Source of the DNA: Affinirhizobium straminoryzae
Lineage (GTDB): Bacteria > Pseudomonadota > Alphaproteobacteria > Rhizobiales > Rhizobiaceae
Direction of reading: 5' to 3'
DNA: 64,000 bases
Assembly (NCBI RefSeq): GCF_007004135.1
Contig: NZ_VJMG01000076.1
Location: forward strand, 1 to 64,000
The notes under the pieces: model-generated
Told to the model about the DNA's origin: nothing
The model's input: only the letters and a program-made list of their open reading frames with translations
The model's database searches: none
Shown here: positions 1 through 64,000 of the stretch, one piece after another
Layout: each line of letters begins with the position of its first letter
How positions within the stretch are numbered: position 1 is the stretch's first letter
Translations under genes and position numbers: made by a program

Positions 1-822
1 CTGCGCCGCCTCCGGCACGCTGCCGGGGATGGCGGTCAGCCTGTGCCGCGCGCCGCTGAGCGGCGGCAATGCGCCGAGAAGACCCTGCGTATAGGGATGG
101 CTCGGATGGGCGAAGAGCTGTCCGCTTGGCGCCTCTTCAACGATACGTCCGGCATACATCACGGCAATGCGCGAGCAGGTTTCCGCGACGACGCCGAGAT
201 CATGCGAGATCAGCACAAGCGCCATGCCGGTATCACGACGCAGCGTCGTCAGGAGATCGAGGATCTGCGCCTGAATGGTGACGTCGAGCGCCGTGGTCGG
301 CTCGTCCGCCACCAGAAGCTCTGGCTCGCCGGCGAGCGCCATGGCAATCATCACACGCTGGTTCTGGCCGCCGGAAAGCTCATGCGGATAGGCATTGAAG
401 CGGTTCTTCGCGTCTGGAATGCCGACCTGATCCATCAGGCGGATCACTTCCGCCTTCGCCCGCTCGCCGGTCAGGCCACGATGGAGTGTGAGTGCCTCGC
501 CAATCTGGCGGCCGATCCGGTGGACGGGATTGAGGCTTGCCGCCGGATCCTGGAAGATCATCGCGATGCGCCCGCCGCGCACCGGCTCGAGCCTGTGCTT
601 GGGTGCCCCCAGAATGTCCGCGCCATCCAGCAGCACGGAGCCGCGCACGGTGGCAGAGGCGGGCAGGAGGCCGAGTGCCGCGAGCCAGGTCACGGACTTG
701 CCGCACCCGGACTCGCCCACCAGGCCGACCGCCTCGCCGCGCTCGACCGCGAGGTTGATCCCCCGCAAGGCCGGCGCGTGGCCGAAGGCGACCGAGAGAT
801 TCTGGATCTCGACGAAGGCCAT
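1..822 (-). CDS. Peptide ABC transporter ATP-binding protein (DppD/OppD type), partial
   Basis: ATPase of a dipeptide/oligopeptide importer that powers uptake across the inner membrane. The 274 visible residues contain a Walker A (GESGCGKS, about residues 36-43), the Q-loop (FQDPAAS), the signature LSGGQNQR, a Walker B ending in ADEPTTALD and the switch His in LISHD, followed by the family C-terminal region ([12 protein letters not shown]) that normally precedes the oligopeptide/dipeptide C-terminal domain. The frame is still open at the left edge, so the C-terminus is missing. The ATG lies 4 bases after the stop of the binding-protein gene, so the two are cotranscribed. Permease genes are expected elsewhere in the operon and are not visible. 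Function at family level is firm; the peptide substrate is unknown. Confidence 0.93.
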
Positions 823-826
823 GACC

Positions 827-2407
827 TCAGGCGCCCCAGTTGTGACGACGGAAGTCCATCACGAAGGACTGGGCCGGCGCCCACCTGATGTCGGCCCGCT
901 TGGCGGTGAAGGAGGCGTTGCGGTGCAGAACCACATAGGCCGGATCTTCGATCTCGATGATCTGCAGCATGCGGCGCCAGACCTGAATGCGGCGCGCCTT
1001 GTCCGTGCTGCTGCCGAGTTCCTGCGACAGGTTGCCGAATTCCTCGTTGCGCCACTGATTGCTCTTCCAGGGTGAGCCGAGCGGGCCCCAGGAGCCGGAC
1101 ATCTGGACGTAAGGATCGGGCAGGCTGGCAGCAGCAGACCAGTCGTGAATGCCGCGGGTTTCCGGGCCGCCTTCCTGGATCTGGCCCCAGTTCTCCACCA
1201 TCTGCAGCTTGATGTTGAGACCGACGGCGCGCCAGTTTTCGGTATTGATCTGCGCGGTCGCGGTCTGGGCGGTATAGTAGTCGTTCAGCACGCGGTACGG
1301 GATCGGCTCGCCATTGTAGCCGGCCTTGCGCAGAAGCATGCGCGCCTTGTCCGGATCATAGGCGGGATTCTCGTGGTCGGTGATGTAGAAATCGCCGTAG
1401 AAGGACCACTGCAGGCCGCGCGGCACCTCGGTGCGCCCGCTCCACAGCGATTCGACGATCAGGTTGCGGTCGACGGAATGGGTCAGCGCCTGGCGGATCA
1501 GCGGATTGGCGAGTACCGGATGCGACTTGTTGAACACTGTATAGCGGGTGTTGTTGATCGGTCCGCCGACGACCTTGAAGCGCTTGTCGGCCTCGACCGT
1601 TGCAATCTGGTCCGGGGGGATGTCGCAGGCGAAATCGGCGCCGCCGGAACGCAGCAGGTTGATGCGGGACGCGGTTTCAGGCGTTTCCACAAACCGCACC
1701 TGGCGCAGCGGCGGCCGGCCCTCCCAGTGATCGTCGAAGGCCTTCAGCGTCAGCACCGAATCCGGCTTGTATTCGGAAATGGCGTAGGGACCCGTAGTCA
1801 CGGGCTGGCGGGCCCAGTCCATCCAGCTCTTGGCGGCCAGGAAGGCGCGCTTGTTGACGATCATGCCGATCGAGGCAGAGAGGCGACCTTCCAGAACAGG
1901 GTCGATGGAGGCATTGTGCATGCGGATCTTGTACGGCCCCAGCACCTCGATGCGCTCGAAAGCCGGAAGCGCCTGCCGCGCCACGACCTTGACGTTATCC
2001 GGAACCTCGACCGTGCCACCACCCCACATGCGCTCCGGACCATAGGAGAAGGCCACATCTTCGGCAGTCATCACATCGCCATTGTGGAACTTGACGCCTT
2101 CGCGCAGGTCCACGTCCACGGTCATGTCGTCGACGCGCTTCCATGCGGTCGCGAGCTGCGGCTGCAGCGCCATGTCGCCGATCCAGTTGTTGCCGATCAG
2201 CGTTTCGGCATAGCTTGTATAGATGCGGGTGCCGACATTGGACTGTTCGGTGAGCATTTCCAATGTGTTTGAATTCGAAATGCGCTGTACGGCAACGGTG
2301 ACGGCAGGACGATCGCCGGATTGTGCCGCGGCGAACCGAGGCATGACGAGGGCCGCCGTGGACGCGGCCGAAAGGGAAAGGACATGGCGGCGGGAGATTC
2401 CAGTCAT
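827..2407 (-). CDS. Peptide ABC transporter substrate-binding protein (SBP_bac_5)
   Basis: Periplasmic solute-binding protein of the peptide/nickel/opine class, 526 residues, a usual length for the family. The protein starts with a twin-arginine-like signal (MTGISRRHVLSLS, then an Ala-rich stretch ending AAAQ). I chose the ATG at 2407 because it directly precedes this signal and has GAGAAGG about 8 bases upstream; a longer in-frame start adds 26 residues that do not look like signal peptide. Family hallmarks include VDLREGVKFHNGD and AEDVAFSY near residues 95-125. It is the first visible gene of the leftward operon and is followed at once by the ATPase. Control by the divergent GntR regulator at 2638 is likely. 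The ligand cannot be read from the sequence. Confidence 0.92.
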   Translation of the reverse strand: MTGISRRHVLSLSAASTAALVMPRFAAAQSGDRPAVTVAVQRISNSNTLEMLTEQSNVGTRIYTSYAETLIGNNWIGDMALQPQLATAWKRVDDMTVDVDLREGVKFHNGDVMTAEDVAFSYGPERMWGGGTVEVPDNVKVVARQALPAFERIEVLGPYKIRMHNASIDPVLEGRLSASIGMIVNKRAFLAAKSWMDWARQPVTTGPYAISEYKPDSVLTLKAFDDHWEGRPPLRQVRFVETPETASRINLLRSGGADFACDIPPDQIATVEADKRFKVVGGPINNTRYTVFNKSHPVLANPLIRQALTHSVDRNLIVESLWSGRTEVPRGLQWSFYGDFYITDHENPAYDPDKARMLLRKAGYNGEPIPYRVLNDYYTAQTATAQINTENWRAVGLNIKLQMVENWGQIQEGGPETRGIHDWSAAASLPDPYVQMSGSWGPLGSPWKSNQWRNEEFGNLSQELGSSTDKARRIQVWRRMLQIIEIEDPAYVVLHRNASFTAKRADIRWAPAQSFVMDFRRHNWGA

Positions 2408-2595
2408 TTTCTTGACCTTCTCAAAATGGCAGGCAAAGGGAACGAGCCGCAAGAACGCGGGCAGGCCCGCGTCCGGCGTTTTCAAGCGTCGGCGCTTAAT
2501 GGACGAATGATCTGCGTGCCCGGCGGAATGCGCACTTCAAGTGTGTCCGCCGCGATGCGAAATTCATTAAGGGGTCATTGTGAACTGCGCATGAC

Positions 2596-2611
2596 AGCTG
2601 TAGGTACAGCT
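2596..2611. promoter_or_regulatory. Perfect inverted repeat, probable GntR operator
   Basis: AGCTGTA-GG-TACAGCT is a perfect 7-2-7 inverted repeat containing the GT-N-AC core expected of GntR family operators. It lies 26 bases before the GntR start and about 190 bases before the divergent binding-protein gene, so it could serve autoregulation and operon control. The 2408-2637 interval holds no gene. Confidence 0.6.
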
Positions 2612-2637
2612 AGTAAAATTAGGGGGCGGGGCGATTG

Positions 2638-3348
2638 ATGGAGCCGCAATGGTTCAGAGTGTATCAGGCCGTGAAGACAGCCATTCTGGTGGGAGAACTG
2701 CAGGCCGGCAGCAAGGTGCCGCCTGAATTCGATCTGTCGGAGGAATATGGCGTCAGCCGCAATACGGTGCGCCGCGCCTATCTGGCGCTCTCGCAGGAAG
2801 GCCTGATCCGCAGCGTCAACGGGCGCGGCTCCTTCGTCATGCAAAGGGGAATGACCTATGAGGTGGATGCCACCTCGCGTTTCCGCGACGTTCTGGACCG
2901 GCAGGGCGTGCACTCGGCCGTCCGGCTGCTGGAGAGCGAATACACAGAGGCGGATGAAGAGATTGCCCGTATCCTGAAGGTTGAACCCGGCCACCCGCTT
3001 CTCAGAGCCACCGATCTGATCCTCGGCGACGAGGTGCCGTTCATCCTGACGGTGCGCCACATCCGTGCGGACCTGATTGAGGATCTCGAGCAAAAGCTGA
3101 AAGAGGCCAACTCGCTGACGCTGGTGGCACGCCGGGAGGGGCTCGGGCAGTTGCGGCGTGTCTCCACCACCGTGGAGGCGCGGCTGCCGACAGAGCGGGA
3201 GGCAAGCCTCCTGCAAAGCCCGATCAATGCGCCGGTGCTGCTGGTTTACTCCGCAGGCGGGGTCGACAATGGCATTCTGCTCGAATGCCAGAGGGCCGTC
3301 ATGAACAGCCAGCGGATCCGGCTGTCCTTTCAGAGCGAGGCGCGTTGA
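2638..3348 (+). CDS. GntR family transcriptional regulator, HutC subfamily (UTRA domain)
   Basis: DNA-binding repressor or activator with an N-terminal winged helix (about residues 5-70; VSRNTVRRAYLALSQEGLI is the recognition part) and a C-terminal UTRA ligand-binding domain (about 85-230). Length 236 is normal. Two starts are possible, TTG 2635 or ATG 2638, one codon apart, behind a G-rich stretch (GGGGGCGGGG) that may act as ribosome binding site. It is transcribed divergently from the peptide importer, and a perfect palindrome sits just upstream. The natural inference is that it senses the imported solute or a derivative and controls the importer; the effector is unknown. Confidence 0.9.
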   Translation: MEPQWFRVYQAVKTAILVGELQAGSKVPPEFDLSEEYGVSRNTVRRAYLALSQEGLIRSVNGRGSFVMQRGMTYEVDATSRFRDVLDRQGVHSAVRLLESEYTEADEEIARILKVEPGHPLLRATDLILGDEVPFILTVRHIRADLIEDLEQKLKEANSLTLVARREGLGQLRRVSTTVEARLPTEREASLLQSPINAPVLLVYSAGGVDNGILLECQRAVMNSQRIRLSFQSEAR

Positions 3349-3367
3349 GCGCTGGCCATCCTCGAGC

Positions 3368-4363
3368 TTACCGGGCCACGTCGATAACGACGCGGCCACG
3401 CACCTGCCCGGCGACGATCTCGTTGGCGAGTTCGGGGAGGCGGGAGAGAGGCTCGACGCGGGTCATGGCTGCGAGATGGTCGCGGTTGAGATGTTCTGCA
3501 AGCGTTGCCCAGGCGGCCTTGCGCTTGACCATTGGCGCCATCACGGAATCCACACCGAGAAGGGCCACCCCGCGCAGGATGTGCGGCAGCACGGTTCCCG
3601 GAAGATCAGCGCCGCCGGCCAGACCGCAAGCAGCAACGGCGCCCCCATAGACCGTCTGCGACAGAACGTTCGCCAGCGTGATGGAGCCGACGGAGTCAAC
3701 CGCTCCGGCCCAGCGTTCCTTCTGCAGCGGGCCGCCCTTTTCCGTCAGGCTGGCACGGTCGATGAAGGCGCTGGCGCCGAGGTCGCGCAGGTAGTCGTGC
3801 GTTTCGGGCCGCCCCGTCGAAGCCGTCACACTATAGCCCTTGGCGGCGAGAAGGCTGACCGCAACAGACCCAACGCCCCCGGCCGCACCCGTGACCAGCA
3901 CCTCGCCAGCCCCCGGCTTCATGGCGCCCCAGGCTTCCAGCACGTTGACGCACAGCGCCGCCGTATAGCCGGCCGTGCCGACCGCCATCGCCTCTTCAAA
4001 GGAAAAGCCGTCCGGGATCGCCATCAGCCATTCGGGCTTGAGACGCTGAAAACGGCTGTAGCCGCCCCATTCCGTTTCCGACAGGCCGAAGCCGTTGACC
4101 AGCACGCGGTCGCCGGCCTTCCAGAGAGGCGAACGAGACTCGACGACTGTACCCGCCAGATCGATGCCGGCCACCATCGGCGTGCGGCGGGCAATGCGCC
4201 CCTTGCCGCTGATGGCGAGGCCATCCTTGTAGTTGAGGCCCGAGCAGGCGATCTCCACGAGCACATCGTGATCCGGCAGATCGGCGAGGCCGAGGTTTCT
4301 GAATTCCGCCTTCGGTTTGCCATCCACGAGATCGATGACGAGGGCCGTAAAGGTTTCGCTCAT
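3368..4363 (-). CDS. acuI: NADPH-dependent acrylyl-CoA reductase family (AcuI/YhdH-like MDR oxidoreductase)
   Basis: Zinc-independent medium-chain dehydrogenase/reductase of the YhdH/AcuI group, which reduces acrylyl-CoA to propionyl-CoA with NADPH and detoxifies acrylate. The 331 residues match the family length. Visible marks are the GroES-like N-terminal part (SGLNYKDGLAISGKG), the nucleotide-binding VTGAAGGVGSVAV near residue 150 and VDSVGS further on. The start at 4363 is supported by AGGAGCG upstream; the in-frame ATG 33 bases earlier lacks one. It converges on the GntR gene at 2638, with 19 bases between stops, and lies 36 bases downstream of the FCD regulator gene, so it may share that transcript. 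Substrate assignment rests on family resemblance. Confidence 0.8.
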   Translation of the reverse strand: MSETFTALVIDLVDGKPKAEFRNLGLADLPDHDVLVEIACSGLNYKDGLAISGKGRIARRTPMVAGIDLAGTVVESRSPLWKAGDRVLVNGFGLSETEWGGYSRFQRLKPEWLMAIPDGFSFEEAMAVGTAGYTAALCVNVLEAWGAMKPGAGEVLVTGAAGGVGSVAVSLLAAKGYSVTASTGRPETHDYLRDLGASAFIDRASLTEKGGPLQKERWAGAVDSVGSITLANVLSQTVYGGAVAACGLAGGADLPGTVLPHILRGVALLGVDSVMAPMVKRKAAWATLAEHLNRDHLAAMTRVEPLSRLPELANEIVAGQVRGRVVIDVAR

Positions 4364-4399
4364 GGGCAGAGACGCTCCTGATGGATGAAAGAACAAGGG

Positions 4400-5158
4400 T
4401 CAGGCTTCGGACGAGCCGGCGAGCTTGCGATTTTCCCGGGCCTGCAGGGCCGCGGCATAGGACTGGCTGACATAGTCGAGCAACTGCCCGAGCGCGGTGA
4501 CCGCACGGGCGGCATCCTCGGCACGGATGCCCTCGAGGATATCCCGGTGCAGGGAGGCCACCCGGCGGCGCTCGCGCACGCGAAAGACGATCATGTTGGT
4601 GATCGGAATGAAGGCCTCGATGACGGTATACATCATCAGCTTCAGCGGCCCGTTGCCGGTGGAATCGACCAGCGCGCGATGAAAGCGAACGTCGGACGCG
4701 CAGAAATCCTCGTCACTCAGCGACTTGTCCTCCTGCACCCGGATCTCGTCTTCCATCAGCGCCAGAAAGAGCGGATCCGGCCGTTCGGCGGCAAGCCGGC
4801 AGCAGATCGTCTCGGTTTCCCGGCGGGCGGTGATGATTTCCTCGATGTCGAAGGCGCCCACGCCGACCAGCAGCGTCGCCGCGCCGGTAATGGCTTTCGA
4901 CAGGCCTTCGGGATCGGGGCGCTTGACGAAATTGCCGCCCGTCGGTCCGCGCTTGGAGTGGATCAGATTCTGCGCGGCAAGCCGCTTCAGCGCCTCGCGC
5001 ACGGTGGGGCGCGAAATGCCGAAACTGCGGGCGAGATCCTCTTCGCTGGGAAGGCGCTCATCCACCTTCAGCCGGCCGTCCATGATGGCGGAACGGATGT
5101 TTTCGGCAACCTGCTTGGCAATGCCGGATCGCACCACTTCATCATATTTGAGGATCAT
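4400..5158 (-). CDS. GntR family transcriptional regulator, FadR/FCD subfamily
   Basis: Regulator with an N-terminal winged helix (about residues 8-75; GISRPTVREALKRL) and a C-terminal all-helical FCD domain, the class that senses small organic acids such as lactate or glycolate. I chose ATG 5158 (MILKYDEVV, 252 residues) because it is preceded by GGAGAGGGG; two in-frame ATGs 21 and 30 bases upstream have no such site. The gene is divergent from the FAD-linked dehydrogenase at 5290, and an inverted repeat with the GT-N-AC core lies between them. A role as regulator of that operon, responding to its hydroxyacid substrate, is the likely reading. Confidence 0.88.
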   Translation of the reverse strand: MILKYDEVVRSGIAKQVAENIRSAIMDGRLKVDERLPSEEDLARSFGISRPTVREALKRLAAQNLIHSKRGPTGGNFVKRPDPEGLSKAITGAATLLVGVGAFDIEEIITARRETETICCRLAAERPDPLFLALMEDEIRVQEDKSLSDEDFCASDVRFHRALVDSTGNGPLKLMMYTVIEAFIPITNMIVFRVRERRRVASLHRDILEGIRAEDAARAVTALGQLLDYVSQSYAAALQARENRKLAGSSEA

Positions 5159-5231
5159 GCCCCTCTCCACTCGCGTCATCGGAATCATGGCACGGGCCGG
5201 GCCAAATTGCTACACCTTTTTAAATATAGGT

Positions 5232-5260
5232 TTGACAAATATCGGATCGTGGATCACGAT
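5232..5260 (+). promoter_or_regulatory. Promoter -35 element and FCD-type operator ahead of the dehydrogenase operon
   Basis: A consensus -35 hexamer TTGACA (5232-5237) is followed by the 6-3-6 inverted repeat ATCGTG-GAT-CACGAT (5246-5260), which covers the expected -10 position; the -10 itself is weak (CACGAT or nearby). A repressor bound there would block the promoter. The dehydrogenase ATG follows 29 bases later with AAGGGGA as ribosome binding site. Confidence 0.55.
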
Positions 5261-5289
5261 AACCCCATAAAACAAGGGGAACAATCTGA

Positions 5290-6774
5290 ATGGTCTGCCG
5301 GTCCGGTCTCGATCCGGTCGATGGCGCATTGCGTCGTGCGACACCCTCTGCCACGGACGAACGTGTTCGCTCCGTGCTCGGCATTGTGTCGAGCCGGCTG
5401 CCGCCTGCGGCCTTTCTGGTTGGCTCCGACGTGGGGGATGGCTACCGGGGTGACGCGACGGATGAGAAGGGTGCGCTGCCGCCCGTGGTACTCAGGCCCG
5501 CCACGACAGACGAATTGTCCCTGATCCTTTCCGCCTGCAACGACCTTCGCCAGCCTCTCGTCCTGCAGGGTGGCCGGACCGGACTTGCCGGCGGTGCCCG
5601 GCCGATGGAGGGTGAGCTATCCCTGTCGCTGGAGCGGATGAAGCGGCTTTCCCCCGTGAATGTCGATGCGGCGACGATCGTTGCCGAGGCCGGCGTCACG
5701 TTGCAGGAAGTGCAGGCGGCGGCCAACGAGGCGGGCTTCTTCTTCGGCGTCGATATCGGTGCGCGCGGCTCCTGCACGATCGGCGGCAATGTCGCGACCA
5801 ATGCCGGCGGCATCCGCGTGCTGCGCTATGGAATGTTCCGGGCGCAGGTGGCCGGCGTCGAGGCGGTTCTTGCCGATGGTTCGGTTCTCTCCAGCCTCAA
5901 GGGCCTGCCCAAGGACAATTCCGGGCTCGACCTCAATCACCTCTTCATCGGGTCGGAAGGGGTGCTCGGCATAGTGAGCAAGGCCTGCCTGAAGCTCTGG
6001 CCGAAGCCGGTGACGGAAGCCAATGCGCTTTGCGTCGTTCCGAGCATCGATGCGGCACAGGATCTGCTGGTGCGTCTCCGGCAGTCGCTGGGTTCTCTCC
6101 TGTCGGCGTTCGAGATCCTGTTTCCGGAGGTCTATGCCGGTATTGCCAGAGGCGGCTTTGCCGCGCCGCCGCTGCCGCTGCCGGTGACGGGCGGTTATTA
6201 CATTCTCACGGAAATCCAGGGACAGACGGGCGACAGTGATCGCGAGCGCTTTTCCGAAGCCCTGATGGACGCGCTTGATGACGGGCTGGCAAGCGACGTG
6301 GTCGTGTCGCAGTCCTCGCGCGATTTCGAGGGGTTGTGGCGGCTGCGGGAGGCCAGCAACAGCTTCATTTTCAGCCTGTCCAATGTCGTGGGTTTCGATG
6401 TCAGCGTTCCCGCCGCCAGCATGGCGCGTTTCCTCGATCGGGCGGCGGCGTCGGTCAGGGCGATAGACCGGCACGCCGAAACCTACATCTTCGGCCATCT
6501 CGGCGACGGCAACCTGCATTACATGGTGCGCAGCCCGGAACACGATGCGCTGGCCGATGCGGTTCTGACCGCAGCAGCCGAAGCCGGCGGCTCGATTTCC
6601 GCAGAGCACGGCATCGGCCTCGACAAGAAGCCCTGGCTTTCTCTGGTGCGCAGCCCCGCCGAATTGGCGGCCATGCGCCGGCTGAAGCGCGCTTTCGACC
6701 CCCATTCCATCCTCAATCCCGGTCGCGTCTTCGACCTGGAGCCATCGCATGCTGGCGAGAAGGTGTGCCCATGA
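5290..6774 (+). CDS. FAD-linked 2-hydroxyacid dehydrogenase (GlcD / D-2-hydroxyglutarate dehydrogenase-like)
   Basis: Flavoprotein of the FAD_binding_4 plus FAD-oxidase_C architecture, 494 residues. The N-terminal FAD domain shows GGRTGLAGGARP near residue 97 and GGNVATNAGG near 165; the C-terminal cap ends with the family motif EHGIGLDKK near 438-446. Members oxidise D-2-hydroxyacids (D-lactate, glycolate, D-2-hydroxyglutarate) to 2-oxoacids. There are no C-terminal Fe-S cysteines, so it resembles the single-subunit type. It is the first gene of a rightward operon and overlaps the next gene by 4 bases (ATGA). Because the next gene consumes 2-oxoacids (arylpyruvates), an aryl-lactate substrate is plausible but unproven. 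Confidence 0.88.
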   Translation: MVCRSGLDPVDGALRRATPSATDERVRSVLGIVSSRLPPAAFLVGSDVGDGYRGDATDEKGALPPVVLRPATTDELSLILSACNDLRQPLVLQGGRTGLAGGARPMEGELSLSLERMKRLSPVNVDAATIVAEAGVTLQEVQAAANEAGFFFGVDIGARGSCTIGGNVATNAGGIRVLRYGMFRAQVAGVEAVLADGSVLSSLKGLPKDNSGLDLNHLFIGSEGVLGIVSKACLKLWPKPVTEANALCVVPSIDAAQDLLVRLRQSLGSLLSAFEILFPEVYAGIARGGFAAPPLPLPVTGGYYILTEIQGQTGDSDRERFSEALMDALDDGLASDVVVSQSSRDFEGLWRLREASNSFIFSLSNVVGFDVSVPAASMARFLDRAAASVRAIDRHAETYIFGHLGDGNLHYMVRSPEHDALADAVLTAAAEAGGSISAEHGIGLDKKPWLSLVRSPAELAAMRRLKRAFDPHSILNPGRVFDLEPSHAGEKVCP

Positions 6775-9700
6775 CCATCAACCCTCCCTCGGCGGCGATT
6801 GCCGCGCGCCGCGCGGTCAACGAGAGCATCGATCTCGAGGACCGCTATCGCCTCGAAGACGGGCGCATCCTCGTCTCCGGCACGCAGGCGCTGGTGCGCC
6901 TGCCGATGATCCAGCGACAGCGGGATCTTGCCGCCGGCCTGAACACGGCGGGCTATATTTCCGGTTATCGCGGCTCGCCGCTCGCCGGCTTCGACCGGGA
7001 AGTCATCAGGGCACGCCGCTATCTGGATGAGGCCCATGTCAGGTTCCAGCCTGGCCTCAACGAGGACATGGCCGCAACGGCAGTGTGGGGCACCCAGCAG
7101 ACGGAACTTTTCGAGGGCGCGCGTTACGACGGCGTGTTTGCCATGTGGTATGGCAAGGGGCCGGGCGTCGATCGCAGCATGGACGTGATCCGCCATGCCA
7201 ATGCGGCGGGAACCAGCCGGCACGGCGGCGTGCTGCTTCTCGCCGGCGACGATCACGGCGCCTCTTCCTCGACGCTGCCGCATCAGAGCGAACACAATCT
7301 GATCTCGGCCATGGTGCCGCTGCTGTCGCCGGCCGGCGTTGGCGAGTATATCGATTACGGCCTCATCGGCTGGGCCATAAGCCGTTATTCCGGCGCCTGG
7401 ATCGGCTTCAAGTGCCAGACGGAAATCGTCGAATGCACGGCAACCGTCGAGATCGGTCCGCATCGTCCGATGATCGTACTGCCGGAAAATGCGCTTACGC
7501 CCGGCGAACTTTCGCTTCGCTGGCCGGATGGACCGCATGCGATGGAGCTTCGTCTGGAGCGCAAGATGGATGCGGTGCGCGCCTTTGCGCGGGCCAACCG
7601 CATCGACCGCCGCTCGGGCATGACCGGCAGAGGCCGGCTCGGCATCGTGTCCACCGGCAAGAGCTGGCTCGACCTCCTGGGCGCGCTGTCGCTGCTCGGA
7701 ATTGCCGAAGGCGACCTCCAGGACCTCGGCATCGGCCTTTACAAGGTCGGCCTCGTCTGGCCGCTCGAACCGGACGGCATTTCTGCCTTCGCGGCAAGCT
7801 TCGACGAAATCCTGGTGGTCGAGGAAAAGCGGTCGATCATCGAGGAACAGGTGAAGGGACTGCTCTTCAACCTGTCCGCCGATCGTCGCCCGCGCATCGT
7901 CGGCAAGAGCGGCGAGGAGGGGCAGGCGCTTCTGCTGGCCACCGGCGAAATCTCGCCGCTCTCGATTGCCCACGCAATCCTTGCGCGCCTGGGAGATGCG
8001 GATGGGCGGCTGGCCGGCGCCGCGCACATGATCCGGGCGCTGAGCGCCGCTTCCGGTGAGGAAATCGTCGCACTTCGGCGTGATCCCTATTTCTGCTCGG
8101 GCTGTCCGCACAGCATCTCGACGCGCCTTCCCGAAGGAAGCCGGGCGAGCACCGGCATCGGCTGCCACATGATGATCATCGGCAACGAGGACCGCAACAC
8201 CTCCACCTTCACCCAGATGGGCGGCGAGGGCGGGGCCTGGATCGGCCTTTCCCCCTTCACCGACGAGAAGCACATCTTCGTCAACATGGGGGACGGCACC
8301 TATTTCCATTCGGGTCTGCTGGCGATCCGCGCCGCGATCGCCGCCAAGGTGAATGCCACCTACAAGATCCTGTTCAACGATGCCGTCGCCATGACCGGCG
8401 GTCAGCGGCATGATGGCGAACTGAGCGTTCCAGCCGTCGTAGAGCAGGTGTTGGCGGAAGGGGCGCAGCGCGTCGTGGTCGTTGCGGAATTTCCAGAGCA
8501 CTGGCACGGCAGTCTGCCGCGCGCCGTTTCGATCCATCACCGCGACGAACTGGATGCCGTGCAGCGATCGCTGAGGGAGATCGAGGGGGTCACGGTTCTC
8601 ATCTTCGATCAGGTCTGCGCGGCGGAAAAGCGGCGCCGGCGCAAGCGCGGCGCTTTCCCCACCTCGGACAAGCGGGCCTTCATCAACGAACTGGTCTGCG
8701 AGGGCTGCGGCGATTGCTCGGCCGTCTCCAACTGCATTTCGATCGAACCGAAGGAAACCGAGTTCGGCCGCAAGCGAACGATCAACCAGTCAAGCTGCAA
8801 CACCGATCTTTCCTGCATCAAGGGCTTCTGCCCGAGCTTCGTGACCGTCGAGGGCGGTACGCTGCGCAAGCCGAAGGGACGGGGCGTCGCCGCCGGTGCG
8901 GAGGACCTGCCGATGCCGCAGATCGCGGCAAACCTGTCCCAGCCCTACAATCTCCTGCTGGCCGGCATCGGCGGAACCGGCGTCATCACCGTCTCGGCCA
9001 TCCTGTCGATGGCGGCTCATCTCGACGGACTGGCGGTGGTGACGCTCGACCAGACCGGACTTGCGCAGAAAAACGGCGCGGTCGTCTCCCATCTCCGGCT
9101 CGCGGCCGAGCCCTCGACCCTGAACCGCGTGCGCATCGGCGCCGGCGAAAGCGATGTGGTGCTGGGCTTCGACGTGGTGGTTGCCGCAGGGCGCACCGTA
9201 CTGCCGACCTTTGCCAAAGGTCGCACGCGTGGCGTGGTGGACGATCACTTCGCACCGACTGCCGCCTTCGTGCAGAACACCGCGATCGACCTCAGGCAGG
9301 AAGCGACCTTGCGGGCGCTGAAGAAGGCGGCCGGCGAGGAGGCGCTGTCGCTCGTCGAGGCAACCCGCGCCGGCACCGCACTGCTCGGCGATGCGATTGC
9401 CGCCAACATGCTGCTGCTCGGCACCGCCTGGCAGCGCGGCCTGATCCCGATCAGCCTCGACGCCATCGAGCGGGCCATCACCCTCAACGGCACCGGCATT
9501 GCCATGAACCGCGCGGCCTTCGACTGGGGCCGGCGTCTCGCGCTTGATCCGCTGGCCGTGGCAAAGGCTGCGGGGTTCGTGAAGGAAGAGGCGAAGCCGG
9601 AAAGTCTGGACGAGATCGTCCGGCGTCGGTCGGATTTCCTCACCGCCTATCAGGATGCCGCCTATGCGGCGCGGTACCGGGGGCTGGTGGAACGCGCGCG

Positions 9701-10286
9701 GCAGGCCGAGGCGAGGGCGGGAGGCTCAACACGCTTTGCAGAGGCCGTAGCCCGCAACGCCTTCAAGCTGATGGCTTACAAGGACGAGTACGAGGTGGCG
9801 CGGCTGCATCGCGATCCCGCCTTTGCCAAGGCCATCGCTGCCCAGTTCGAGGGCGATTACAGGCTGCGTCACCATCTGGCGCCGCCGCTCTTTTCCGGCC
9901 GGATCGATGGCCGCACCGGCCGGCCGGCAAAGATTGCGCTCGGGGGCTGGATCAATCCGGTGTTCGGCCTGCTTGCCCGCATGAAAAGGCTGCGCGGAAC
10001 ACCTTTCGACATTTTTGGATACACCGCGGAGCGTCGCATGGAGCGGCAGATGATCGCCGACTACGCCGCGCTGGTGGACGAACTCTGTCGGGACCTCTCG
10101 GCCGAACGACTGGCTGCCGCCGTGGAGCTTGCCGGTCTTGCCGACATGGTCCGCGGTTTCGGCCCCGTGAAGCTGGAGGCCGCCACGCGCTACGAGGCGC
10201 GCAAGACCGAACTGATGTCGATCTGGCGCGATAGCCCCGCAAATCAGACGGTGACGCGGCCGGCGGAAGGGAAAGCCCATGCCTGA
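6771..10286 (+). CDS. Fused indolepyruvate ferredoxin oxidoreductase (IorAB-type)
   Basis: Single 1171-residue chain that fuses the alpha and beta/gamma parts of arylpyruvate ferredoxin oxidoreductase, which decarboxylates indolepyruvate or phenylpyruvate to the aryl-acetyl-CoA using thiamine diphosphate and an Fe-S electron acceptor. Visible parts in order: pyrimidine-binding POR domain with YRGSPLAGFD near residue 65; CSGCPHS near 442; TPP-binding GDGTYF near 506; a cysteine cluster CEGCGDCSAVSNC near 643-655 for a 4Fe-4S centre; the gamma domain GIGGTGVITVS near 731. Length matches the alphaproteobacterial fused form. It starts inside the stop of the dehydrogenase gene and overlaps the nucleoside hydrolase gene by 8 bases. 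No break is seen. The exact 2-oxoacid is not known. Confidence 0.92.
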   Translation: MTINPPSAAIAARRAVNESIDLEDRYRLEDGRILVSGTQALVRLPMIQRQRDLAAGLNTAGYISGYRGSPLAGFDREVIRARRYLDEAHVRFQPGLNEDMAATAVWGTQQTELFEGARYDGVFAMWYGKGPGVDRSMDVIRHANAAGTSRHGGVLLLAGDDHGASSSTLPHQSEHNLISAMVPLLSPAGVGEYIDYGLIGWAISRYSGAWIGFKCQTEIVECTATVEIGPHRPMIVLPENALTPGELSLRWPDGPHAMELRLERKMDAVRAFARANRIDRRSGMTGRGRLGIVSTGKSWLDLLGALSLLGIAEGDLQDLGIGLYKVGLVWPLEPDGISAFAASFDEILVVEEKRSIIEEQVKGLLFNLSADRRPRIVGKSGEEGQALLLATGEISPLSIAHAILARLGDADGRLAGAAHMIRALSAASGEEIVALRRDPYFCSGCPHSISTRLPEGSRASTGIGCHMMIIGNEDRNTSTFTQMGGEGGAWIGLSPFTDEKHIFVNMGDGTYFHSGLLAIRAAIAAKVNATYKILFNDAVAMTGGQRHDGELSVPAVVEQVLAEGAQRVVVVAEFPEHWHGSLPRAVSIHHRDELDAVQRSLREIEGVTVLIFDQVCAAEKRRRRKRGAFPTSDKRAFINELVCEGCGDCSAVSNCISIEPKETEFGRKRTINQSSCNTDLSCIKGFCPSFVTVEGGTLRKPKGRGVAAGAEDLPMPQIAANLSQPYNLLLAGIGGTGVITVSAILSMAAHLDGLAVVTLDQTGLAQKNGAVVSHLRLAAEPSTLNRVRIGAGESDVVLGFDVVVAAGRTVLPTFAKGRTRGVVDDHFAPTAAFVQNTAIDLRQEATLRALKKAAGEEALSLVEATRAGTALLGDAIAANMLLLGTAWQRGLIPISLDAIERAITLNGTGIAMNRAAFDWGRRLALDPLAVAKAAGFVKEEAKPESLDEIVRRRSDFLTAYQDAAYAARYRGLVERARQAEARAGGSTRFAEAVARNAFKLMAYKDEYEVARLHRDPAFAKAIAAQFEGDYRLRHHLAPPLFSGRIDGRTGRPAKIALGGWINPVFGLLARMKRLRGTPFDIFGYTAERRMERQMIADYAALVDELCRDLSAERLAAAVELAGLADMVRGFGPVKLEAATRYEARKTELMSIWRDSPANQTVTRPAEGKAHA

Positions 10287-11247
10287 GAAGATCATCATCG
10301 ACACCGATCCGGGCCAGGACGATGCCTTTGCCATTCTGCTGGCGCTGGCAAGCCCTGAGCTTGAGGTGCTCGGCATCACCACGGTGGCCGGCAATGTGCC
10401 GCTGCCGCTGACATCGCGAAATGCCCGGCAGATTGTCGAACTCGCGGGGCATGCACATGTGCCAGTCTTTGCCGGCTGCGCCAGGCCGATGGCGGGGCCC
10501 CTCGTGACGGCCGAGCATGTGCATGGCGCAACCGGTCTTGACGGGGCTTCCCTTCCGGAACCGGTGATTCCGCTCTCGTCCACCCATGCGGTCGATTTCA
10601 TCATCGAAACGCTGATGCGGGAGCCGGAAGGAACTGTCACCCTCTGCCCGCTCGGCCCCTTGACCAATATCGGCACGGCCCTCGTTCGCCAGCCCGAAAT
10701 TGCCGGCAGGATCCGCCGCATCGTGCTGATGGGCGGCGGATGTTTCGAAGGCGGCAACATCACACCCGCAGCAGAGTTCAATATCTTCGTCGATCCGCAG
10801 GCTGCCGTGATGGTCTTCGCCTCCGGCATCCCGATCGTCATGATGCCGCTCGATGTAACCCACAAGGTCAGGACGACCACCGCCCGCGTCGACCGGATTC
10901 GCCGCATCGGCGGGCATCTCGGGGCAGTGGCGGCCGGCTGGCTCGACTATTTCGAGCGGTTCGATGAGGAGAAATACGGCACCGATGGCGCACCGCTGCA
11001 TGACCCCAACGTAATCGCCTATCTGTTGAGGCCCGACCTCTATGGCGGGCGGATATGTAATGTCGAAATCGAGGCGGAGTCGGAACTGACGCGCGGGATG
11101 ACCGTGGTTGACTGGTGGGGCGTCAGCCAGCGTCCGGCCAATGCGCTGTTCATCCGCGAGGTCGATGACGAGGCCTTCTTCGACCTGCTGACGGAGCGTT
11201 TGCAGCGGCTTGCGCTCCGTACGCCGTCACTGGCGGCGATTGCCTGA
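10279..11247 (+). CDS. Nucleoside hydrolase (inosine-uridine preferring family)
   Basis: Ca2+-dependent N-ribohydrolase that splits nucleosides into base and ribose, 322 residues. The N-terminal motif DTDPGQDDA (residues about 8-16) supplies the metal-binding aspartates, and the later motifs (LGPLTNIGTAL, VLMGGG, AEFNIFVDPQAA) fit the family. It is the third gene of the operon and overlaps the ferredoxin oxidoreductase gene by 8 bases. Its pairing with two aromatic or hydroxyacid enzymes is unexpected; the substrate could be a ribosylated aromatic or an unrelated nucleoside. The family call is firm, the biological role is open. Confidence 0.93.
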   Translation: MPEKIIIDTDPGQDDAFAILLALASPELEVLGITTVAGNVPLPLTSRNARQIVELAGHAHVPVFAGCARPMAGPLVTAEHVHGATGLDGASLPEPVIPLSSTHAVDFIIETLMREPEGTVTLCPLGPLTNIGTALVRQPEIAGRIRRIVLMGGGCFEGGNITPAAEFNIFVDPQAAVMVFASGIPIVMMPLDVTHKVRTTTARVDRIRRIGGHLGAVAAGWLDYFERFDEEKYGTDGAPLHDPNVIAYLLRPDLYGGRICNVEIEAESELTRGMTVVDWWGVSQRPANALFIREVDDEAFFDLLTERLQRLALRTPSLAAIA

Positions 11248-11311
11248 AGGGAAGGGAGAGCATCGCATGAACGCCACGGCTGCTCTTCCCTCGGCCCCTC
11301 CGGCGCCGGCC

Positions 11312-12133
11312 TCAGTCGAGGCCCTTGAAAGGCGCGTCGCGCACCTCGAGATATTCCTTCAGCGTCATCCTGCCGAGGTTGGCCATCCATTCGCGGCCCC
11401 TGCGGCTGACATGCAGCGCGGCGATCGCCTGAACATTGTAGTCCATCGAGGTCATCAGGCCGGCTGCGATCTGCTGGTTGTTGATCGACGCCTTAGCATA
11501 CTTGATCGCCGGCACCGGCATGCGGGCCAGCTTGCGGGCCAGCTTTTCCGTCGCGTCCTTCAGTTCCGCCGCCGGAACGACCTTGTTGACCAGCCGCATG
11601 GCAAGTGCCTCCTGGGCGTCCACCGTGTCGCCCGTATACATCAGCCAGCGGACGTCGCGGGTGGCGAGCAGCCAGGGCATGAAGAGCGACGGCGGCCCGG
11701 AATTGTGGCGCACCTCCGGCTCACCGAACTTGGCGGTATCGGCGGCAATCGCCAGATCACAGGCCATCATCAGTTCCAGTGCGCCGGCAAGGGCATAGCC
11801 GTTGATGGAGGCAATCACCGGGATCGGCGCCTTCCAGATGTTAAGAAGCGCCTGGGTGTTTTCACCCATGTCGGCATGCCAGTCTTCGATATCGACGTCG
11901 TAATCGGCTCCCTGCAGGTCGTAACCTGCGGAAAAGGCGCGGCCGGCGCCGGTGATCACGAGCGCGTTCACATCGGGATCGGCAACCGCCAGCGCCACGG
12001 CGGCATCGATCTCGCGGATGGCCGTCTTGTTCATCGCATTCAGCTTCTCCGGCCGGTTCAGCGTGATCGTGGCGAATTTGTCCGTGGCGTCCTTCTCGTA
12101 AAGGATCGTTTCAAAGACGGGCTGGTCAGTCAT
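11312..12133 (-). CDS. Enoyl-CoA hydratase/isomerase family protein
   Basis: Crotonase-fold protein, 273 residues. The oxyanion-hole segment AFSAGYDLQGADYD (about 70-85) and the acid/base region ALAGALELMMACDLAIAAD are visible, with both glutamates of true hydratases apparently kept (ALELMM and FGEPEVRHNSG). It therefore probably hydrates an enoyl-CoA rather than being an inactive relative. Start at 12133 follows AGAGGA; an in-frame ATG 36 bases earlier has no site. It is divergent from the oxygenase at 12339 and convergent with the nucleoside hydrolase. The specific acyl-CoA is unknown. Confidence 0.88.
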   Translation of the reverse strand: MTDQPVFETILYEKDATDKFATITLNRPEKLNAMNKTAIREIDAAVALAVADPDVNALVITGAGRAFSAGYDLQGADYDVDIEDWHADMGENTQALLNIWKAPIPVIASINGYALAGALELMMACDLAIAADTAKFGEPEVRHNSGPPSLFMPWLLATRDVRWLMYTGDTVDAQEALAMRLVNKVVPAAELKDATEKLARKLARMPVPAIKYAKASINNQQIAAGLMTSMDYNVQAIAALHVSRRGREWMANLGRMTLKEYLEVRDAPFKGLD

Positions 12134-12338
12134 GGGAATGGTCCTCTGGTGGCTTTCGCGGCTGATCATCTTCGCGTCCGGTCTGTCGCGGTTGGCGCAG
12201 AGGCCGCGCGCATCGCCACCCCTTCAGGGCGTGCTCCGTCCGGAAAATTTCAGCAGGACCATATGGACAACAAGTGTTTATATTGTCAACATAAGTTTGC
12301 AGATTGTCATGACAGCGTCAGAACAAGGAATACCCTCC

Positions 12339-13301
12339 ATGCCGCATGATGCCGCTCCTGCCGCCCCTTCCATTCCTGTCATCGACGTGGCGCCCTTCAT
12401 CGCCGGTGGGCCGGCAGCGGGGGATGTCGTTCGCCAGCTGGAGGCCGCCGCACGCGATACCGGCTTTTTCCTCGTGACCGGCCACGGCGTTTCCCCAGAG
12501 GTGACCGACCACCTCTACACGCTGGCACGTGCCTTTTTCGACGAGCCGCAGGACTGGAAGGTGGGGCAGGGCAGGGAGGCGACACTCGAAGGCGGCGTCA
12601 GCTTTTCGCCCCTCGCCGACGAGGCGCTCGCCGCAACGCTCGGCCTCAAGACACCCGGCGACTACAAGGAGAGCCTGAATTTCGGGCCGCGGCTGAAGGG
12701 CGGCCGGTGGCCGGCAAAGCCTGACGGGCTGGAACAGGCCTTCGTCGATTACTTCGCCGAGATGGAGCGGCTTGCCCGGCATCTGCGCCGCGCCTTCTGC
12801 GCTGCAATCGGCCTGAGGGAGGATCACTTCGAACCCTGCTTCGACCGTCATCTCTCGGCGCTTCGGGTCATCAACTATCCCGAACAGGACGAGGCACCGC
12901 TTCCGGGGCAGCTGCGGGCCGGCGTGCATACCGATTACGGCTTCATGACCATTCTGCGCTCCGAAGCCTCGCCGGGCGGGCTGCAGGTCAGGACGCGCAA
13001 GGGCGAGTGGCTGGATGCGCCGAACATCGAGGGCGCCTATGTGGTCAATATCGGTGACGCCTTCATGCGCTGGACCAATGACGAATGGGTCTCGACGCCG
13101 CATCGCGTCGCCAATCCGCCCGGAGATCGCAAGGGCAGCGCGCGGCGCCAGTCCATTCCGTTCTTTCTCAATCCAAGCGCCGAAACCGTCATCGCCTGCC
13201 TGGAGCCGTTCATGCGCGATGGCAAGGCGGCCAAATACGAACCCATCACCTATGGCGACTATATCGCGCTGAAGACCAGCCAGGCCTTCTCGAAGGCCTG
13301 A
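12339..13301 (+). CDS. 2-oxoglutarate/Fe(II)-dependent oxygenase (isopenicillin N synthase family)
   Basis: Non-haem iron dioxygenase of 320 residues that would hydroxylate or desaturate a small molecule using 2-oxoglutarate and O2. It has the N-terminal DIOX_N part (PVIDVAPFIAG; TGFFLVTGHGV) and the jelly-roll core with iron ligands His197, Asp199 (HTDYGF) and His255 (TPHRV), and the 2-oxoglutarate-binding Arg270 in an RxS motif (RRQS). I chose ATG 12339 because AAGGA lies 10 bases before it; an earlier in-frame ATG at 12309 lacks a site. It is followed within 55 bases by an ABC importer binding protein on the same strand, so the importer probably supplies its substrate or cosubstrate. Confidence 0.9.
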   Translation: MPHDAAPAAPSIPVIDVAPFIAGGPAAGDVVRQLEAAARDTGFFLVTGHGVSPEVTDHLYTLARAFFDEPQDWKVGQGREATLEGGVSFSPLADEALAATLGLKTPGDYKESLNFGPRLKGGRWPAKPDGLEQAFVDYFAEMERLARHLRRAFCAAIGLREDHFEPCFDRHLSALRVINYPEQDEAPLPGQLRAGVHTDYGFMTILRSEASPGGLQVRTRKGEWLDAPNIEGAYVVNIGDAFMRWTNDEWVSTPHRVANPPGDRKGSARRQSIPFFLNPSAETVIACLEPFMRDGKAAKYEPITYGDYIALKTSQAFSKA

Positions 13302-13355
13302 CCGATGCCGGCGCGGCCGGGTACACGACTGCACACTCAAAAAAGGGGAACGACA

Positions 13356-14393
13356 ATGACAGCAATGACAAGACGACAGATGCTGGCCGCCATGGCGGCA
13401 TCGTCTGCGGCCGCAACCTTCGGGCTTCCGGCCCGTGCCGCGGGCAAGAGCCTCGTGGTGCCGACACTCGGCGGCGCCTGGGAACAGTTCTGGCGCACGG
13501 AACTCGCCCCCGCCTTCACCGCAAAGAGCGGCGCTGCTGTGACGCTCGATACCGGCAATGGCCGCGTGTGGAGCGCCAACCTGCGCGCCGCCGGCGTTGC
13601 CAAGCCGCCCTATTCCTTCCTGATGACGAACGAGGCTTTTGCCAACAGCCTGCGCAAGGAAGGCTTCTTCGAAAAGCTCGATCTCAGCAAGCTGCCGAAC
13701 TATGCCGATCTCTATCCGCTGGCGAAGAAGACCGATGGCTGGGGTGCAATTGCCATGGTCTCGCCGATCGGCCTTGCCTATCGCACCGACATGGTGAAGA
13801 CGCCGCCGAAGGGCTGGAAGGATCTGTGGACCAACCCCGAATTCAAGGGCCGCATCGGGCTTTACAACTTCGCTAATACCGCCGGCAAGATGGAGCTGAT
13901 GCTGTTCTCCAAGTTGTTCGGCAAGGACCAGTACGACGTGGATGCGGGCTTCAAGGCGCTGGAAAAGCTCGGCCCCATCATCCAGGCTGACTTCAACCTC
14001 TCGACCGGCATCGCCTCCGGTGAATTCGTCGTTGCGCCGTTCGACTTCGGCGAAGTGGCCCGCCTGCGCAAGCAGGGCCTGCCGATCGATGTGATCATTC
14101 CGGAGGAAGGCATGCTGATGTTCGACCAGACGCTGAACATCCTGGCCAATGCCCCGGAAAAGGAACTGGCCTACGAATATGCCAACTTCATGCTGTCGCC
14201 GGAAGCACAGGCACTGCTGATGAAGCAGTTCTATGTCTCGCCGACCAATTCCAAGGTCGTCGTGCCCGCCGATCTCAAGGCGGACGTCCCGATCTCCGGC
14301 GCGCAGATGGACAACATCCTCACCTGGGACTGGGACTTCATGAACAGCAAGCAGGGCGAACTGGCCGAAGTCTGGGCCAAGACCGTCAAGTAA
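13356..14393 (+). CDS. ABC transporter substrate-binding protein (spermidine/putrescine class)
   Basis: Periplasmic binding protein of the PotD-like/SBP_bac_6-8 group, 345 residues, with a twin-arginine-like leader (MTAMTRRQMLAAMAAS, cleavage near ARA-AG). Body motifs such as VPTLGGAWEQFW and YSFLMTNEAF fit polyamine/iron-type binding proteins. ATG 13356 is preceded by AAAGGGGA. It is the first transporter gene after the oxygenase and precedes the ATPase by 107 bases that contain a hairpin. Substrate is unknown; the class binds polyamines, ferric iron, thiamine or opine-like ligands. Confidence 0.9.
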   Translation: MTAMTRRQMLAAMAASSAAATFGLPARAAGKSLVVPTLGGAWEQFWRTELAPAFTAKSGAAVTLDTGNGRVWSANLRAAGVAKPPYSFLMTNEAFANSLRKEGFFEKLDLSKLPNYADLYPLAKKTDGWGAIAMVSPIGLAYRTDMVKTPPKGWKDLWTNPEFKGRIGLYNFANTAGKMELMLFSKLFGKDQYDVDAGFKALEKLGPIIQADFNLSTGIASGEFVVAPFDFGEVARLRKQGLPIDVIIPEEGMLMFDQTLNILANAPEKELAYEYANFMLSPEAQALLMKQFYVSPTNSKVVVPADLKADVPISGAQMDNILTWDWDFMNSKQGELAEVWAKTVK

Positions 14394-14417
14394 GCGGCGC
14401 CCCCTCGCACGGACCTC

Positions 14418-14442
14418 GATCCGGTCGGCCTCCGGCCGGATC
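14418..14442 (+). terminator. Hairpin between binding-protein and ATPase genes
   Basis: GATCCGGTCGG-CCT-CCGGCCGGATC folds as an 11-base-pair stem with one G-T pair. No T-run follows, so it more likely stabilises the upstream binding-protein mRNA or attenuates readthrough than ends transcription outright. Confidence 0.5.
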
Positions 14443-14500
14443 ATACCGCCACGAGATACCTGGCGTGCAGGCGACAGGCTAGAGGAAGAAAGTTGACGTC

Positions 14501-15559
14501 ATGACAGAGGTTAGCATCGAGCAGCTGACCAAGGATTACGGCACGCATCGCGCGGTGGCCGGCATTTCCGTCCGCATCCGCGATGGGGAGTTCATCTCGC
14601 TGCTCGGTCCGTCCGGCTGCGGCAAGACAACGACGCTGAAGATGATTGCCGGTTTCGAGGACGTGTCGAGCGGGGCCATCCGCTTCGACGGTCGCGATGT
14701 GGTGAATGTCCCGGCAGAGCGGCGCGACATCGGCATGGTGTTCCAGAACTACGCGCTCTTCCCGCACATGACAGTGGCCGGAAATCTCGCCTTCGGGCTG
14801 GAAATGCGCAAGGTGCCGAAGGTGCAGATGCAGGAGCGCATCGCCCGCGTGCTGGACATGGTCCAGCTGACCAGCCATGCGGATCGCTATCCGCGGCAAC
14901 TCTCCGGCGGACAGCAGCAACGCGTGGCGCTGGCCCGCGCGCTCGTCATCGAGCCGAAGATCCTGCTGCTTGACGAGCCGCTCGCCAATCTCGATGCCAA
15001 GCTGCGCGAGGAAATGCGGGTCTTCATCCGCGACATCCAGCGCCGCGTCGGCATCACCACCGTCTATGTCACGCACGACCAGGCAGAAGCCATGACCATG
15101 TCGGACCGCGTGGTGGTGATGTTCGGCGGCCGTATCGCCCAGTGCGGCAGCCCCTCCGACATCTACGAGAAACCCTCCAGTATCGAGGTCGCGCAGTTCG
15201 TCGGACAGGTGAACCTGATGACGATGGTGGTCGAGGAGCGGCTGGCCGACGATCGCGTGCGGCTGAGCGGTCCGCTTGGCGAGGCGGTGGTGCCGAACCC
15301 GCATGCGCTGCGCAAGGGAGAGCGGGTCACAGTGGCCCTTCGTCCGGAAGCCATCGACATCTCCGTCACCGGTCCCGGCCAGTCTGCCACGGTTCTTTCC
15401 AGCCATTATTCCGGCAGCCTGATGGATTACCGATTGCAGCTTGCCGATGGCAGCCGGATCGACGTGCAGACCTTCCCGCGCCAGCGCTTTGCCGAAGGCG
15501 ACAGCGTCCATGTTCATGCGCCGGCTGATCGCTACTGGCTGCTGGAGGATGCGGAATGA
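14501..15559 (+). CDS. ABC transporter ATP-binding protein (PotA-type)
   Basis: ATPase of the polyamine-class importer, 352 residues. Walker A GPSGCGKTT at about residues 36-44, Q-loop FQNYALFPH, signature LSGGQQQR, Walker B LLLDEPLANLD and switch His in VTHDQAEAM are all intact, and a C-terminal TOBE domain (about 275-350) follows. The stop overlaps the first permease start by 4 bases (ATGA), which couples translation. Cytoplasmic face of the inner membrane. Confidence 0.93.
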   Translation: MTEVSIEQLTKDYGTHRAVAGISVRIRDGEFISLLGPSGCGKTTTLKMIAGFEDVSSGAIRFDGRDVVNVPAERRDIGMVFQNYALFPHMTVAGNLAFGLEMRKVPKVQMQERIARVLDMVQLTSHADRYPRQLSGGQQQRVALARALVIEPKILLLDEPLANLDAKLREEMRVFIRDIQRRVGITTVYVTHDQAEAMTMSDRVVVMFGGRIAQCGSPSDIYEKPSSIEVAQFVGQVNLMTMVVEERLADDRVRLSGPLGEAVVPNPHALRKGERVTVALRPEAIDISVTGPGQSATVLSSHYSGSLMDYRLQLADGSRIDVQTFPRQRFAEGDSVHVHAPADRYWLLEDAE

Positions 15560-16416
15560 CGACCGGCTCCTCCCATCGCCATGCACCGCTGCTGCTGATT
15601 GCGCCGGCCGCAATCCTGCTGTTCGTCTTCCTGGTCCTGCCCTACCTCTCCATCGTGGTGATGAGCTTTCGCACACCGGGGCAGGGGAGCCCCTATGGCG
15701 AAGGCTATACGCTGGCGAATTACGCGCGTTTCTTCGGCGACAGCTTCTATCTGGGGCAGATCGCCAATACGCTGATGATCGGCTTTATCTGCACGCTGGC
15801 CTGCCTGCTTCTGGGGTTTCCCGTCGCGTGGCAACTGGCCCGCGGCACCTCCCGCCTCAGGGGGCTCGCCTATGGCGTCGTGTTGTCGCCGCTTCTGGTC
15901 GGCATCGTCATCCGCAGCTATGGCTGGACGATCCTGCTCGGCAATAACGGCGTGATCAACCGCAGCCTGATGGGGCTCGGCCTCATCGATCGGCCGCTGG
16001 GCCTCATGTACAATACGCTCGGCATCGTCATTGCGCTGACCCACGTCTTCCTGCCCTTCATGATCCTGCCGATCATGAGTGCCATCCAGGGCATCGATCC
16101 TTCGCTGGAATCGGCGGCCCGCTCGCTTGGCGCCTCGCGTGCCACGATCATCCGCCGCATCATCCTGCCTCTGTCGATGCCGGGCATCCAGGCCGGCTGC
16201 ATCCTGACCTTCGTCCTGTCGCTTTCCGCCTATGTGACGCCGTCGCTGATCGGGGGCTCCAAGGTCAAGACCATGGCCGTCTCGGTCGTCGATGCGCTGG
16301 TCGATACCTTCCAGTGGCCGTTCGGCTCGGCGCTGGCGCTCGGGCTTGCCGTCACCGGCGGCGTGATCGTCGTCCTCTTCTCCCGCTTCACCCGGATGAC
16401 ATGGAAGGCCAATTGA
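15556..16416 (+). CDS. ABC transporter permease (PotB-type)
   Basis: Inner-membrane subunit of 286 residues with about six hydrophobic helices. The cytoplasmic EAA loop (ESAARSLGASRATIIRRIILP, near residues 180-200) contacts the ATPase. Starts in the ATGA overlap with the ATPase gene and is followed one base later by the second permease gene. Function follows from family and position. Confidence 0.92.
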   Translation: MTTGSSHRHAPLLLIAPAAILLFVFLVLPYLSIVVMSFRTPGQGSPYGEGYTLANYARFFGDSFYLGQIANTLMIGFICTLACLLLGFPVAWQLARGTSRLRGLAYGVVLSPLLVGIVIRSYGWTILLGNNGVINRSLMGLGLIDRPLGLMYNTLGIVIALTHVFLPFMILPIMSAIQGIDPSLESAARSLGASRATIIRRIILPLSMPGIQAGCILTFVLSLSAYVTPSLIGGSKVKTMAVSVVDALVDTFQWPFGSALALGLAVTGGVIVVLFSRFTRMTWKAN

Positions 16417-16417
16417 C

Positions 16418-17200
16418 ATGTCCCGCATCGTCTTCACCGTCTATTGCCTGATCATCTACGCCTTCCTGCTGGCCCCGATCCTCGTGGTCGTCGGCGCCTC
16501 GTTCAATGCCGGCGCCTTCCTGACCTTCCCGCCACAAGGCCTGTCCTTCCGCTGGTATGGGGTCTTCTTCAACAACGAGGTGTTCCTGCGCGCCATCAAG
16601 ACCTCGCTGTGGGTCGCTGCCGTCTCCACGGTGATCTCCGGCATCATCGGCACCATGGCGGCCATCTACTTCGTGCAGTTTGCCGGCCGCCTGAAGGATG
16701 GGGTTCGGATCGCGATGATGGCGCCGCTGCTGCTGCCGGAGGTGCTAACCGCGATCGCGCTCCTGTTTTTCGTCTATGCCATCGGCATCGGCACGCAGAC
16801 CATGTTCGCGATGATCGTCGGCCACGTGCTGATCACATTGCCCTTCGTCTTCATCAATGTCTCGACCTCGCTGGAAAGCTACGATCCCGCCTGGAGCATG
16901 GCGGCCCGCAGCCTGGGGGCCGGGGCCTTCACCCGCTTCCGCCGCATCATGCTGCCCCTCATCAAGCCGGGCGTGATCGGCGGCTGCCTGTTCGCCTTCA
17001 TCATCTCCTTCGACATCTTCACCATCTCGTTCATGCTGAAGAGTGTCGGGACGGCGACGCTGCCGATCCAGCTCTACGATTATCTGAGGACCAATTTCAC
17101 GCCCGAAGCCGCCGCCGTCTCCACGCTGTCGGTGGTCCTGACACTCGTCGTGGTCGTGGTGACGGAGAAGTTCCTGGGTCTTAGGATTCACCGCTTCTGA
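16418..17200 (+). CDS. ABC transporter permease (PotC-type)
   Basis: Second membrane subunit of the polyamine-class importer, 260 residues, with about six transmembrane helices and an EAA loop (SMAARSLGAGAFTRFRRIMLP, near residues 150-170). One base separates it from the previous permease gene. It is the last gene of the oxygenase/importer operon; a strong hairpin lies just after the stop. Confidence 0.92.
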   Translation: MSRIVFTVYCLIIYAFLLAPILVVVGASFNAGAFLTFPPQGLSFRWYGVFFNNEVFLRAIKTSLWVAAVSTVISGIIGTMAAIYFVQFAGRLKDGVRIAMMAPLLLPEVLTAIALLFFVYAIGIGTQTMFAMIVGHVLITLPFVFINVSTSLESYDPAWSMAARSLGAGAFTRFRRIMLPLIKPGVIGGCLFAFIISFDIFTISFMLKSVGTATLPIQLYDYLRTNFTPEAAAVSTLSVVLTLVVVVVTEKFLGLRIHRF

Positions 17201-17209
17201 GCGGGGCGC

Positions 17210-17237
17210 TTCGTCCCCGGCACCGGTCGGGGACGAA
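17210..17237. terminator. Hairpin terminator after the polyamine-class operon
   Basis: TTCGTCCCCG-GCACCGGT-CGGGGACGAA is a perfect 10-base-pair stem 9 bases after the permease stop, in the convergent gap before the ThuA-like gene at 17310. The A/T ends at both sides of the stem could let it work in either direction. Confidence 0.65.
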
Positions 17238-17309
17238 ACTTGCGTCGGCCGCTGGCGACACGACGGCAAGCGTGACGCCTGTCATCACGCAAAAGCGCGT
17301 GGCACTGCC

Positions 17310-17951
17310 CTAGCGGGCTGCCCAGTTCGCGCCGCGGCGAAAGATCTCGCGCATCTGCGGCACCTCGAATTCCTGCGCCACATGGCCGAGCGAGGAGTAG
17401 AAGACGCGGCCCTTGCCATAGCGGCGCTTCCAGACGACGGGCATGACGACACCCTCGATCCACCAGGCGTGGTCGCCGGTAAAGGTTGTCGTCGCCAGCA
17501 CCTCGTTGGAGGGGTCGACATGCATGTAATACTGTTCGGAGTGATAGGGGAAATCAGCGATTCCCTCCATCAGCGGATCGTCAGGACGCGTGATGTTGAC
17601 GGTGTAGTCGATGATGTTGCCGGGATGGGCCACCCATTGCCCGCCGACGATGAACTGGTATTCCACGCATTCGCGGAAGGCGTCGCCAGCGCCGCCGTGG
17701 TAGCCGGCAAAACCGACGCCCCCCTCGATGGCGGCGGCGAGGTTCTTGGCCTCCTCCTTCTCGATCTTCGACATGGTCATGATCGGCACGATCAGCGAGA
17801 GATCGTGAATCGAAGGATCGGCAAAGGCCTCGGTGCTGCGTTCCACATAGACCTTGAAGCCATCCGCCTGCAGCATGTCGCGGATGATCTCGGCGCATTG
17901 TTCCGGTTCGTGGCCACTCCAGCCACCCCAGACGATCAGGGCTTCGCGCAT
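17310..17951 (-). CDS. ThuA-like domain protein
   Basis: Protein of 213 residues with the class I glutamine-amidotransferase-like fold of ThuA (trehalose utilisation). Visible landmarks are the N-terminal WGGWSGHEP, a central [16 protein letters not shown] near residue 80-95 and a C-terminal [13 protein letters not shown] near 185. The start at 17951 (MREALIV) follows a GGAGAAG-like site; a longer in-frame start adds an implausible Pro/Ser/Cys-rich segment. It lies 19 bases downstream of the Gfo/Idh/MocA gene on the same strand. ThuA relatives with such dehydrogenases take part in disaccharide oxidation; the precise reaction is unsettled. Confidence 0.88.
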
Positions 17952-17970
17952 ATTCTTCTCCTCCCGTGTG

Positions 17971-19071
17971 TCAGCGGGCCAGCCGGCCGTCGCGCAAGGA
18001 TTGCGACAACGGCGCGGGCCGCTCGGTTTTGGTGGTGATGTCGATGGTGGTGCCGCGCTCGGCGGCGCGCAGGAAGGCTTCCATGACCTCCAGAACATGC
18101 AGCGCCAGATCGCCATTGGCGCGGTGTGGACGCCCGCTTCGCAATGCATGCGCCATGTCAGCCACGCCGATCGAGCGATAATTGCCGTCGGCGTAGGGGC
18201 GCGTGGTTTCCTGCGGCTCGAAGCTGCCGCCCTTCTTCAGATATTCGATCTGCCCGCCGAAATGATTGGGATCGGGCACGATCAGCGTGCCATCGGTGCC
18301 GTAGATCTCCAGCGGCACGTGCTTGTGGCCGGCCACATCGAAGCTCATGCCGATCTGTACCACGGCACCGCACTGGAAGGCCATCACGCCCGCCACATGG
18401 GTCGCCACATCGACCGGAATGATCTCGCCGTGACGGGGCTGGCTGGTGATCACGCGCTCCTTGCGCGGCGCGATCGCAAAGCCCGCGACCTTGTCCACCG
18501 GCCCGAGCAGATTGACGAGATCGGTGATGTAATAGGGGCCCATGTCCAGCATCGGCCCGCCGCCCACTTCGTAATAGAAGGCGGGGTTCGGATGCCAGCG
18601 TTCATGGCCCGGGCACATGAAGGTGGCCGTGCCGCCGACCGGCTGGCCGAGCACGCCGGCGTCGATCATCTCGCGCGCCGTCTGGTGCGATCCGCCGAGA
18701 AACGTATCGGGCGCCGCCCCGATCCGCAGACCCTTTTCGCGCGCGGCGAGCGCCAGGGCGTGTCCCTCGGCAAAGCTGATACCGAGCGGCTTTTCGGAAT
18801 AGGTGTGCTTGCCGGCCTCCAGCGCCCGCATCGCAACGCTCACATGTGCCTTCGGCACCGTAAGGTTGACGATGATCTCGATCCCCCGGTCGGCGAGAAG
18901 CGCCTCCACCGTCTTCGCCTCGAGCCCGAATTCGGCGGCACGCTGGCGCGCCAGTTCTTCGTTGAGGTCCGCCACGCCCTTGATGTCGAGAATGGGAAAG
19001 GAGGCCATTGCCTTCAGATAGGCCGAGGAAATGTTCCCGCAGCCGATGATACCGATACCAACCTTGTCCAT
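17971..19071 (-). CDS. Gfo/Idh/MocA family NAD(P)-dependent oxidoreductase
   Basis: Sugar or cyclitol dehydrogenase, 366 residues. The N-terminal Rossmann fold has GIIGCGNIS (about residues 6-14) and the family EKPLGIS segment near 95-101, in which Lys is catalytic; the C-terminal alpha/beta dimerisation domain follows. ATG 19071 has GGGAGGA directly upstream. It forms a pair with the ThuA-like gene and lies next to a ROK regulator and a sugar ABC importer, which suggests oxidation of the imported sugar. The identity of that sugar is not visible. Confidence 0.9.
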
Positions 19072-19109
19072 GGATCCTCCCAGAGTCCGAGAAACTGTCT
19101 TATGGGTCC

Positions 19110-19200
19110 AGAGCATTTCCGGCGAAAACCGGCTCACTGGAAATGCTCTATCTCTTTGTTTTCACGCAGTCCGGACGCAAAACCGCTGACGCACTTTTGG
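19110..19200. repeat. Palindromic intergenic repeat of rhizobial type
   Basis: The perfect arms AGAGCATTTCC (19110-19120) and GGAAATGCTCT (19139-19149) flank GGCGAAAACCGGCTCACT, followed by TTTTCACGCAGTCCGGACG and further mosaic sequence. Such elements (arms containing AGAGCATTTCC, with CCGGACGCAAAACCG nearby) are dispersed between genes in Rhizobiales; this is from memory. It is the only copy I see here and fills most of the gap 19072-19212. Confidence 0.7.
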
Positions 19201-19212
19201 CTCGGACGTGTT

Positions 19213-20424
19213 CTAATGTTGCGGCGCCGGCGCCGGGCCGGTGGTTCCCCAGGGGGATTCGTAGAGCTCGCAAAGCGCCACGACGGCAGCCCCTTGCGCC
19301 CACATCTCGTCCGGCGAATTGTCGAAGACCAGTTCGGCGATCTCGCGGATCGACGGGGGAATGGCGCGGCGATAGGCTTCCGAAAGCGTCGTCAGGAAGA
19401 CGTGCCCGAGAAGCAGGCTGGAACCGACAATGACGACGCGGGGTGGCCCGAACAGCGTGACGATGTTGGCGACCGCAATGCCGATCGCTTCCCCCGCGCG
19501 GGTGGCAGCAGCCGTCAGACCGTTGTCCTCCGCGGCAATAAGCGTCTGCGCATGTGCCATGCCGCGCCCCAGCCGCACCGCTTCCGCAAAGCGCCCCTGC
19601 TGCGACTGCTCTCCCAGAATGGCCTGCTCGCCGGCCAGAGCGGACAAACGGATCGTTTCCGCCAGTCCGCAACCCATCATCAGATCGCCGAGATTGTGGC
19701 TGAGGCCGCCCGCACCGCGAAACAACTGGCCACCATTCAGCACGCCAAGCCCCAGCGTCTGCTCGAGCGAAACCAGCACCATGTCGTCCAGATCACGCCC
19801 CTTTCCGAACCAGTGATGCCCGAGCGTGATGGCATGGGAGTCGCTCTCCACGATGGTCGCGACATTCAGCCGCTGTGACATCTCGCGGGCAAAATCCACG
19901 TCCGGCTCACTGAGAATGGGGCTGGAGCGCACGAGGCCTGTGCGATGCTCGATCACGCCGGGAAAGCCGATGCAAACGGTATCGATGTCATCAAGGCTCA
20001 GTCCCGCATCGACCACGCACCGTCGAACGCCATCCTCGATCAGGTCGCTGATCACGCCGACCGGCTGCCGGTTGACGCGGATCGGCAGCGAGAGATGCGA
20101 AATCACCTCGCCGCAGAAATCGGTGACAACGAAGTTCATCTGATGCGCGGCGATCTTGGCGCCGACCACCCGGGCGGCATCCGGGTTCAGCACCAGCATC
20201 ACGCGCGGCCGCCCTCTTGCCGCAGCATTGCGGATATCTCCTTCATGGCGTGTCAGGATCAGCCCGTCGTCCAGCAGCGAGGCGGTGATGGCCGAAACGG
20301 TGGTGGTGGACAGTTGCGAGCGTTCGCTGATTTCGACGCGTGATATGGGGCCGTGGCGGCGGATCGTGTCCAGCACGGTGAAACGATTGATGGCGCGCAT
20401 CAGTTCCGGGTCGGCAGTCTTCAT
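19213..20424 (-). CDS. ROK family transcriptional regulator
   Basis: NagC/Mlc-type repressor, 403 residues: N-terminal winged helix (about 15-75; SRVEISERSQLSTTTVSAITASLL) and a C-terminal sugar-kinase-like ROK domain. The domain lacks the usual CxCGxxGCxE zinc motif; the region where it should lie reads LGDLMMGCGLAETIRLSAL, so the zinc site looks degenerate. The gene is divergent from the carbohydrate importer at 20610 and probably represses it, with release by the imported sugar or its phosphate. Upstream elements are described at 20461-20542. Confidence 0.9.
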   Translation of the reverse strand: MKTADPELMRAINRFTVLDTIRRHGPISRVEISERSQLSTTTVSAITASLLDDGLILTRHEGDIRNAAARGRPRVMLVLNPDAARVVGAKIAAHQMNFVVTDFCGEVISHLSLPIRVNRQPVGVISDLIEDGVRRCVVDAGLSLDDIDTVCIGFPGVIEHRTGLVRSSPILSEPDVDFAREMSQRLNVATIVESDSHAITLGHHWFGKGRDLDDMVLVSLEQTLGLGVLNGGQLFRGAGGLSHNLGDLMMGCGLAETIRLSALAGEQAILGEQSQQGRFAEAVRLGRGMAHAQTLIAAEDNGLTAAATRAGEAIGIAVANIVTLFGPPRVVIVGSSLLLGHVFLTTLSEAYRRAIPPSIREIAELVFDNSPDEMWAQGAAVVALCELYESPWGTTGPAPAPQH

Positions 20425-20460
20425 GAATCGCTATGCGCTCGCATCATTATGTTCGGCTTC

Positions 20461-20542
20461 CGGATAAAAATAATCCGAAGGCATGGCCAAAAGTCAATCC
20501 ATCCGCGAGGATTTATGAGAGCGGGCGGTTTTTCTGTTGACA
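20461..20542 (+). promoter_or_regulatory. Divergent control region of the sugar importer
   Basis: The AT-centred inverted repeat CGGAT-AAAAATA-ATCCG (20461-20477) resembles operators of ROK regulators, and a consensus -35 TTGACA follows at 20537-20542; the matching -10 is weak (GATTTT, spacer 18). The importer start at 20610 has GGGAGGAG upstream. Confidence 0.45.
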
Positions 20543-20609
20543 GGCCGGGCAGCTTGGTCCGATTTTATACGCGTTAAGGAAAAAATGCGCACCTTGGGAG
20601 GAGAACAGG

Positions 20610-21914
20610 ATGACGCATCACCAGGAGAAGGCGCGCCCGCGCGCCGAGCTATTCGCGTGCCTGACAATTGCCACCTCGCTCGCGTTCGGAGCCTTTGCCA
20701 CCGCCGCTCGCGCCGAAACCGTCGTGAAATGGATGCATGTCGAGACGGTGCCGTCCAATCTCAAGGTCTGGGAGGAGATTGCCGCCGCCTATCATGCCGC
20801 GCATCCGGACGTGCGGGTCGAATTGCAGTTCCTCGAGAACGAAGCCTTCAAGGCCAAGCTGCCAACCCTGCTTCAGTCGGATGCCGCCCCTGATTTCTTC
20901 TACAGCTGGGGTGGAGGCGTGCTGCGGCAGCAGTCGCAGACAGGCGCCCTGCAGGATCTCAGCAGCGCCATGAAGGCGGATGGCGGCACCTGGGCGAAAT
21001 CCTACAAGCCCGCCGCGCTCGACGGCCTGACCTTCGATGGCAAGACCTATGCCGTACCCTACCGCATGGGCACCGTTGCCTTCTTCTACAATAAGCAGCT
21101 TTTCCAGAAGGCCGGCATCAAGGCGGAGGACATCAAGACCTGGAATGACTTCCTGAAAACGGTAAAGACTCTGAAGGACGCCGGCATCACACCGATTGCC
21201 GGCGGTGGTGGCGAAAAATGGCCGCTGCACTTCTACTGGAGCTATCTGGTGATGCGCAACGGCGGCCAGGCCGTTTTCGACAAGGCGAAGAAGAACGAGG
21301 GCGACGGCTTTCTCGATCCGGCCATCATCAAGGCCGGTGAACAACTCGCGGAACTCGGCAAGCTGCAACCGTTCCAGGGCGGCTATCTCGGCGCGACCTG
21401 GCCGCAGACACTGGGCGTGTTCGGCGATGGCAAGGCCGCCATACTGCTCGGATTCGAGAACACCGAAGCCAACCAGGCAAAGAATGCGGGCGACGGCAAG
21501 GGGCTTGCCGCGGACAATATCGGACGCTTTCCCTTCCCCGTCGTCGAGGGTGGTCCCGGCAAGGTGACCGATACGCTGGGTGGCCTGAACGGCTGGGCAG
21601 TGACGAAGAAGGCGTCGCCCGCCGCGATCGACTTCCTGAAATATCTCACGAGCCCCGAGCAGGAACGCAAGATGGCGGCTGCGGGCATGATCATCCCGGC
21701 AGCCCTCGGGGCCGAGGATGGCCTGAAGAACCCGCTGATGCGGCAGGCAGCCGACCAGCTGGCCGGTTCGACCTGGCATCAGAACTTCTTCGACCAGGAT
21801 CTCGGTCCCTCCGTCGGACGCGTCGTCAATGATGTCTCGGTGGAAATCCTCTCGGGTCAGATGTCTGCGAAGGATGGCGCCCAGATGATCCAGGATGCAC
21901 GCGCCCTGGAATAG
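20610..21914 (+). CDS. Carbohydrate ABC transporter substrate-binding protein (SBP_bac_1)
   Basis: Periplasmic sugar-binding protein, 434 residues, with a Sec signal peptide (hydrophobic LTIATSLAFGAFATAA, cleavage near ARA-ET). The body fits the UgpB/MalE cluster: RVELQFLENEAFKAKLPTLL near residue 75, PYRMGTVAFFYNKQLFQKAG near 150-170, and LGGLNGWAVTKKA near 325. First gene of a four-gene importer operon; a large hairpin follows it. The sugar is unknown, and the flanking dehydrogenase and ThuA-like genes point to a sugar that is oxidised after uptake. Confidence 0.92.
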   Translation: MTHHQEKARPRAELFACLTIATSLAFGAFATAARAETVVKWMHVETVPSNLKVWEEIAAAYHAAHPDVRVELQFLENEAFKAKLPTLLQSDAAPDFFYSWGGGVLRQQSQTGALQDLSSAMKADGGTWAKSYKPAALDGLTFDGKTYAVPYRMGTVAFFYNKQLFQKAGIKAEDIKTWNDFLKTVKTLKDAGITPIAGGGGEKWPLHFYWSYLVMRNGGQAVFDKAKKNEGDGFLDPAIIKAGEQLAELGKLQPFQGGYLGATWPQTLGVFGDGKAAILLGFENTEANQAKNAGDGKGLAADNIGRFPFPVVEGGPGKVTDTLGGLNGWAVTKKASPAAIDFLKYLTSPEQERKMAAAGMIIPAALGAEDGLKNPLMRQAADQLAGSTWHQNFFDQDLGPSVGRVVNDVSVEILSGQMSAKDGAQMIQDARALE

Positions 21915-21924
21915 CGCCTCCGCT

Positions 21925-21974
21925 GCGGCCCGGAATGCGCGGTCGGCCAGACCGGCGAGCGCTTTCCGGGCCGC
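21925..21974 (+). terminator. Long hairpin between sugar-binding-protein and permease genes
   Basis: Arms GCGGCCCGGAA (21925-21935) and TTCCGGGCCGC (21964-21974) pair perfectly over 11 bases, and the enclosed sequence can form a second stem (CGGTC...GACCG). Lying 10 bases after the binding-protein stop inside the operon, it probably protects that message or partly terminates, giving more binding protein than permease. Confidence 0.6.
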
Positions 21975-22007
21975 AAGCAGCCTGTGGTTCGAGAAGGAGA
22001 TGACGGA

Positions 22008-22940
22008 ATGACGGAGATGACGGCGTCGGTCGCAGCACCGGCCGTGGCCTTGCGCACGGTCAAATACAAGAGCCCCACGGCGCGCGGGCGCCTGCCGGTG
22101 CTGATCCTGTTCCTGCCGCCTGCGCTTCTGCTTTTCACCCTCTTCGTCATCCTGCCGATGGGGGAAGCGGCCTGGTACAGTCTTTATCGCTGGAACGGCT
22201 ATGGCACGCCGACGGATTTTGTCGGGATCCGGAATTTTTCCGTGCTGTTCAACAATGCCGCTTTCACGCAGGCGCTGGTGAACAACGGCCTGATCATCGT
22301 CGTCTCGCTGCTGCTCCAGATCCCGCTGGCGATCTGGCTTGCAATGATGCTCGCCCACAAGATCACCGGGGTCGTCACATTCCGCCTGATCTTCTTTCTT
22401 CCCTACGTGCTGGCAGATGTCGCGGCAGGTCTGATCTGGCGCTTCGTCTATGACGGCGATTACGGCCTGTTCGCCGCCATTGCCGGCTTCTTCGGGGTTG
22501 CCACCCCTTATGTGCTCGCAGACCGGGATCTTGCGATCTATGCGGTACTGGCCGTGATCGTGTGGAAATATTTCGGCTTCCACATGATGCTCTACATAGC
22601 CGGCCTTCAGGCCGTCGACAGAAGCGTTCTGGAAGCGGCAGAGATCGACGGCGCGACCGGCTGGCAGAAGTTCCGCTATGTCACGCTGCCGCTTCTGTCG
22701 TCCACGCTGCGACTCTCCGTCTTTTTCGCCATCATCGGCTCGTTGCAGCTTTTCGACCTTGTGATGCCGCTGACGGGAGGAGGACCGTCCAACTCCACCC
22801 AGACCATGGTGACCTTTCTCTACACCTATGGCGTGACACGCATGCAGGTTGGCCTCGGCAGCGCCGTCGGCGTGGTCCTCTTCGTCATCTGCGTCACGCT
22901 CGCCTTCGGTTACAAACGGATCTTCATGCGCCATGACTGA
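22008..22940 (+). CDS. Carbohydrate ABC transporter permease (MalF/UgpA-type)
   Basis: Inner-membrane subunit, 310 residues, about six helices after a roughly 30-residue cytoplasmic lead. The EAA loop LEAAEIDGATGWQKFRYVTLP (near residues 210-230) is the ATPase contact. ATG 22008 has AGGAGA about 7 bases upstream. Its end overlaps the second permease start by 8 bases. Confidence 0.92.
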   Translation: MTEMTASVAAPAVALRTVKYKSPTARGRLPVLILFLPPALLLFTLFVILPMGEAAWYSLYRWNGYGTPTDFVGIRNFSVLFNNAAFTQALVNNGLIIVVSLLLQIPLAIWLAMMLAHKITGVVTFRLIFFLPYVLADVAAGLIWRFVYDGDYGLFAAIAGFFGVATPYVLADRDLAIYAVLAVIVWKYFGFHMMLYIAGLQAVDRSVLEAAEIDGATGWQKFRYVTLPLLSSTLRLSVFFAIIGSLQLFDLVMPLTGGGPSNSTQTMVTFLYTYGVTRMQVGLGSAVGVVLFVICVTLAFGYKRIFMRHD

Positions 22941-23781
22941 GATGACATCAGGCCTCAAAATGAAGCCCGCGACGCGGCTCTATCTGTATCTTTCGCTGTC
23001 ACTCGTGGCCTGCCTCGTCCTGGTGCCGCTGGTCACCACCGCGCTTGGCGGCTTCAAGTCGCTGGGCGACCTGCGTGTCAATCCGTTTGGCCTGCCAGAG
23101 CAATGGGTGTGGTCGAACTATACCGACATTCTCTTCGGCGAACGCTACTGGCGGCAGATGGGCAACTCCCTGCTGATTGCCAGCGTCACCGTCTTCCTCA
23201 CCGTCGTCGTCTCGGCCATGGCCGCCTTCACCTTCGCCCATGTGAAATTCTTCGGCGCCGCGCAGCTGATGAACTACTTCCTGATCGGGCTGATGTTTCC
23301 GGTGGCAACCGCCATTCTCCCGCTGTTCATCCGCATCCGGGATCTCGGCCTGCTCGACTCCTACTGGGGCGTGATCCTGCCGCAGGTGGCCTTTGGGCTT
23401 GGCATGAGCATCCTGCTGTTCCGCAACTACTTCAGAAACCTTCCGGACGAACTCTTCCAGGCGGCTTTCGTCGATGGTTGCGGCTACATCCGCTTCTTCT
23501 GGCACGTGTCGCTGCCGCTGTCGCGGCCGATCGTGGCCACGGTCAGCATCGTCAGCTTCGTCAACAGCTGGAACAGCTACATCCTGCCGCTAATCATGCT
23601 CAACACCGAAACGAAATATCCCTGGCCGCTCGGCATCATGGTCTATCGCGGTGAATTCGGAACGGAATGGCAGCTCGTCCTCGCCTTCATCACATTGACG
23701 ATCCTGCCGACCGTCATCGTCTTCTTCCTGGCGCAGAAACACATCATCGCAGGCCTGACGGCCGGCGCAGTCAAGTCGTAA
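22933..23781 (+). CDS. Carbohydrate ABC transporter permease (MalG/UgpE-type)
   Basis: Second membrane subunit, 282 residues, with about six helices and an EAA loop ([21 protein letters not shown], near 175-195). Start 22933 (MTEMTSGLK) lies inside the previous gene; an alternative in-frame start is 22963 (MKPATRLY). The C-terminal [17 protein letters not shown] is typical of the family. Followed 13 bases later by the ATPase gene. Confidence 0.92.
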
Positions 23782-23794
23782 TCCGGAGAGTGAA

Positions 23795-24868
23795 ATGGCG
23801 TCTGTCGAACTCAGAGATGTCCGCAAGGCCTATGGCGCGCTGGAGGTGATCCACGGTGTGTCGTTGTCGATTGCCGATGGCGAATTCATTGCGCTGGTCG
23901 GCCCGTCCGGCTGCGGCAAATCCACCCTGCTGCGCATGATCGCCGGGCTGGAGGACATCAGCCATGGCGAGGTCGCGATCGGTGGTACGGTCGTCAATGC
24001 TCTCACCCCCCGCGAGCGCAACATCGCCATGGTGTTCCAGTCCTACGCACTTTATCCGCACATGACCGTTGCGGAGAACATGGGCTTCAACCTGAAACTC
24101 TCCGGCGTTCCGAAACCCGAGATCCGGACACGCGTGGCAGAAGCAGCACGCATGCTGGCGCTGGAGGAGCTTCTGGAGCGCAAGCCGAGCCAGCTCTCCG
24201 GCGGCCAGCGTCAGCGGGTGGCCATGGGCCGCGCGATCGTTCGCGATCCCGCCGTCTTCCTGTTCGACGAACCGCTCTCCAATCTCGATGCGAAACTGCG
24301 CGTCGCCATGCGCACCGAGATCAAGACGCTGCATCAGAAGGTTGCCACCACGTCGGTTTATGTGACGCACGACCAGATCGAGGCCATGACGCTTGCCGAC
24401 CGCATCGTGGTGCTGAATGGCGGCCGTATCGAACAGGTGGGAACGCCGCTCGATCTTTACCGGATGCCCGCCAACCTGTTCGTCGCAGGTTTCATCGGCT
24501 CACCGGCAATGAACTTTCTGGAAGCCGAGGTGGATGGTGCGGATGGCCAGCCCGCAGCGCGCCTGTCGGACGGCACCCTCGTTCACCTCGATGGTTCCCG
24601 CAAGGTCCGCCGCGGCCAGCAGGTACAGCTTGGCATCAGGCCGGAACATCTCCTCGCCGGCCAAACCGGCGATACGGTTCTGGAGGGCGATACGGTGGTG
24701 GTGGAACCGACCGGCGCCCAGACCCACATCGTCTTCACCCTGGCCGGAAAGCCGGTGACCGCCGTGGTGGACGGCGCATTCCCCGCCCGCCACGGCACGC
24801 CCTTCCGCGCATCCATCGCCGCACCGCAGGTGCATGTCTTCGACCGGGCAAGCGGGCTTTCCCTGTAG
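23795..24868 (+). CDS. Carbohydrate ABC transporter ATP-binding protein (UgpC/MsmK-type)
   Basis: ATPase, 357 residues, with Walker [10 protein letters not shown] (about 36-44), Q-loop FQSYALYPH, signature LSGGQRQR, Walker [12 protein letters not shown], switch His VTHDQIEAM and the C-terminal MalK-like regulatory domain from about residue 235. Last gene of the importer operon. Confidence 0.94.
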
Positions 24869-25544
24869 CGCGACTCCGGGACCTGTATGATCCCATTGCA
24901 TACCGGCGGTCCCTTGTGAAAGGCCGGTCAGAAGCCGCTCCACGATGACATGCATCGCCCCCGTTGGGCTTCATACCCCAAGCAGCGGTCAGCAAAACCA
25001 CTCCTGATTTGTATCCGACCGTCGGGGGTCTCATTCAGAGTGACGCTCAGGATGTGGCTGGTATGCGACAATTGGAAAGTGCGCCTGTCCGACACGTCCC
25101 GAAAACAAGGCGGTTCCGCCTTATGAATCTGCCTAGCGAACACGGAGGGTCCACATTCGCAGAAAAGAATGAAGCAAACCTTCCATGCCAACAGATCCGC
25201 TCGCAACGTCGCCAGCAGAAACCGGGACACGTGTGCGCCACGATGGAGTTCGAGATGGTTACGCCGCATTCTGCGTCCTGGAGACCCCGACGATCAATAA
25301 ATACAAAATTCAAACGACATCACATTCGACCCGAGGCATGAATATTGCCGACAGAACAACCAAGGGCATCATGTTGGAATTGTTGAATATGGATGGCTTC
25401 GGTTATAGAATTCACGCTCATACGCGCTTATCGGATTCGCGTGACGCGTTTTTGCGCTCAGCGGATATTGAGCGAAATCCTGCTTCTCAAGCTCTGCATT
25501 GTCGGAGTATGTCCAGCGGACGCAAGCTCGATACGGGGGGATGA
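24869..25544. other. Intergenic stretch, no supported gene
   Basis: About 680 bases between the importer ATPase and the EAL protein. Base composition is lower in GC than in the neighbouring genes from about 25300 to 25450. The open frames here show no recognisable domain or good ribosome binding site. A short hairpin, CGCTCA-GCGGATAT-TGAGCG, lies at 25455-25474. It presumably carries the promoter of the EAL gene and the end of the importer transcript. Confidence 0.5.
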
Positions 25545-26777
25545 TTGAGCAGTTTCCGCGATCTGGGTGCCTCGGCGACCCCCTTGTCTACGCCGGTGGC
25601 GGCCAACATCAATATCATTCTCGACATGATACGCTCCTATCTGGGCATGGATGTCGCGTTCCTGGCCGAATTTTCAGGAGCAGCCCGCCTGTTCCGCGGC
25701 GTTTCGACGGCAACAGATAACCCGCCGATCCGCGCGGGCGACATACATCCACTGGGTGCAGGTTACTGTCAGAAGGTTGTTCACCGCGCCCTGCCAGAAC
25801 TGATACCGGATACGGCAGAGGTGCCTCTGGCTGCCACGATCCCTGAAACCGCGTCGATCCCGATCGGCGCGCATCTGAGCGTGCCGGTGCGCCTGAACGA
25901 TGGCCACGTCTATGGAACACTCTGTTGCTTCAGCCACCGGCCACGTCCGACGCTCGGCCTTGCCGATCTGGAACTGCTGCATAAGTTGGCTGGCCTGACG
26001 GCCAACATGCTGGCGGCTGATGTCACCGCACATCAGCAGCGTCGGCGATTACGCAAGCTCGTGGAGGGGGCGCTGAGCGTCGGCGATCCGGGGATCGCCT
26101 TCCAGCCTATCATCGACCTCTGCTCCCGCAGCATTGTCGGCTTCGAGGCGCTGTCTCGCTTCGCTTCGGAACCTGTCCGCAGCCCGGACAAGTGGTTCGC
26201 GGATGCGGCAAGTGCCGGCATCGGCAACCGCCTCGAACTCCTCGCCGCCCGCCGCGCCATCGACGAAAGTCGCCGGCTTCCGGCCGGTCTGTCCATCAAT
26301 ATCAACCTGTCCCCGCAGACCATCCTGACCGGCGACCTCATGCCGCTTGCCGCCATGATCGATCCGGCCCGCCTCGTGATCGAGATTACGGAACACACGC
26401 CGATTGATGACTATGCTCCCATCGAAGCCGCGCTGAAGACATTGCGTCAGGCGGGCGTGCGCATTGCAATCGATGACGCCGGCGCAGGCTATTCCAGCCT
26501 GCTCCATGTCCTGCGGCTACAGCCGGATATCATCAAATTCGACACCAGCCTGACGCGAGGGATCGACAAGGACCAGCGCCGTATCGCTTTGGTCGGTGCG
26601 CTGGTGGAGTATAGCCGGCGGACAGGCACGGCGGTCGTTGCGGAAGGTGTCGAAACCGCGGAGGAGGAATTGGTCCTCCAGGGGCTCGGCGTCGACAGAG
26701 GTCAAGGTTATCTCTATGGGCGACCGAAACCGGCTTCCGCGATTGCTGAAGCCGGATTGGACGGATCAGCGATGTAA
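25545..26777 (+). CDS. GAF-EAL domain protein, probable cyclic-di-GMP phosphodiesterase
   Basis: Predicted cytoplasmic protein of 410 residues with no transmembrane segment. The N-terminal GAF-like sensor spans about 15-165 (PVRLNDGHVYGTLCCFS), and a C-terminal EAL domain follows from about 170. The EAL motif (Glu201 in GFEALSRF), NLSP, EITE, DDAGAGYSS and VAEGVE are kept, so metal-dependent hydrolysis of c-di-GMP is plausible; there is no GGDEF domain. TTG 25545 follows GGGGGATGA and is the only start that keeps the GAF domain whole. It stands alone between two operons; the GAF ligand is unknown. Confidence 0.9.
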   Translation: MSSFRDLGASATPLSTPVAANINIILDMIRSYLGMDVAFLAEFSGAARLFRGVSTATDNPPIRAGDIHPLGAGYCQKVVHRALPELIPDTAEVPLAATIPETASIPIGAHLSVPVRLNDGHVYGTLCCFSHRPRPTLGLADLELLHKLAGLTANMLAADVTAHQQRRRLRKLVEGALSVGDPGIAFQPIIDLCSRSIVGFEALSRFASEPVRSPDKWFADAASAGIGNRLELLAARRAIDESRRLPAGLSININLSPQTILTGDLMPLAAMIDPARLVIEITEHTPIDDYAPIEAALKTLRQAGVRIAIDDAGAGYSSLLHVLRLQPDIIKFDTSLTRGIDKDQRRIALVGALVEYSRRTGTAVVAEGVETAEEELVLQGLGVDRGQGYLYGRPKPASAIAEAGLDGSAM

Positions 26778-26895
26778 GCCTTTGGAACTGTCCCGGCGTG
26801 TGTCTTCTGGATCGCCCGGTCCGTTTCGGCCCTCGCGAGGTGAGCGAACCTGAAGGCTGTCCAGCGTCAAGGCACGGCCGCCGGCACGCGTTCTG

Positions 26896-28191
26896 TCAGC
26901 TGAACCGTTCCAGGCGGTAAGGTGCGGGATCGAGGATCGGCGGCGCGTTGGTGACGAGATCCGCCGCAAGCTGACCAGCCGCAGGTCCTGTTCCGAAGCC
27001 GTGGCCGGAAAAACCGGTGGCAATCGTGAAGCCGGGAATGCGGTCGATGCGGCCGATAGCGGGCAACGAATCCGGCGTGATGTCCATCATTCCGGCCCAG
27101 ACGTCCTGAACCACCATATCCTTGAAAATCGGCCAGGCGGCCACGAGATTGCGGATCGCTTCCGCATTGATCTCCTCGTCGGCCTTCGGGTCCATGGTTC
27201 GGATGCGTTCGAAGGGAGACACGCTCCTCGGGCCCCAGCGTCGCGGCATCTTGATGTCTTCGAGGAAATCCTTACCCAGATGAATGCGCAACAGGCTGCG
27301 CTGGTGGCGCAGCATGTGCAGATAGCGCATGCCGATCAGAAGATGGTCCAGCAGCAACGGTGCGCCGAGCGCTCCGCGCTGGGTGACGGTATACCCGCCG
27401 TCGCTGCGCTTGCGGAAGGAGAAGTCCGGGCCGCCGACCGCGATCTCCGTCGGCCCGTCCATCGGCGCGGTCCGCATGACGGAGGAAACGAGCGGCAGCG
27501 TCGGTAGCGAGATGCCGAGATTGGCGAGAAACTTGCGCGACCAGAGACCGGCGGCAAGCAGAACCTCGCTGCACCGGATTTCTCCGCGTTCGGTGACGAC
27601 ACCCGTCACCCGCCCAGCGGAACGCGACAGCGTGCGCACGGCGCAATTCTCGACGATCTTTACCCCGAGGCGGGCGGCGGCATTGGCAATGGCGCTCGGC
27701 GCCAGCGTCGGTTCGGCACGGCCATCGGAGGCAGTGAAGATGCCGCCGGCCCATTGGCCACGCCCACCCGGCACGAGACCATCGATTTCGCTGGCGCTGA
27801 GGAGTTTCGAGTCGAGCGAAAGATCGCTTACCGATTTCATCCAGCCACGATGCATTTCCATCTCGGCTTCGGTACGGGCGAGATACATGATGCCGGCCTG
27901 CCGATAGCCGACATCGACACCGACACGCTGTGGCATCTCGGCCCAGAGCTGGTCGGCAGCGACCGCCATCGGCACATCCGGCGCGGAACGCCCCATCTTG
28001 CGGCACCAGCCGAGATTGCGCGACGACTGTTCCCCCGCCACGCGGCCCTTTTCAAGGACGACAACCGGAATGCCGCGCTCCGCCAGCGTCAGCGCCGCCG
28101 TGAGGCCAACAATCCCCGCGCCAATGACGACGACGGTCGTTTCCCTGGGGAAATCGGGAGAAGTCTGAACCGGTGCAATCGCGGGAGCCAT
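26896..28191 (-). CDS. FAD-dependent oxidoreductase (DAO family)
   Basis: Glycine oxidase/D-amino-acid-oxidase fold flavoprotein, 431 residues, that oxidises C-N bonds of amines or amino acids. The N-terminal dinucleotide motif GAGIVGLTAALTLAERG (about 24-40) is followed by the FAD-contact E of VVLEKG; GFSGHGFGTGP near the C-terminus is the second FAD contact. ATG 28191 has AAGGA 8 bases upstream; an ATG at 28200 is too close to that site. It is the last gene of a leftward set with RidA, an ornithine-cyclodeaminase-like protein and an APC permease, which suggests catabolism of an imported amine or amino acid. Confidence 0.88.
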   Translation of the reverse strand: MAPAIAPVQTSPDFPRETTVVVIGAGIVGLTAALTLAERGIPVVVLEKGRVAGEQSSRNLGWCRKMGRSAPDVPMAVAADQLWAEMPQRVGVDVGYRQAGIMYLARTEAEMEMHRGWMKSVSDLSLDSKLLSASEIDGLVPGGRGQWAGGIFTASDGRAEPTLAPSAIANAAARLGVKIVENCAVRTLSRSAGRVTGVVTERGEIRCSEVLLAAGLWSRKFLANLGISLPTLPLVSSVMRTAPMDGPTEIAVGGPDFSFRKRSDGGYTVTQRGALGAPLLLDHLLIGMRYLHMLRHQRSLLRIHLGKDFLEDIKMPRRWGPRSVSPFERIRTMDPKADEEINAEAIRNLVAAWPIFKDMVVQDVWAGMMDITPDSLPAIGRIDRIPGFTIATGFSGHGFGTGPAAGQLAADLVTNAPPILDPAPYRLERFS

Positions 28192-28234
28192 GGCAATCAT
28201 CCTTGAAAATAGAGCAGGCGGGAGCGGCCGGCCG

Positions 28235-28657
28235 TCAGAGGGAAATGGTGCGCTTTTCGATCTCGGCAGTGGAGGCGCCGCGATAGGCCGTCACTTCGAT
28301 CTCGACCTTGTAGACGGTCGAGCCAAGCGGCGGGCAGGTCACCGTCGAGGCAGGATCGGTACCGCGGAACTTTTCACCCACGATGGTCATCACGGTTTCG
28401 GTGTCCTTCGGCTCCTGGATGAAGACGCGGGACATCACGACATCGGTAAGGCTTGCACCAACGGCCTGAAGCGCCCGCTCGATATTGGCGAAGACCTGAT
28501 GCGTCTGCGCTCCCACATCCTCGGGGATTTCCTTGGTGTCGGGATTGCGGCCTGCGGTGTTGGACACGAAAATCCAGTTGTCGACGGCCACGATGCGGGA
28601 ATAGCTGCCATGGTCCTCGAATTTCGAACCAGTCTTGATCTTCACGACCTTGGTCAT
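28235..28657 (-). CDS. RidA family protein (enamine/imine deaminase)
   Basis: Small YjgF/YER057c/UK114 protein of 140 residues that hydrolyses reactive enamines and imines released by amino-acid and amine enzymes. Signs are the N-terminal VDNWIFVSNTAGRN, the central QTHQVFANIERALQAVGASLTDVV and the C-terminal TCPPLGSTVYKVEIEVTAY. The usual catalytic Arg region is present around SRVFIQ, but the ligand-binding Arg-Xaa7-Glu pattern is not exact, so it may belong to an Rid subfamily outside RidA proper. Start 28657 has AAGGAGCG. Its place between an amine-type flavoenzyme and a cyclodeaminase-like gene fits imine clearance. Confidence 0.88.
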   Translation of the reverse strand: MTKVVKIKTGSKFEDHGSYSRIVAVDNWIFVSNTAGRNPDTKEIPEDVGAQTHQVFANIERALQAVGASLTDVVMSRVFIQEPKDTETVMTIVGEKFRGTDPASTVTCPPLGSTVYKVEIEVTAYRGASTAEIEKRTISL

Positions 28658-28748
28658 GATCGCTCCTTGCTGCTGAGATGGAAAAGAGAGGGGCCGGGCG
28701 CGACAGGGTTCGCGGCCCGACCAAGTTGGCGCCCCCAGGGGGAGTGGG

Positions 28749-29888
28749 TCAGCGCAGAACGGGAACGTCCCAGAGGTTGAGCTTGACGCCGATGCCGCGC
28801 TCGATGGCGTTGCGGTAGACGATCGTGCCCCACGCGACGTCCTCCACCGGCATGCCGCCGACCGACATGATGATGATCTCGTCGTCGTTCTTGCGGCCGG
28901 GTGCATCGCCGGCAACGATCTTGCCGATATCTTCCAGCGCGTCGCGGCTCATCTTGCCTTCGGCGATCATGTCCAGGAACTTCACGCCGATGATCGGCAC
29001 ATGCACATGCGCCGGCTTCGGCAGTTCATGGAACCAGGCGTCGTAGAGGCCGGTATTGTCGACGACCTTGCGGATATCCGGCTGCTGCATGCCTTCATCG
29101 ATGTTGCACAGTGCCGGCATGGCGAGGAACGTGCCGGGGCTGACCCATTCGCGCTTGACCATCGGGTAGGTGGACGGATCGCCGACCGCGCCGGAATTGC
29201 AATAGGTGACGAGGTCGGAATTGCGCACCACGTCTTCGATCGTGTCGACGAGCTCGACCTTCGTCACCTGCGGATAGGTTTCCTTCAGCCAGGAGAGGAA
29301 GCTGTCGAGGCTCTTCTGGCCGCGGCCCTTGACCTTGACCGTATCGATGTTCGGGCAGGCGGCGATGAAGGCGGCAAGCGTGGTCTTGGCCATGACGCCC
29401 GGACCGAGAATGCCGACAACGCGGGAGTCCTTGCGCGCCAGATGGCGGGCACCCACGCCCGGGATTGCGCCAGTGCGATAGGCAGACAGGAGGTTCGCCG
29501 ACATGAAGGCGAGCGGCGCGCCGGTATCGGCATCGTTGAGGCAGAACATCAGGATCGAGCGCGGCAGGCCCTTCTCGCGGTTCTCGATGTTGGAGCCATA
29601 CCATTTCATGCCGGCGGTGCGGAAGCGGCCGCCGAGATAGGCGGGCATGGCCATGAAGCGGCGGTCAGCCGTCGGCTTCGGCATGTCCGGAAAGGGCGAG
29701 TTTTCCGGAAAGCTGATGGCCGCGCCATGGCTGTCGCTGTTCGGGCCCGCCATGCGGTAGTCGCCGTGATAGAGCAGGCCGAACATTTCTTCCATGGCAT
29801 CGACGCAGGCCGGCATTTCGGTCACGCCGGCGCGGATCATGTCCTGTTCGGAAAGGTAGATGAAGTCGATCTTGGTGTTTTCGGTCAT
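28749..29888 (-). CDS. Ornithine cyclodeaminase/mu-crystallin family protein
   Basis: NAD(P)-binding protein of 378 residues, longer than typical ornithine cyclodeaminase (about 330). The Rossmann region VVGILGPGVMAKTTLAAFIAA near residue 160-180 and the upstream MKWYGSNIENREKG with its conserved Lys are visible. Family members act on imines/amino acids (cyclodeaminase, alanine dehydrogenase, ketimine reductase). From memory, close relatives beside FAD oxidases are annotated as a subunit of tyramine oxidase; I cannot check this. Start 29888 (MTENTKI) was chosen over a longer frame whose extra 34 residues look non-coding. Same strand as RidA and the flavoenzyme. Confidence 0.82.
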   Translation of the reverse strand: MTENTKIDFIYLSEQDMIRAGVTEMPACVDAMEEMFGLLYHGDYRMAGPNSDSHGAAISFPENSPFPDMPKPTADRRFMAMPAYLGGRFRTAGMKWYGSNIENREKGLPRSILMFCLNDADTGAPLAFMSANLLSAYRTGAIPGVGARHLARKDSRVVGILGPGVMAKTTLAAFIAACPNIDTVKVKGRGQKSLDSFLSWLKETYPQVTKVELVDTIEDVVRNSDLVTYCNSGAVGDPSTYPMVKREWVSPGTFLAMPALCNIDEGMQQPDIRKVVDNTGLYDAWFHELPKPAHVHVPIIGVKFLDMIAEGKMSRDALEDIGKIVAGDAPGRKNDDEIIIMSVGGMPVEDVAWGTIVYRNAIERGIGVKLNLWDVPVLR

Positions 29889-29984
29889 GGTATTGGCTCT
29901 CGTTCGGGTAAGGCTTCGCTGTCCGCCCTCCAGGCGCATCGGCCGCGGGCGGGTTTGCATTTGACAATATGGTTCCAGCTGCGG

Positions 29985-30007
29985 GGGCATGGCCTTGCGC
30001 CATGCCC
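29985..30007 (-). terminator. Hairpin between permease and cyclodeaminase-like genes
   Basis: GGGCATGGC-CTTGC-GCCATGCCC is a perfect 9-base-pair stem in the 128-base gap downstream of the permease gene (read leftward). There is no T-run, so partial termination or mRNA processing is as likely as a true terminator. Confidence 0.5.
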
Positions 30008-30016
30008 GATCTGTTC

Positions 30017-31462
30017 TCAGTCGGCGAAGACGCGACCGAGGGCGGCATAGCGCTCAGGGCTCGCCCTCTTGATCGACAAGGCGAAGAAGGCTCCGGCAAT
30101 TCCGATCAGAGCCACGATGACGGGGAAGGAGTCGACGATGATGTTCGACGCGCCCGCCAGAAGGCCGAGATTGGAGATGACGAGGACGATCGCGCCGGCA
30201 AGACCGATGAGCGACAGGACCGGTGCTACCGTGGTCCGCCACGGACCATAGCCTTTGTTGTCCCTGCGGAAGAACATGACAATGGCGATGGACACCATGG
30301 CCTGAACGGAAAGGATGCCGAGAACCGCAAGCGCCGACATGTAGGAGAAGACAACGGCCAGCGGGTCCTGGCCCGTGATGACGAAGGCGGTGAGGACCGT
30401 TGCGGCGATGCCAGACTGCAGCATGCCGGCAATATGCGGCGAGCCATGGATTTTGTGCACCTTGCCCAGCACTTCGAAGGCAAGGCCTTCCCGCCCGAGC
30501 GCGAAGAAATAGCGGTTCAGCGTGTTGTGAAAGGAGAGGATGCAGGCAAACAGGCTCGTGATCAGCAACACGTTCATCGCATGTGCCGCCCAGGCACCGA
30601 GCACCTGGGTCGCCGCGTCGAAGTAAAACGTATTCAGCGATGCATTGGCCGTTTCCTGGATTTTCGACGGACCGTAGAACTGAACGATCGCCCAGGTCGA
30701 GAAGGCATAGAAGATCGCGATCAACAGCACGGAGATGTAGGTGGCGCGCGGTATGGTGATTTCCGGTCGATGCGCCTCTTCCCCGAAGATGGCGGTTGCC
30801 TCGAAGCCGATGAAGGAGCCGACGACGAAGACGAGCGAGACACCAAGGCCCGGCGTGAAGACGGTCGAGGGCATGAAGGTCGAGGCGCTCATGCCTTCCG
30901 GGCCGCCGCCATGCAGGACGATGCCAATATCGAGCAGCAGCAGGATGACGATTTCGGCCAGCATGCAGACACCGAGGATGGCGCCCGAAAAGGTGATGTT
31001 GCGCTGACCGGCCAGATGCGTGACGATGAGGAAGCCGAAGGACCAGACCCACCAGGGCAGATCAATGCCAAGCGAGGCCATGGCGCCACTCGTGAAGACG
31101 CCGATGAGGCCGTAGACGGCGATCTGCACGGAGCTGTAGGTCAAAAGCGCAATGAACGCGCCCGCAACGCCTGCCGGCTTGCCGATGCCGTTGGCAATAT
31201 AGGTATAGAAAGCCCCGGCACCGCTGATATGTCGGCTCATGGCCGTGTAGCCGACGGAAAAGATCAGATAGAGGAGACCGGCCAGCACAAAGGCGCCCGG
31301 AACGCCGGCACCGTTGCCGAAGGCGAAGGCCGGCGGCGTTGCACCGACAACGGCCGTCAATGGGGCTGCAGCAGCCACCACGAAGAAGACGATATGCGCA
31401 ATGCCGACGGAATTCCGCGCCAGCTTGCCGCTGGGCGCAGTAAGACTCTCACCAGTTTGCAT
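30017..31462 (-). CDS. APC family amino acid/amine permease
   Basis: Inner-membrane secondary transporter, 481 residues with about twelve hydrophobic helices. The first helix region IAHIVFFVVAAAAPLTAVVG and the GAGAFYTYIANGIGK segment near 85-100 are typical of the APC superfamily (amino acid, polyamine or ethanolamine transport). It is the promoter-proximal gene of the leftward module and is divergent from an AraC regulator at 31604. The substrate is presumably the amine or amino acid degraded by the downstream genes. Confidence 0.9.
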   Translation of the reverse strand: MQTGESLTAPSGKLARNSVGIAHIVFFVVAAAAPLTAVVGATPPAFAFGNGAGVPGAFVLAGLLYLIFSVGYTAMSRHISGAGAFYTYIANGIGKPAGVAGAFIALLTYSSVQIAVYGLIGVFTSGAMASLGIDLPWWVWSFGFLIVTHLAGQRNITFSGAILGVCMLAEIVILLLLDIGIVLHGGGPEGMSASTFMPSTVFTPGLGVSLVFVVGSFIGFEATAIFGEEAHRPEITIPRATYISVLLIAIFYAFSTWAIVQFYGPSKIQETANASLNTFYFDAATQVLGAWAAHAMNVLLITSLFACILSFHNTLNRYFFALGREGLAFEVLGKVHKIHGSPHIAGMLQSGIAATVLTAFVITGQDPLAVVFSYMSALAVLGILSVQAMVSIAIVMFFRRDNKGYGPWRTTVAPVLSLIGLAGAIVLVISNLGLLAGASNIIVDSFPVIVALIGIAGAFFALSIKRASPERYAALGRVFAD

Positions 31463-31521
31463 GTTGAACCCCTTTTATGTGTTTAATTGTTATTTGAGAA
31501 ATCTAGGGAAGATTTTTGCGC

Positions 31522-31533
31522 TGCAATATTGCA
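31522..31533. promoter_or_regulatory. Palindrome TGCAATATTGCA in the permease/AraC divergent region
   Basis: A perfect 12-base palindrome in the 141-base gap between the permease and AraC genes. Its central position between divergent genes suggests a protein-binding site, though the regulator is not shown. Confidence 0.4.
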
Positions 31534-31603
31534 ATCCATGCCACCGTTTTGATAATTTACGTCACAATTCACGCATCAGACGCAGACGCCCATGGAGCTT
31601 GGC

Positions 31604-32629
31604 ATGAGGGAAGCATACAGGGGGACGGGTAATGTCGCGTTCATCCGCGTGGCTGCCATCACACCGCTGATCCATCAGTTCGACAAACGCCAGGAAAAGG
31701 CACGGGTGCTTCTGGCACGCCACCGGCTATCGCAATCGCAGCTTGAAGACCCTTATGCGGTCATCCCGCTGCAACGGTTCATTGCCTTTTTCGAGGATGC
31801 GGCGCAGGCGCTTGAGGACCCATATTTCGGGGCCAAGCTGGGCTCGGCCTTCAAGCCGGCTGACATCGGCCCCCTTGGAATGCTGTTTTCTCTCTCGCCG
31901 ACGATCAAGGATGCGTTCGAGCGGATCGCGAGATTCGTCAACTCCTTGCAGAATTCCACAAGCTCAAGCTTCGTCGAGGATGGCGACGCATGCGTGTGGA
32001 CCTATCGCATCGCCGATCAGTCGATCTGGCCGCGGAGGCAGGATGCGGAATATTCACTGGCTGCAAGCTGCCAACTGGTGCGTTCCAATTTCTCGTCCGC
32101 CTGGAAACCGGAAGAGGTGCACTTCGAGCATGACGCGCCCGCTGACCCGGAGGTGCTACGCAGGATCTTCCGTGCACCGGTTCTCTTCCGCCAGTCGAGC
32201 AACCGCATGATCATGCGCACGGACGACATCACCCGCGTCTATCGCAGCGATAACAAAGAACTGGCGGCAATCCTTGAGCGGCATATCCTCGATCTGATTG
32301 GAGAAACGGATGTCGGCTCGAGCCTGACGTCAAAGGTGACGACACTCATCGAGCATTATCTCGGCCGCCGGCCGATCACGATCGGCTTTTTGTCGGAGGA
32401 GCTTGGCATGAATGCCAGGACCTTGCAGCGCCAGCTCGAGCGGGAGGGGACAAGCGTACGCACCATCACACAGGCTTATCGGCGGCAGCTGGCTGCCAAT
32501 CTGCTTGCAGCCGGCAAGAAGACCTCCGTCGCGGAGATTGCCCAGACGCTTGGCTATGCCGACAGCGCTGTCTTCGGCCGGGCCTTCAAGGGCTGGACCG
32601 GCCATGCTCCGTCTCGGACAGGCAAGTGA
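31604..32629 (+). CDS. AraC family transcriptional regulator (OruR/ArgR-like, Arabinose_bd domain)
   Basis: Regulator of about 341 residues: an N-terminal ligand-binding domain of the type in OruR-like activators (about 15-200; DPYFGAKLGSAFKPADIGPLG) and a C-terminal AraC double helix-turn-helix (about 245-338; LGMNARTLQRQLEREG and TLGYADSAVFGRAFKGW). I prefer ATG 31604, which has GGAG 6 bases upstream, over ATG 31592. It faces the permease gene and likely activates the amine/amino acid module. Its stop is 3 bases from that of the convergent VOC gene. Confidence 0.88.
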   Translation: MREAYRGTGNVAFIRVAAITPLIHQFDKRQEKARVLLARHRLSQSQLEDPYAVIPLQRFIAFFEDAAQALEDPYFGAKLGSAFKPADIGPLGMLFSLSPTIKDAFERIARFVNSLQNSTSSSFVEDGDACVWTYRIADQSIWPRRQDAEYSLAASCQLVRSNFSSAWKPEEVHFEHDAPADPEVLRRIFRAPVLFRQSSNRMIMRTDDITRVYRSDNKELAAILERHILDLIGETDVGSSLTSKVTTLIEHYLGRRPITIGFLSEELGMNARTLQRQLEREGTSVRTITQAYRRQLAANLLAAGKKTSVAEIAQTLGYADSAVFGRAFKGWTGHAPSRTGK

Positions 32630-32632
32630 CAA

Positions 32633-33016
32633 TCACAGGCGCGGATCGAGGCCGCGAATGATATCGACCGCATCGTTTTTCTCGGGCAGGAACTCCAGCA
32701 AAAGGCCGTCTTCCAGAAGCAGCCAGTGATCGCCCCTGGTCGTCGATACCGCGCCCCGCGCCCGCGCCGCGTCGATCGCGGCGGACACATTCTTGCAGAC
32801 AATTCCAAGGTGTCCGAAACGTCCGTCTGGCCCTCCAAAATCGGGATCGGCGATCAGCTGCACACCACCTTGCAGCCACACCTGCCTGGGCGATTGTGCA
32901 TCGCCATCCATCTGGGTCACTCCCATGTCGAGGACCTCGGCGAAGAAGGCGACAAGCGGAAGAATTTCACGGACACGGAAGGCCGTGTGTTCGACATAGG
33001 CGGTCGTTGCGGGCAT
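32633..33016 (-). CDS. VOC/glyoxalase-fold protein
   Basis: Small metalloenzyme-fold protein, 127 residues. VEHTAFRVREILPLVAFFAEVLDMG near the start is the typical first beta-alpha-beta-beta unit, GRFGHLGIVCKNV opens the second, and LLEFLPEK near the end offers the usual C-terminal Glu ligand, so metal binding is plausible. Start 33016 (MPATTAY). It follows the LysR gene on the same strand with 23 bases between. VOC proteins near aromatic catabolic genes can be extradiol-type enzymes, isomerases or resistance proteins; this single-domain form is too short for a classical extradiol dioxygenase. Confidence 0.82.
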   Translation of the reverse strand: MPATTAYVEHTAFRVREILPLVAFFAEVLDMGVTQMDGDAQSPRQVWLQGGVQLIADPDFGGPDGRFGHLGIVCKNVSAAIDAARARGAVSTTRGDHWLLLEDGLLLEFLPEKNDAVDIIRGLDPRL

Positions 33017-33039
33017 GAAGTTTCCTTTTCGGGTGTGGC

Positions 33040-33975
33040 TCAAGCGGAATTATCTTCGGCTGAACAGGCCCAGATCCGCTCCAGATCCTTCTCGCGGAAG
33101 TAGCGGACAAGGGCATCGATGAAGAGCCGGGTGCGGGCAGGCAGATGAGTTCGTGTCGGAAAGGCAACGTTCATCGTCAGGGGATGGAGCTTCCATTCCG
33201 ACAGGACCGACACAAGCCGACCGGCCGCAAGGTCGTCCTGCACGATGTAGGCCGGCTGCACCAGAATGCCCATGTCGTTCAAGGCGGCGCGGCGAAGTGC
33301 CTGGCCATCGTTGCAACTGAATTCGGCGCTGACCGGAAGACGTTTCATGACGCCCCTGCGATGGAAGGTCAGGTGCTCCCAGTCCTCCGACAGCGTGTAG
33401 AGGAGCAGCGCATGCTGCGACAGTTCCTCCGGGTCAGCAGGTAGGCCGTGTCGCTGAAGATAGGCAGGCGTTGCCGTCAACAGGCGCGGCACTTCCGCCA
33501 GGCGACGTATCGTCACGGAACTATCGCTCTCGACCCTGCGCGTTCGGATCGCCAGATCGAGACCGTTCTCGATCAGGTCATAATAGCGGTTGGACACCTG
33601 CAGGTCGATGCGCACAGCCGGATGATCCGTCTTGAACTGGCGGATCACCGGAATGAGGTGGAGAAGCGAGAACGACAGAGATGTGCCGATCCTCAGAGTA
33701 CCCAAAGGCTCCGCAGCCACCGCACTGACACTTGCTTCCGCATTGCTGAGCGTCGCCAGGATTTCCCGGGCATAGCGGGCAAAACGCTCTCCCTCAAGCG
33801 TCAATGACAGTTGTCGGGTCGTTCGTTGGACAAGCCGGACTCCCAGCCGGTTTTCCAGGCTCGTCAGGCAACGACTGACCCCGGAGACAGAGAGCCCCAT
33901 CAGGTCGGCAGCCCGGGTCAGGCTCTCCTCATCGGCAATTCGGATGAAAACTTCCAGCTCCGTAAAGCGGTCCAT
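33040..33975 (-). CDS. LysR family transcriptional regulator
   Basis: Regulator of 310 residues with the N-terminal winged helix (about 1-60; MDRFTELEVFIRIADEESLTRAADLMG) and a periplasmic-binding-type effector domain (about 90-300). The start at 33975 opens exactly at the HTH; the longer open frame would add unstructured residues. It is divergent from the Dabb/maleylacetate reductase/hydroxyquinol dioxygenase operon, and the GTAATATTCAC motif is in the shared control region. LysR proteins commonly activate intradiol ring-cleavage operons in response to a pathway intermediate, so control of that operon, and through the repeated motif perhaps of iac genes, is likely. Confidence 0.9.
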   Translation of the reverse strand: MDRFTELEVFIRIADEESLTRAADLMGLSVSGVSRCLTSLENRLGVRLVQRTTRQLSLTLEGERFARYAREILATLSNAEASVSAVAAEPLGTLRIGTSLSFSLLHLIPVIRQFKTDHPAVRIDLQVSNRYYDLIENGLDLAIRTRRVESDSSVTIRRLAEVPRLLTATPAYLQRHGLPADPEELSQHALLLYTLSEDWEHLTFHRRGVMKRLPVSAEFSCNDGQALRRAALNDMGILVQPAYIVQDDLAAGRLVSVLSEWKLHPLTMNVAFPTRTHLPARTRLFIDALVRYFREKDLERIWACSAEDNSA

Positions 33976-33985
33976 GACGTCAGAC

Positions 33986-34017
33986 TTGTCGCCTCTCCCA
34001 AATACGGTAATATTCAC
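33986..34017 (+). promoter_or_regulatory. Promoter with GTAATATTCAC motif ahead of the hydroxyquinol operon
   Basis: TTGTCG (33986-33991), a 16-base spacer and TAATAT (34008-34013) form a plausible promoter for the Dabb operon. The -10 lies inside GTAATATTCAC (34007-34017), the first of three copies of this motif in the window. The region also lies directly upstream of the divergent LysR gene. Confidence 0.5.
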
Positions 34018-34178
34018 ACATATCATGGCGGGAAATGCAATAGCGGCGGAGGAGCCGGCGCGATTGTTGCGCAAGCAGCAAGATAGTTTTTCATGTTGCA
34101 TGATTTATCACCCAAATGGACGGTGAGAGGGTGTGGCAGCGCGGAATGTCGCCGCAAGAAGACGAACGGAGGACGTCC

Positions 34179-34520
34179 ATGTCTGTACCCACGACCAATC
34201 CCGCCATGTGCCACATCGTGATGTGGGACGTCGCGGGGACGACGCCAGAGCAGAGGGCAAGGGCGATTGCCACCGTCCAGCGGGAGTTCGAGGGATTGAG
34301 AGGTCGCATCCCCGGAATGACGAGTCTGGAGATCGGCGTGGATACGAGCCGAATTTCCTATGCATGCGATGTCGTTCTTGTGACGCAATTCGAAAGCGTC
34401 GATGCACTGGAGGCCTATGCAACGCATCCCGCGCATCTTGAAGTGCGTGACAGGCTGGAGGGCCTGCGCATCGGACGGCATCAGGTGGATTACCCCGTTG
34501 CGCAGCGAAAGGCAGATTGA
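34179..34520 (+). CDS. Dabb (stress-responsive alpha/beta-barrel) domain protein
   Basis: Small protein of 113 residues with the ferredoxin-like dimeric alpha/beta-barrel fold: HIVMWDVAGTT, then GMTSLEIGVD, and VLVTQFESVDALEAYATHPAHLEVRD, which is the family hallmark. ATG 34179 is preceded by GGAGGA. It begins the operon with maleylacetate reductase (1 base gap) and hydroxyquinol dioxygenase. Proteins of this fold serve as small cyclases, isomerases or monooxygenases in aromatic pathways; a role on a hydroxyquinol precursor or ring-cleavage product is inferred from position only. Confidence 0.85.
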   Translation: MSVPTTNPAMCHIVMWDVAGTTPEQRARAIATVQREFEGLRGRIPGMTSLEIGVDTSRISYACDVVLVTQFESVDALEAYATHPAHLEVRDRLEGLRIGRHQVDYPVAQRKAD

Positions 34521-34521
34521 G

Positions 34522-35604
34522 ATGGAACATCGCGGCTTCGTATACACGGGACATCCCGCGCGCGTTCTCTTCGGATTCGGAACGACGGACAGGCTGCCGG
34601 AAGAGGTTGCACGTCTCGGTGCCTCGCGAGCGCTCATTCTGTCGACCCCGCACCAGGAGGGGCAGGCCGCGCATCTGGCAAGCCTGCTTGGCAGCGCTTC
34701 GGCCGGGATTTTTGCCGAAGCCGTCATGCACACGCCGGTCGATGTCAGCGAGCGAGCCACCGAATGTGCATCGAAGCTTTCAGCGGATGTCATTGTATCC
34801 GTTGGCGGCGGATCCACGACCGGACTGGGAAAGGCCATCGCGCTGCGAACCGATTTGCCGCAAATCGTCTTGCCGACCACCTATGCGGGTTCTGAAATGA
34901 CCCCGATCCTGGGCGAGACACAAAACGGCATCAAGACAACCCAGACCACGGCGAGGGTTTTGCCCGAAGTCGTCATTTATGATGTCGATCAGACGATGGA
35001 ACTGCCGGTGGGCCTGTCGGGGACGAGCGGCATCAACGCGATCGCCCATGCGGTCGAAGCTCTCTATGCGCGAGACGGCAATCCTGTGATTTCCGCATTA
35101 GCACTTGAGGCCGTGAAGGCGCTTGCCACTTCCCTGCCGAAAATCGCGCAGGACCCGCGGGATCGCGATGCCCGCTTTGATGCGCTGTACGGTGCCTGGC
35201 TGTGTGGCATGTGCCTTGGCGCCGTCGGTATGTCCCTTCATCACAAGCTCTGCCACACGCTGGGTGGCAGTTTCGATCTGCCGCATTCCGAGACGCACAC
35301 GGTCATTCTGCCACATGCTCTTGCCTACAATGCAGCCGCGATTCCGGAGGTCATGGCGTCTTTGACGACCGTTCTGGGACAAGATCCGGCCCGTGCCCTG
35401 CAGGATCTTGCCCGCACGATCCATGCGCCAACCGGTCTGTCGGAGATTGGCATGCCCGAAGATGGACTCGATCGCGCCACGGAACTGGCACTGAAAAACA
35501 GCTACTGGAACCCGCGCCCGCTTCAGCCGGAAGCGATCCGCGGGCTGCTGCAACGTGCCTTCGAAGGTGCGCTGCCTTTGGCGGATGGGAGGGAGACCGC
35601 ATGA
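34522..35604 (+). CDS. Maleylacetate reductase
   Basis: Iron-type alcohol dehydrogenase family enzyme, 360 residues, that reduces maleylacetate to 3-oxoadipate with NAD(P)H. The nucleotide-binding VIVSVGGGSTTGLGKAIAL (near residues 88-106), LPTTYAGSEMTPI (near 115-127) and the C-terminal HHKLCHTLGG with metal-type histidines (near 240) match the maleylacetate reductase branch. Length is standard. It overlaps the hydroxyquinol dioxygenase gene by 4 bases (ATGA). The pairing with an intradiol dioxygenase makes the assignment strong. Confidence 0.93.
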   Translation: MEHRGFVYTGHPARVLFGFGTTDRLPEEVARLGASRALILSTPHQEGQAAHLASLLGSASAGIFAEAVMHTPVDVSERATECASKLSADVIVSVGGGSTTGLGKAIALRTDLPQIVLPTTYAGSEMTPILGETQNGIKTTQTTARVLPEVVIYDVDQTMELPVGLSGTSGINAIAHAVEALYARDGNPVISALALEAVKALATSLPKIAQDPRDRDARFDALYGAWLCGMCLGAVGMSLHHKLCHTLGGSFDLPHSETHTVILPHALAYNAAAIPEVMASLTTVLGQDPARALQDLARTIHAPTGLSEIGMPEDGLDRATELALKNSYWNPRPLQPEAIRGLLQRAFEGALPLADGRETA

Positions 35605-36443
35605 GTTATTTCACGGAGGACACGTCAACCGAGGTCGTCAACGGCCGGATAGGAGCTGACGCTTCACCGCGTCTGCGCAAGGTGATGACTTCTTTGGTCA
35701 ATCACCTTCACGCCTTCATCCGCGATGTTGAACTGACGGAAGCGGAATGGGAGACGGCCATCGATTTCCTGACCAAGACCGGGCAAATCTGTTGCGGCAA
35801 CCGGCAGGAATTCATTCTGTTGTCCGACACGCTCGGTGTTTCGATGCTGGTTGACGCCATCAACCACCGCGCGCCCGATGGCGCGACGGAGACGACCGTT
35901 TTTGGACCGTTCCACGTCGATGGTGCGCCCGAGCGCGACATGGGAGCGAATATCAGCCTAGATGGGAAGGGCGAGGTCTGCCTTTACAGCGGCCGCGTGC
36001 TTGATCTCGACGGCAAGCCGATCGAGAACGCCATCGTCGATGTCTGGTCCGACAATGAAGACGGTTTCTACGATGTCCAGCAGCCGGACAGCCAGCCCGC
36101 TTTCAACAATCGTGGACGGTTCCGCACGGGCCCTGACGGTGTCTACGCGTTTCGCGGTATCAAGCCGGTATCCTACCCGATCCCCGACGACGGGCCGGTC
36201 GGCAAGATGCTGGCAGCACTCGGGCGCCATCCATGGCGACCGGCGCATATGCACTTCATGGTTACGGCCCCCGGCCACCGACGCCTCATCACGCATATCT
36301 TCGTTGCCGGCGACCGCTATCTGGCATCCGACGCCGTCTTCGGGGTCAAGGAAACGCTGATTGTTGAGTATCTGAAGACCGACACGCCAAGCGAGGTATG
36401 GCGCGCGGATTACGATTTCGTTCTGTGCCGCCAGACGGCGTGA
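35601..36443 (+). CDS. Hydroxyquinol 1,2-dioxygenase (intradiol)
   Basis: Non-haem Fe(III) dioxygenase, 280 residues, that opens 1,2,4-trihydroxybenzene to maleylacetate. An N-terminal helical domain (about 15-100) is followed by the catalytic beta-sandwich with the four ligands Tyr157 (GFYDVQ), Tyr192 (SYPIP), His216 and His218 (PAHMHF). The segments ATETTVFGPFHVDGAP, GPVGKMLAALGRHPWRPAH and THIFVAGD are those I associate with the hydroxyquinol rather than the catechol branch. Translationally coupled to maleylacetate reductase, its metabolic partner. Catechol or chlorocatechol as side substrate cannot be excluded. Confidence 0.92.
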   Translation: MSYFTEDTSTEVVNGRIGADASPRLRKVMTSLVNHLHAFIRDVELTEAEWETAIDFLTKTGQICCGNRQEFILLSDTLGVSMLVDAINHRAPDGATETTVFGPFHVDGAPERDMGANISLDGKGEVCLYSGRVLDLDGKPIENAIVDVWSDNEDGFYDVQQPDSQPAFNNRGRFRTGPDGVYAFRGIKPVSYPIPDDGPVGKMLAALGRHPWRPAHMHFMVTAPGHRRLITHIFVAGDRYLASDAVFGVKETLIVEYLKTDTPSEVWRADYDFVLCRQTA

Positions 36444-36500
36444 CCGGCCATCGGACGGCACGCCAAGTCTTCAAAAACAAGAACCGACAGAGGGACGACC

Positions 36501-38012
36501 ATGAGAATTGCCCAGCCCGACAGCTCCGTCGAAACGATTTCTGCCAGCATTGCCGATTTCCTCCGCTCTCCGAAGGTCATCATTGATGGGCAGTCTTCTG
36601 CTGCCGCATCCGGTGCGACCTACGCCGTCACCGACCCCGCCACCGGCGAGGTGCTGGCGCGTGTCCCGGCCTGTGACGCAACCGATGTCGACCGTGCCGT
36701 CAAGGCGGCCGCCGCAGCCTTCGAGGGGCCGTGGTCGAAAATGCTGCCGGTGCAGCGCCAGGCGCTGATGCTGAAGCTTGCCGACCTCATTGAGGAAAAC
36801 GGCGAGGAGCTCGCCCAGCTCGAAACGTTGAACCAGGGCAAGTCGATCCTGCTGTCGCGCCTCATCGAGGTGCAGTCTTCGGCCGACTATTTCCGCTATA
36901 TGGCGGGCGCTGCAACCAGGATCGAAGGCTCGACGCTCGATGTCTCGATCGCCATTCCACCGGGCATGCGCTATCAGGCGCATACCCGCAAGGAACCGGT
37001 GGGCGTCGTTGCAGCGATCACGCCGTGGAATTTCCCGCTCAACATGGCGACATGGAAGATTGCCCCCGCGCTCGCCGCCGGTTGCACCGTGGTCCTTAAG
37101 CCGGCCGAGGAAACGCCGCTGACCTCCATTCGCCTCGTCGAACTCTGCCGCGAGGCCGGCTTCCCGGAAGGCGTGGTCAATGTCGTCACCGGCATGGGCG
37201 AAACCGCAGGCGCTGCCCTCGTCGCACATCCGGGCGTTGCCAAGATCACCTTCACTGGCTCCACAGAGACCGGCAAACTGATCGGCATTCAGGCCATGAA
37301 AGACATGAAGCGGGTGACGCTCGAACTCGGTGGCAAGGCCCCGATGATCATGTTTGACGATATGGATCTCGACCTTCTGGGCGCTGCCGCCGGCATCGGC
37401 GTCTTCTTCAACACCGGACAGACCTGTTGTGCCGGTACGCGCATCTATGCGCAGAAGGGCATTTACGAGAAGGCGCTTGAGGTGATTGCCAACGTGTCGC
37501 GCAGCCTCGCGATCGGCTCAGGCCTCAATCCGATGAATCAGATCAACCCGCTGGTTTCCGCCAAACATCAGAAGCACGTGAAGGCCTGCATCGCACGCGG
37601 CATCGAGCAAGGCGCGACACCGGTCATCAACGGTAGCGCACCGGACAAGGGATTCTTCGTCGCCCCGGAACTGTTCACCGATGTCCGCCAGGACATGTCG
37701 CTGATGCAGGACGAAGTCTTCGGTCCGGTCGTCATGATCACACCTTTCGAGCACGCGGACGAGGCGATCGCCAAGGCCAACGACACCCGCTACGGCCTCG
37801 GGGCATCGATCTGGACCAACGATCTCAACAAGGTCATGCGCTATGTGCCGAGAATCCAGGCCGGCACGGTCTGGGTCAACAGCCACAACATCCCCGACCA
37901 GAACATGCCGTTCGGCGGCCGTAAGCAGTCCGGCATCGGCCGCGAGCATGGCAGCCGCGCGCTCGAAAACTATCTGGAAACGAAGGCCGTCTGCATCGCC
38001 TACCGCGAATAG
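36501..38012 (+). CDS. NAD(P)-dependent aldehyde dehydrogenase
   Basis: ALDH superfamily enzyme, 503 residues, oxidising an aldehyde to the acid. [21 protein letters not shown] (about 173-193) binds the nucleotide, ELGGKAP carries the general base Glu near 275, and GQTCCAGTR carries the nucleophile Cys309. It resembles the phenylacetaldehyde/betaine-aldehyde group. It follows the hydroxyquinol dioxygenase by 57 bases, probably in the same operon, and a hairpin comes after its stop. Possible substrates include indole-3-acetaldehyde or phenylacetaldehyde, which would feed the adjacent auxin pathway; this is inference. Confidence 0.9.
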
Positions 38013-38036
38013 ACGACGAGTGTTCATGAAACGCAA

Positions 38037-38058
38037 AGGGCCGGCGAAAACCGGCCCT
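38037..38058. terminator. Hairpin terminator after the aldehyde dehydrogenase gene
   Basis: AGGGCCGG-CGAAAA-CCGGCCCT is a perfect 8-base-pair, GC-rich stem 24 bases after the stop, in the convergent gap before iacI. Only a short T-containing tail follows. Confidence 0.6.
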
Positions 38059-38108
38059 GTCTGTGTGGACAGTTTGCGGAGGCCGTGGCCGACCCTCCGC
38101 CAGGCTTG

Positions 38109-38675
38109 TCAAGGCTTCATCAGCACCGATTTCGACGGATAATCCGAGGCCCAGGTGGCCGGCAGCGGCGCGACGAAGACGTTTTCCGTGCGGGTGCGGG
38201 TGATCTTCCAAACGCCGTCCGGCTCCTTGCGGAACGCGTTGTTCAGACGCGAAGAGCGAAGCAGTGCCTTGCCGTCGGAGAAGAGCCAGGGCTGCATATG
38301 CACCCACTGGCCGTCCGCCGTCGTGCCGTTCTCATGAACGTGGATCTGCTCGGAGGTCAGATAATGGCAATTGAGGATCAGGGCCGGATCGGTCTTGCCG
38401 CCCCAGAAACTCTGGAAATGCTTGCGGATGGCGGCAGCCCCGACGGCGCGACCGAACTGGTTGTCGTAATATTCGCCGACCCCCTCCCAGACGGCATCTT
38501 CCGTGTAGAGCTGCATGATCAGCTCGATGCGAGCGGCATCGTCGGCGACGCCGAATTCCGGGTTGGGCGTATCGCAGAGAAACATGTAGCGCGCCTGGAT
38601 GCGGCGGATATCGGCTTCGGCTTCAAGCGTTTCGATGCGGCGCACAAGCGCCGCGATATCAGTCTGGCTGGTCAT
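38109..38675 (-). CDS. iacI: IacI-like SnoaL/NTF2-fold protein of auxin catabolism
   Basis: Protein of 188 residues with the NTF2-like cone fold: an N-terminal helix (IRRIQARYMFLCD), a central IELIMQLYTEDAVWEG and a C-terminal DGVWKITRTRTENVF. In known iac clusters a protein of this kind, IacI, accompanies the indoleacetate genes; its role is not firmly established, and it may be an accessory subunit or isomerase. It is divergent from iacH across a 450-base control region and has its own promoter (38730-38757). The symbol is assigned on fold plus context. Confidence 0.75.
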   Translation of the reverse strand: MTSQTDIAALVRRIETLEAEADIRRIQARYMFLCDTPNPEFGVADDAARIELIMQLYTEDAVWEGVGEYYDNQFGRAVGAAAIRKHFQSFWGGKTDPALILNCHYLTSEQIHVHENGTTADGQWVHMQPWLFSDGKALLRSSRLNNAFRKEPDGVWKITRTRTENVFVAPLPATWASDYPSKSVLMKP

Positions 38676-38729
38676 GATGATTATCCCGTTCCCGGCGCTT
38701 GGGCCCTTGAGCGGGCGCGCTTCAACAAA

Positions 38730-38771
38730 ATCCTAGCTCCGGAAGAACGAGGGTCAAGCGGTAATATTCAC
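38730..38771 (-). promoter_or_regulatory. iacI promoter with upstream GTAATATTCAC motif
   Basis: Read leftward, TTGACC (38757-38752), a 16-base spacer and TAGGAT (38735-38730) make a good promoter for iacI. The second GTAATATTCAC copy (38761-38771 on the + strand) sits just upstream of the -35, a typical activator position. It extends into GTAAT-N6-GTAAT with the two GTAAT units 11 bases, one helical turn, apart. Confidence 0.55.
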
Positions 38772-38845
38772 GTAATTTTGCGATATCGGCTCCATGAGCA
38801 TCGCCAAACCTCTGTTCTCATTGGAGCTGCAGCAAGGACGCATTG

Positions 38846-38875
38846 TTGCGGAAAACAGTTTTCCGGATTCCGCAA
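38846..38875. promoter_or_regulatory. Overlapping inverted repeats in the iacI-iacH control region
   Basis: CGGAAAAC-A-GTTTTCCG (38849-38865) is a perfect 8-1-8 palindrome, and TTGCGGAA (38846-38853) also pairs perfectly with TTCCGCAA (38868-38875), so two alternative palindromes share the left arm. The surrounding 38676-39125 interval carries no supported gene, only these signals and the two promoters. Confidence 0.5.
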
Positions 38876-39055
38876 AAATGATGACGGACGTCGCGTGCTA
38901 TAGCGATGTTCTGAGGTCCTCGACGTGGAGCGAGGGCGCAAGACGATTGAACATGGCTGCACGCGGATCACCGTTCCGCCGAGGGCGAAGCCGTGGCACT
39001 TTATTGCAAGCATCTGATTTTCAATAATAAAAATATTGCTTTCCCCATCAGCCGA

Positions 39056-39092
39056 TTGACAGGCCCCACAATTACAGTAATATTCACGTAAT
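39056..39092 (+). promoter_or_regulatory. Promoter of the iacHABCDEFG operon with GTAATATTCAC motif
   Basis: Consensus TTGACA (39056-39061), a 16-base spacer and TAATAT (39078-39083) precede iacH. The -10 overlaps the third GTAATATTCAC copy (39077-39087), flanked by ATTAC on the left and GTAAT on the right, so the site reads ATTAC-A-GTAAT-N6-GTAAT. The -35/-10 spacing equals that of the hydroxyquinol operon promoter. Confidence 0.6.
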
Positions 39093-39102
39093 AAATGGGG
39101 AA

Positions 39103-39117
39103 CGGGCGAAAAGCCCG
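39103..39117 (+). promoter_or_regulatory. Small leader hairpin just upstream of iacH
   Basis: CGGGC-GAAAA-GCCCG forms a 5-base-pair stem with an A-rich loop, ending 8 bases before the iacH ATG, where a ribosome binding site would normally be. It may tune translation; no clear Shine-Dalgarno sequence is seen. Confidence 0.35.
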
Positions 39118-39125
39118 ACTGTTCA

Positions 39126-40307
39126 ATGCGACATCTATCCAGTCATCCGGACGCCTATGGCGTCTTTGCATCGCAATGTGCGGCCGGCTCCCAAGGGAGC
39201 GCAAAAGGCTGCGCGACCGTTGCCATCAAGGACTGTCTCGACATCGAGGGGTTGGTAACGCGCTGCGGTTCCCGCGCGCTGGCCGATGCTGCACCGGCCA
39301 AGGCTCATTCTGATGTCGTGGCGAACCTCATTGCCGCCGGTTGTCGAATCCTCGGCAAGACGAAAATGCATGAGCTCGCCTATGGCATGACCGGCATCAA
39401 CGCGTTCGAGGGAACGCCGCTCAACCCGCATTTTCCCGACCGTATTCCCGGTGGATCCTCCTCCGGCTCCGCAGCGGCTGTTGCAGCCAGTCTCGTCGAT
39501 TTCGCCATCGGTACGGACACGGGCGGTTCGATCCGCCAGCCGGCGATCTGCTGCGGCGTCATTGGCTTCAAGCCGACCTTCGGTCGTGTCAGCCGCAAGG
39601 GAGCATTGCCGGTGCAATCGTCGCTGGACTGCATTGGTCCCTTCGCCCGCACGGTGGGAATGATCGAGCAAGCCATGGGGGCCATTGATCCCACGTTTCA
39701 GGCCGAAATTTTCGAAGGCCCGCTCCGTCTCGCTCGGCTGGGCATGGACGTGGAGATCGAGCCGCGAATGGCTGAGGCGATGCTGGCGGTCCGGACTGAC
39801 GGCGACGGCGCAATCAAGGACATTGAGCTGCCGCTCCTCGACGCCGCGTTCAAGGCCGGCATGACGATCATCGCCCGCGAAACGCTTCTCGCCAATATCG
39901 CGCTGCTCGAGCGCCCGGAACTGCTGGGCGAGGACGTGCGAAAACGTCTGGAGGGCGCACGGAATGCCACCGATGCCGATATGGCGGAAGCCGAAAATGT
40001 CCGCGTGCGCTTTACCGCAGATATCGATGCGCTCCTCGAGCGGTTCGACGTGCTCATGACCCCGGCCTTGCCGTTGCCGCCACCGCGACTGTCGGAGGCA
40101 AGCGATCCGGCCAAGGTGCTGACCCTGACACGCTACCTGCGTCCGTTCAATCTCTCAGGCCATCCGGCCCTCGTTTTGCCGGCGAGAACGGTGGACGGCC
40201 TGCCCTCCGGCATCCAGCTCGTGGCAGCCAAGGGTGCAGATGCCCGGCTGATCGCGATTGCCCGCCGTCTCGTCGAAGACAACCCGATTTTCCAGACGAA
40301 GGAATGA
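39126..40307 (+). CDS. iacH: IacH-like amidase
   Basis: Amidase-signature hydrolase, 393 residues. The Ser-cisSer-Lys triad is complete: Lys35 (AIKDCLD), Ser111 (GGSSSGSA) and Ser135 (GGSIRQPA), with the spacing usual for the family (76 and 24). The N-terminus before Lys is short compared with most amidases; a stop codon at 39078-39080 in the same frame shows nothing longer is possible. It starts the iac operon, 4 bases before iacA. IacH is part of some iac clusters, but its substrate is unproven; cleavage of indole-3-acetamide or of an amide intermediate formed on ring opening would make sense. Confidence 0.82.
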   Translation: MRHLSSHPDAYGVFASQCAAGSQGSAKGCATVAIKDCLDIEGLVTRCGSRALADAAPAKAHSDVVANLIAAGCRILGKTKMHELAYGMTGINAFEGTPLNPHFPDRIPGGSSSGSAAAVAASLVDFAIGTDTGGSIRQPAICCGVIGFKPTFGRVSRKGALPVQSSLDCIGPFARTVGMIEQAMGAIDPTFQAEIFEGPLRLARLGMDVEIEPRMAEAMLAVRTDGDGAIKDIELPLLDAAFKAGMTIIARETLLANIALLERPELLGEDVRKRLEGARNATDADMAEAENVRVRFTADIDALLERFDVLMTPALPLPPPRLSEASDPAKVLTLTRYLRPFNLSGHPALVLPARTVDGLPSGIQLVAAKGADARLIAIARRLVEDNPIFQTKE

Positions 40308-40311
40308 AACG

Positions 40312-41451
40312 ATGAATTATCATGCCCCTCCGGCCTCGGCAGGCGCACTGGACGCGTTGAAGTCGGAAATTCGTGCGCGCGCTGAGGAATTCCAGGCGCT
40401 GCGCCATATTCCGAAGGATATCGTCCGCCAGTTTCAGGCGGTCGGGGTCTACCGCGCCTTCGTGCCGAAGCGCTTCGGCGGTGACGAACTGGCTCCGCAG
40501 GATTTCTGTCGCTTGATCGAAGAGATTGCAACCGCCGACGCCTCTGCCGGCTGGGTGGCAAGTTTCGGCGTTTCCGCCACTTATCTCGCATCGCTGCCGC
40601 CGGAAACCTATGCCGCGATCTATGGTACAGACCCGAATACGGTCTTTGCCGGTGCGATGTTCCCCCCGCAACCCGCCAGGCGCGTGGCAGGCGGACTGGA
40701 AGTCTCCGGCCGCTGGCCCTGGGGCTCGGGCGTCATGGGGGCCGATATTGTCGGCGCCGGCATCAAGATCGAGGGGGAGAACAGCCCGCTTCCGCGCACG
40801 GCCGTGCTGCCGCGCGCCAAGGCGTCCGTCGACGAGAACTGGGACACGGTCGGCCTTCGCGCCACCGGCAGCCACGACATTGTCATCGACAAGGCCATTG
40901 TACCGGAGGAATGGACCTTCATTCGCGGCGGCAAGCCGCAGCAGGACGACCTGATCTTCCGCTATCCGGCCATGGCGCTTGCAGCGCAGGTTCTGGCCGT
41001 CGTGGCGCTCGGCGCGGCGCGCTCGGCGCTCGACTGGGTGCATGCCAATGCCCTCGCGCGCGCCTCCGTCACCGGCGCTCCGAGCCCGGCGGCGCGCGCC
41101 TACATCCAGATCGACTTTGCCAAGGCGGAAGGCATTCTGATGGGCGCACGCTCGGCCTTTTACGACGCCATAGAGGACGGCTGGCGGCAGATGCAGACGA
41201 ACGGGGAAGTCGACCGCCCGACACTCATCCGCCTGCGTCATGCCGCCTCCAAGGCCGCGCAGGACGGCGCTGAGGCTGCCCGTCTCGCCTTCGTCATGGG
41301 GGGGTCGGAAGCCATGGCGACCGGCCATCCGCTCGGCCGCAAGATGATCGACGCGGCCTGCGTCGCCCAACACGCCTTCATCAATTCCGGAAGCTGGCAG
41401 GCAGCAGGCGCCGCCCTGTTCGACCAGCAGACACCGCCCGGTTATCCGTGA
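40312..41451 (+). CDS. iacA: IacA-like flavin-dependent indoleacetate monooxygenase
   Basis: Acyl-CoA-dehydrogenase-fold flavoprotein, 379 residues, of the group D monooxygenase type that needs reduced flavin from a partner reductase. Visible are the N-terminal helical part (IPKDIVRQFQAVGVYRAFVPKRFGG), the flavin-contact region SGRWPWGSGVMGADIV near 130-145, and the C-terminal four-helix region (FVMGGSEAMATGHPLGRKM), which matches two-component hydroxylases. IacA oxidises indole-3-acetate at the indole ring. The reductase partner IacG is encoded at the end of the same operon. Start 40312 (MNYHAPP) is 4 bases after iacH. Confidence 0.88.
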   Translation: MNYHAPPASAGALDALKSEIRARAEEFQALRHIPKDIVRQFQAVGVYRAFVPKRFGGDELAPQDFCRLIEEIATADASAGWVASFGVSATYLASLPPETYAAIYGTDPNTVFAGAMFPPQPARRVAGGLEVSGRWPWGSGVMGADIVGAGIKIEGENSPLPRTAVLPRAKASVDENWDTVGLRATGSHDIVIDKAIVPEEWTFIRGGKPQQDDLIFRYPAMALAAQVLAVVALGAARSALDWVHANALARASVTGAPSPAARAYIQIDFAKAEGILMGARSAFYDAIEDGWRQMQTNGEVDRPTLIRLRHAASKAAQDGAEAARLAFVMGGSEAMATGHPLGRKMIDAACVAQHAFINSGSWQAAGAALFDQQTPPGYP

Positions 41452-41475
41452 TCACGGCACGAAAGGATTAGTCTC

Positions 41476-41838
41476 ATGTCTGAACCGACACCCATCCGTA
41501 CCCTTCTTTGTCTTGCCGTGCAGCCGGCCTTTTTCGATCTGCCTTTCGGCGAAATCGGCGCCGTCTGGAAGGCGACGCAGGCCTTCATGTCGGGCGTTTC
41601 CAGACTCGAAGGCGTCACCGTCCTCGGCACGCTTGATGACGACCAGACCCAGGTCGGCACATCGCCGTCCTTCCCCTTCACCTGGTACATGCTGTGCGAT
41701 TTCCCCGACCGGCAATCGGTGATTGCGGCCTGCAACCTGCTGCGCACGATCGTCGTCGATGACGCGGATCACCGCCTCTGGAAATACATGCGCGTCGAAG
41801 CCCGCATGGGCCGGGCGCTCACCATTCCCGAACTTTGA
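41476..41838 (+). CDS. iacB: IacB-like small protein
   Basis: Protein of 120 residues with no classical enzyme motif; the pattern PFTWYMLCDFPDRQSVIAACNLLRT and WKYMRVEARMGRAL suggests a small alpha/beta fold of the ferredoxin-like barrel class. Size and position between the IacA and IacC genes match IacB of described iac clusters, whose role is accessory or a cofactor-free step after the first oxidation. Start ATG 41476; its stop lies 17 bases before iacC. Confidence 0.72.
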   Translation: MSEPTPIRTLLCLAVQPAFFDLPFGEIGAVWKATQAFMSGVSRLEGVTVLGTLDDDQTQVGTSPSFPFTWYMLCDFPDRQSVIAACNLLRTIVVDDADHRLWKYMRVEARMGRALTIPEL

Positions 41839-41855
41839 ATATGAGAGGAGCAGCC

Positions 41856-43130
41856 ATGTTGCAGGCTCATGAAAAATTCAACGATCTCGACGCGCTCTAT
41901 ACGCCCGACGCAAGGGTGGCGACTTCGATGTACGAGGATGCTGACCTCTTCAACGAAGAGATGGAACGCATCTTCAAGCGTACCTGGGTCTGGGTCGCCC
42001 ATGACAGCGAACTCGCCGACAAGGGCTCGTTCAAGCTGTCGAATGTCGGGCTGGAACCCGTCATCGTCGTGCGTGATCGCAAGGGCGAGGTGAACGTCCT
42101 CGTCAACCGGTGTCGCCACCGCGCCGCCACCGTCTGCGAGGTGAAGAAGGGCAAAACTTCCTCCTTCCAGTGCCCCTATCACGGCTGGGGCTACGGTCTT
42201 GATGGCTCGCTGCGCGGCCTGCCCTATCCGGAGCAGTATGGCGAGGATTTCGACAAGGGTGCACATGGCCTGAAGAAGCTGCGCACAGAAACCTACAACG
42301 GCATGATCTTCGCGACCTTCAACGATGATGTCGAGCCGCTGGTCGACTTCCTCGGCCCGGAAGTGCGCCGATACATCGACCTCTTCATGAAGCAGGGCGG
42401 CGGTTTCCCGGTCAAGGTTCTCGGCGAACATCAGTTCACCGTGCCGATGAACTGGAAGGTGCAACTCGAAAACACCACGGATGCCTATCACTTCCCCGTC
42501 GTGCACAAGAGCTTCATGCAGTCGCTCGACGGCGACGCGGAAGAGGCCTTCAAGTTCCTCGAAACCGGCAAGGGTTTTGTCGAGGATCTCGGCAACGGAC
42601 ATTCCGTCATGGTCATGATCCCGGAGCGCATCGATCTCGATGAACACCTCGATGATCCGGTCGAGGAGCGTTTCCTGCCGCTCGTGCAGGAACTGCGTAA
42701 CGGGGGCTATCCGGAAGACCAGGTCAAGAAGATCGTGCGCGCCGTCGGCGGGGCGGGCTTCAATCTCAACCTCTTCCCGAATGTCTCCTTCTCGCTCGCC
42801 TTCTTCCGCGTGCTGACGCCGGTCAATGTGGAGCGGACCGACATCCGCCACATCGCGCTCGGCATGGACGGCGGGCCGGCCGCAGCCAACCGCATGCGCA
42901 TGCGCCTGCACGAGCATTTCCAGGGCCCGATGGGCTTTGGCTCTCCCGATGATGCGGAAGTGTGGGAGCGCGTCCAGCGCGGCACCAAGGGCGGCGAGGA
43001 TCTGCCGATCCTCGTCAATCGCGGCCTGATCGACGAACAGCCCGGCGCGCTCGGCCCGCGCGGCCATATCAGCGCCGAAACCGGCATGCGCGCCGCCTAC
43101 AAGATGTGGAAGAGGATGATGTCGCTATGA
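41856..43130 (+). CDS. iacC: IacC-like Rieske dioxygenase, large subunit
   Basis: Ring-hydroxylating oxygenase alpha subunit, 424 residues. The N-terminal Rieske centre is Cys86-x-His88 ... Cys106-x2-His109 (CRHR and CPYHGW). The C-terminal catalytic domain has the mononuclear iron ligands His212 and His217 and the bridging Asp209 (NTTDAYHFPVVHKSF). I chose ATG 41856 (MLQAHEK) because GAGAGGAG precedes it; TTG 41835 and ATG 41841 are less likely. It overlaps the beta subunit gene by 4 bases. Electrons would come from the IacF reductase. In iac pathways this enzyme acts on the oxidised indole product. Confidence 0.9.
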   Translation: MLQAHEKFNDLDALYTPDARVATSMYEDADLFNEEMERIFKRTWVWVAHDSELADKGSFKLSNVGLEPVIVVRDRKGEVNVLVNRCRHRAATVCEVKKGKTSSFQCPYHGWGYGLDGSLRGLPYPEQYGEDFDKGAHGLKKLRTETYNGMIFATFNDDVEPLVDFLGPEVRRYIDLFMKQGGGFPVKVLGEHQFTVPMNWKVQLENTTDAYHFPVVHKSFMQSLDGDAEEAFKFLETGKGFVEDLGNGHSVMVMIPERIDLDEHLDDPVEERFLPLVQELRNGGYPEDQVKKIVRAVGGAGFNLNLFPNVSFSLAFFRVLTPVNVERTDIRHIALGMDGGPAAANRMRMRLHEHFQGPMGFGSPDDAEVWERVQRGTKGGEDLPILVNRGLIDEQPGALGPRGHISAETGMRAAYKMWKRMMSL

Positions 43131-43621
43131 ACATGATGACCAGGATCGACGATCTGGCGCTCCTGCAAAAGGTCAGCGCCTTCCTCTGGGCCGAGGCCGA
43201 CCTGCTTGATGCCAAGGATTACGATGGCTGGCTGGCGCTCTGGCTGGCGGAAGGTTTCTACACGCTGCCGATCGGCGAAGGCGAGGATTTCGACAACCAG
43301 CTCAACCTCTGCCACGACAATGACCGTATGCGGCGCGATCGCATCCAGCGCTTCCAGCAGGGCTTTTCGATCTCCTCGGCCCCGCCGGCACAGACCGTTC
43401 GTACCGTATCCCGCTTCGTCATTGACAGCGTCGAGGGCGATACGGTCACGGTTTCGAGTGCCGAGCATGTGGTCGAGGACAAGTTCGGCCGCCAGCGTGT
43501 CTGGGCGGCGAACATGAAGCACACGCTCGTCGCCTCCGCAGACGGCTTCAGGATCCGCACCAAGGTGGTGCGGCTGCTCAACTCTGATGGGATGCTGAAT
43601 TCGTTCAGCTATCTGTTCTGA
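43127..43621 (+). CDS. iacD: IacD-like dioxygenase, small subunit
   Basis: Beta subunit of the ring-hydroxylating dioxygenase, 164 residues, NTF2-like fold: LQKVSAFLWAEADLLDAKDYDGWLALW at the start and WAANMKHTLVASADGFRIRTKVVRLLN at the end are typical. It has no catalytic metal ligands of its own and supports the alpha subunit. Starts in an ATGA overlap with iacC and ends in a TGATG overlap with iacE, so the three genes are translationally coupled. Confidence 0.9.
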   Translation: MNMMTRIDDLALLQKVSAFLWAEADLLDAKDYDGWLALWLAEGFYTLPIGEGEDFDNQLNLCHDNDRMRRDRIQRFQQGFSISSAPPAQTVRTVSRFVIDSVEGDTVTVSSAEHVVEDKFGRQRVWAANMKHTLVASADGFRIRTKVVRLLNSDGMLNSFSYLF

Positions 43622-44382
43622 TGGCGGCCCCGCTTCCCGAAAATATCCAGACCGCCGTGGTGACGGGCGGCGCACGCGGCCTTGGGGCCGAGATCGTACG
43701 CGCCCTCCACCGCGAAGGTTTCCGGGTCGTGATCACCGACATCGAGGCGGATGCGGGGGCATCGCTTACCTCCGAACTCGATCTCGCCGGCGAAACCGCC
43801 CTGACGGCAACGCTCGACGTCACAAGACCTGCCGATTTCCAGGAGGTTCTCGACAAATGCGTCGAGCGCTGGGGCTCGGTGGAAGTGCTGGTCAACAATG
43901 CCGCGCGCACGGCGGTCAAGCCGGTGCTCGACATCGACCCGGCCGATTTCAACGCCATCCTTGCCACCAATGCCGGCGGTACCTTTGCCGGCAGCCAGAT
44001 CTTCGGCCGGCATTTCAAGGAACGCGGCTATGGCCGCATCGTCAATCTGGCCTCGCTCGCTGGCCAGAACGGCGGCACGGCGACAGGCGCGCATTATGCC
44101 GCCTCCAAAGGCGCGATCCTGACGCTGACAAAAGTGTTCGCCCGCGATCTCGCCCCCTTCGGCGTGACCTGCAATGCAATCGCCCCCGGTCCGATGGACA
44201 CGCCCATGGTCCGCTCGGTGATCACGCCAGACAAGATGGCGGCGGCACTTGCCAATATCCCGGTCGGCCAATTGGGCGATCCGGTCTTCGTCGCCGAACT
44301 GGTGGCGCTCTTGGCCGGGCCGAAAGCATCCTTCGTCAATGGCGCCTGCTGGGACGTCAATGGCGGCATCTACATGCGGTGA
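43621..44382 (+). CDS. iacE: IacE-like short-chain dehydrogenase
   Basis: SDR family enzyme, 253 residues. The cofactor motif TGGARGLGAE (about 15-24), NNAA near 90 and the catalytic Tyr159-x3-Lys163 (HYAASKGA) with the preceding Ser in NLASL are intact. In described iac pathways IacE follows IacA and helps convert oxidised indoleacetate to dioxindole-3-acetate. The start overlaps the stop of iacD by one base. Upstream context makes a general 3-oxoacyl reductase role unlikely. Confidence 0.87.
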   Translation: MAAPLPENIQTAVVTGGARGLGAEIVRALHREGFRVVITDIEADAGASLTSELDLAGETALTATLDVTRPADFQEVLDKCVERWGSVEVLVNNAARTAVKPVLDIDPADFNAILATNAGGTFAGSQIFGRHFKERGYGRIVNLASLAGQNGGTATGAHYAASKGAILTLTKVFARDLAPFGVTCNAIAPGPMDTPMVRSVITPDKMAAALANIPVGQLGDPVFVAELVALLAGPKASFVNGACWDVNGGIYMR

Positions 44383-44392
44383 GGGGAGAGCC

Positions 44393-45361
44393 ATGGGCAC
44401 GAACACGCTGAAACTGAAAGTCGCCGAGCGCATCGAGGAGCCCGGCAACATCCTGCGCCTGCGGCTCGTCGAAGCCTCGGGCGCTGCGCTTCCGGCCTTC
44501 GAAGCCGGCGCGCATCTCGATCTGCACCTTCAGGATGGGTCGACGGATCTGTGGCGGCAGTATTCGCTCTGCTCCGATCCGGCAAAGTCAGAGGCTTACG
44601 AGATCGGCGTGTTGCGCGACCCGAAATCACGCGGCGGTTCCGTGGCCGTCCACAAGCTGGCACAAGTCGGCACCAGCTTCGACGTCGAGGGTCCGCGCAA
44701 CCACTTCCCACTGGAAGAGACGGCGGAAACCTCCGTCCTTCTCGGCGGCGGCATCGGGATTACGCCGATGCTCGCCATGGCGCAGCGCCTCCACGCACTG
44801 AACCGGGACTTCGTTCTGCATTACTGCACACGATCGCACGGCGTGACGGCCTTCAAGAACCTCATTGCCGCCGCCCCCTGGGCCGACAAGGTGGTCTTCC
44901 ATTTCGATGACCAGCCGGCAGAACAGCGGCTCGATCTCGCCCGCGACCTGCCGAAACCTGCTCCCGGCACGCATCTCTACGTTTGCGGCCCGCAGGGCTT
45001 CATGGACTGGGTGATCAACACGGCGGAAAGCGCCGGCCATGCGAGGGCGAACGTTCACCGCGAATATTTCTCGGCCGATGTCGACCAGTCCGGCGGCGGC
45101 TTCGAGGTCGTGGCGAAACGCTCCGGTGTCACAGTGCGCGTCGAGGCCGGCAACACGATCGCCAAGGCGCTCGCGGCCGCCGGCGTGAAGATCGAAGTGA
45201 AGTGCGAGGAGGGTGTCTGCGGCACCTGCGTCACCGACGTGCTCGAAGGCATACCCGACCATCGCGACAAGTTCCTCACCGACGAGGAACGCGAGGAATG
45301 CTCGATGATCTGCGCCTGCTGCTCGCGGGCTGCCACCCCCACCCTGGTACTGGATGTCTGA
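44393..45361 (+). CDS. iacF: IacF-like ferredoxin reductase (FNR plus 2Fe-2S)
   Basis: Phthalate-dioxygenase-reductase-type protein, 322 residues: FMN/FAD domain first (RQYSLCSDP near 55-63), NAD-binding domain (LLGGGIGITPMLAMA near 115-130; CGPQGFMD near 200) and a C-terminal plant-type 2Fe-2S domain with Cys271, Cys276, Cys279 and a fourth Cys near 305-312. It passes electrons from NADH to the IacCD Rieske oxygenase. A GGGGAGAG site precedes ATG 44393; iacG follows 2 bases after the stop. Confidence 0.9.
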   Translation: MGTNTLKLKVAERIEEPGNILRLRLVEASGAALPAFEAGAHLDLHLQDGSTDLWRQYSLCSDPAKSEAYEIGVLRDPKSRGGSVAVHKLAQVGTSFDVEGPRNHFPLEETAETSVLLGGGIGITPMLAMAQRLHALNRDFVLHYCTRSHGVTAFKNLIAAAPWADKVVFHFDDQPAEQRLDLARDLPKPAPGTHLYVCGPQGFMDWVINTAESAGHARANVHREYFSADVDQSGGGFEVVAKRSGVTVRVEAGNTIAKALAAAGVKIEVKCEEGVCGTCVTDVLEGIPDHRDKFLTDEEREECSMICACCSRAATPTLVLDV

Positions 45362-45363
45362 CC

Positions 45364-45876
45364 ATGACCCAAGAAGCCATGCCCCCTGTCCCTTCTCCGG
45401 AAGCGCTCGCCTTTCGCAACGGCATGAGCCGGCTCGGCGCGGCCGTCAACATCGTCACCACCGACGGCCCGGCGGGCCGCCATGGGCTGACCGTCTCGGC
45501 CGTCTGCTCAGTGACAGACCAGCCGCCGACGCTGCTCGTCTGCATCAACCGCAAGGCCTTTTCGCATGATGCCTTCGTGGAAAATGGCGCAATCTGCGTC
45601 AATGTCTTGAGCCCGGCGCATCAGGACCTGTCGCGTGCCTTCGCCCGATGGACCGGCGAGGACCGTTTCGCAACCACCGAGTGGTACACCAGGGCCACCG
45701 GTGCACCGGTTCTTGCAGATGCTGCAGTCGCCTTCGACTGCCGCATCGTCGATCGGCAGGCGCGCGGAACGCACAGCGTGTTCTTTTGCGAAGTGGACAC
45801 GACCGAAGTGGCAGAAGGACATGCGCACGGACTAGTCTGGTTCGACCGTGCCTTCCATCCGTTGGAAACACACTGA
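45364..45876 (+). CDS. iacG: IacG-like flavin reductase
   Basis: Flavin:NAD(P)H reductase of the FMN-binding split-barrel (HpaC-like) class, 170 residues. GAAVNIVTTDGPAGRHGLTVSAVCSV near residue 25-50 and the CINRKAFSHDAF and NVLSPAHQDLSRAFA segments are typical. It would supply reduced flavin to the IacA monooxygenase. Last gene of the operon and convergent with iacR, 14 bases between stops. Confidence 0.9.
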   Translation: MTQEAMPPVPSPEALAFRNGMSRLGAAVNIVTTDGPAGRHGLTVSAVCSVTDQPPTLLVCINRKAFSHDAFVENGAICVNVLSPAHQDLSRAFARWTGEDRFATTEWYTRATGAPVLADAAVAFDCRIVDRQARGTHSVFFCEVDTTEVAEGHAHGLVWFDRAFHPLETH

Positions 45877-45890
45877 CGATGAATGACGCC

Positions 45891-46373
45891 TCACGCCCCT
45901 TCGAGCTGCAGGAAGACCTTTTCGAGAAGGCCATTCAACTGCGCCAGTTCGTCGGGCGTGATGTTGACGAAGGACGCGGCGAACACCTGGTCCGCCTCCT
46001 TGCGGGCAAGGCGCCGCAACCGGTCTCCCTCCGGGGTCAGGCAGACTTCCGTCACTCGCCCGTCACTCGGCCGCACACGGGTGACGACCAGGCCGTCGGC
46101 AATCATGCGCTGCACGATCTTGGTGACTGTGTTCAGCTTGATGACGGCATAATCGGCGATTTCCGAGACGCTGAGATGCTCGTCCTCGTAGAGCGACATC
46201 AGCACCCGCCAGCGCGCCACATCGAGATCGAGCGGCTTCAGGCGGCGTTCCAGAACTTGGGAATAGCGCGCACTCACACGGGAAACCCAGTAGAACGGCC
46301 AGTCTTTCTTCATTCGCTTTTCTGCTGCTACGCCGATGTGGCCAGCGGCATCGGATGCTGGTTTCTCAAACAT
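45891..46373 (-). CDS. iacR: MarR family regulator, probable IacR
   Basis: Repressor of 160 residues with a winged helix-turn-helix (about 55-125; LSVSEIADYAVIKLNTVTKIVQRMIADGLV, then the wing RPSDGRVTEVCLT). MarR proteins named IacR or IadR control auxin degradation loci and respond to indole-3-acetate. The start at 46373 (MFEKPAS) is chosen because the upstream extension of the frame is low-complexity and has no domain. A strong palindrome lies 94 bases upstream. It is convergent with iacG, which fits membership of the iac cluster. Confidence 0.82.
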   Translation of the reverse strand: MFEKPASDAAGHIGVAAEKRMKKDWPFYWVSRVSARYSQVLERRLKPLDLDVARWRVLMSLYEDEHLSVSEIADYAVIKLNTVTKIVQRMIADGLVVTRVRPSDGRVTEVCLTPEGDRLRRLARKEADQVFAASFVNITPDELAQLNGLLEKVFLQLEGA

Positions 46374-46466
46374 GGTGTCTCGCGACTGTTGGGTCTTTTG
46401 GGTCTTGCGAACAAGCGTGGCGCAGATGCGGGAGGACTGCTTTGCGCCGTGTCGACCCAGAAGCCG

Positions 46467-46486
46467 ATAGTGGAAAATTCCACTAT
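46467..46486. promoter_or_regulatory. 20-base palindrome upstream of iacR, probable MarR operator
   Basis: ATAGTGGAA-AA-TTCCACTAT has perfect 9-base arms, as expected for MarR binding. It lies between iacR (start 46373) and the importer gene at 46813, so IacR could control itself and the importer. The rest of the 46374-46812 gap is AT-richer, carries the short palindrome TTCACGTGAA near 46645, and has no gene. Confidence 0.6.
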
Positions 46487-46812
46487 TCGCAACTGCCGCA
46501 CGCTCGCGGGCAATCGACGTTCCCGAAAGGGAAGGGACATTGCGCGATATGACGCGAGGGACGGATAAGTTTGAAATTGAACAAGAAACCGACGAGAAAC
46601 ACAGAAAATACTTGAAAAAGCGCAGGTCAAAAAGTAGCTTTTTCACGTGAATTTTCTCCCATAGGGCCGAAAGGCCAGACCATGCCATGGCGCTTTTCTG
46701 CACGAAAGCTGCCAACGGCGAAGCTTTGCCGGATGACTGACAGGGTGAACAAGGCTCGCGGCATCCGGAGATCCACGATCGATATCTCGATCATATCTTT
46801 GGGGAACGGAAC

Positions 46813-48051
46813 ATGAAAAATCTCAAATCTCTCCAGTCGTTGCTTGCCCGAGACGCGAAGCCGGTGGACCGCAGGCAGTTTCTCCGGCAAGGAGGCGGCG
46901 CCGTTGCTGCGGTTGCTGCACTGTCTGCATTTCCAGGCGGGTTCGTATCAAGGGCCCGCGCTGCAGATGGCGCAATCGTTGTCGGCTTTATTACCTCCAT
47001 GTCTGGAGCGGTGTCTTCGCTCGGGATCCCCTATGATCAGGGGATGAAGGCCGCGCTTGCCTTCAAGAGCCAGGTGGGCGGCAAATCCGTCAAGCTGATC
47101 GCACTCGACGATGCCTCCGATCCTACCAATGCGGCCGTTAACGCCCGCAAGCTGATCCAGGAGAACAATGTTGACGTGATCATTGGAACTGCGGGCTCTC
47201 CGGGATCCCTCGCCATTGCAACGGTCTGTGCCGAAACCAAGACGCCACTGATCTGCATTGCAAACGCTGACCCGCAGGGTGAACCCGGAGCCTGGACCGT
47301 TACCGTTCCGCAACCGGCACCGCTGATGATCGCCGGTGCGGTTGCACATATGAAGCAAACGGGGGTGAAGTCCGTGGGCTATATGGGCTTTGCCGATCCA
47401 TGGGGCGATCTGGTTTACAATGCGTTGATGCAATCCGGCCCCGAAGCGGGCATCAAGGTCACCTCCAACGAGCGTTACGCGCGCGCCGACACTTCGGTAA
47501 CGGGGCAGGCGTTGAAGGTTTTCGCGACGCGACCGGACGTCTTCATGGCAGGCGGATCGGGAACGCCCGGTGCACTGCCGTACCTTGCCCTGCGCGAGCG
47601 CGGTTACAAGGGACAGTTTTACGGCACGCCCGCCATCATCAATCCCGCCTTCGTCAAGGTTGGCGGTGCCGCCGTTGAAGGCCTGATCGCATCGACCGGC
47701 CCTGTTGTCGTTTTCGAACAGCTTCCGGACTCCAATCCAACCAAGGCCGTCTCTCGGGAATTTGCCAAGGCCTTGAAGGCAACCGTCCCCGATGCCGTGC
47801 CGAACGCCTTTTCCGGTTATTCCTTCGATGCCTGGGTGCTCTTCGTGGCGGCCGCCGAAATCGCCATCAAGACGGCTGAACCCGGAACAGCGCAGTTCAA
47901 GCTGGCGTTACGGGATGCGCTGACCAACGCGCACGACGTCGTCGGCTCGCACGGCGTCTACAATTTCAAGCCCGGCTCCCGTTACGGCAATGACGAACGA
48001 TCGCGGGTTCTCGTCAAACTGGAAAAGGGGGACTGGCAACTGATGTCCTGA
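46813..48051 (+). CDS. ABC transporter substrate-binding protein (LivK/aromatic-compound class)
   Basis: Periplasmic-binding protein of the branched-chain-amino-acid class (Peripla_BP_6), 412 residues, with a twin-arginine-like leader (VDRRQFLRQGGGAVAAVAAL, cleavage near ARA-AD). Body motifs VGFITSMSGAVSSLGIPYDQGMKAAL and VDVIIGTAGSPGSLA are standard. Members of this class often bind aromatic acids rather than amino acids. It heads an importer operon directly after the auxin cluster, so an aromatic acid such as indoleacetate is a reasonable but untested ligand. Confidence 0.88.
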   Translation: MKNLKSLQSLLARDAKPVDRRQFLRQGGGAVAAVAALSAFPGGFVSRARAADGAIVVGFITSMSGAVSSLGIPYDQGMKAALAFKSQVGGKSVKLIALDDASDPTNAAVNARKLIQENNVDVIIGTAGSPGSLAIATVCAETKTPLICIANADPQGEPGAWTVTVPQPAPLMIAGAVAHMKQTGVKSVGYMGFADPWGDLVYNALMQSGPEAGIKVTSNERYARADTSVTGQALKVFATRPDVFMAGGSGTPGALPYLALRERGYKGQFYGTPAIINPAFVKVGGAAVEGLIASTGPVVVFEQLPDSNPTKAVSREFAKALKATVPDAVPNAFSGYSFDAWVLFVAAAEIAIKTAEPGTAQFKLALRDALTNAHDVVGSHGVYNFKPGSRYGNDERSRVLVKLEKGDWQLMS

Positions 48052-48144
48052 AGCATGGATGCAGAGGCGGTGGGCGGAAAATGCCCACCGCATTTCACCG
48101 ATCCCTGGCCGGGATCGTCTGCCATCATGTTCAGGAGTATCAGG

Positions 48145-49200
48145 ATGTCTCTGGACATTATTCTCATTTTGCTGGTCGACGGGCTGTCGACCGGGGCGAT
48201 CTATCTGCTCGCGGGATTGGGCTTCGTGCTCGTCTTTTCCGTCACACGCGTCATCTTCATTCCCTCCGGCGACATCGCAGCCTTTGCGGCGCTGACGCTT
48301 GCTGCCTTCCAGGGCCGCACGGTTCCCGGCTCGATCTGGCTGGTTGCCGCCATGGCCGGTCTTGCCTGTCTGGCCGAATGCAGCACGCTGCTGCGCAACG
48401 GTGCGACCAGACGCATACCGAGAGCCCTTTTGCTCTATGGTGTCCTGCCGCTCATTCCCTGCGGCATCGGACTGGCAATCGCCAGACAGGACGTGCCTGA
48501 AGTGCTCCGGATTTTAACCACCATGGCCCTGATCCTGCCCATGGGCGTGCTGATCGACCGGCTGATGCTCCGGCCCCTGGCGGCGTCCTCCACTCTGATC
48601 CTCTTCATCGTTGCCATCGCGGCGCATTACCTGATCGCCGGTATCGGCCTGATCGCGTTCGGACCGGAGGGGGTTCGTACGACGCCAATCCTGGACGGTA
48701 TCATTTCACTGTCCGATAGCGTCGTGATCCCTGCCCAGCAGTTGCTGATGATGATCGTGGCACTGCTGCTGAGCCTCGTCTTCTATCTGTTCTTCGGGCG
48801 TTCCATGACCGGCAAGGCGCTGCGGGCAACGGCCTCGAACCGGGTCGGCGCGCGTCTCGTGGGCATCCGCCCGGAGAGGGCAGCCACCATGGCATACCTG
48901 ATCGCTTCGGGACTTGCCGCAATTGTCGGGATCCTGATCGCACCCGTGACGACCATGTATTACGATTCCGGCTTCATGATCGGGCTCAAAGCCTCTGTCG
49001 GGGCGATTATCGGCGGGATGGCGAGCTACCCCATCACTGCCATCGGTTCGGTCTTCGTCGGCGTGCTGGAGAGCTGGGCCTCGTTCCTTGCCAGCGATTA
49101 CAAGGAAATCATCATCTTCAGCGCGGTCATTCCCGTACTGATCTGGCGGTCGTTCAGTGTCCACCGCGACGGTGACGAAGAAATAGAGGAGTTTGCCTGA
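48145..49200 (+). CDS. ABC transporter permease (LivH-type)
   Basis: Inner-membrane subunit, 351 residues with eight or more hydrophobic helices; longer than LivH of E. coli because of an extra hydrophobic segment around residues 60-150. LVDGLSTGAIYLLAGLGFVLVF at the start and ATASNRVGARLVGIRPERAA near 235-255 are characteristic. ATG 48145 (MSLDIIL) has AGGAG 8 bases upstream; an earlier in-frame ATG at 48127 is less likely. The next gene starts 1 base after the stop. Confidence 0.88.
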   Translation: MSLDIILILLVDGLSTGAIYLLAGLGFVLVFSVTRVIFIPSGDIAAFAALTLAAFQGRTVPGSIWLVAAMAGLACLAECSTLLRNGATRRIPRALLLYGVLPLIPCGIGLAIARQDVPEVLRILTTMALILPMGVLIDRLMLRPLAASSTLILFIVAIAAHYLIAGIGLIAFGPEGVRTTPILDGIISLSDSVVIPAQQLLMMIVALLLSLVFYLFFGRSMTGKALRATASNRVGARLVGIRPERAATMAYLIASGLAAIVGILIAPVTTMYYDSGFMIGLKASVGAIIGGMASYPITAIGSVFVGVLESWASFLASDYKEIIIFSAVIPVLIWRSFSVHRDGDEEIEEFA

Positions 49201-49201
49201 C

Positions 49202-50962
49202 ATGATCAGTGCACGTCTGCTCTCCCTCATCGTGGTGGTTGTTCTGCTGGCTCTGCCTGTTGTCGGCTCGCCTTTCCTCGTCACGCTCATGAGCCATGTG
49301 GGCGTCAGTTCGCTCGTGGTGCTGGGCCTCGTCCTCCTGACCGGCATAGGTGGCATGATGTCATTTGGCCAGGCAGCCTTTGTGGGTATTGCCGCCTATA
49401 CCACGGGCTGGCTGACAACAGCGCTCGGCTGGTCGCCCTGGCTCGGCCTTGTTTTTGCCCTCGCGCTCACCGCTGTCAGTGCATTGGCCATCGGAGCGAT
49501 CACTCTCAGGCTCGGCGGGCATTTCCTGCCACTCTCGACGATTGCTTGGGGGCTCTCGATCTACTACCTGTTCGGCAACCTCGAGCCGCTCGGTCGCCAC
49601 AGCGGCCTCTTGAACATTCCGCCGATCACGCTCGGACCGGTGTCATTCATGTCCCAGATCGCGATGTATTATCTCATCTGGGTCGTCGTGCTTCTGGCAA
49701 CGCTCTTTAGTCTGAACCTGCTGGATTCCCGCGAGGGCCGGGCCCTGCGTCTCCTGCGCGGCGGGGCTCATCTGATGGGCAGCGTCGGCATGGACACCTT
49801 CGGCACACGTCTGCGCGTCTTTCTCATCGCCGGCATCTTTTCAGGTCTGGCGGGCTGGCTCTACGCGCATATGACGCGTTTCATCAGTCCGGCACCCTTT
49901 GATGTGAAGATTTCCATCGAATATCTGCTGATGGCGATGACCGGCGGTGCATCGCAGGTTGCCGGTGCGACCGTGGGCTCCGGCTTGATCGTACTGATCA
50001 AAAACTGGCTTCAGGATTTCCTGCCGCATCTGACGGATAATCCGGCGCAGCTTGAACAGGTCGCCTTCGCCCTGATGCTGCTTCTGATCTTGCGCTTTGC
50101 CGCAGGTGGCTTCATGCCGATGGTTCTCAAGCGTGTCAGAAGCACGCCCCGCACCGTCAAGGCAAATGTCGGCGGCCTGCCCACACGGCAATTGCCGCCC
50201 CGCGGAGAGCCGGTGCTGGAGGTCGAAGCCGTCGAGCGCCGCTTTGGTGGGCTTATTGCCGTCAATAAGGTGAGTTTCGATGTCAGGGCCGGCGAAATCG
50301 TCGGACTGATCGGCCCCAATGGCGCCGGTAAAAGCACGATGTTCAACCTGATCACGGGAACGCTCGCCGTCAGCAGCGGCACCGTACGGTTTCTTGGCAA
50401 GGACGCCAGCCGTCTTTCACAGCGCGAAATCGCCAGACTCGGCTGCGCGCGCACCTTCCAGCATGTGAAGTTGCGGCCAGGCATGACACTGCTCGACAAT
50501 GTGGTCAGCGGCACCTATCTGCGAACCGGCGCGGGCTACATCAAGGGCGGTCTCAGGCTCGACCGACTGGAAGAGGAACGCGCCCGTCACGAAGCCTTGT
50601 TGCGGCTCGGGCAGGTTGGCCTTGCCGACCGTGCCCATGATCTGGCTGGCGACCTCCCGCTCGGCCAGCAGCGCGTGCTCGAAATTGCACGCGCGCTGGC
50701 CCTTGATCCGGTGCTGTTGATCCTCGATGAGCCGGCAGCCGGCCTCCGCAAGAAAGAGAAGGACGCGCTCGCCACCCTCCTTCGCAAGCTGCGGCAGGAT
50801 GGCCTGACCATTCTCATCGTCGAACACGACATGGACTTCGTGATGAATCTCGTCGACCGGATCGTCGTCATGGTGTTCGGACAGAAGTTGCGGGAAGGTG
50901 ATCCAGCCACCATTCGCAAGGATCCCGCCGTCCAGGAAGCCTATCTCGGAGGTCTCGCATGA
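49202..50962 (+). CDS. Fused ABC permease (LivM) and ATPase (LivG)
   Basis: One 586-residue chain joins a LivM permease (about 1-310, with SFGQAAFVGIAAY near residue 56) to a LivG ATPase (about 335-585) through a short linker. The ATPase half has Walker A GPNGAGKST, signature region LPLGQQRVLEIARAL, Walker B LLILDEPAAGL and switch His IVEHDMDFVM. Such fusions occur in many alphaproteobacterial Liv-type importers. Start at ATG 49202 after GAGGAG. It overlaps the following LivF gene by 4 bases. Confidence 0.9.
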   Translation: MISARLLSLIVVVVLLALPVVGSPFLVTLMSHVGVSSLVVLGLVLLTGIGGMMSFGQAAFVGIAAYTTGWLTTALGWSPWLGLVFALALTAVSALAIGAITLRLGGHFLPLSTIAWGLSIYYLFGNLEPLGRHSGLLNIPPITLGPVSFMSQIAMYYLIWVVVLLATLFSLNLLDSREGRALRLLRGGAHLMGSVGMDTFGTRLRVFLIAGIFSGLAGWLYAHMTRFISPAPFDVKISIEYLLMAMTGGASQVAGATVGSGLIVLIKNWLQDFLPHLTDNPAQLEQVAFALMLLLILRFAAGGFMPMVLKRVRSTPRTVKANVGGLPTRQLPPRGEPVLEVEAVERRFGGLIAVNKVSFDVRAGEIVGLIGPNGAGKSTMFNLITGTLAVSSGTVRFLGKDASRLSQREIARLGCARTFQHVKLRPGMTLLDNVVSGTYLRTGAGYIKGGLRLDRLEEERARHEALLRLGQVGLADRAHDLAGDLPLGQQRVLEIARALALDPVLLILDEPAAGLRKKEKDALATLLRKLRQDGLTILIVEHDMDFVMNLVDRIVVMVFGQKLREGDPATIRKDPAVQEAYLGGLA

Positions 50963-51684
50963 GCAGCGTCTTGCTGGAACTGAACGACCTCCGCGTATCC
51001 TACGGAAAGGTGGAGGCGGTTCGCGGGATCCACCTTCGGCTGGAGGAGGGGCAGATCATCACCGTCATCGGGGCGAACGGCGCTGGCAAGACGACGCTTC
51101 TCTCCGCTGCAGCCGGTCTGCTGCCATCCGGCGGGCGGGCTAGTTACCGCGGGCAGGACCTCTTGCGGATGACCGTCGAAGACCGGGTGGAGCAGGGCTT
51201 CTGCCTTGTGCCCGAACAGCGTGCGCTGTTCGGCGACATGCCGGTCATCGACAATCTTCTGCTTGGCGCCTTTGTCCGACGCAGAGACAAGGCTTTCGTC
51301 AGGAAAAGTCTCGACAGCGTCTTCGAGCAATTTCCACGTCTGGCGGAGCGACAGACACAGCTGGCGCAAACCCTGTCCGGCGGCGAGCGACAGATGCTCG
51401 CCATCGGTCGGGCACTGATGGCACAACCGCGCCTGCTGCTGCTTGACGAGCCCAGTCTCGGCCTGGCACCGACCATCGTGCGCGATGTCCTGATGCGCGT
51501 CCGTGCATTGCGTGACCAGGGCGTGTCGATCCTGCTTGTGGAACAGAACGCGCGCGCGGCACTGGATGTCGCCGATTATGCCTATGTCATGGATACCGGC
51601 GAGTTTGTGCTGGAAGGTCCGGCATCAGGCATGGCGGCTGACCCTCGGGTCGTGGCAACCTATCTGGGCGGCGGTGTCGAATAG
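50959..51684 (+). CDS. ABC transporter ATP-binding protein (LivF-type)
   Basis: Second ATPase, 241 residues, with Walker A GANGAGKTT (about 37-45), signature LSGGERQML, Walker B LLLDEPSLGLAP and the switch region LVEQNARAAL; the Gln in place of His is normal for LivF. Starts in an ATGA overlap with the fused subunit and closes the importer operon, with a hairpin just behind. Confidence 0.93.
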   Translation: MSSVLLELNDLRVSYGKVEAVRGIHLRLEEGQIITVIGANGAGKTTLLSAAAGLLPSGGRASYRGQDLLRMTVEDRVEQGFCLVPEQRALFGDMPVIDNLLLGAFVRRRDKAFVRKSLDSVFEQFPRLAERQTQLAQTLSGGERQMLAIGRALMAQPRLLLLDEPSLGLAPTIVRDVLMRVRALRDQGVSILLVEQNARAALDVADYAYVMDTGEFVLEGPASGMAADPRVVATYLGGGVE

Positions 51685-51705
51685 GCTGCAATCGCGTATC
51701 ATGAG

Positions 51706-51734
51706 TCCGGCAGCGCTTAAAGGCGGCTGCCGGA
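51706..51734 (+). terminator. Hairpin after the Liv-type importer
   Basis: TCCGGCAGC-N11-GCTGCCGGA is a perfect 9-base-pair stem 22 bases after the LivF stop. No T-run follows. The rest of the gap to 51855 shows nothing else. Confidence 0.55.
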
Positions 51735-51855
51735 AATGCGAAAGCGCCCGGCAAGGTGTCCTGTCGGTCGCACATATCGAGCGCCAGAAGAAAATACTGT
51801 GGAACATGGGAAAAGAAGGCGCTCGCATGGCTGCAACAACTGGGAGGCATGAAAG

Positions 51856-52884
51856 GTGGCATCTGCTTTTGATATCCGTGCCGACTCCCAACGGCAGCAG
51901 TTTTCCGCACACAAGGTGAATTCAATCGATGACGCCATGCTCGTCATGCCGGGCTGGAACATGGACCTTCTGCAGATGTCGCCAGGCAGGATCACCTACT
52001 CGCTGTCCATGACGCAACTGGACACCATCCAGATCTTTCATGAGCGGACGGACAAGACGCTTCTGAAACGGGGCCTGAGCTGGCCGGGCTCCCTTGTCCT
52101 GAGCTTTGTTCTCAACGCAGAGGGCAATGGCTGGCTTTCCGGGCATGAGGTCGATCCCGAAATCAGTCTCATGGTCGATGGCCAATTTCTGCCCGAAATT
52201 CTCACCCCCCACACCCTTGACCTGGTCTATATCGCAATTGACCGCCAATGGCTTGCAGATCAGCTCGGACAGCGCGGACATGAAAGGCTGGCGGGCTATA
52301 TCCGTGCCTACGCGTCGATCGCCATGTGGCATAGCCAGGCACCGGCCTTTGCCAGCCTGTTTTCGCAGTTGCTGTCCACTCCGAACGGTACACGACCGCC
52401 GCATAAAGGCTCTGTAGAATCATCAGCACGGGATTTCGTGACCGACATTCTCCTCACGGTGATCACATCTGCACGCAAGATCGAAGCGGTCAGCGATACC
52501 AACAACAAGCTCACGATCGACAAGGCACGCCGATTGATGTTTCGCGACATCAGCGAATTGCCGACCGTATCGGAGGTTGCCGCTCATCTCGGGATCAGTC
52601 GTCGCCACCTGCAAACCTGCTTCAACAATTCGGTTGGGCTGCCGGCCACGGAGTTCATCCGGGCGGAACGGCTGAATATGGTTCGCAAGGCCCTGATCCG
52701 GTCCCGACGCGAGAACCGGCACGTCGTGATCGGCGACATCGCCGCACAATGGGGCTTTTGGCATCTGAGCCGGTTTGCTGCCGATTACCGGGAGATGTTC
52801 GCAGAACTGCCGTCCGAAACGCTGCGCCCTGGCGAGAGCCTGGTCGGGCGCAGCAAAACGCAAGACGCTTCCCAAAACGGATAA
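51856..52884 (+). CDS. AraC family transcriptional regulator
   Basis: Activator of 342 residues: N-terminal cupin-like AraC-binding part (about 15-190) and a C-terminal AraC double helix-turn-helix (about 230-325; VSEVAAHLGISRRHLQTCFNNSVGLPATEFIRAERLN). GTG 51856 with GGGAGG 8 bases upstream keeps the N-terminal domain complete; the next in-frame ATG is at 51937. It is followed on the same strand by an outer-membrane channel, an MFS transporter and an amidase, which are its likely targets. Confidence 0.87.
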   Translation: MASAFDIRADSQRQQFSAHKVNSIDDAMLVMPGWNMDLLQMSPGRITYSLSMTQLDTIQIFHERTDKTLLKRGLSWPGSLVLSFVLNAEGNGWLSGHEVDPEISLMVDGQFLPEILTPHTLDLVYIAIDRQWLADQLGQRGHERLAGYIRAYASIAMWHSQAPAFASLFSQLLSTPNGTRPPHKGSVESSARDFVTDILLTVITSARKIEAVSDTNNKLTIDKARRLMFRDISELPTVSEVAAHLGISRRHLQTCFNNSVGLPATEFIRAERLNMVRKALIRSRRENRHVVIGDIAAQWGFWHLSRFAADYREMFAELPSETLRPGESLVGRSKTQDASQNG

Positions 52885-52947
52885 CGCGACGCCATTTGCG
52901 TTTTTACAATTCCCCAATTGGTTCGATTAGAAACCTGGGGAACATTG

Positions 52948-53889
52948 ATGTTTGACACTCAGACTGCGCGCAGGCGCACGACCGCCTTTGCATTTTCAGC
53001 TCTTTCCGTCGCAATGCTGCTTTCGACACCTGCCGGTGCGGTTGAGCAGGGCGGAACGATCACCCCGATGGGCGTGACCGATTTTGGTGCCGGCATGCTG
53101 CCACCCAGCTCGCCATACGGGACTTTCGGGATCAGAAGCACCTATTACTCGGCGTCGTCCCTCCGGGACGGATCTGGGCGTGAGATCCCGAATGACTTCC
53201 ATCTCGATGTGGAAACCGTCGCTCTCGCCTATTTCTACATGACAGACCTGCAGCTGTTCGGCGCACGGCTCGGCTTCGGTGGCGTTCTGCCTTTGATGAA
53301 CATCAGTGGTCGGCTGAACGTACCGACACCCGGCGGTCCGCTCGAACTTTCCGGGGATGATTTTGGGCTGGGCGACGCCCAGATCATGCCACTCCTCCTC
53401 GCATGGGATACCCCGCCGAACCTTTTCATAACGGCAGGCCTGCAGATCCAGATGCCAACCGGCTCCTACAGCACCTCCAATGCGTTCAACACCGGCGTCA
53501 ACCACTGGACCTTCACGCCTGTCATCGGGGCCACCTACATTTCGGACACCGGCTTCGAGATCTCGACGCAGGCCAACCTGAACTTCAACACGACCAACAC
53601 CGACACCAACTATCGCAGCGGCATCGAGTACAAGCAGGAATTTGCCGTCGGCCAGCACATCGATGCCTGGACCCTCGGCGTCGGTGGTTACGCTTACCAG
53701 CAGATCAGCGATGACAAGGGGCCGGGTGCGGGCGACGGGAACCGGGCGCGCGTCTTTGCAGCCGGGCCTGCCATCAGCTACTTCAAACCCGGCCTGCCGC
53801 TTGTCACGCTGCATGCCTACAAGGAGTTTGGAGCCGAAAACCGCGCCGAAGGCTACAACGTGGCCCTTCGTCTGGCCATGAGCTTCTGA
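52948..53889 (+). CDS. Outer-membrane transporter of the phenol MetA-degradation family
   Basis: Predicted beta-barrel channel, 313 residues, of the family associated with uptake of hydrophobic aromatics near catabolic genes (COG4313/Phenol_MetA_deg). A Sec signal (FAFSALSVAMLLSTPAGA, cleavage near AGA-VE) is followed by a barrel of alternating short strands and a C-terminal Phe (RLAMSF), the usual outer-membrane assembly signal. ATG 52948 follows CTGGGGAAC. It opens a set with the MFS transporter 10 bases downstream. Confidence 0.85.
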   Translation: MFDTQTARRRTTAFAFSALSVAMLLSTPAGAVEQGGTITPMGVTDFGAGMLPPSSPYGTFGIRSTYYSASSLRDGSGREIPNDFHLDVETVALAYFYMTDLQLFGARLGFGGVLPLMNISGRLNVPTPGGPLELSGDDFGLGDAQIMPLLLAWDTPPNLFITAGLQIQMPTGSYSTSNAFNTGVNHWTFTPVIGATYISDTGFEISTQANLNFNTTNTDTNYRSGIEYKQEFAVGQHIDAWTLGVGGYAYQQISDDKGPGAGDGNRARVFAAGPAISYFKPGLPLVTLHAYKEFGAENRAEGYNVALRLAMSF

Positions 53890-53899
53890 GGGGGTCACC

Positions 53900-55123
53900 A
53901 TGAGCCACGTGACGTCCATCACGCGATCCGCCGGTTCGAAGCAGGGACTGATCATCCAGTTCGCAAGCAGTTTGACGATCATGGGCTCGGTCATGATCGC
54001 GCCCATGCTTCCGAAGATCACAGCCGAGTTTGCAGCGACGGATCCGGGTTCCGTCGATCTCATCCCATTGATCGTCGCAGCTCCGGCCCTTGCAATCGCC
54101 CTCTTCGCGCCGATCGCCGGCGTGCTGGCCGATGTTCTCGGTCGAAAAAGGATGCTGTTGATCGGTTGTCTTCTCTACGCGCTGTTTGGCGCGCTGCCGG
54201 CCGTGATCGGAGATATCAAGCTCATCGTGCTGTCGCGCCTGCTGTTCGGCTGTGCCGAAGCGATCATCATGACTTGCTGCACAACGCTGATCGCCGATTA
54301 CTGGGCGCCGGCTGACCGCATGCGGTACATCAACCGCCAGGTGATCACGATCGGTGTTGTCGGAGCCTTGTTCTTCGTCATCGGCGGCATTGCCGGAGAG
54401 GGATCGTGGCGTACGCCGTTCTTCCTCTATCTGGCGCCGCTGCTGATCATACCCGCTGTTATCGCCTGGCTTTGGGAGCCTGATCGGCGCGGTGAGGAAG
54501 CTTCTGCGCCAAAACGTCCACAGCAGAAGATCGCATCAACCATTGCCGGCTCCTATTTCCTGATCTTTGCAGGCATGGTCACCTGCTTCGTCGTGACCGT
54601 CCAGACGCCCACGGTGCTGGTTGGCCTTGGCGTGACATCCACGTCATTGATCGGCGCTGCGGCGGGCCTTGCCATTCTCAGCACGCTGCTTGGCTCCATT
54701 GCGTGGCCATTCTTCCGGGATCGGATCGGCGTTGCTCGTGTCAACGCATGTCTGCTGTGGTTCATGGCTTGCGGCCTGTTCGTCCTGTCGCTTGCGCCGT
54801 CCTACCCGGTTGTTCTGGTTGCCATGGTCCTGCAGGGATTTGGCGCAGGCTTCCTTGTTTCGAATGCATCGCTCCCGCTTCTCATGAAACTGCCCGCAGG
54901 CTTGCGTGCCCGCGGCATCGGCGGCTTTACCTCGTGCCTTTACCTCGGCCAGTTCGCCAGCCCCCTGATTGTCGCGGCCATTGCCGCACCGTTTGGCGGC
55001 ATTCCGGCAGGTCTTGCAGCCGCCATTGTGATCTGGGGAGTGGTCACGGCGCTGATGGCTTTGGCCTGGCTGTTCGTCGGCGCCTCGAAAAGCCGCGAGC
55101 CTGCGCAGACAGGGAATGGCTGA
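53900..55123 (+). CDS. MFS transporter
   Basis: Major facilitator permease of 407 residues with about twelve transmembrane segments. The signature between helices 2 and 3 reads GVLADVLGRKRMLLIG (about 73-88). It begins 10 bases after the outer-membrane channel gene and is followed by an amidase gene 66 bases on, which suggests uptake or export of an amide or of its acid product. Substrate unknown. Confidence 0.9.
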   Translation: MSHVTSITRSAGSKQGLIIQFASSLTIMGSVMIAPMLPKITAEFAATDPGSVDLIPLIVAAPALAIALFAPIAGVLADVLGRKRMLLIGCLLYALFGALPAVIGDIKLIVLSRLLFGCAEAIIMTCCTTLIADYWAPADRMRYINRQVITIGVVGALFFVIGGIAGEGSWRTPFFLYLAPLLIIPAVIAWLWEPDRRGEEASAPKRPQQKIASTIAGSYFLIFAGMVTCFVVTVQTPTVLVGLGVTSTSLIGAAAGLAILSTLLGSIAWPFFRDRIGVARVNACLLWFMACGLFVLSLAPSYPVVLVAMVLQGFGAGFLVSNASLPLLMKLPAGLRARGIGGFTSCLYLGQFASPLIVAAIAAPFGGIPAGLAAAIVIWGVVTALMALAWLFVGASKSREPAQTGNG

Positions 55124-55189
55124 ACCGCATTTTTCAGGCGGCGTCCGACATGGCGCCACTCTTGCACAGACACTGAAAGGCACTCCTCG

Positions 55190-56629
55190 ATGAATGTTTC
55201 AGCCACCAAGACGACTGTTGACGGTCTTGAGCTTGCGGCTCAGATCCGCAAGGGCACACTCACCCCGGGCGAAGCGCTCTCGGATGCGATTGCGAAGGTC
55301 GAAAGGGTTAACCCCCAGCTGAACGCAATCGCCGAAAGGCTTTATGAAACGGCGGAGAACCACGCCCAATCCGATAAGGCTTCCGGTCCCTTTGCGGGCG
55401 TACCATTGCTGACCAAAGATCTGTTCACGCCTGTGAAGGGCGCGCGGATGACCAACGGATCGCTTCTGCTGAAGGACAATGTCATGCCCTTCGACTCGGA
55501 ACTGGTCACGCGTTTCCGCCGCGCGGGCTTCACGATCTTCGGCACCACGACCTCCCCGGAATTCGGCAGCTCGTACTCTACCGAATCACGTCTGTTCGGC
55601 GCCAGTCGCAATCCCTGGTCGATAGAGCACATCTGTGGCGGATCGAGCGGGGCGGCAGCCGCGATGGTGGCCGCCCGGGTACTTCCTGTTGCCCATGGCA
55701 ATGATGGCGGCGGCTCCTTGCGGGTGCCGGCCTCCGCCTGCGGCGTGTTCGGCCTGAAGCCGTCCAGGGGCCTGACGCCGATGGGGCCGGCCGTTGGAGA
55801 GGGATGGGCCGGCATGAGCACAAGTCATGTTATCAGCATCTCCGTGCGCGACAGCGCCGCTGCGCTCGATCAACTGGCCGGCGCCGATCTCGGCGCCCCC
55901 TATGCCGCGCCGCATCATGCCCAGACGCTTCTGTCTGCGGCCACCGGCGCACCACCGAAAGCCCTTCGCATCGGCCTTGTTTCCCACATGGCGCCCTGGC
56001 AGAGCCATGATGATTGCATCGAAGCCGTTCACAAAACCGCGAAACTGTGTGAAGCGCTTGGCCACCAGGTCGAGGAGACGGCATTGCCGGTCGAGGGGCT
56101 CGACTTCTACGATCACGTCTTCACCATCATCGGCTCTCAAACCCGAAGCCTGATGAACTTCCTCGGCCGCATTGCGGGCCATCCTATGGACGAGCAGGCG
56201 CTGGAAGCCCGCCATCGCGTCATCTTGCGCGACAAGGGACATCTCAGCGGTGCGGAGTATGCGGCAGCCGTCGACTATATCCATGCATTCGGTCGACGCA
56301 TGGCGCATCTCTTCCAGCGTTACGATGTTCTCCTGACGCCGACCATGGCGCGTCCACCGGCAAAGATCGGCGACTTCGCCATCAAGGATGAGGATACGAT
56401 CGCTACCGTCATTGATAGGTTCCACTCTTTCTCACCGTTTACCGCGCTGTTCAACGCCACCGGGCAGCCTGCCATGTCGGTGCCCTTGCACTGGAACAGG
56501 GAAGGCCTGCCGATCGGATCGCAATTTGCAGCGACCTTCGGCGCAGAACCGCTTTTGTTTGCGCTGGCTGCCCAACTCGAACAGGCGTCGCCGTGGGAGC
56601 ACCGGATTCCGCCATTGAACGCCCTTTGA
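55190..56629 (+). CDS. Amidase (6-aminohexanoate-cyclic-dimer hydrolase-like)
   Basis: Amidase-signature enzyme, 479 residues, of the NylA-like branch. Triad Lys76 (LLTKDLF), Ser152 (GGSSGAAAA) and Ser176 (GGGSLRVPAS) is complete with the usual 76/24 spacing; RNPW and SRGLTPMG are branch features. It differs clearly from the shorter IacH amidase at 39126. Operon position after an aromatic-type porin and an MFS transporter suggests hydrolysis of an imported amide, for instance an aryl-acetamide or amino-acid conjugate. Confidence 0.88.
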   Translation: MNVSATKTTVDGLELAAQIRKGTLTPGEALSDAIAKVERVNPQLNAIAERLYETAENHAQSDKASGPFAGVPLLTKDLFTPVKGARMTNGSLLLKDNVMPFDSELVTRFRRAGFTIFGTTTSPEFGSSYSTESRLFGASRNPWSIEHICGGSSGAAAAMVAARVLPVAHGNDGGGSLRVPASACGVFGLKPSRGLTPMGPAVGEGWAGMSTSHVISISVRDSAAALDQLAGADLGAPYAAPHHAQTLLSAATGAPPKALRIGLVSHMAPWQSHDDCIEAVHKTAKLCEALGHQVEETALPVEGLDFYDHVFTIIGSQTRSLMNFLGRIAGHPMDEQALEARHRVILRDKGHLSGAEYAAAVDYIHAFGRRMAHLFQRYDVLLTPTMARPPAKIGDFAIKDEDTIATVIDRFHSFSPFTALFNATGQPAMSVPLHWNREGLPIGSQFAATFGAEPLLFALAAQLEQASPWEHRIPPLNAL

Positions 56630-56652
56630 CATAATGTCCGAATGGTGTGATG

Positions 56653-56681
56653 CGCTGATCCTCCTGACAGGAGGATCAGCG
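56653..56681. terminator. Strong hairpin after the amidase gene
   Basis: CGCTGATCCTCCTG-A-CAGGAGGATCAGCG is a perfect 14-base inverted repeat 23 bases after the amidase stop. In RNA the loop would be CTGACAG or similar. The following 56682-56919 stretch holds no supported gene and presumably the promoter of the ROK gene. Confidence 0.65.
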
Positions 56682-56919
56682 TGCCGGCCGATATCGATCC
56701 ATCTCTTCCGGGCAGCCCCTTCGGCGGCTGCGAGGTGCATCGGGCGATCACGACATGTCGGAAGGCCGGCGTTTTGCAACAGGGGCATTGCAAGGTCAGA
56801 ATGCCTTTTCATGTTGCGGGCAATCCGGATGGTGGAACGGATTGACGCTCGATCGAACCTTGCCCATAACCCGGAAAGCAGGCCGCAGGCTGGTTTGGGC
56901 ACGGGTGTAGGTAGCATTC

Positions 56920-58080
56920 TTGAAAATCGACCAGAGAACGACCCGGGCGATGAACCGCCGGCTCATCCTCAACCTGATCCGCAAGGAGGGTGCCCTGAGC
57001 CGGGCCGATCTGGCCGCGGCAACAGGCTTGAGCCCGGCCGCCGTGACATTCGTGGTCACCGATCTTCTGGCCGAAGGCTACCTCATCGAAGGTGAGACCG
57101 CGCCGGGCGGGGGAGGGCGCAGACCCGTACCGCTGTCGATCAATTATCGCGGGAGTCTGGCAATCGGGGTCAAAATGAACCTGGGTTCGCTCGACTGCGT
57201 GCTGACGGATCTTTCGACGGCCGTCATTTCCTCTCTGTCCGTCTCCTTTGACAGTCCGTCGCCGCAGACGGTGCTCTCGGCGGCAGAAGCGGCGATCGGG
57301 AGGCTCTTGCGCACCGTGCCGGAGCAGGCCGGAAAACTGACAGGCGTTGGCTTTTCAATGCCTGGCACGATCGACATGGCAGCAGGCGTCTGCGTCTCCA
57401 GCAATCGTTTCGGCTGGAGGAATGTTCCATTCGCGGGCTTGCTGAGAGAGAGGATCAGTGCGCCGGTCTGGATGGAAGATGACACGCTGGCCTTTGCACT
57501 GGCACAGCATCTGTTCGGTCTCGGAAGCCAGCACTCGGTTTTTCTCGCACTCGCCGTGGGCGTCGGGATCGGGTGCGCGACGGTTGCCAATGGCGTCGTC
57601 CTGCGCGGGGCGCATGGCCATGCCGGCAAGCTTGGCCACGTCACGCACCGGCTGGAGGGACCAATGTGTGAATGTGGTCGGATCGGCTGTCTGCAGACCT
57701 TTCATTCTGTGCCAGCGATCGTCGACTCCTGGCGACGTGGAAAGGGGCTCGGTTCCGAGCTTGATCGCTACAGCATGAAGGAGGCCGCCCTGCAGGGGGA
57801 CGACCTTGCCCGCACGCTGCTGCAACGCGCGGGCGAGGATATCGGCGTCCATCTGGCAAATGTCATCAATTCCACCGATCCCGAGGTGGTGGTGGTCGGC
57901 GGCGAGGCGGTGACGTTCGGGGATCTTCTGTTCGATCCCATGCGCAAATCGCTTGAACGCTACTGCTATAGCCGCCCGCCGGCGGTGATCCCCGATGAAC
58001 GCGAGCACTTCTGGGCTGCGGGTGCTGCGGCGCTGGCCATTCAGGGTCTCTTCAATTTCGAAATGGCCACCGGCGGTTGA
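56920..58080 (+). CDS. ROK family transcriptional regulator
   Basis: Repressor of 386 residues: winged helix (about 10-70; LSRADLAAATGLSPAAVTFVVTDLLAEGYL) and ROK domain with the zinc motif CECGRIGCLQ (near 247-256), in which the usual last Glu is Gln. The TTG start at 56920 retains the N-terminal helix KIDQRTTRAMNRRLILN typical of ROK regulators; the ATG at 56950 would remove part of it. It converges on the beta-galactosidase operon and is its most likely regulator; the sensed sugar is unknown. Confidence 0.86.
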   Translation: MKIDQRTTRAMNRRLILNLIRKEGALSRADLAAATGLSPAAVTFVVTDLLAEGYLIEGETAPGGGGRRPVPLSINYRGSLAIGVKMNLGSLDCVLTDLSTAVISSLSVSFDSPSPQTVLSAAEAAIGRLLRTVPEQAGKLTGVGFSMPGTIDMAAGVCVSSNRFGWRNVPFAGLLRERISAPVWMEDDTLAFALAQHLFGLGSQHSVFLALAVGVGIGCATVANGVVLRGAHGHAGKLGHVTHRLEGPMCECGRIGCLQTFHSVPAIVDSWRRGKGLGSELDRYSMKEAALQGDDLARTLLQRAGEDIGVHLANVINSTDPEVVVVGGEAVTFGDLLFDPMRKSLERYCYSRPPAVIPDEREHFWAAGAAALAIQGLFNFEMATGG

Positions 58081-58102
58081 TCCATCTTCTGTCACTGAAA
58101 AA

Positions 58103-58128
58103 CGCGGCGGAGCCGAAGCCCCGCCGCG
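58103..58128. terminator. Hairpin between the convergent ROK and beta-galactosidase genes
   Basis: CGCGGCGG-N10-CCGCCGCG is a perfect 8-base-pair GC stem 22 bases after the ROK stop, in the 102-base gap before the end of the beta-galactosidase gene. It may serve both transcripts. Confidence 0.6.
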
Positions 58129-58182
58129 GGAACACAGTCGGAATGATTGCGCTTGCGCACCGTTCCGGTGGCGTAACCGAAC

Positions 58183-60321
58183 TCAAGCGTAGGACAGGAC
58201 CGCCGCTCCATATTCCGCAAGCTCCAGAGATCCATCGACCCGTTGGCCGGTCAGGAGATCAATGGACGCAGGCAGGTTCACGATCTGGCGTGGCGTGTCC
58301 GTCACGTTCAGCACGAACAGCAGCTTGCGGTCTTCGGCCTGCCTGAGCGTCACTTCCACGCCCTCCGGCAGATCCCGGATCAGGGGCTCGACACCGGCAT
58401 CGGCGAGCACCGTTTGCGTCAGGGCCTCGACCAGTTCCTCGCCAAGATACGTTGCGAGATAGACGACGCGGCCCTTGCCGACACGGCGGCTGGTAATGGC
58501 GGGGCGGCCTTTCGCGAACCAGGCCTTCCAGGTGGCAAGCGCTTCAACGTCACTGCCGGTTTCCAGCAATTCGTAGAGATGTTCGGCTTCGATCTCGCGG
58601 CCGCCGATCTCCAGGCTGTATTTCCGCCCGGCAGAAGACGAAGGCAGGAGGTTCGGCGGAATGAAAAGGCCCTGATCGATGGGGAAGCGCTGGAAGAGAC
58701 CGGCTCCATCCTTTGCCGTCAGCCGTCCGAATTCCTCGACGCGCACGCCGCAGAGATCGGCAAGCGCGCTGCCGGGCGCCAGTTCGCGGAGGATGTGGTT
58801 GTTGGCGTCCCGCGTTCCAGTCATGGCGCCGACGATCAGCGTGCCGCCATTCTCGACGAAAGCGCGCACCTTCGGTGTCCAGGCCTGATCCCACATCACC
58901 CAATGGGGAATGTAAAACACCTTCAGGCGGCTCAGATCGTCTTCAGGATGGATGAAGCCGCAGGCAATGCCCGCCTTGTAACAATGGCGGTGCAGAAGTG
59001 CCGCGTCGTCCATCGGGGAGGGCAGGCCGATCGGATAGGTCTTGTGCGCCTCCTGATTGTCGAAATCGCCACCGGCGATGCCGACATCCATGGCAACCGA
59101 CGTGCCGAGCAACTGGTCCTTGATCCGGGAGATGTCTCCGGCGAACTGCTTGGCTTCAGCGTAGCGGCGGCGCGGCACGTCGTCGTGGTCGATGAGGCCC
59201 ATCCAGTAGATTTCCGCGCCGAAATGGGCCGGCCGCCAGCGGAAGAACATCAGGCCATCCGCACCGCGCGCCACCGATGACAGCGCCATGCGGCGCATCT
59301 CGCCGGGTTCCGGTGTCATGGTGGTGAAGGACGGTTGGCTGCCGAGGCCGGAGGCCTGTTCCGGCACGATGAAGTTGCCGGCATAGCTGCGGCAGATGTC
59401 GAGTTGAAGCGCCTGCGTCGCCGCATGGCCGCCGGTGCGGCGGAACTCGTCATAGAGCATCGGATAGATGTCAAAGCCGATGAAATCGAGATCCTGGCCA
59501 AATTCGCCACGGAAATCGATATCGGCGAGATTGCCGAGATTGTGGAAGATGAACCACGCCTCGTTCGTTTCGCGCAGGATCCGCACCTGATCGTGCTGGA
59601 AGGCCGCCGTGGCCTGCGCCAGGAAGCGATGATAATCCTGCACATGGCCCGGGCTCAGATAGGATGGTGCCATCGGCAGCGGCAGCACCACCTGATCGAA
59701 ATTGTCGTAGGCCGTTGCCCAGAAATCGCCGCCCCAGGCAAAGTTGAGCTTGTCGATCGTCTGGTACCGGTGGCGCAGATAGTTGCGGAAGGCGAGCGCA
59801 CAGGACTCGGAATAGGATTCTGAAACCGTGGTGTTCAGCTCGTTGTCGGTCTGCCAGCCCACCACATGCGGATTGTCCCGATAATGCTCGGCCAGCGCGC
59901 GGGTGATACGCCGGCTGTGTTCGCGCAGCACGGGGCTGGTCGTGTCGGCATGCTGGCGGGAGCCATGCGAGGCGCGGCGTCCGTTACGATCGACGCGCAG
60001 CACTTCGGGATAGTTCATCGTCAGCCAGCGCGGCGGCGTTGCCGTCGGCGTGCACAGAATGGTCTTGATGCCGCAGTCGGCCAGGATATCGATGGCGCGA
60101 TCGAACAGGTCGAAATCGAACTTGCCCTCGTAGGGCTCCCAGAGGTGCCAGGCGAATTCGCCCATGCGCACCACGTTGAAGCCTGCATCGCGCATGCGCT
60201 CGGCGTCGCGGCGCCAGTAGCTTTCGTCCACATGTTCCGGATAATGCGGAACGCCGAGAAGAAAATCGTCAAGGTTGAGGGTGCGCCAGACGGAGAGGGG
60301 CGCGGGCGGTCTGCGTTTCAT
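58183..60321 (-). CDS. Beta-galactosidase, glycoside hydrolase family 42
   Basis: Retaining beta-galactosidase of 712 residues. The TIM-barrel domain (about 15-395) has the acid/base Glu161 in GWQTDNE and the probable nucleophile Glu321 in FIVPEQASG; an amidotransferase-like trimerisation domain (about 410-620) and a small C-terminal beta domain follow. No signal peptide, so it is cytoplasmic and acts on imported galactosides. ATG 60321 (MKRRPPAP) has GGAG upstream. It is the last gene of the leftward operon, 13 bases after the ATPase gene. Confidence 0.93.
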   Translation of the reverse strand: MKRRPPAPLSVWRTLNLDDFLLGVPHYPEHVDESYWRRDAERMRDAGFNVVRMGEFAWHLWEPYEGKFDFDLFDRAIDILADCGIKTILCTPTATPPRWLTMNYPEVLRVDRNGRRASHGSRQHADTTSPVLREHSRRITRALAEHYRDNPHVVGWQTDNELNTTVSESYSESCALAFRNYLRHRYQTIDKLNFAWGGDFWATAYDNFDQVVLPLPMAPSYLSPGHVQDYHRFLAQATAAFQHDQVRILRETNEAWFIFHNLGNLADIDFRGEFGQDLDFIGFDIYPMLYDEFRRTGGHAATQALQLDICRSYAGNFIVPEQASGLGSQPSFTTMTPEPGEMRRMALSSVARGADGLMFFRWRPAHFGAEIYWMGLIDHDDVPRRRYAEAKQFAGDISRIKDQLLGTSVAMDVGIAGGDFDNQEAHKTYPIGLPSPMDDAALLHRHCYKAGIACGFIHPEDDLSRLKVFYIPHWVMWDQAWTPKVRAFVENGGTLIVGAMTGTRDANNHILRELAPGSALADLCGVRVEEFGRLTAKDGAGLFQRFPIDQGLFIPPNLLPSSSAGRKYSLEIGGREIEAEHLYELLETGSDVEALATWKAWFAKGRPAITSRRVGKGRVVYLATYLGEELVEALTQTVLADAGVEPLIRDLPEGVEVTLRQAEDRKLLFVLNVTDTPRQIVNLPASIDLLTGQRVDGSLELAEYGAAVLSYA

Positions 60322-60334
60322 GATCTGCTCCGGA

Positions 60335-61474
60335 TTATCGGGATTGAATTTCGGGCTTGGCCGGGGTGAGCGTGGCTCCGTCGGAGCCGAACAGATAGGC
60401 GTCCGCTGGATCGAAGCCGATGGTGATCTCGCTGTTGGGCGCAACGGCCACGGCGCTGCCGAGCTGGATCGTCACATTGCGCGTGCCGGTGTCCGAGCCG
60501 CTGGTGACAAGCGGCGAGGCGTCGGCATAGACCACCGTTTCCCGACCGAGATTTTCGACCAGGCGCACCCTTGCCGGACAGGAAGCCGGCTTGCTGCCGC
60601 CAACGGCAAAAGCCTCGGGTCGAATGCCGACGGTTACCGGATCGCCGGTCTTCACTGTCGCGCCCTGACGAAGCGCGATCCGCAGCGGGGCAAGGCCCGC
60701 GAGCTGAACCAGTGCGTCGTCGGTGCCGACCTCGGTGGTGGTCCCTTCGATGAAGTTCATGCGGGGCGCGCCGAGAAAGCCCGCGACGAACCGGTTGACG
60801 GGGTTGGCATAAAGCGCGAGCGGGCTGCCGACCTGTTCGATGGCGCCCTTGTTGAGCACGACGATGCGGCTGGCCATGGTCATGGCCTCGACCTGGTCAT
60901 GCGTCACGTAGATCATGGTCGAGCCAAGCTCGGCATGCAGCGTGGACAGTTCGACGCGCATCTGCGTGCGCAGCGCGGCATCGAGATTGGACAGCGGCTC
61001 GTCGAACAGGAAGACATCCGGAGAGCGGGTGATGGCGCGGCCGATTGCGACGCGCTGTCTCTGTCCGCCCGACAGCTGTTTCGGCAGTTTGTCGAGTTGC
61101 TCGGTGATCCGCAGGATGTCGGCGGCGCGGCGGACGGCGACATCGATCTCCGCCTTCGGCCGCCTGGCCATGCGCAGGCCGAAGCCCATGTTTTCGGCAA
61201 CCGTCATGTGCGGATAGAGCGCGTAAGACTGGAACACCATGGCGATGCCGCGATCCCCGGGCTCGGCCCTGGTAACGTCCTTGCCGCCGATGGTGATCTT
61301 GCCGGTGTCCACCGTTTCAAGGCCGGCAATGGTCTTCAGCAACGTGGACTTGCCGCAGCCCGAAGGGCCGACCATGACGATGAATTCCCCCTTTTCGATG
61401 GTGAGGTCGAGGGATTTCAGGGCATGGTATTGCCCGTAATGCTTGTCCAGCCCGATGAGTTCGACGCTGTTCAT
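60335..61474 (-). CDS. Carbohydrate ABC transporter ATP-binding protein (UgpC/MalK-type)
   Basis: ATPase of 379 residues with Walker [10 protein letters not shown] (about 37-45), Q-loop FQSYALYPH, signature LSGGQRQR, Walker [12 protein letters not shown], switch His VTHDQVEAM and the C-terminal MalK-like domain from about 240. Located between the permease and beta-galactosidase genes of the galactoside operon. Confidence 0.94.
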   Translation of the reverse strand: MNSVELIGLDKHYGQYHALKSLDLTIEKGEFIVMVGPSGCGKSTLLKTIAGLETVDTGKITIGGKDVTRAEPGDRGIAMVFQSYALYPHMTVAENMGFGLRMARRPKAEIDVAVRRAADILRITEQLDKLPKQLSGGQRQRVAIGRAITRSPDVFLFDEPLSNLDAALRTQMRVELSTLHAELGSTMIYVTHDQVEAMTMASRIVVLNKGAIEQVGSPLALYANPVNRFVAGFLGAPRMNFIEGTTTEVGTDDALVQLAGLAPLRIALRQGATVKTGDPVTVGIRPEAFAVGGSKPASCPARVRLVENLGRETVVYADASPLVTSGSDTGTRNVTIQLGSAVAVAPNSEITIGFDPADAYLFGSDGATLTPAKPEIQSR

Positions 61475-61514
61475 GGGGTATCGCTCCCTGTGATGCTGTT
61501 GATGGGGCGCGCGG

Positions 61515-62366
61515 TCATCCTTTGACCGCTCCCATGGTGAGGCCGGAGATGAAGTGTTTCTGCATCAGGAAGAACATCAGCACCGGCGGCACGGCGACGA
61601 GGATGGTTGCGGCAGACACGATGTTCCACTGCGACACCCACTCGCCGCGCAGATTGGACAAGCCCGCCGTGACCGGCTTCACCGCGTCCGATTGGGTCAG
61701 GACGACGGCCCAGAAATAATCGTTCCAGATGAAGGTGAAGACGAGGATGGCGAGCGCCGCGAGTGCCGGCCTTACCAGGGGTGCCACGATGTGGATCAGC
61801 GTCTGCCAGGGAGAGGCACCTTCCGCGCGCGCCGCCTGGAACAGTTCGGATGGCAGCGCCGCGATGAAGTTGCGCATGAAGAGCGTGGCAAAGCCCGTCT
61901 GGAAGGCGACATGGAAGAGGATCAGCGCCCAGAACGTGTCATAGAGACCGGTCGCCACCATCAGGTCGCGGATCGGTATCATCATGATCTGTTGCGGCAG
62001 GAAGTTTCCGCCGACGAACAGCGCAAAGATCACCATGGCGCCGGGGAAGGGATAGCGCGACAGCACGAAGCCCGTCATCGTCGACAGGACGAGCACCGCA
62101 ATCGTCGAGGGAATGGTGATGATCAGGCTGTTGAGGAAATAGTCCAGCATCTTCGATTGCTGGAACACGGCGGCATAGTTCTCGAAAACCTGGATCTTCG
62201 AGGGCCAGCCCCAGTAGTTTCCGGCCATCACGTCGTCGAACGACCGGAAGGAGGTCATGATCACCGCAAACAGCGGCAGCAACCAGAGGGCCAGAACAAG
62301 GGCCACCAGCAGCCCATAGGCGAAGCGCGACAGCGGGCGATTTTCGGGGATGGCGCGGGGATACAT
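61515..62366 (-). CDS. Carbohydrate ABC transporter permease (MalG-type)
   Basis: Inner-membrane subunit, 283 residues, about six helices. The EAA loop FQAARAEGASPWQTLIHIVAP (near 185-205) and the C-terminal QKHFISGLTMGAVKG are typical. ATG 62366 has AAGGAG 7 bases upstream; a GTG two codons earlier overlaps the stop of the preceding gene but is too close to that site. Confidence 0.92.
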   Translation of the reverse strand: MYPRAIPENRPLSRFAYGLLVALVLALWLLPLFAVIMTSFRSFDDVMAGNYWGWPSKIQVFENYAAVFQQSKMLDYFLNSLIITIPSTIAVLVLSTMTGFVLSRYPFPGAMVIFALFVGGNFLPQQIMMIPIRDLMVATGLYDTFWALILFHVAFQTGFATLFMRNFIAALPSELFQAARAEGASPWQTLIHIVAPLVRPALAALAILVFTFIWNDYFWAVVLTQSDAVKPVTAGLSNLRGEWVSQWNIVSAATILVAVPPVLMFFLMQKHFISGLTMGAVKG

Positions 62367-62368
62367 GG

Positions 62369-63250
62369 TCACGCTCCTTTTTCGGCCCGGATGAGGCCGC
62401 GGAGATACCAGGCGATGAACACCGCCATGATGAGGAAGAGGATGGTGGCGATGGCCGCGCCATAGCCGAAGCGATAGGAGAACAGCGACTGCTCGTACAT
62501 CTGGTAGGCAAGCGTCGTGGATGAACCGAAGGGACCGCCGGCCGTCATTACGGAAATGGCATCAAACGAGCGAAGCGCGCCGACAATGGTGATAGCCACC
62601 GCGATGAAGGCCACCTGTGTCAGTTGCGGCAGCACCACATGCCAGAGCATCGCCAGACCCCGGGCGCCATCGACGCGGCCCGCACCGATCAGTTCCTCGT
62701 CCAGATTGTTGAGCCCAGCGAGAAACAGCACCATGCAGAAGGCGATCTGCGGCCACAGCGCGGAGGCAACGACGGCGAAGGTGACCAGGTGTTCGTTGGA
62801 CAACAGCGCCGGCGCCTCTGCGCCAAAGGCCCGGAAAAGAAGGGCGAGCAGCCCGAAGGTCGGGTCGTAGAACCAGGTGAAGATGACGCCGACGGTGACG
62901 GTTGCCAGCACCAGCGGCATGAAGAACAGCGACTTCATCACGCGCATGCCGGCAATCTTCTGGTTGACCAGAAAGGCGATGGCGAGCCCGGCCGGCGGCG
63001 CCAGCAGGAACATCAAAAGCCAGATGAGATTGTTCTTCAGCGACACATAGAACTGGGGATCATCCAGAAGCTCGCGATAGTTGGCGAGCCCGACCCAGGT
63101 CTTTACTCCCATGCCGTCCCAGTCGAAGAACGAAATCCAGAAGGTTTCGAGCGACGACCAGATGATCACCACGAGAAACAGAAAAAGGCCGGGCGCCAGA
63201 AGAAGCGCCGGCGTGAGCCAGTTGCGATGGCGCCGCCACCAGATGGTCAT
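62369..63250 (-). CDS. Carbohydrate ABC transporter permease (MalF-type)
   Basis: First membrane subunit, 293 residues, with about six helices and an EAA loop (LIGAGRVDGARGLAMLWHVVLP, near 185-206). It follows the binding-protein gene across a 55-base gap containing a hairpin and abuts the second permease. Confidence 0.92.
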   Translation of the reverse strand: MTIWWRRHRNWLTPALLLAPGLFLFLVVIIWSSLETFWISFFDWDGMGVKTWVGLANYRELLDDPQFYVSLKNNLIWLLMFLLAPPAGLAIAFLVNQKIAGMRVMKSLFFMPLVLATVTVGVIFTWFYDPTFGLLALLFRAFGAEAPALLSNEHLVTFAVVASALWPQIAFCMVLFLAGLNNLDEELIGAGRVDGARGLAMLWHVVLPQLTQVAFIAVAITIVGALRSFDAISVMTAGGPFGSSTTLAYQMYEQSLFSYRFGYGAAIATILFLIMAVFIAWYLRGLIRAEKGA

Positions 63251-63268
63251 GGAAAACTCTCCTCGAAG

Positions 63269-63291
63269 ACGGGAGGCGTGTCGCCTCCCGT
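63269..63291 (-). terminator. Hairpin between binding-protein and permease genes of the galactoside importer
   Basis: ACGGGAGGCG-TGT-CGCCTCCCGT is a perfect 10-base-pair stem 14 bases after the binding-protein stop. As in the two other importers of the window, it lies inside the operon and probably raises the ratio of binding protein to membrane subunits. Confidence 0.6.
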
Positions 63292-63305
63292 AAACCGCAT
63301 CGGCC

Positions 63306-64000
63306 TCAGCCGTAGATGCGGGCGCGTGTGCGTTCGATCTGGCCGAGGATCTGCTCGCGCCGTTCGGGCCGGACCATGAATTCCTGAAAACCCTTCATGC
63401 CGGCCTGAGCGAGGTCGGGATCGGTATCGCGGTCGAAATACTGCGCGGTTCCCTTGATCGTCTTCATGCTCTCGGCGGCCATCTTCAGGATGGGATCATT
63501 GCCGACAGGGCAATCGCTGCGGGCCGGCATATTGCCCTCCGGCGCGAGATAGGCCCCCAGATTTTCCGGCTTGTAGAAATAGGCGAGGAATTCCTTTGCA
63601 GCCTCCTTGTTCCTGGCGCCCGAGGGAATGTGGATGGAATCCACCGAGAAATCCTCATACTGGGCCACACCCGGCCTGATGCTCGGAAAGGGCTTGAAAC
63701 GCACCTGCGCCAGATCGTCGGCCGGGAAGGCGTATTTGATAAAGTTGCCGAGATCGATCATCGCGGCCTTCTTCTGCACCACGGCAGCGGCGGCCGGATC
63801 CCAGGCATAGGATGTGTGGTTGGCGGAGAAGAAGTCGGCCTTGACCAGACGCTCCCAGAGATCGAAGACCTCCTTCAGCGATGCGTCGGTATATTTGATC
63901 TTGCCGGCCATCAGGTCCATGTGATGGTCGAGACCATTGATGCGCAGGTTCATGTGATCGAACCAGCCGCCGGCCGTCCACATGTCCTTGGTGCCGATGG
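63306..64000 (-). CDS. Carbohydrate ABC transporter substrate-binding protein, partial
   Basis: C-terminal 230 residues of an SBP_bac_1-type sugar-binding protein; the frame runs off the right edge, so the signal peptide and N-terminal lobe are missing. Visible motifs include AAAVVQKKAAMIDLGNFIKYAF and GARNKEAAKEFLAYFYKPENLGAYLAPEG, the usual second-lobe segments. It is the promoter-proximal gene of the galactoside operon. Confidence 0.88.
   Translation of the reverse strand, partial: IGTKDMWTAGGWFDHMNLRINGLDHHMDLMAGKIKYTDASLKEVFDLWERLVKADFFSANHTSYAWDPAAAAVVQKKAAMIDLGNFIKYAFPADDLAQVRFKPFPSIRPGVAQYEDFSVDSIHIPSGARNKEAAKEFLAYFYKPENLGAYLAPEGNMPARSDCPVGNDPILKMAAESMKTIKGTAQYFDRDTDPDLAQAGMKGFQEFMVRPERREQILGQIERTRARIYG

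Follow-up and report, generated by a model that had tools for sequence, protein, structure and literature searches.

A dehydrogenase, ferredoxin oxidoreductase and nucleoside hydrolase triplet is the core of a putative catabolic gene island of rhizobia

The three overlapping genes at positions 5290-11247 of the window (the whole 64,000-nucleotide stretch of Affinirhizobium straminoryzae DNA analysed here) are the core of a gene island common to many rhizobia and related bacteria. We propose, with moderate confidence, that the island is catabolic and that its two branches, one through the dehydrogenase and the oxidoreductase and one leading to uracil through the nucleoside hydrolase (NH), PsuK and PsuG, converge on a short acyl-CoA and lead to propionyl-CoA. 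The full island contains up to 14 genes, for a PotD/PotA-like transporter, a 2OG-Fe(II) oxygenase, a PsuK-like kinase, PsuG, an enoyl-CoA hydratase family protein (ECH), an acyl-CoA ligase, NH, an indolepyruvate ferredoxin oxidoreductase family protein (IOR), a GlcD-like dehydrogenase, a GntR regulator and an AcuI-like reductase. Two samples were used to follow it: 151 genomes of the family, not selected by gene order, and 42 loci selected only by the ECH gene, which favour near relatives because the selection used exact peptide patterns taken from the window's ECH. The genes in the window are as follows.

3368-4363, minus strand: AcuI/YhdH-type acrylyl-CoA reductase family protein (MDR); reading frame open to 4396
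4400-5188, minus strand: GntR/FCD regulator of the FadR type, transcribed divergently to the triplet; labelled in 29 of the 42 loci
5290-6774, plus strand: GlcD-type FAD D-2-hydroxyacid dehydrogenase (GlcD), first gene of the triplet; 494 aa, ATG start, PF01565 and PF02913
6771-10286, plus strand: fused IOR; 1171 aa, ATG start; TPP, POR gamma and DUF6537 domains
10279-11247, plus strand: NH, PF01156, closest model RihA (pyrimidine); 322 aa, ATG start
11312-12169, minus strand: ECH, an enoyl-CoA hydratase family protein (ECH_1) transcribed towards the triplet; start probably near 12133
12309-13301, plus strand: 2OG-Fe(II) oxygenase, DIOX type; reading frame open from 12132, with 12309 as the inferred start
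13305-14393, plus strand: extracellular solute-binding protein, PotD-related
14501-15559, plus strand: ABC transporter ATPase with TOBE_2 (PotA-like); 41 of 42 loci
15556-16416, plus strand: ABC transporter permease 1; 41 of 42 loci
16418-17200, plus strand: ABC transporter permease 2; 41 of 42 loci

The GlcD, IOR and NH reading frames contain no internal stops, and overlap by 4 bases (6771-6774) and 8 bases (10279-10286), as the sequence-only reading of this DNA had claimed. The three-gene unit that it described is real, but the actual unit is larger: the divergent GntR and AcuI genes upstream (3368-5188) and the ECH, oxygenase and transporter genes downstream (11312-17200) usually recur with the triplet in relatives. 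The window's island is without the ligase and without PsuK and PsuG, the latter two being found elsewhere in the same genome.

In the family sample, IOR matches of at least 59% identity were found in 9 of 151 genomes, own genome included; those in the eight others are 59-74% identical to the window's IOR and each lies beside a GlcD match. In all nine genomes the GlcD match is at most 80 bases from IOR, and an AcuI match is at most 1.1 kb from GlcD. An NH match follows IOR within 65 bases in five of the nine, and no NH of this family was seen in the 20 kb inspected in each of the other four. Among the 42 loci, GlcD adjoins IOR in 35 and IOR adjoins NH in 19 (several genera); the full triplet is present in 17, with gene spacings of -8 to +52 bases by our gene caller. 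Uniqueness to this strain, which would have refuted the sequence-only reading, is thus excluded, and the triplet is kept together across genera. Besides the counts listed above, the solute-binding protein was labelled in 42 loci, ECH in 41, the oxygenase in 40, IOR and GlcD in 37 each, PsuK in 34, PsuG in 32, AcuI in 30, the ligase in 29 and NH in 21; all these counts are lower bounds, since they depend on our own gene caller, identity thresholds and flanks of at most 10 kb. Labels were assigned by blastp thresholds, some starts being miscalled and some genes split or missed (for example, in L145, L157 and L160), and loci L146 and L108 are one and the same record. PsuK, PsuG, ECH and ligase genes form a co-directional run in 27 of the 42 loci, so nucleoside and CoA genes share one apparent operon.

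The island varies in content. Rhizobia that carry it include R. johnstonii 3841 (RL_RS33770-33835). In the N. petrolearium record, GntR and IOR have no GlcD gene between them, and GlcD is therefore sometimes missing; NH and GlcD are present in L147 and L151, with no IOR labelled. The minimal form consists of AcuI, GntR, GlcD, IOR, ECH, oxygenase and transporter genes, and NH, PsuK, PsuG and ligase were not found in the stretches seen. The GlcD/IOR branch can thus stand alone, and its coupling to the nucleoside genes may be only a shared end.

We infer every reaction of the proposed route. GlcD would oxidise a D-2-hydroxy acid to a 2-oxo acid, which the IOR-type enzyme would convert to a CoA ester by oxidative decarboxylation, with no ATP spent; to this extent, the chemical sense seen earlier in the pairing of a 2-hydroxyacid dehydrogenase with an IOR-type enzyme is retained. 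By its score against NF009589 (1614.6 bits, cut-off 816), IOR is assigned to the indolepyruvate ferredoxin oxidoreductase family. Fused IORs have a role in aromatic amino acid breakdown; the action of the island enzyme on a non-aromatic acid is a proposal only, the name of the family being that of indolepyruvate. GlcD scored 262.4 bits against the glycolate oxidase GlcD model TIGR00387, below the equivalog cut-off of 567.9. The best PDB fold matches of its AlphaFold model (pLDDT 77.7) were 3pm9 (Z 33.9, rmsd 2.9, 442 residues aligned) and human D2HGDH (Z 33.6, rmsd 3.3, 445 aligned). At the positions that we take to form the side-chain carboxylate site of D2HGDH (Arg386, Thr390 and Lys401, human numbering), the window's protein keeps the arginine, while T390 is replaced with N and K401 with G. 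All of 16 aligned island sequences share that glycine (G368); L099 and perhaps L100 have Ser. The sequence thus argues against D-2-hydroxyglutarate as the substrate. A guess that rests on pathway convergence is 2,4-dihydroxybutyrate, which would give 3-hydroxypropionyl-CoA directly.

ECH and AcuI would turn the CoA ester into propionyl-CoA, most simply from 3-hydroxypropionyl-CoA through acryloyl-CoA. The window's ECH keeps both catalytic glutamates, aligned with those of 5zai, at what we take to be their positions in the crotonase fold, and is thus of the two-glutamate enoyl-CoA hydratase type; a 3-hydroxypropionyl-CoA dehydratase ranks third among its PDB matches. Chains of p-hydroxycinnamoyl-CoA hydratase/lyase (HCHL) are among the weaker matches of ECH, but an HCHL reading was set aside because HCHL has only one of the two glutamates. 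The window's AcuI is a member of the acrylyl-CoA reductase family by TIGR02823 (405.3 bits, cut-off 297.25), falls below the equivalog cut-off of the AcuI model NF051456 (418.3 versus 440 bits), and is the only AcuI match in its genome at E <= 1e-60. Island AcuIs of nine genomes scored 406-444 bits, four of the nine being marked over the NF051456 cut-off. Higher-scoring AcuI proteins (542, 474 and 484 bits) are encoded elsewhere in two of the island-bearing genomes, G127 and G104, and the island copy may thus be specialised. The best relatives of the island ligase are 4-hydroxybutyrate- and 3-hydroxypropionate-CoA ligases and the DMSP lyase 7cm9, which we take to be DddX, all with scores below equivalog cut-offs. 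In most relatives, the ligase would feed 3-hydroxypropionate into the same ECH/AcuI end. Published work describes AcuI as the acrylyl-CoA reductase of 3-hydroxypropionate assimilation (PMC4029986, PMC12632250) and DddX as a DMSP lyase that releases acryloyl-CoA (PMC8163506).

A likely place was also found for the NH, which had been said to have no obvious one: in relatives it is accompanied by a PsuK-like kinase and mostly by PsuG. NH scored 349.5 bits against PF01156 (gathering cut-off 34.2); the best of four NH models was the RihA pyrimidine ribonucleoside hydrolase model NF007761, with 327.3 bits against a cut-off of 433. All 21 NH-bearing loci of the 42 contain the kinase gene. Of the 34 loci that carry PsuK, 21 have NH and 29 the ligase, and of the 8 that do not, none has either (Fisher 0.003 for NH and 1e-5 for the ligase; as the genomes are related, both values overstate the independence of the loci). 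The window is an exception to this rule, with NH in its island and PsuK outside. At locus C88 of the same genome, another NH gene lies beside PsuK and PsuG (order PsuK-PsuG-NH), and the 20 kb read there show neither IOR nor GlcD. The C88 NH is nested among island NHs (tree support 98/93), and C88 PsuG has 89-92% identity with the PsuGs from islands of Xaviernesmea, Neorhizobium and R. populisoli. In the same tree, from which the non-island rows of IOR-linked short loci (L005, L006, L010 and L013) and a short fragment (L031) were left out, the window's NH groups with NHs of Ciceribacter/Rhizobium islands. The island NHs do not form a single clade: three label changes are required, and the non-island NHs of L015 and L017 fall on the island side. 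Of the 129 family genomes with PsuG, 127 have just one match, and in G140, G127, G028, G074 and G104 the sole copy lies at most 15 kb from GlcD-IOR. The PfkB-family kinase and the Indigoidine_A/PsuG-family protein of relatives' islands were assigned by family; the kinase has an N-terminal helix-turn-helix, that of L092 scored 113.1 bits against the pseudouridine kinase PsuK model NF007355 (equivalog cut-off 540), and its specificity for pseudouridine is assumed.

Together, NH, PsuK and PsuG would release uracil from pseudouridine and from nucleosides of the uridine type, and uracil would yield 3-hydroxypropionate by reductive pyrimidine catabolism encoded outside the island, in which no uracil-ring-opening gene was seen. 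A match to D-hydantoinase/dihydropyrimidinase (598 bits) lies in the same genome beside an M20-type hydrolase gene recognised by eye. Distant ECH relatives in seven other genomes, mostly inspected by eye, have a UPRTase gene nearby in five cases and URC1- and URC4-like genes in three; no uracil gene was seen at the other two, L169 and L171, both cut by contig ends. URC genes were not seen in the island, and the URC4 model (PF07958), which matches the L174 protein, had no match in the 151 family genomes, nor in any control genome.

The Fe and 2OG residues of the oxygenase are invariant in 19 island sequences. Relatives were searched with 12387-13301 as a query, and those in the PDB include ethylene-forming enzyme (E 1e-38) and, as the second-best, thymine dioxygenase (E 3e-35); the structure model, with a pLDDT of 52.9, was left out of the analysis. 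Pfam domains DIOX_N and 2OG-FeII_Oxy were found and PhyH, which we take to be the domain of PHYHD1/FJS nucleoside demethylases, was not (E <= 0.001), so the protein does not qualify as one of these by domain. Polyamine uptake was rejected for the transporter, since the residues that we take to be the acidic ones of the PotD polyamine site, Asp168, Glu171 and Asp257, are all replaced in the solute-binding protein (alignment to 1poy). A conserved operator lies between the oxygenase and PsuK genes in 31 of 34 regions (at most two mismatches; 0.5 expected from shuffles). It was found in none of 27 GntR-GlcD regions and none of 7 other oxygenase upstream regions, and a single regulon was rejected on this ground.

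It is possible, though unlikely, that a cassette for nucleoside salvage (NH, PsuK and PsuG) came to lie next to a 2-hydroxyacid island with which it has no connection, the gene overlap meaning co-expression only. The minimal island, the C88 locus and the absence of the operator upstream of GlcD agree with such a history; the adjacency of NH and IOR in several genera, the co-directional PsuK-PsuG-ECH-ligase run and the uracil genes beside several distant ECH relatives speak against it. The aryl route of the sequence-only reading (conversion of aryl-lactate by way of arylpyruvate to aryl-acetyl-CoA, with an aromatic base released by NH) is rather improbable. The family of IOR favours it, as does the closeness of the GlcD fold to D-2-hydroxyacid dehydrogenases whose structures were solved with varied 2-hydroxy and 2-oxo acids. 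However, the usual neighbours, AcuI and an ECH that retains the two hydratase glutamates, indicate a short acyl chain, no phenylacetate, indole or other aromatic catabolic genes were recognised by eye among recurrent neighbours, and the window's IOR is only ca. 44-54% identical to other full-length IORs of the family. The aryl and indole assignment was therefore not upheld.

We give little credence to an alpha-oxidation of modified uridine from plant or fungal tRNA. Here, the oxygenase would hydroxylate 5-carboxymethyluracil, GlcD would form uracil-5-glyoxylate and IOR uracil-5-carbonyl-CoA, ECH and AcuI would attack the activated C5=C6 bond, breaking the pyrimidine ring, and NH with PsuK/PsuG would remove ribose. 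The three enzymes form a chemically complete series and are mostly found together (labelled in 40, 37 and 37 of the 42 loci), thymine dioxygenase is the second-best PDB relative of the oxygenase, the glycine in place of the D2HGDH lysine could make room for a ring, and a 2OG oxygenase is known in the catabolism of free modified nucleosides, according to PMC12709175. Yet the scheme is a matter of chemical reasoning, Aminobacter-type islands show no oxygenase, and the ECH relatives in uracil clusters fit 3-hydroxypropionate instead. Least probable is a plain oxidation of D-lactate, glycolate or D-2-hydroxyglutarate feeding an ordinary 2-oxoacid oxidoreductase: GlcD lies within that superfamily, with D2HGDH among its closest solved structures, but it misses the GlcD equivalog cut-off, and the N and G substitutions stand against D-2-hydroxyglutarate, though not against D-lactate.

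The proposed two-branch route would link the salvage of uridine and pseudouridine with an acyl-CoA end point in rhizobia through directly testable genes and, if true, gives a group of fused IORs a role beyond aromatic amino acids. The modified-uridine scheme, if true, would be a heteroaromatic counterpart of benzoyl-CoA metabolism. Decaying RNA is a source of free nucleosides, modified ones included, whose bacterial breakdown has received little study, as PMC12709175 states for 2'-O-methylated ones. The island combines known enzyme kinds in an order that we did not find described: a literature search, with supplements and most subscription papers outside its scope, returned no report joining pseudouridine, IOR and Rhizobium, or acrylyl-CoA reductase with IOR, and no mention of any of six guessed pRL12 locus tags. 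A paper touching on three of the subjects pseudouridine, nucleoside hydrolase, rhizosphere and Rhizobium leguminosarum is, to judge by its title, a taxonomy review. Papers on 2,4-dihydroxybutyrate, hydroxy-oxobutyrate or 3-hydroxypropionyl-CoA were, by title and abstract, engineering, regulation or review work.

Of known systems, the reductive 3-hydroxypropionate assimilation of Cereibacter/Rhodobacter sphaeroides (the AcuI route) shares with the island an AcuI-type reductase, a hydratase/dehydratase family protein and, in most relatives, a CoA ligase, which the window is without; the island adds GlcD-IOR as a proposed ATP-free source of the CoA ester, the oxygenase and the nucleoside genes. 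The PsuK-PsuG pseudouridine catabolism of E. coli is matched by the same two protein families in relatives' islands and at C88, but the island kinase carries a helix-turn-helix and scores below the pseudouridine kinase cut-off, and its locus is joined with acyl-CoA genes and often NH. The likeness to URC uracil-catabolism clusters is limited to three of the seven distant ECH relatives, whereas the island itself shows no URC genes. Finally, the fused IORs of aromatic amino acid breakdown belong to the same protein family, but the island IOR is divergent from other members in sequence and, in the 151-genome sample, always lies beside GlcD (9 of 9).

The triplet lies at 5290-11247 (+), where the sequence-only reading had placed it, successive genes sharing 4 and 8 bases, and codes for a GlcD-type FAD dehydrogenase, a fused enzyme of the indolepyruvate ferredoxin oxidoreductase family (IOR) and a PF01156 nucleoside hydrolase (NH). 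Two divergent genes on its upstream side encode a regulator of the GntR/FCD type and an AcuI/YhdH-type reductase; downstream are a convergent enoyl-CoA hydratase family gene (ECH), a 2OG-Fe(II) oxygenase gene (OX) and a transporter of four genes. At 17310-24868, ThuA, GFO/IDH/MocA and ROK proteins adjoin a sugar-type ABC transporter, probably a sugar locus separate from the island.

IOR of this kind (at least 59% identity) was present in nine of 151 sampled family genomes. In all nine, a GlcD match lay within 80 bases of the IOR match and an AcuI match within 1.1 kb of GlcD, while an NH match followed IOR in five. A scan of genome contigs, with the window's ECH as query, yielded 42 island loci, named bearers including Rhizobium, Neorhizobium, Mesorhizobium and Ciceribacter, and their gene order revealed a single island in several forms. 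The fullest, annotated on plasmid pRL12 of R. johnstonii 3841, comprises transporter-OX, PsuK-PsuG-ECH-ligase (divergent), NH-IOR-GlcD and GntR-AcuI, in that sequence. The minimal form (R. bangladeshense) has solely AcuI, GntR, GlcD, IOR, ECH, OX and the transporter. A third, from Aminobacter, carries an AMP-binding ligase; OX, NH and Psu genes are absent from the stretch shown. In L112 (Neorhizobium petrolearium), L137 and L154, IOR and NH are present, and GlcD was not found between GntR and IOR. In eight loci a PLP protein (in L138 at 1409-2560), by eye like D-threonine/3-hydroxyaspartate aldolases, adjoins the transporter end.

NH was found in 21 of the 34 ECH-selected loci with PsuK versus none of the eight without it. 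The window breaks this rule by location, not gene content, because its own genome (5.5 Mb, 137 contigs, four PF01156 genes) has its only PsuG on another contig, next to PsuK and a further NH:

G000:C88 (L107), 7237-10403: PsuK-PsuG-NH, beside a pncB-like gene

The PsuK-PsuG-NH grouping therefore also exists without IOR. The C88 NH was nested among island NHs in a tree (98/93 support), and given this the island may be divided over two places in this genome; island NHs taken together did not form a single clade (three label changes). NH, for which the sequence-only reading saw no obvious place, most likely acts in uridine and pseudouridine breakdown. The relatives' PsuK-like kinase scored well under the pseudouridine kinase cut-off, and its pseudouridine specificity rests on the pairing with PsuG. 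L142 (1635-2555, -) and L143 (11090-12007, +), both with PsuK, encode another, more distant PF01156-like hydrolase (by eye), perhaps a substitute.

Allowing up to two mismatches, the conserved palindrome GATGTTGACAAAAACATC, overlapping a TTGACA, recurs in the OX-PsuK intergenic region in 31 of 34 cases (L119-L160); none was detected ahead of GlcD. Before the window's oxygenase (12169-12387), where PsuK is missing, only the AACAT half is recognisable (four mismatches). PsuK has an N-terminal helix-turn-helix and may therefore be its own regulator. The island's binding protein is related to PotD and lacks PotD's three acidic polyamine residues. The best solved relatives of the oxygenase are an ethylene-forming enzyme and thymine dioxygenase.

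The nearest solved folds to GlcD are D-2-hydroxyacid dehydrogenases. D-2-hydroxyglutarate is an unlikely substrate, since residues that hold its distal carboxylate, Thr390 and Lys401 (human numbering), align with Asn and Gly in the window's GlcD; this Gly is invariant across 16 aligned island sequences, with Ser in L099. A GlcD relative (53-54%) occurs on Paracoccus, Pseudosulfitobacter and Cereibacter plasmids (L113, L114 and L115, respectively) in a different conserved cluster, with an FGGY kinase, an acetolactate synthase-like enzyme, a molybdopterin oxidoreductase and rhodanese, plus an AcuI-like MDR (L113), acyl-CoA synthetase (L113, L114) and GntR (L113, L115); IOR was not annotated in the stretches shown.

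The observation stands, and the earlier interpretation is upheld in part. In our best reading, with every reaction assigned from families and context, a 2-hydroxy acid would enter through GlcD/IOR and nucleosides through NH/PsuK/PsuG, both branches converging on ECH/AcuI. In ECH the two catalytic glutamates are both conserved; among its solved relatives, a 3-hydroxypropionyl-CoA dehydratase ranks third. A class-wide search (385 genomes) revealed seven additional genomes with ECH relatives (52-56% identity), near which inspection of the sequence showed a UPRTase gene in five, URC1- and URC4-like genes in three and an AMP-binding ligase in four; no uracil gene was seen at L169 or L171. Pfam confirmed URC1, URC4 and UPRTase at L174 and UPRTase at L172. 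The relatives' island ligase is similar to 4-hydroxybutyrate- and 3-hydroxypropionate-CoA ligases and a DMSP lyase, under equivalog cut-offs. An island-type ligase was not found in the window's genome at E <= 1e-60, and so IOR would be the island's sole CoA-ester maker there. At the same threshold, AcuI is the sole such protein in that genome; in G127 and G104, AcuI-type proteins outside the island score higher than island copies. The ECH, uracil-gene, ligase and AcuI evidence combined suggests a CoA end running from 3-hydroxypropionyl-CoA through acryloyl-CoA to propionyl-CoA, the AcuI route as described in two papers (PMC4029986; PMC12632250).
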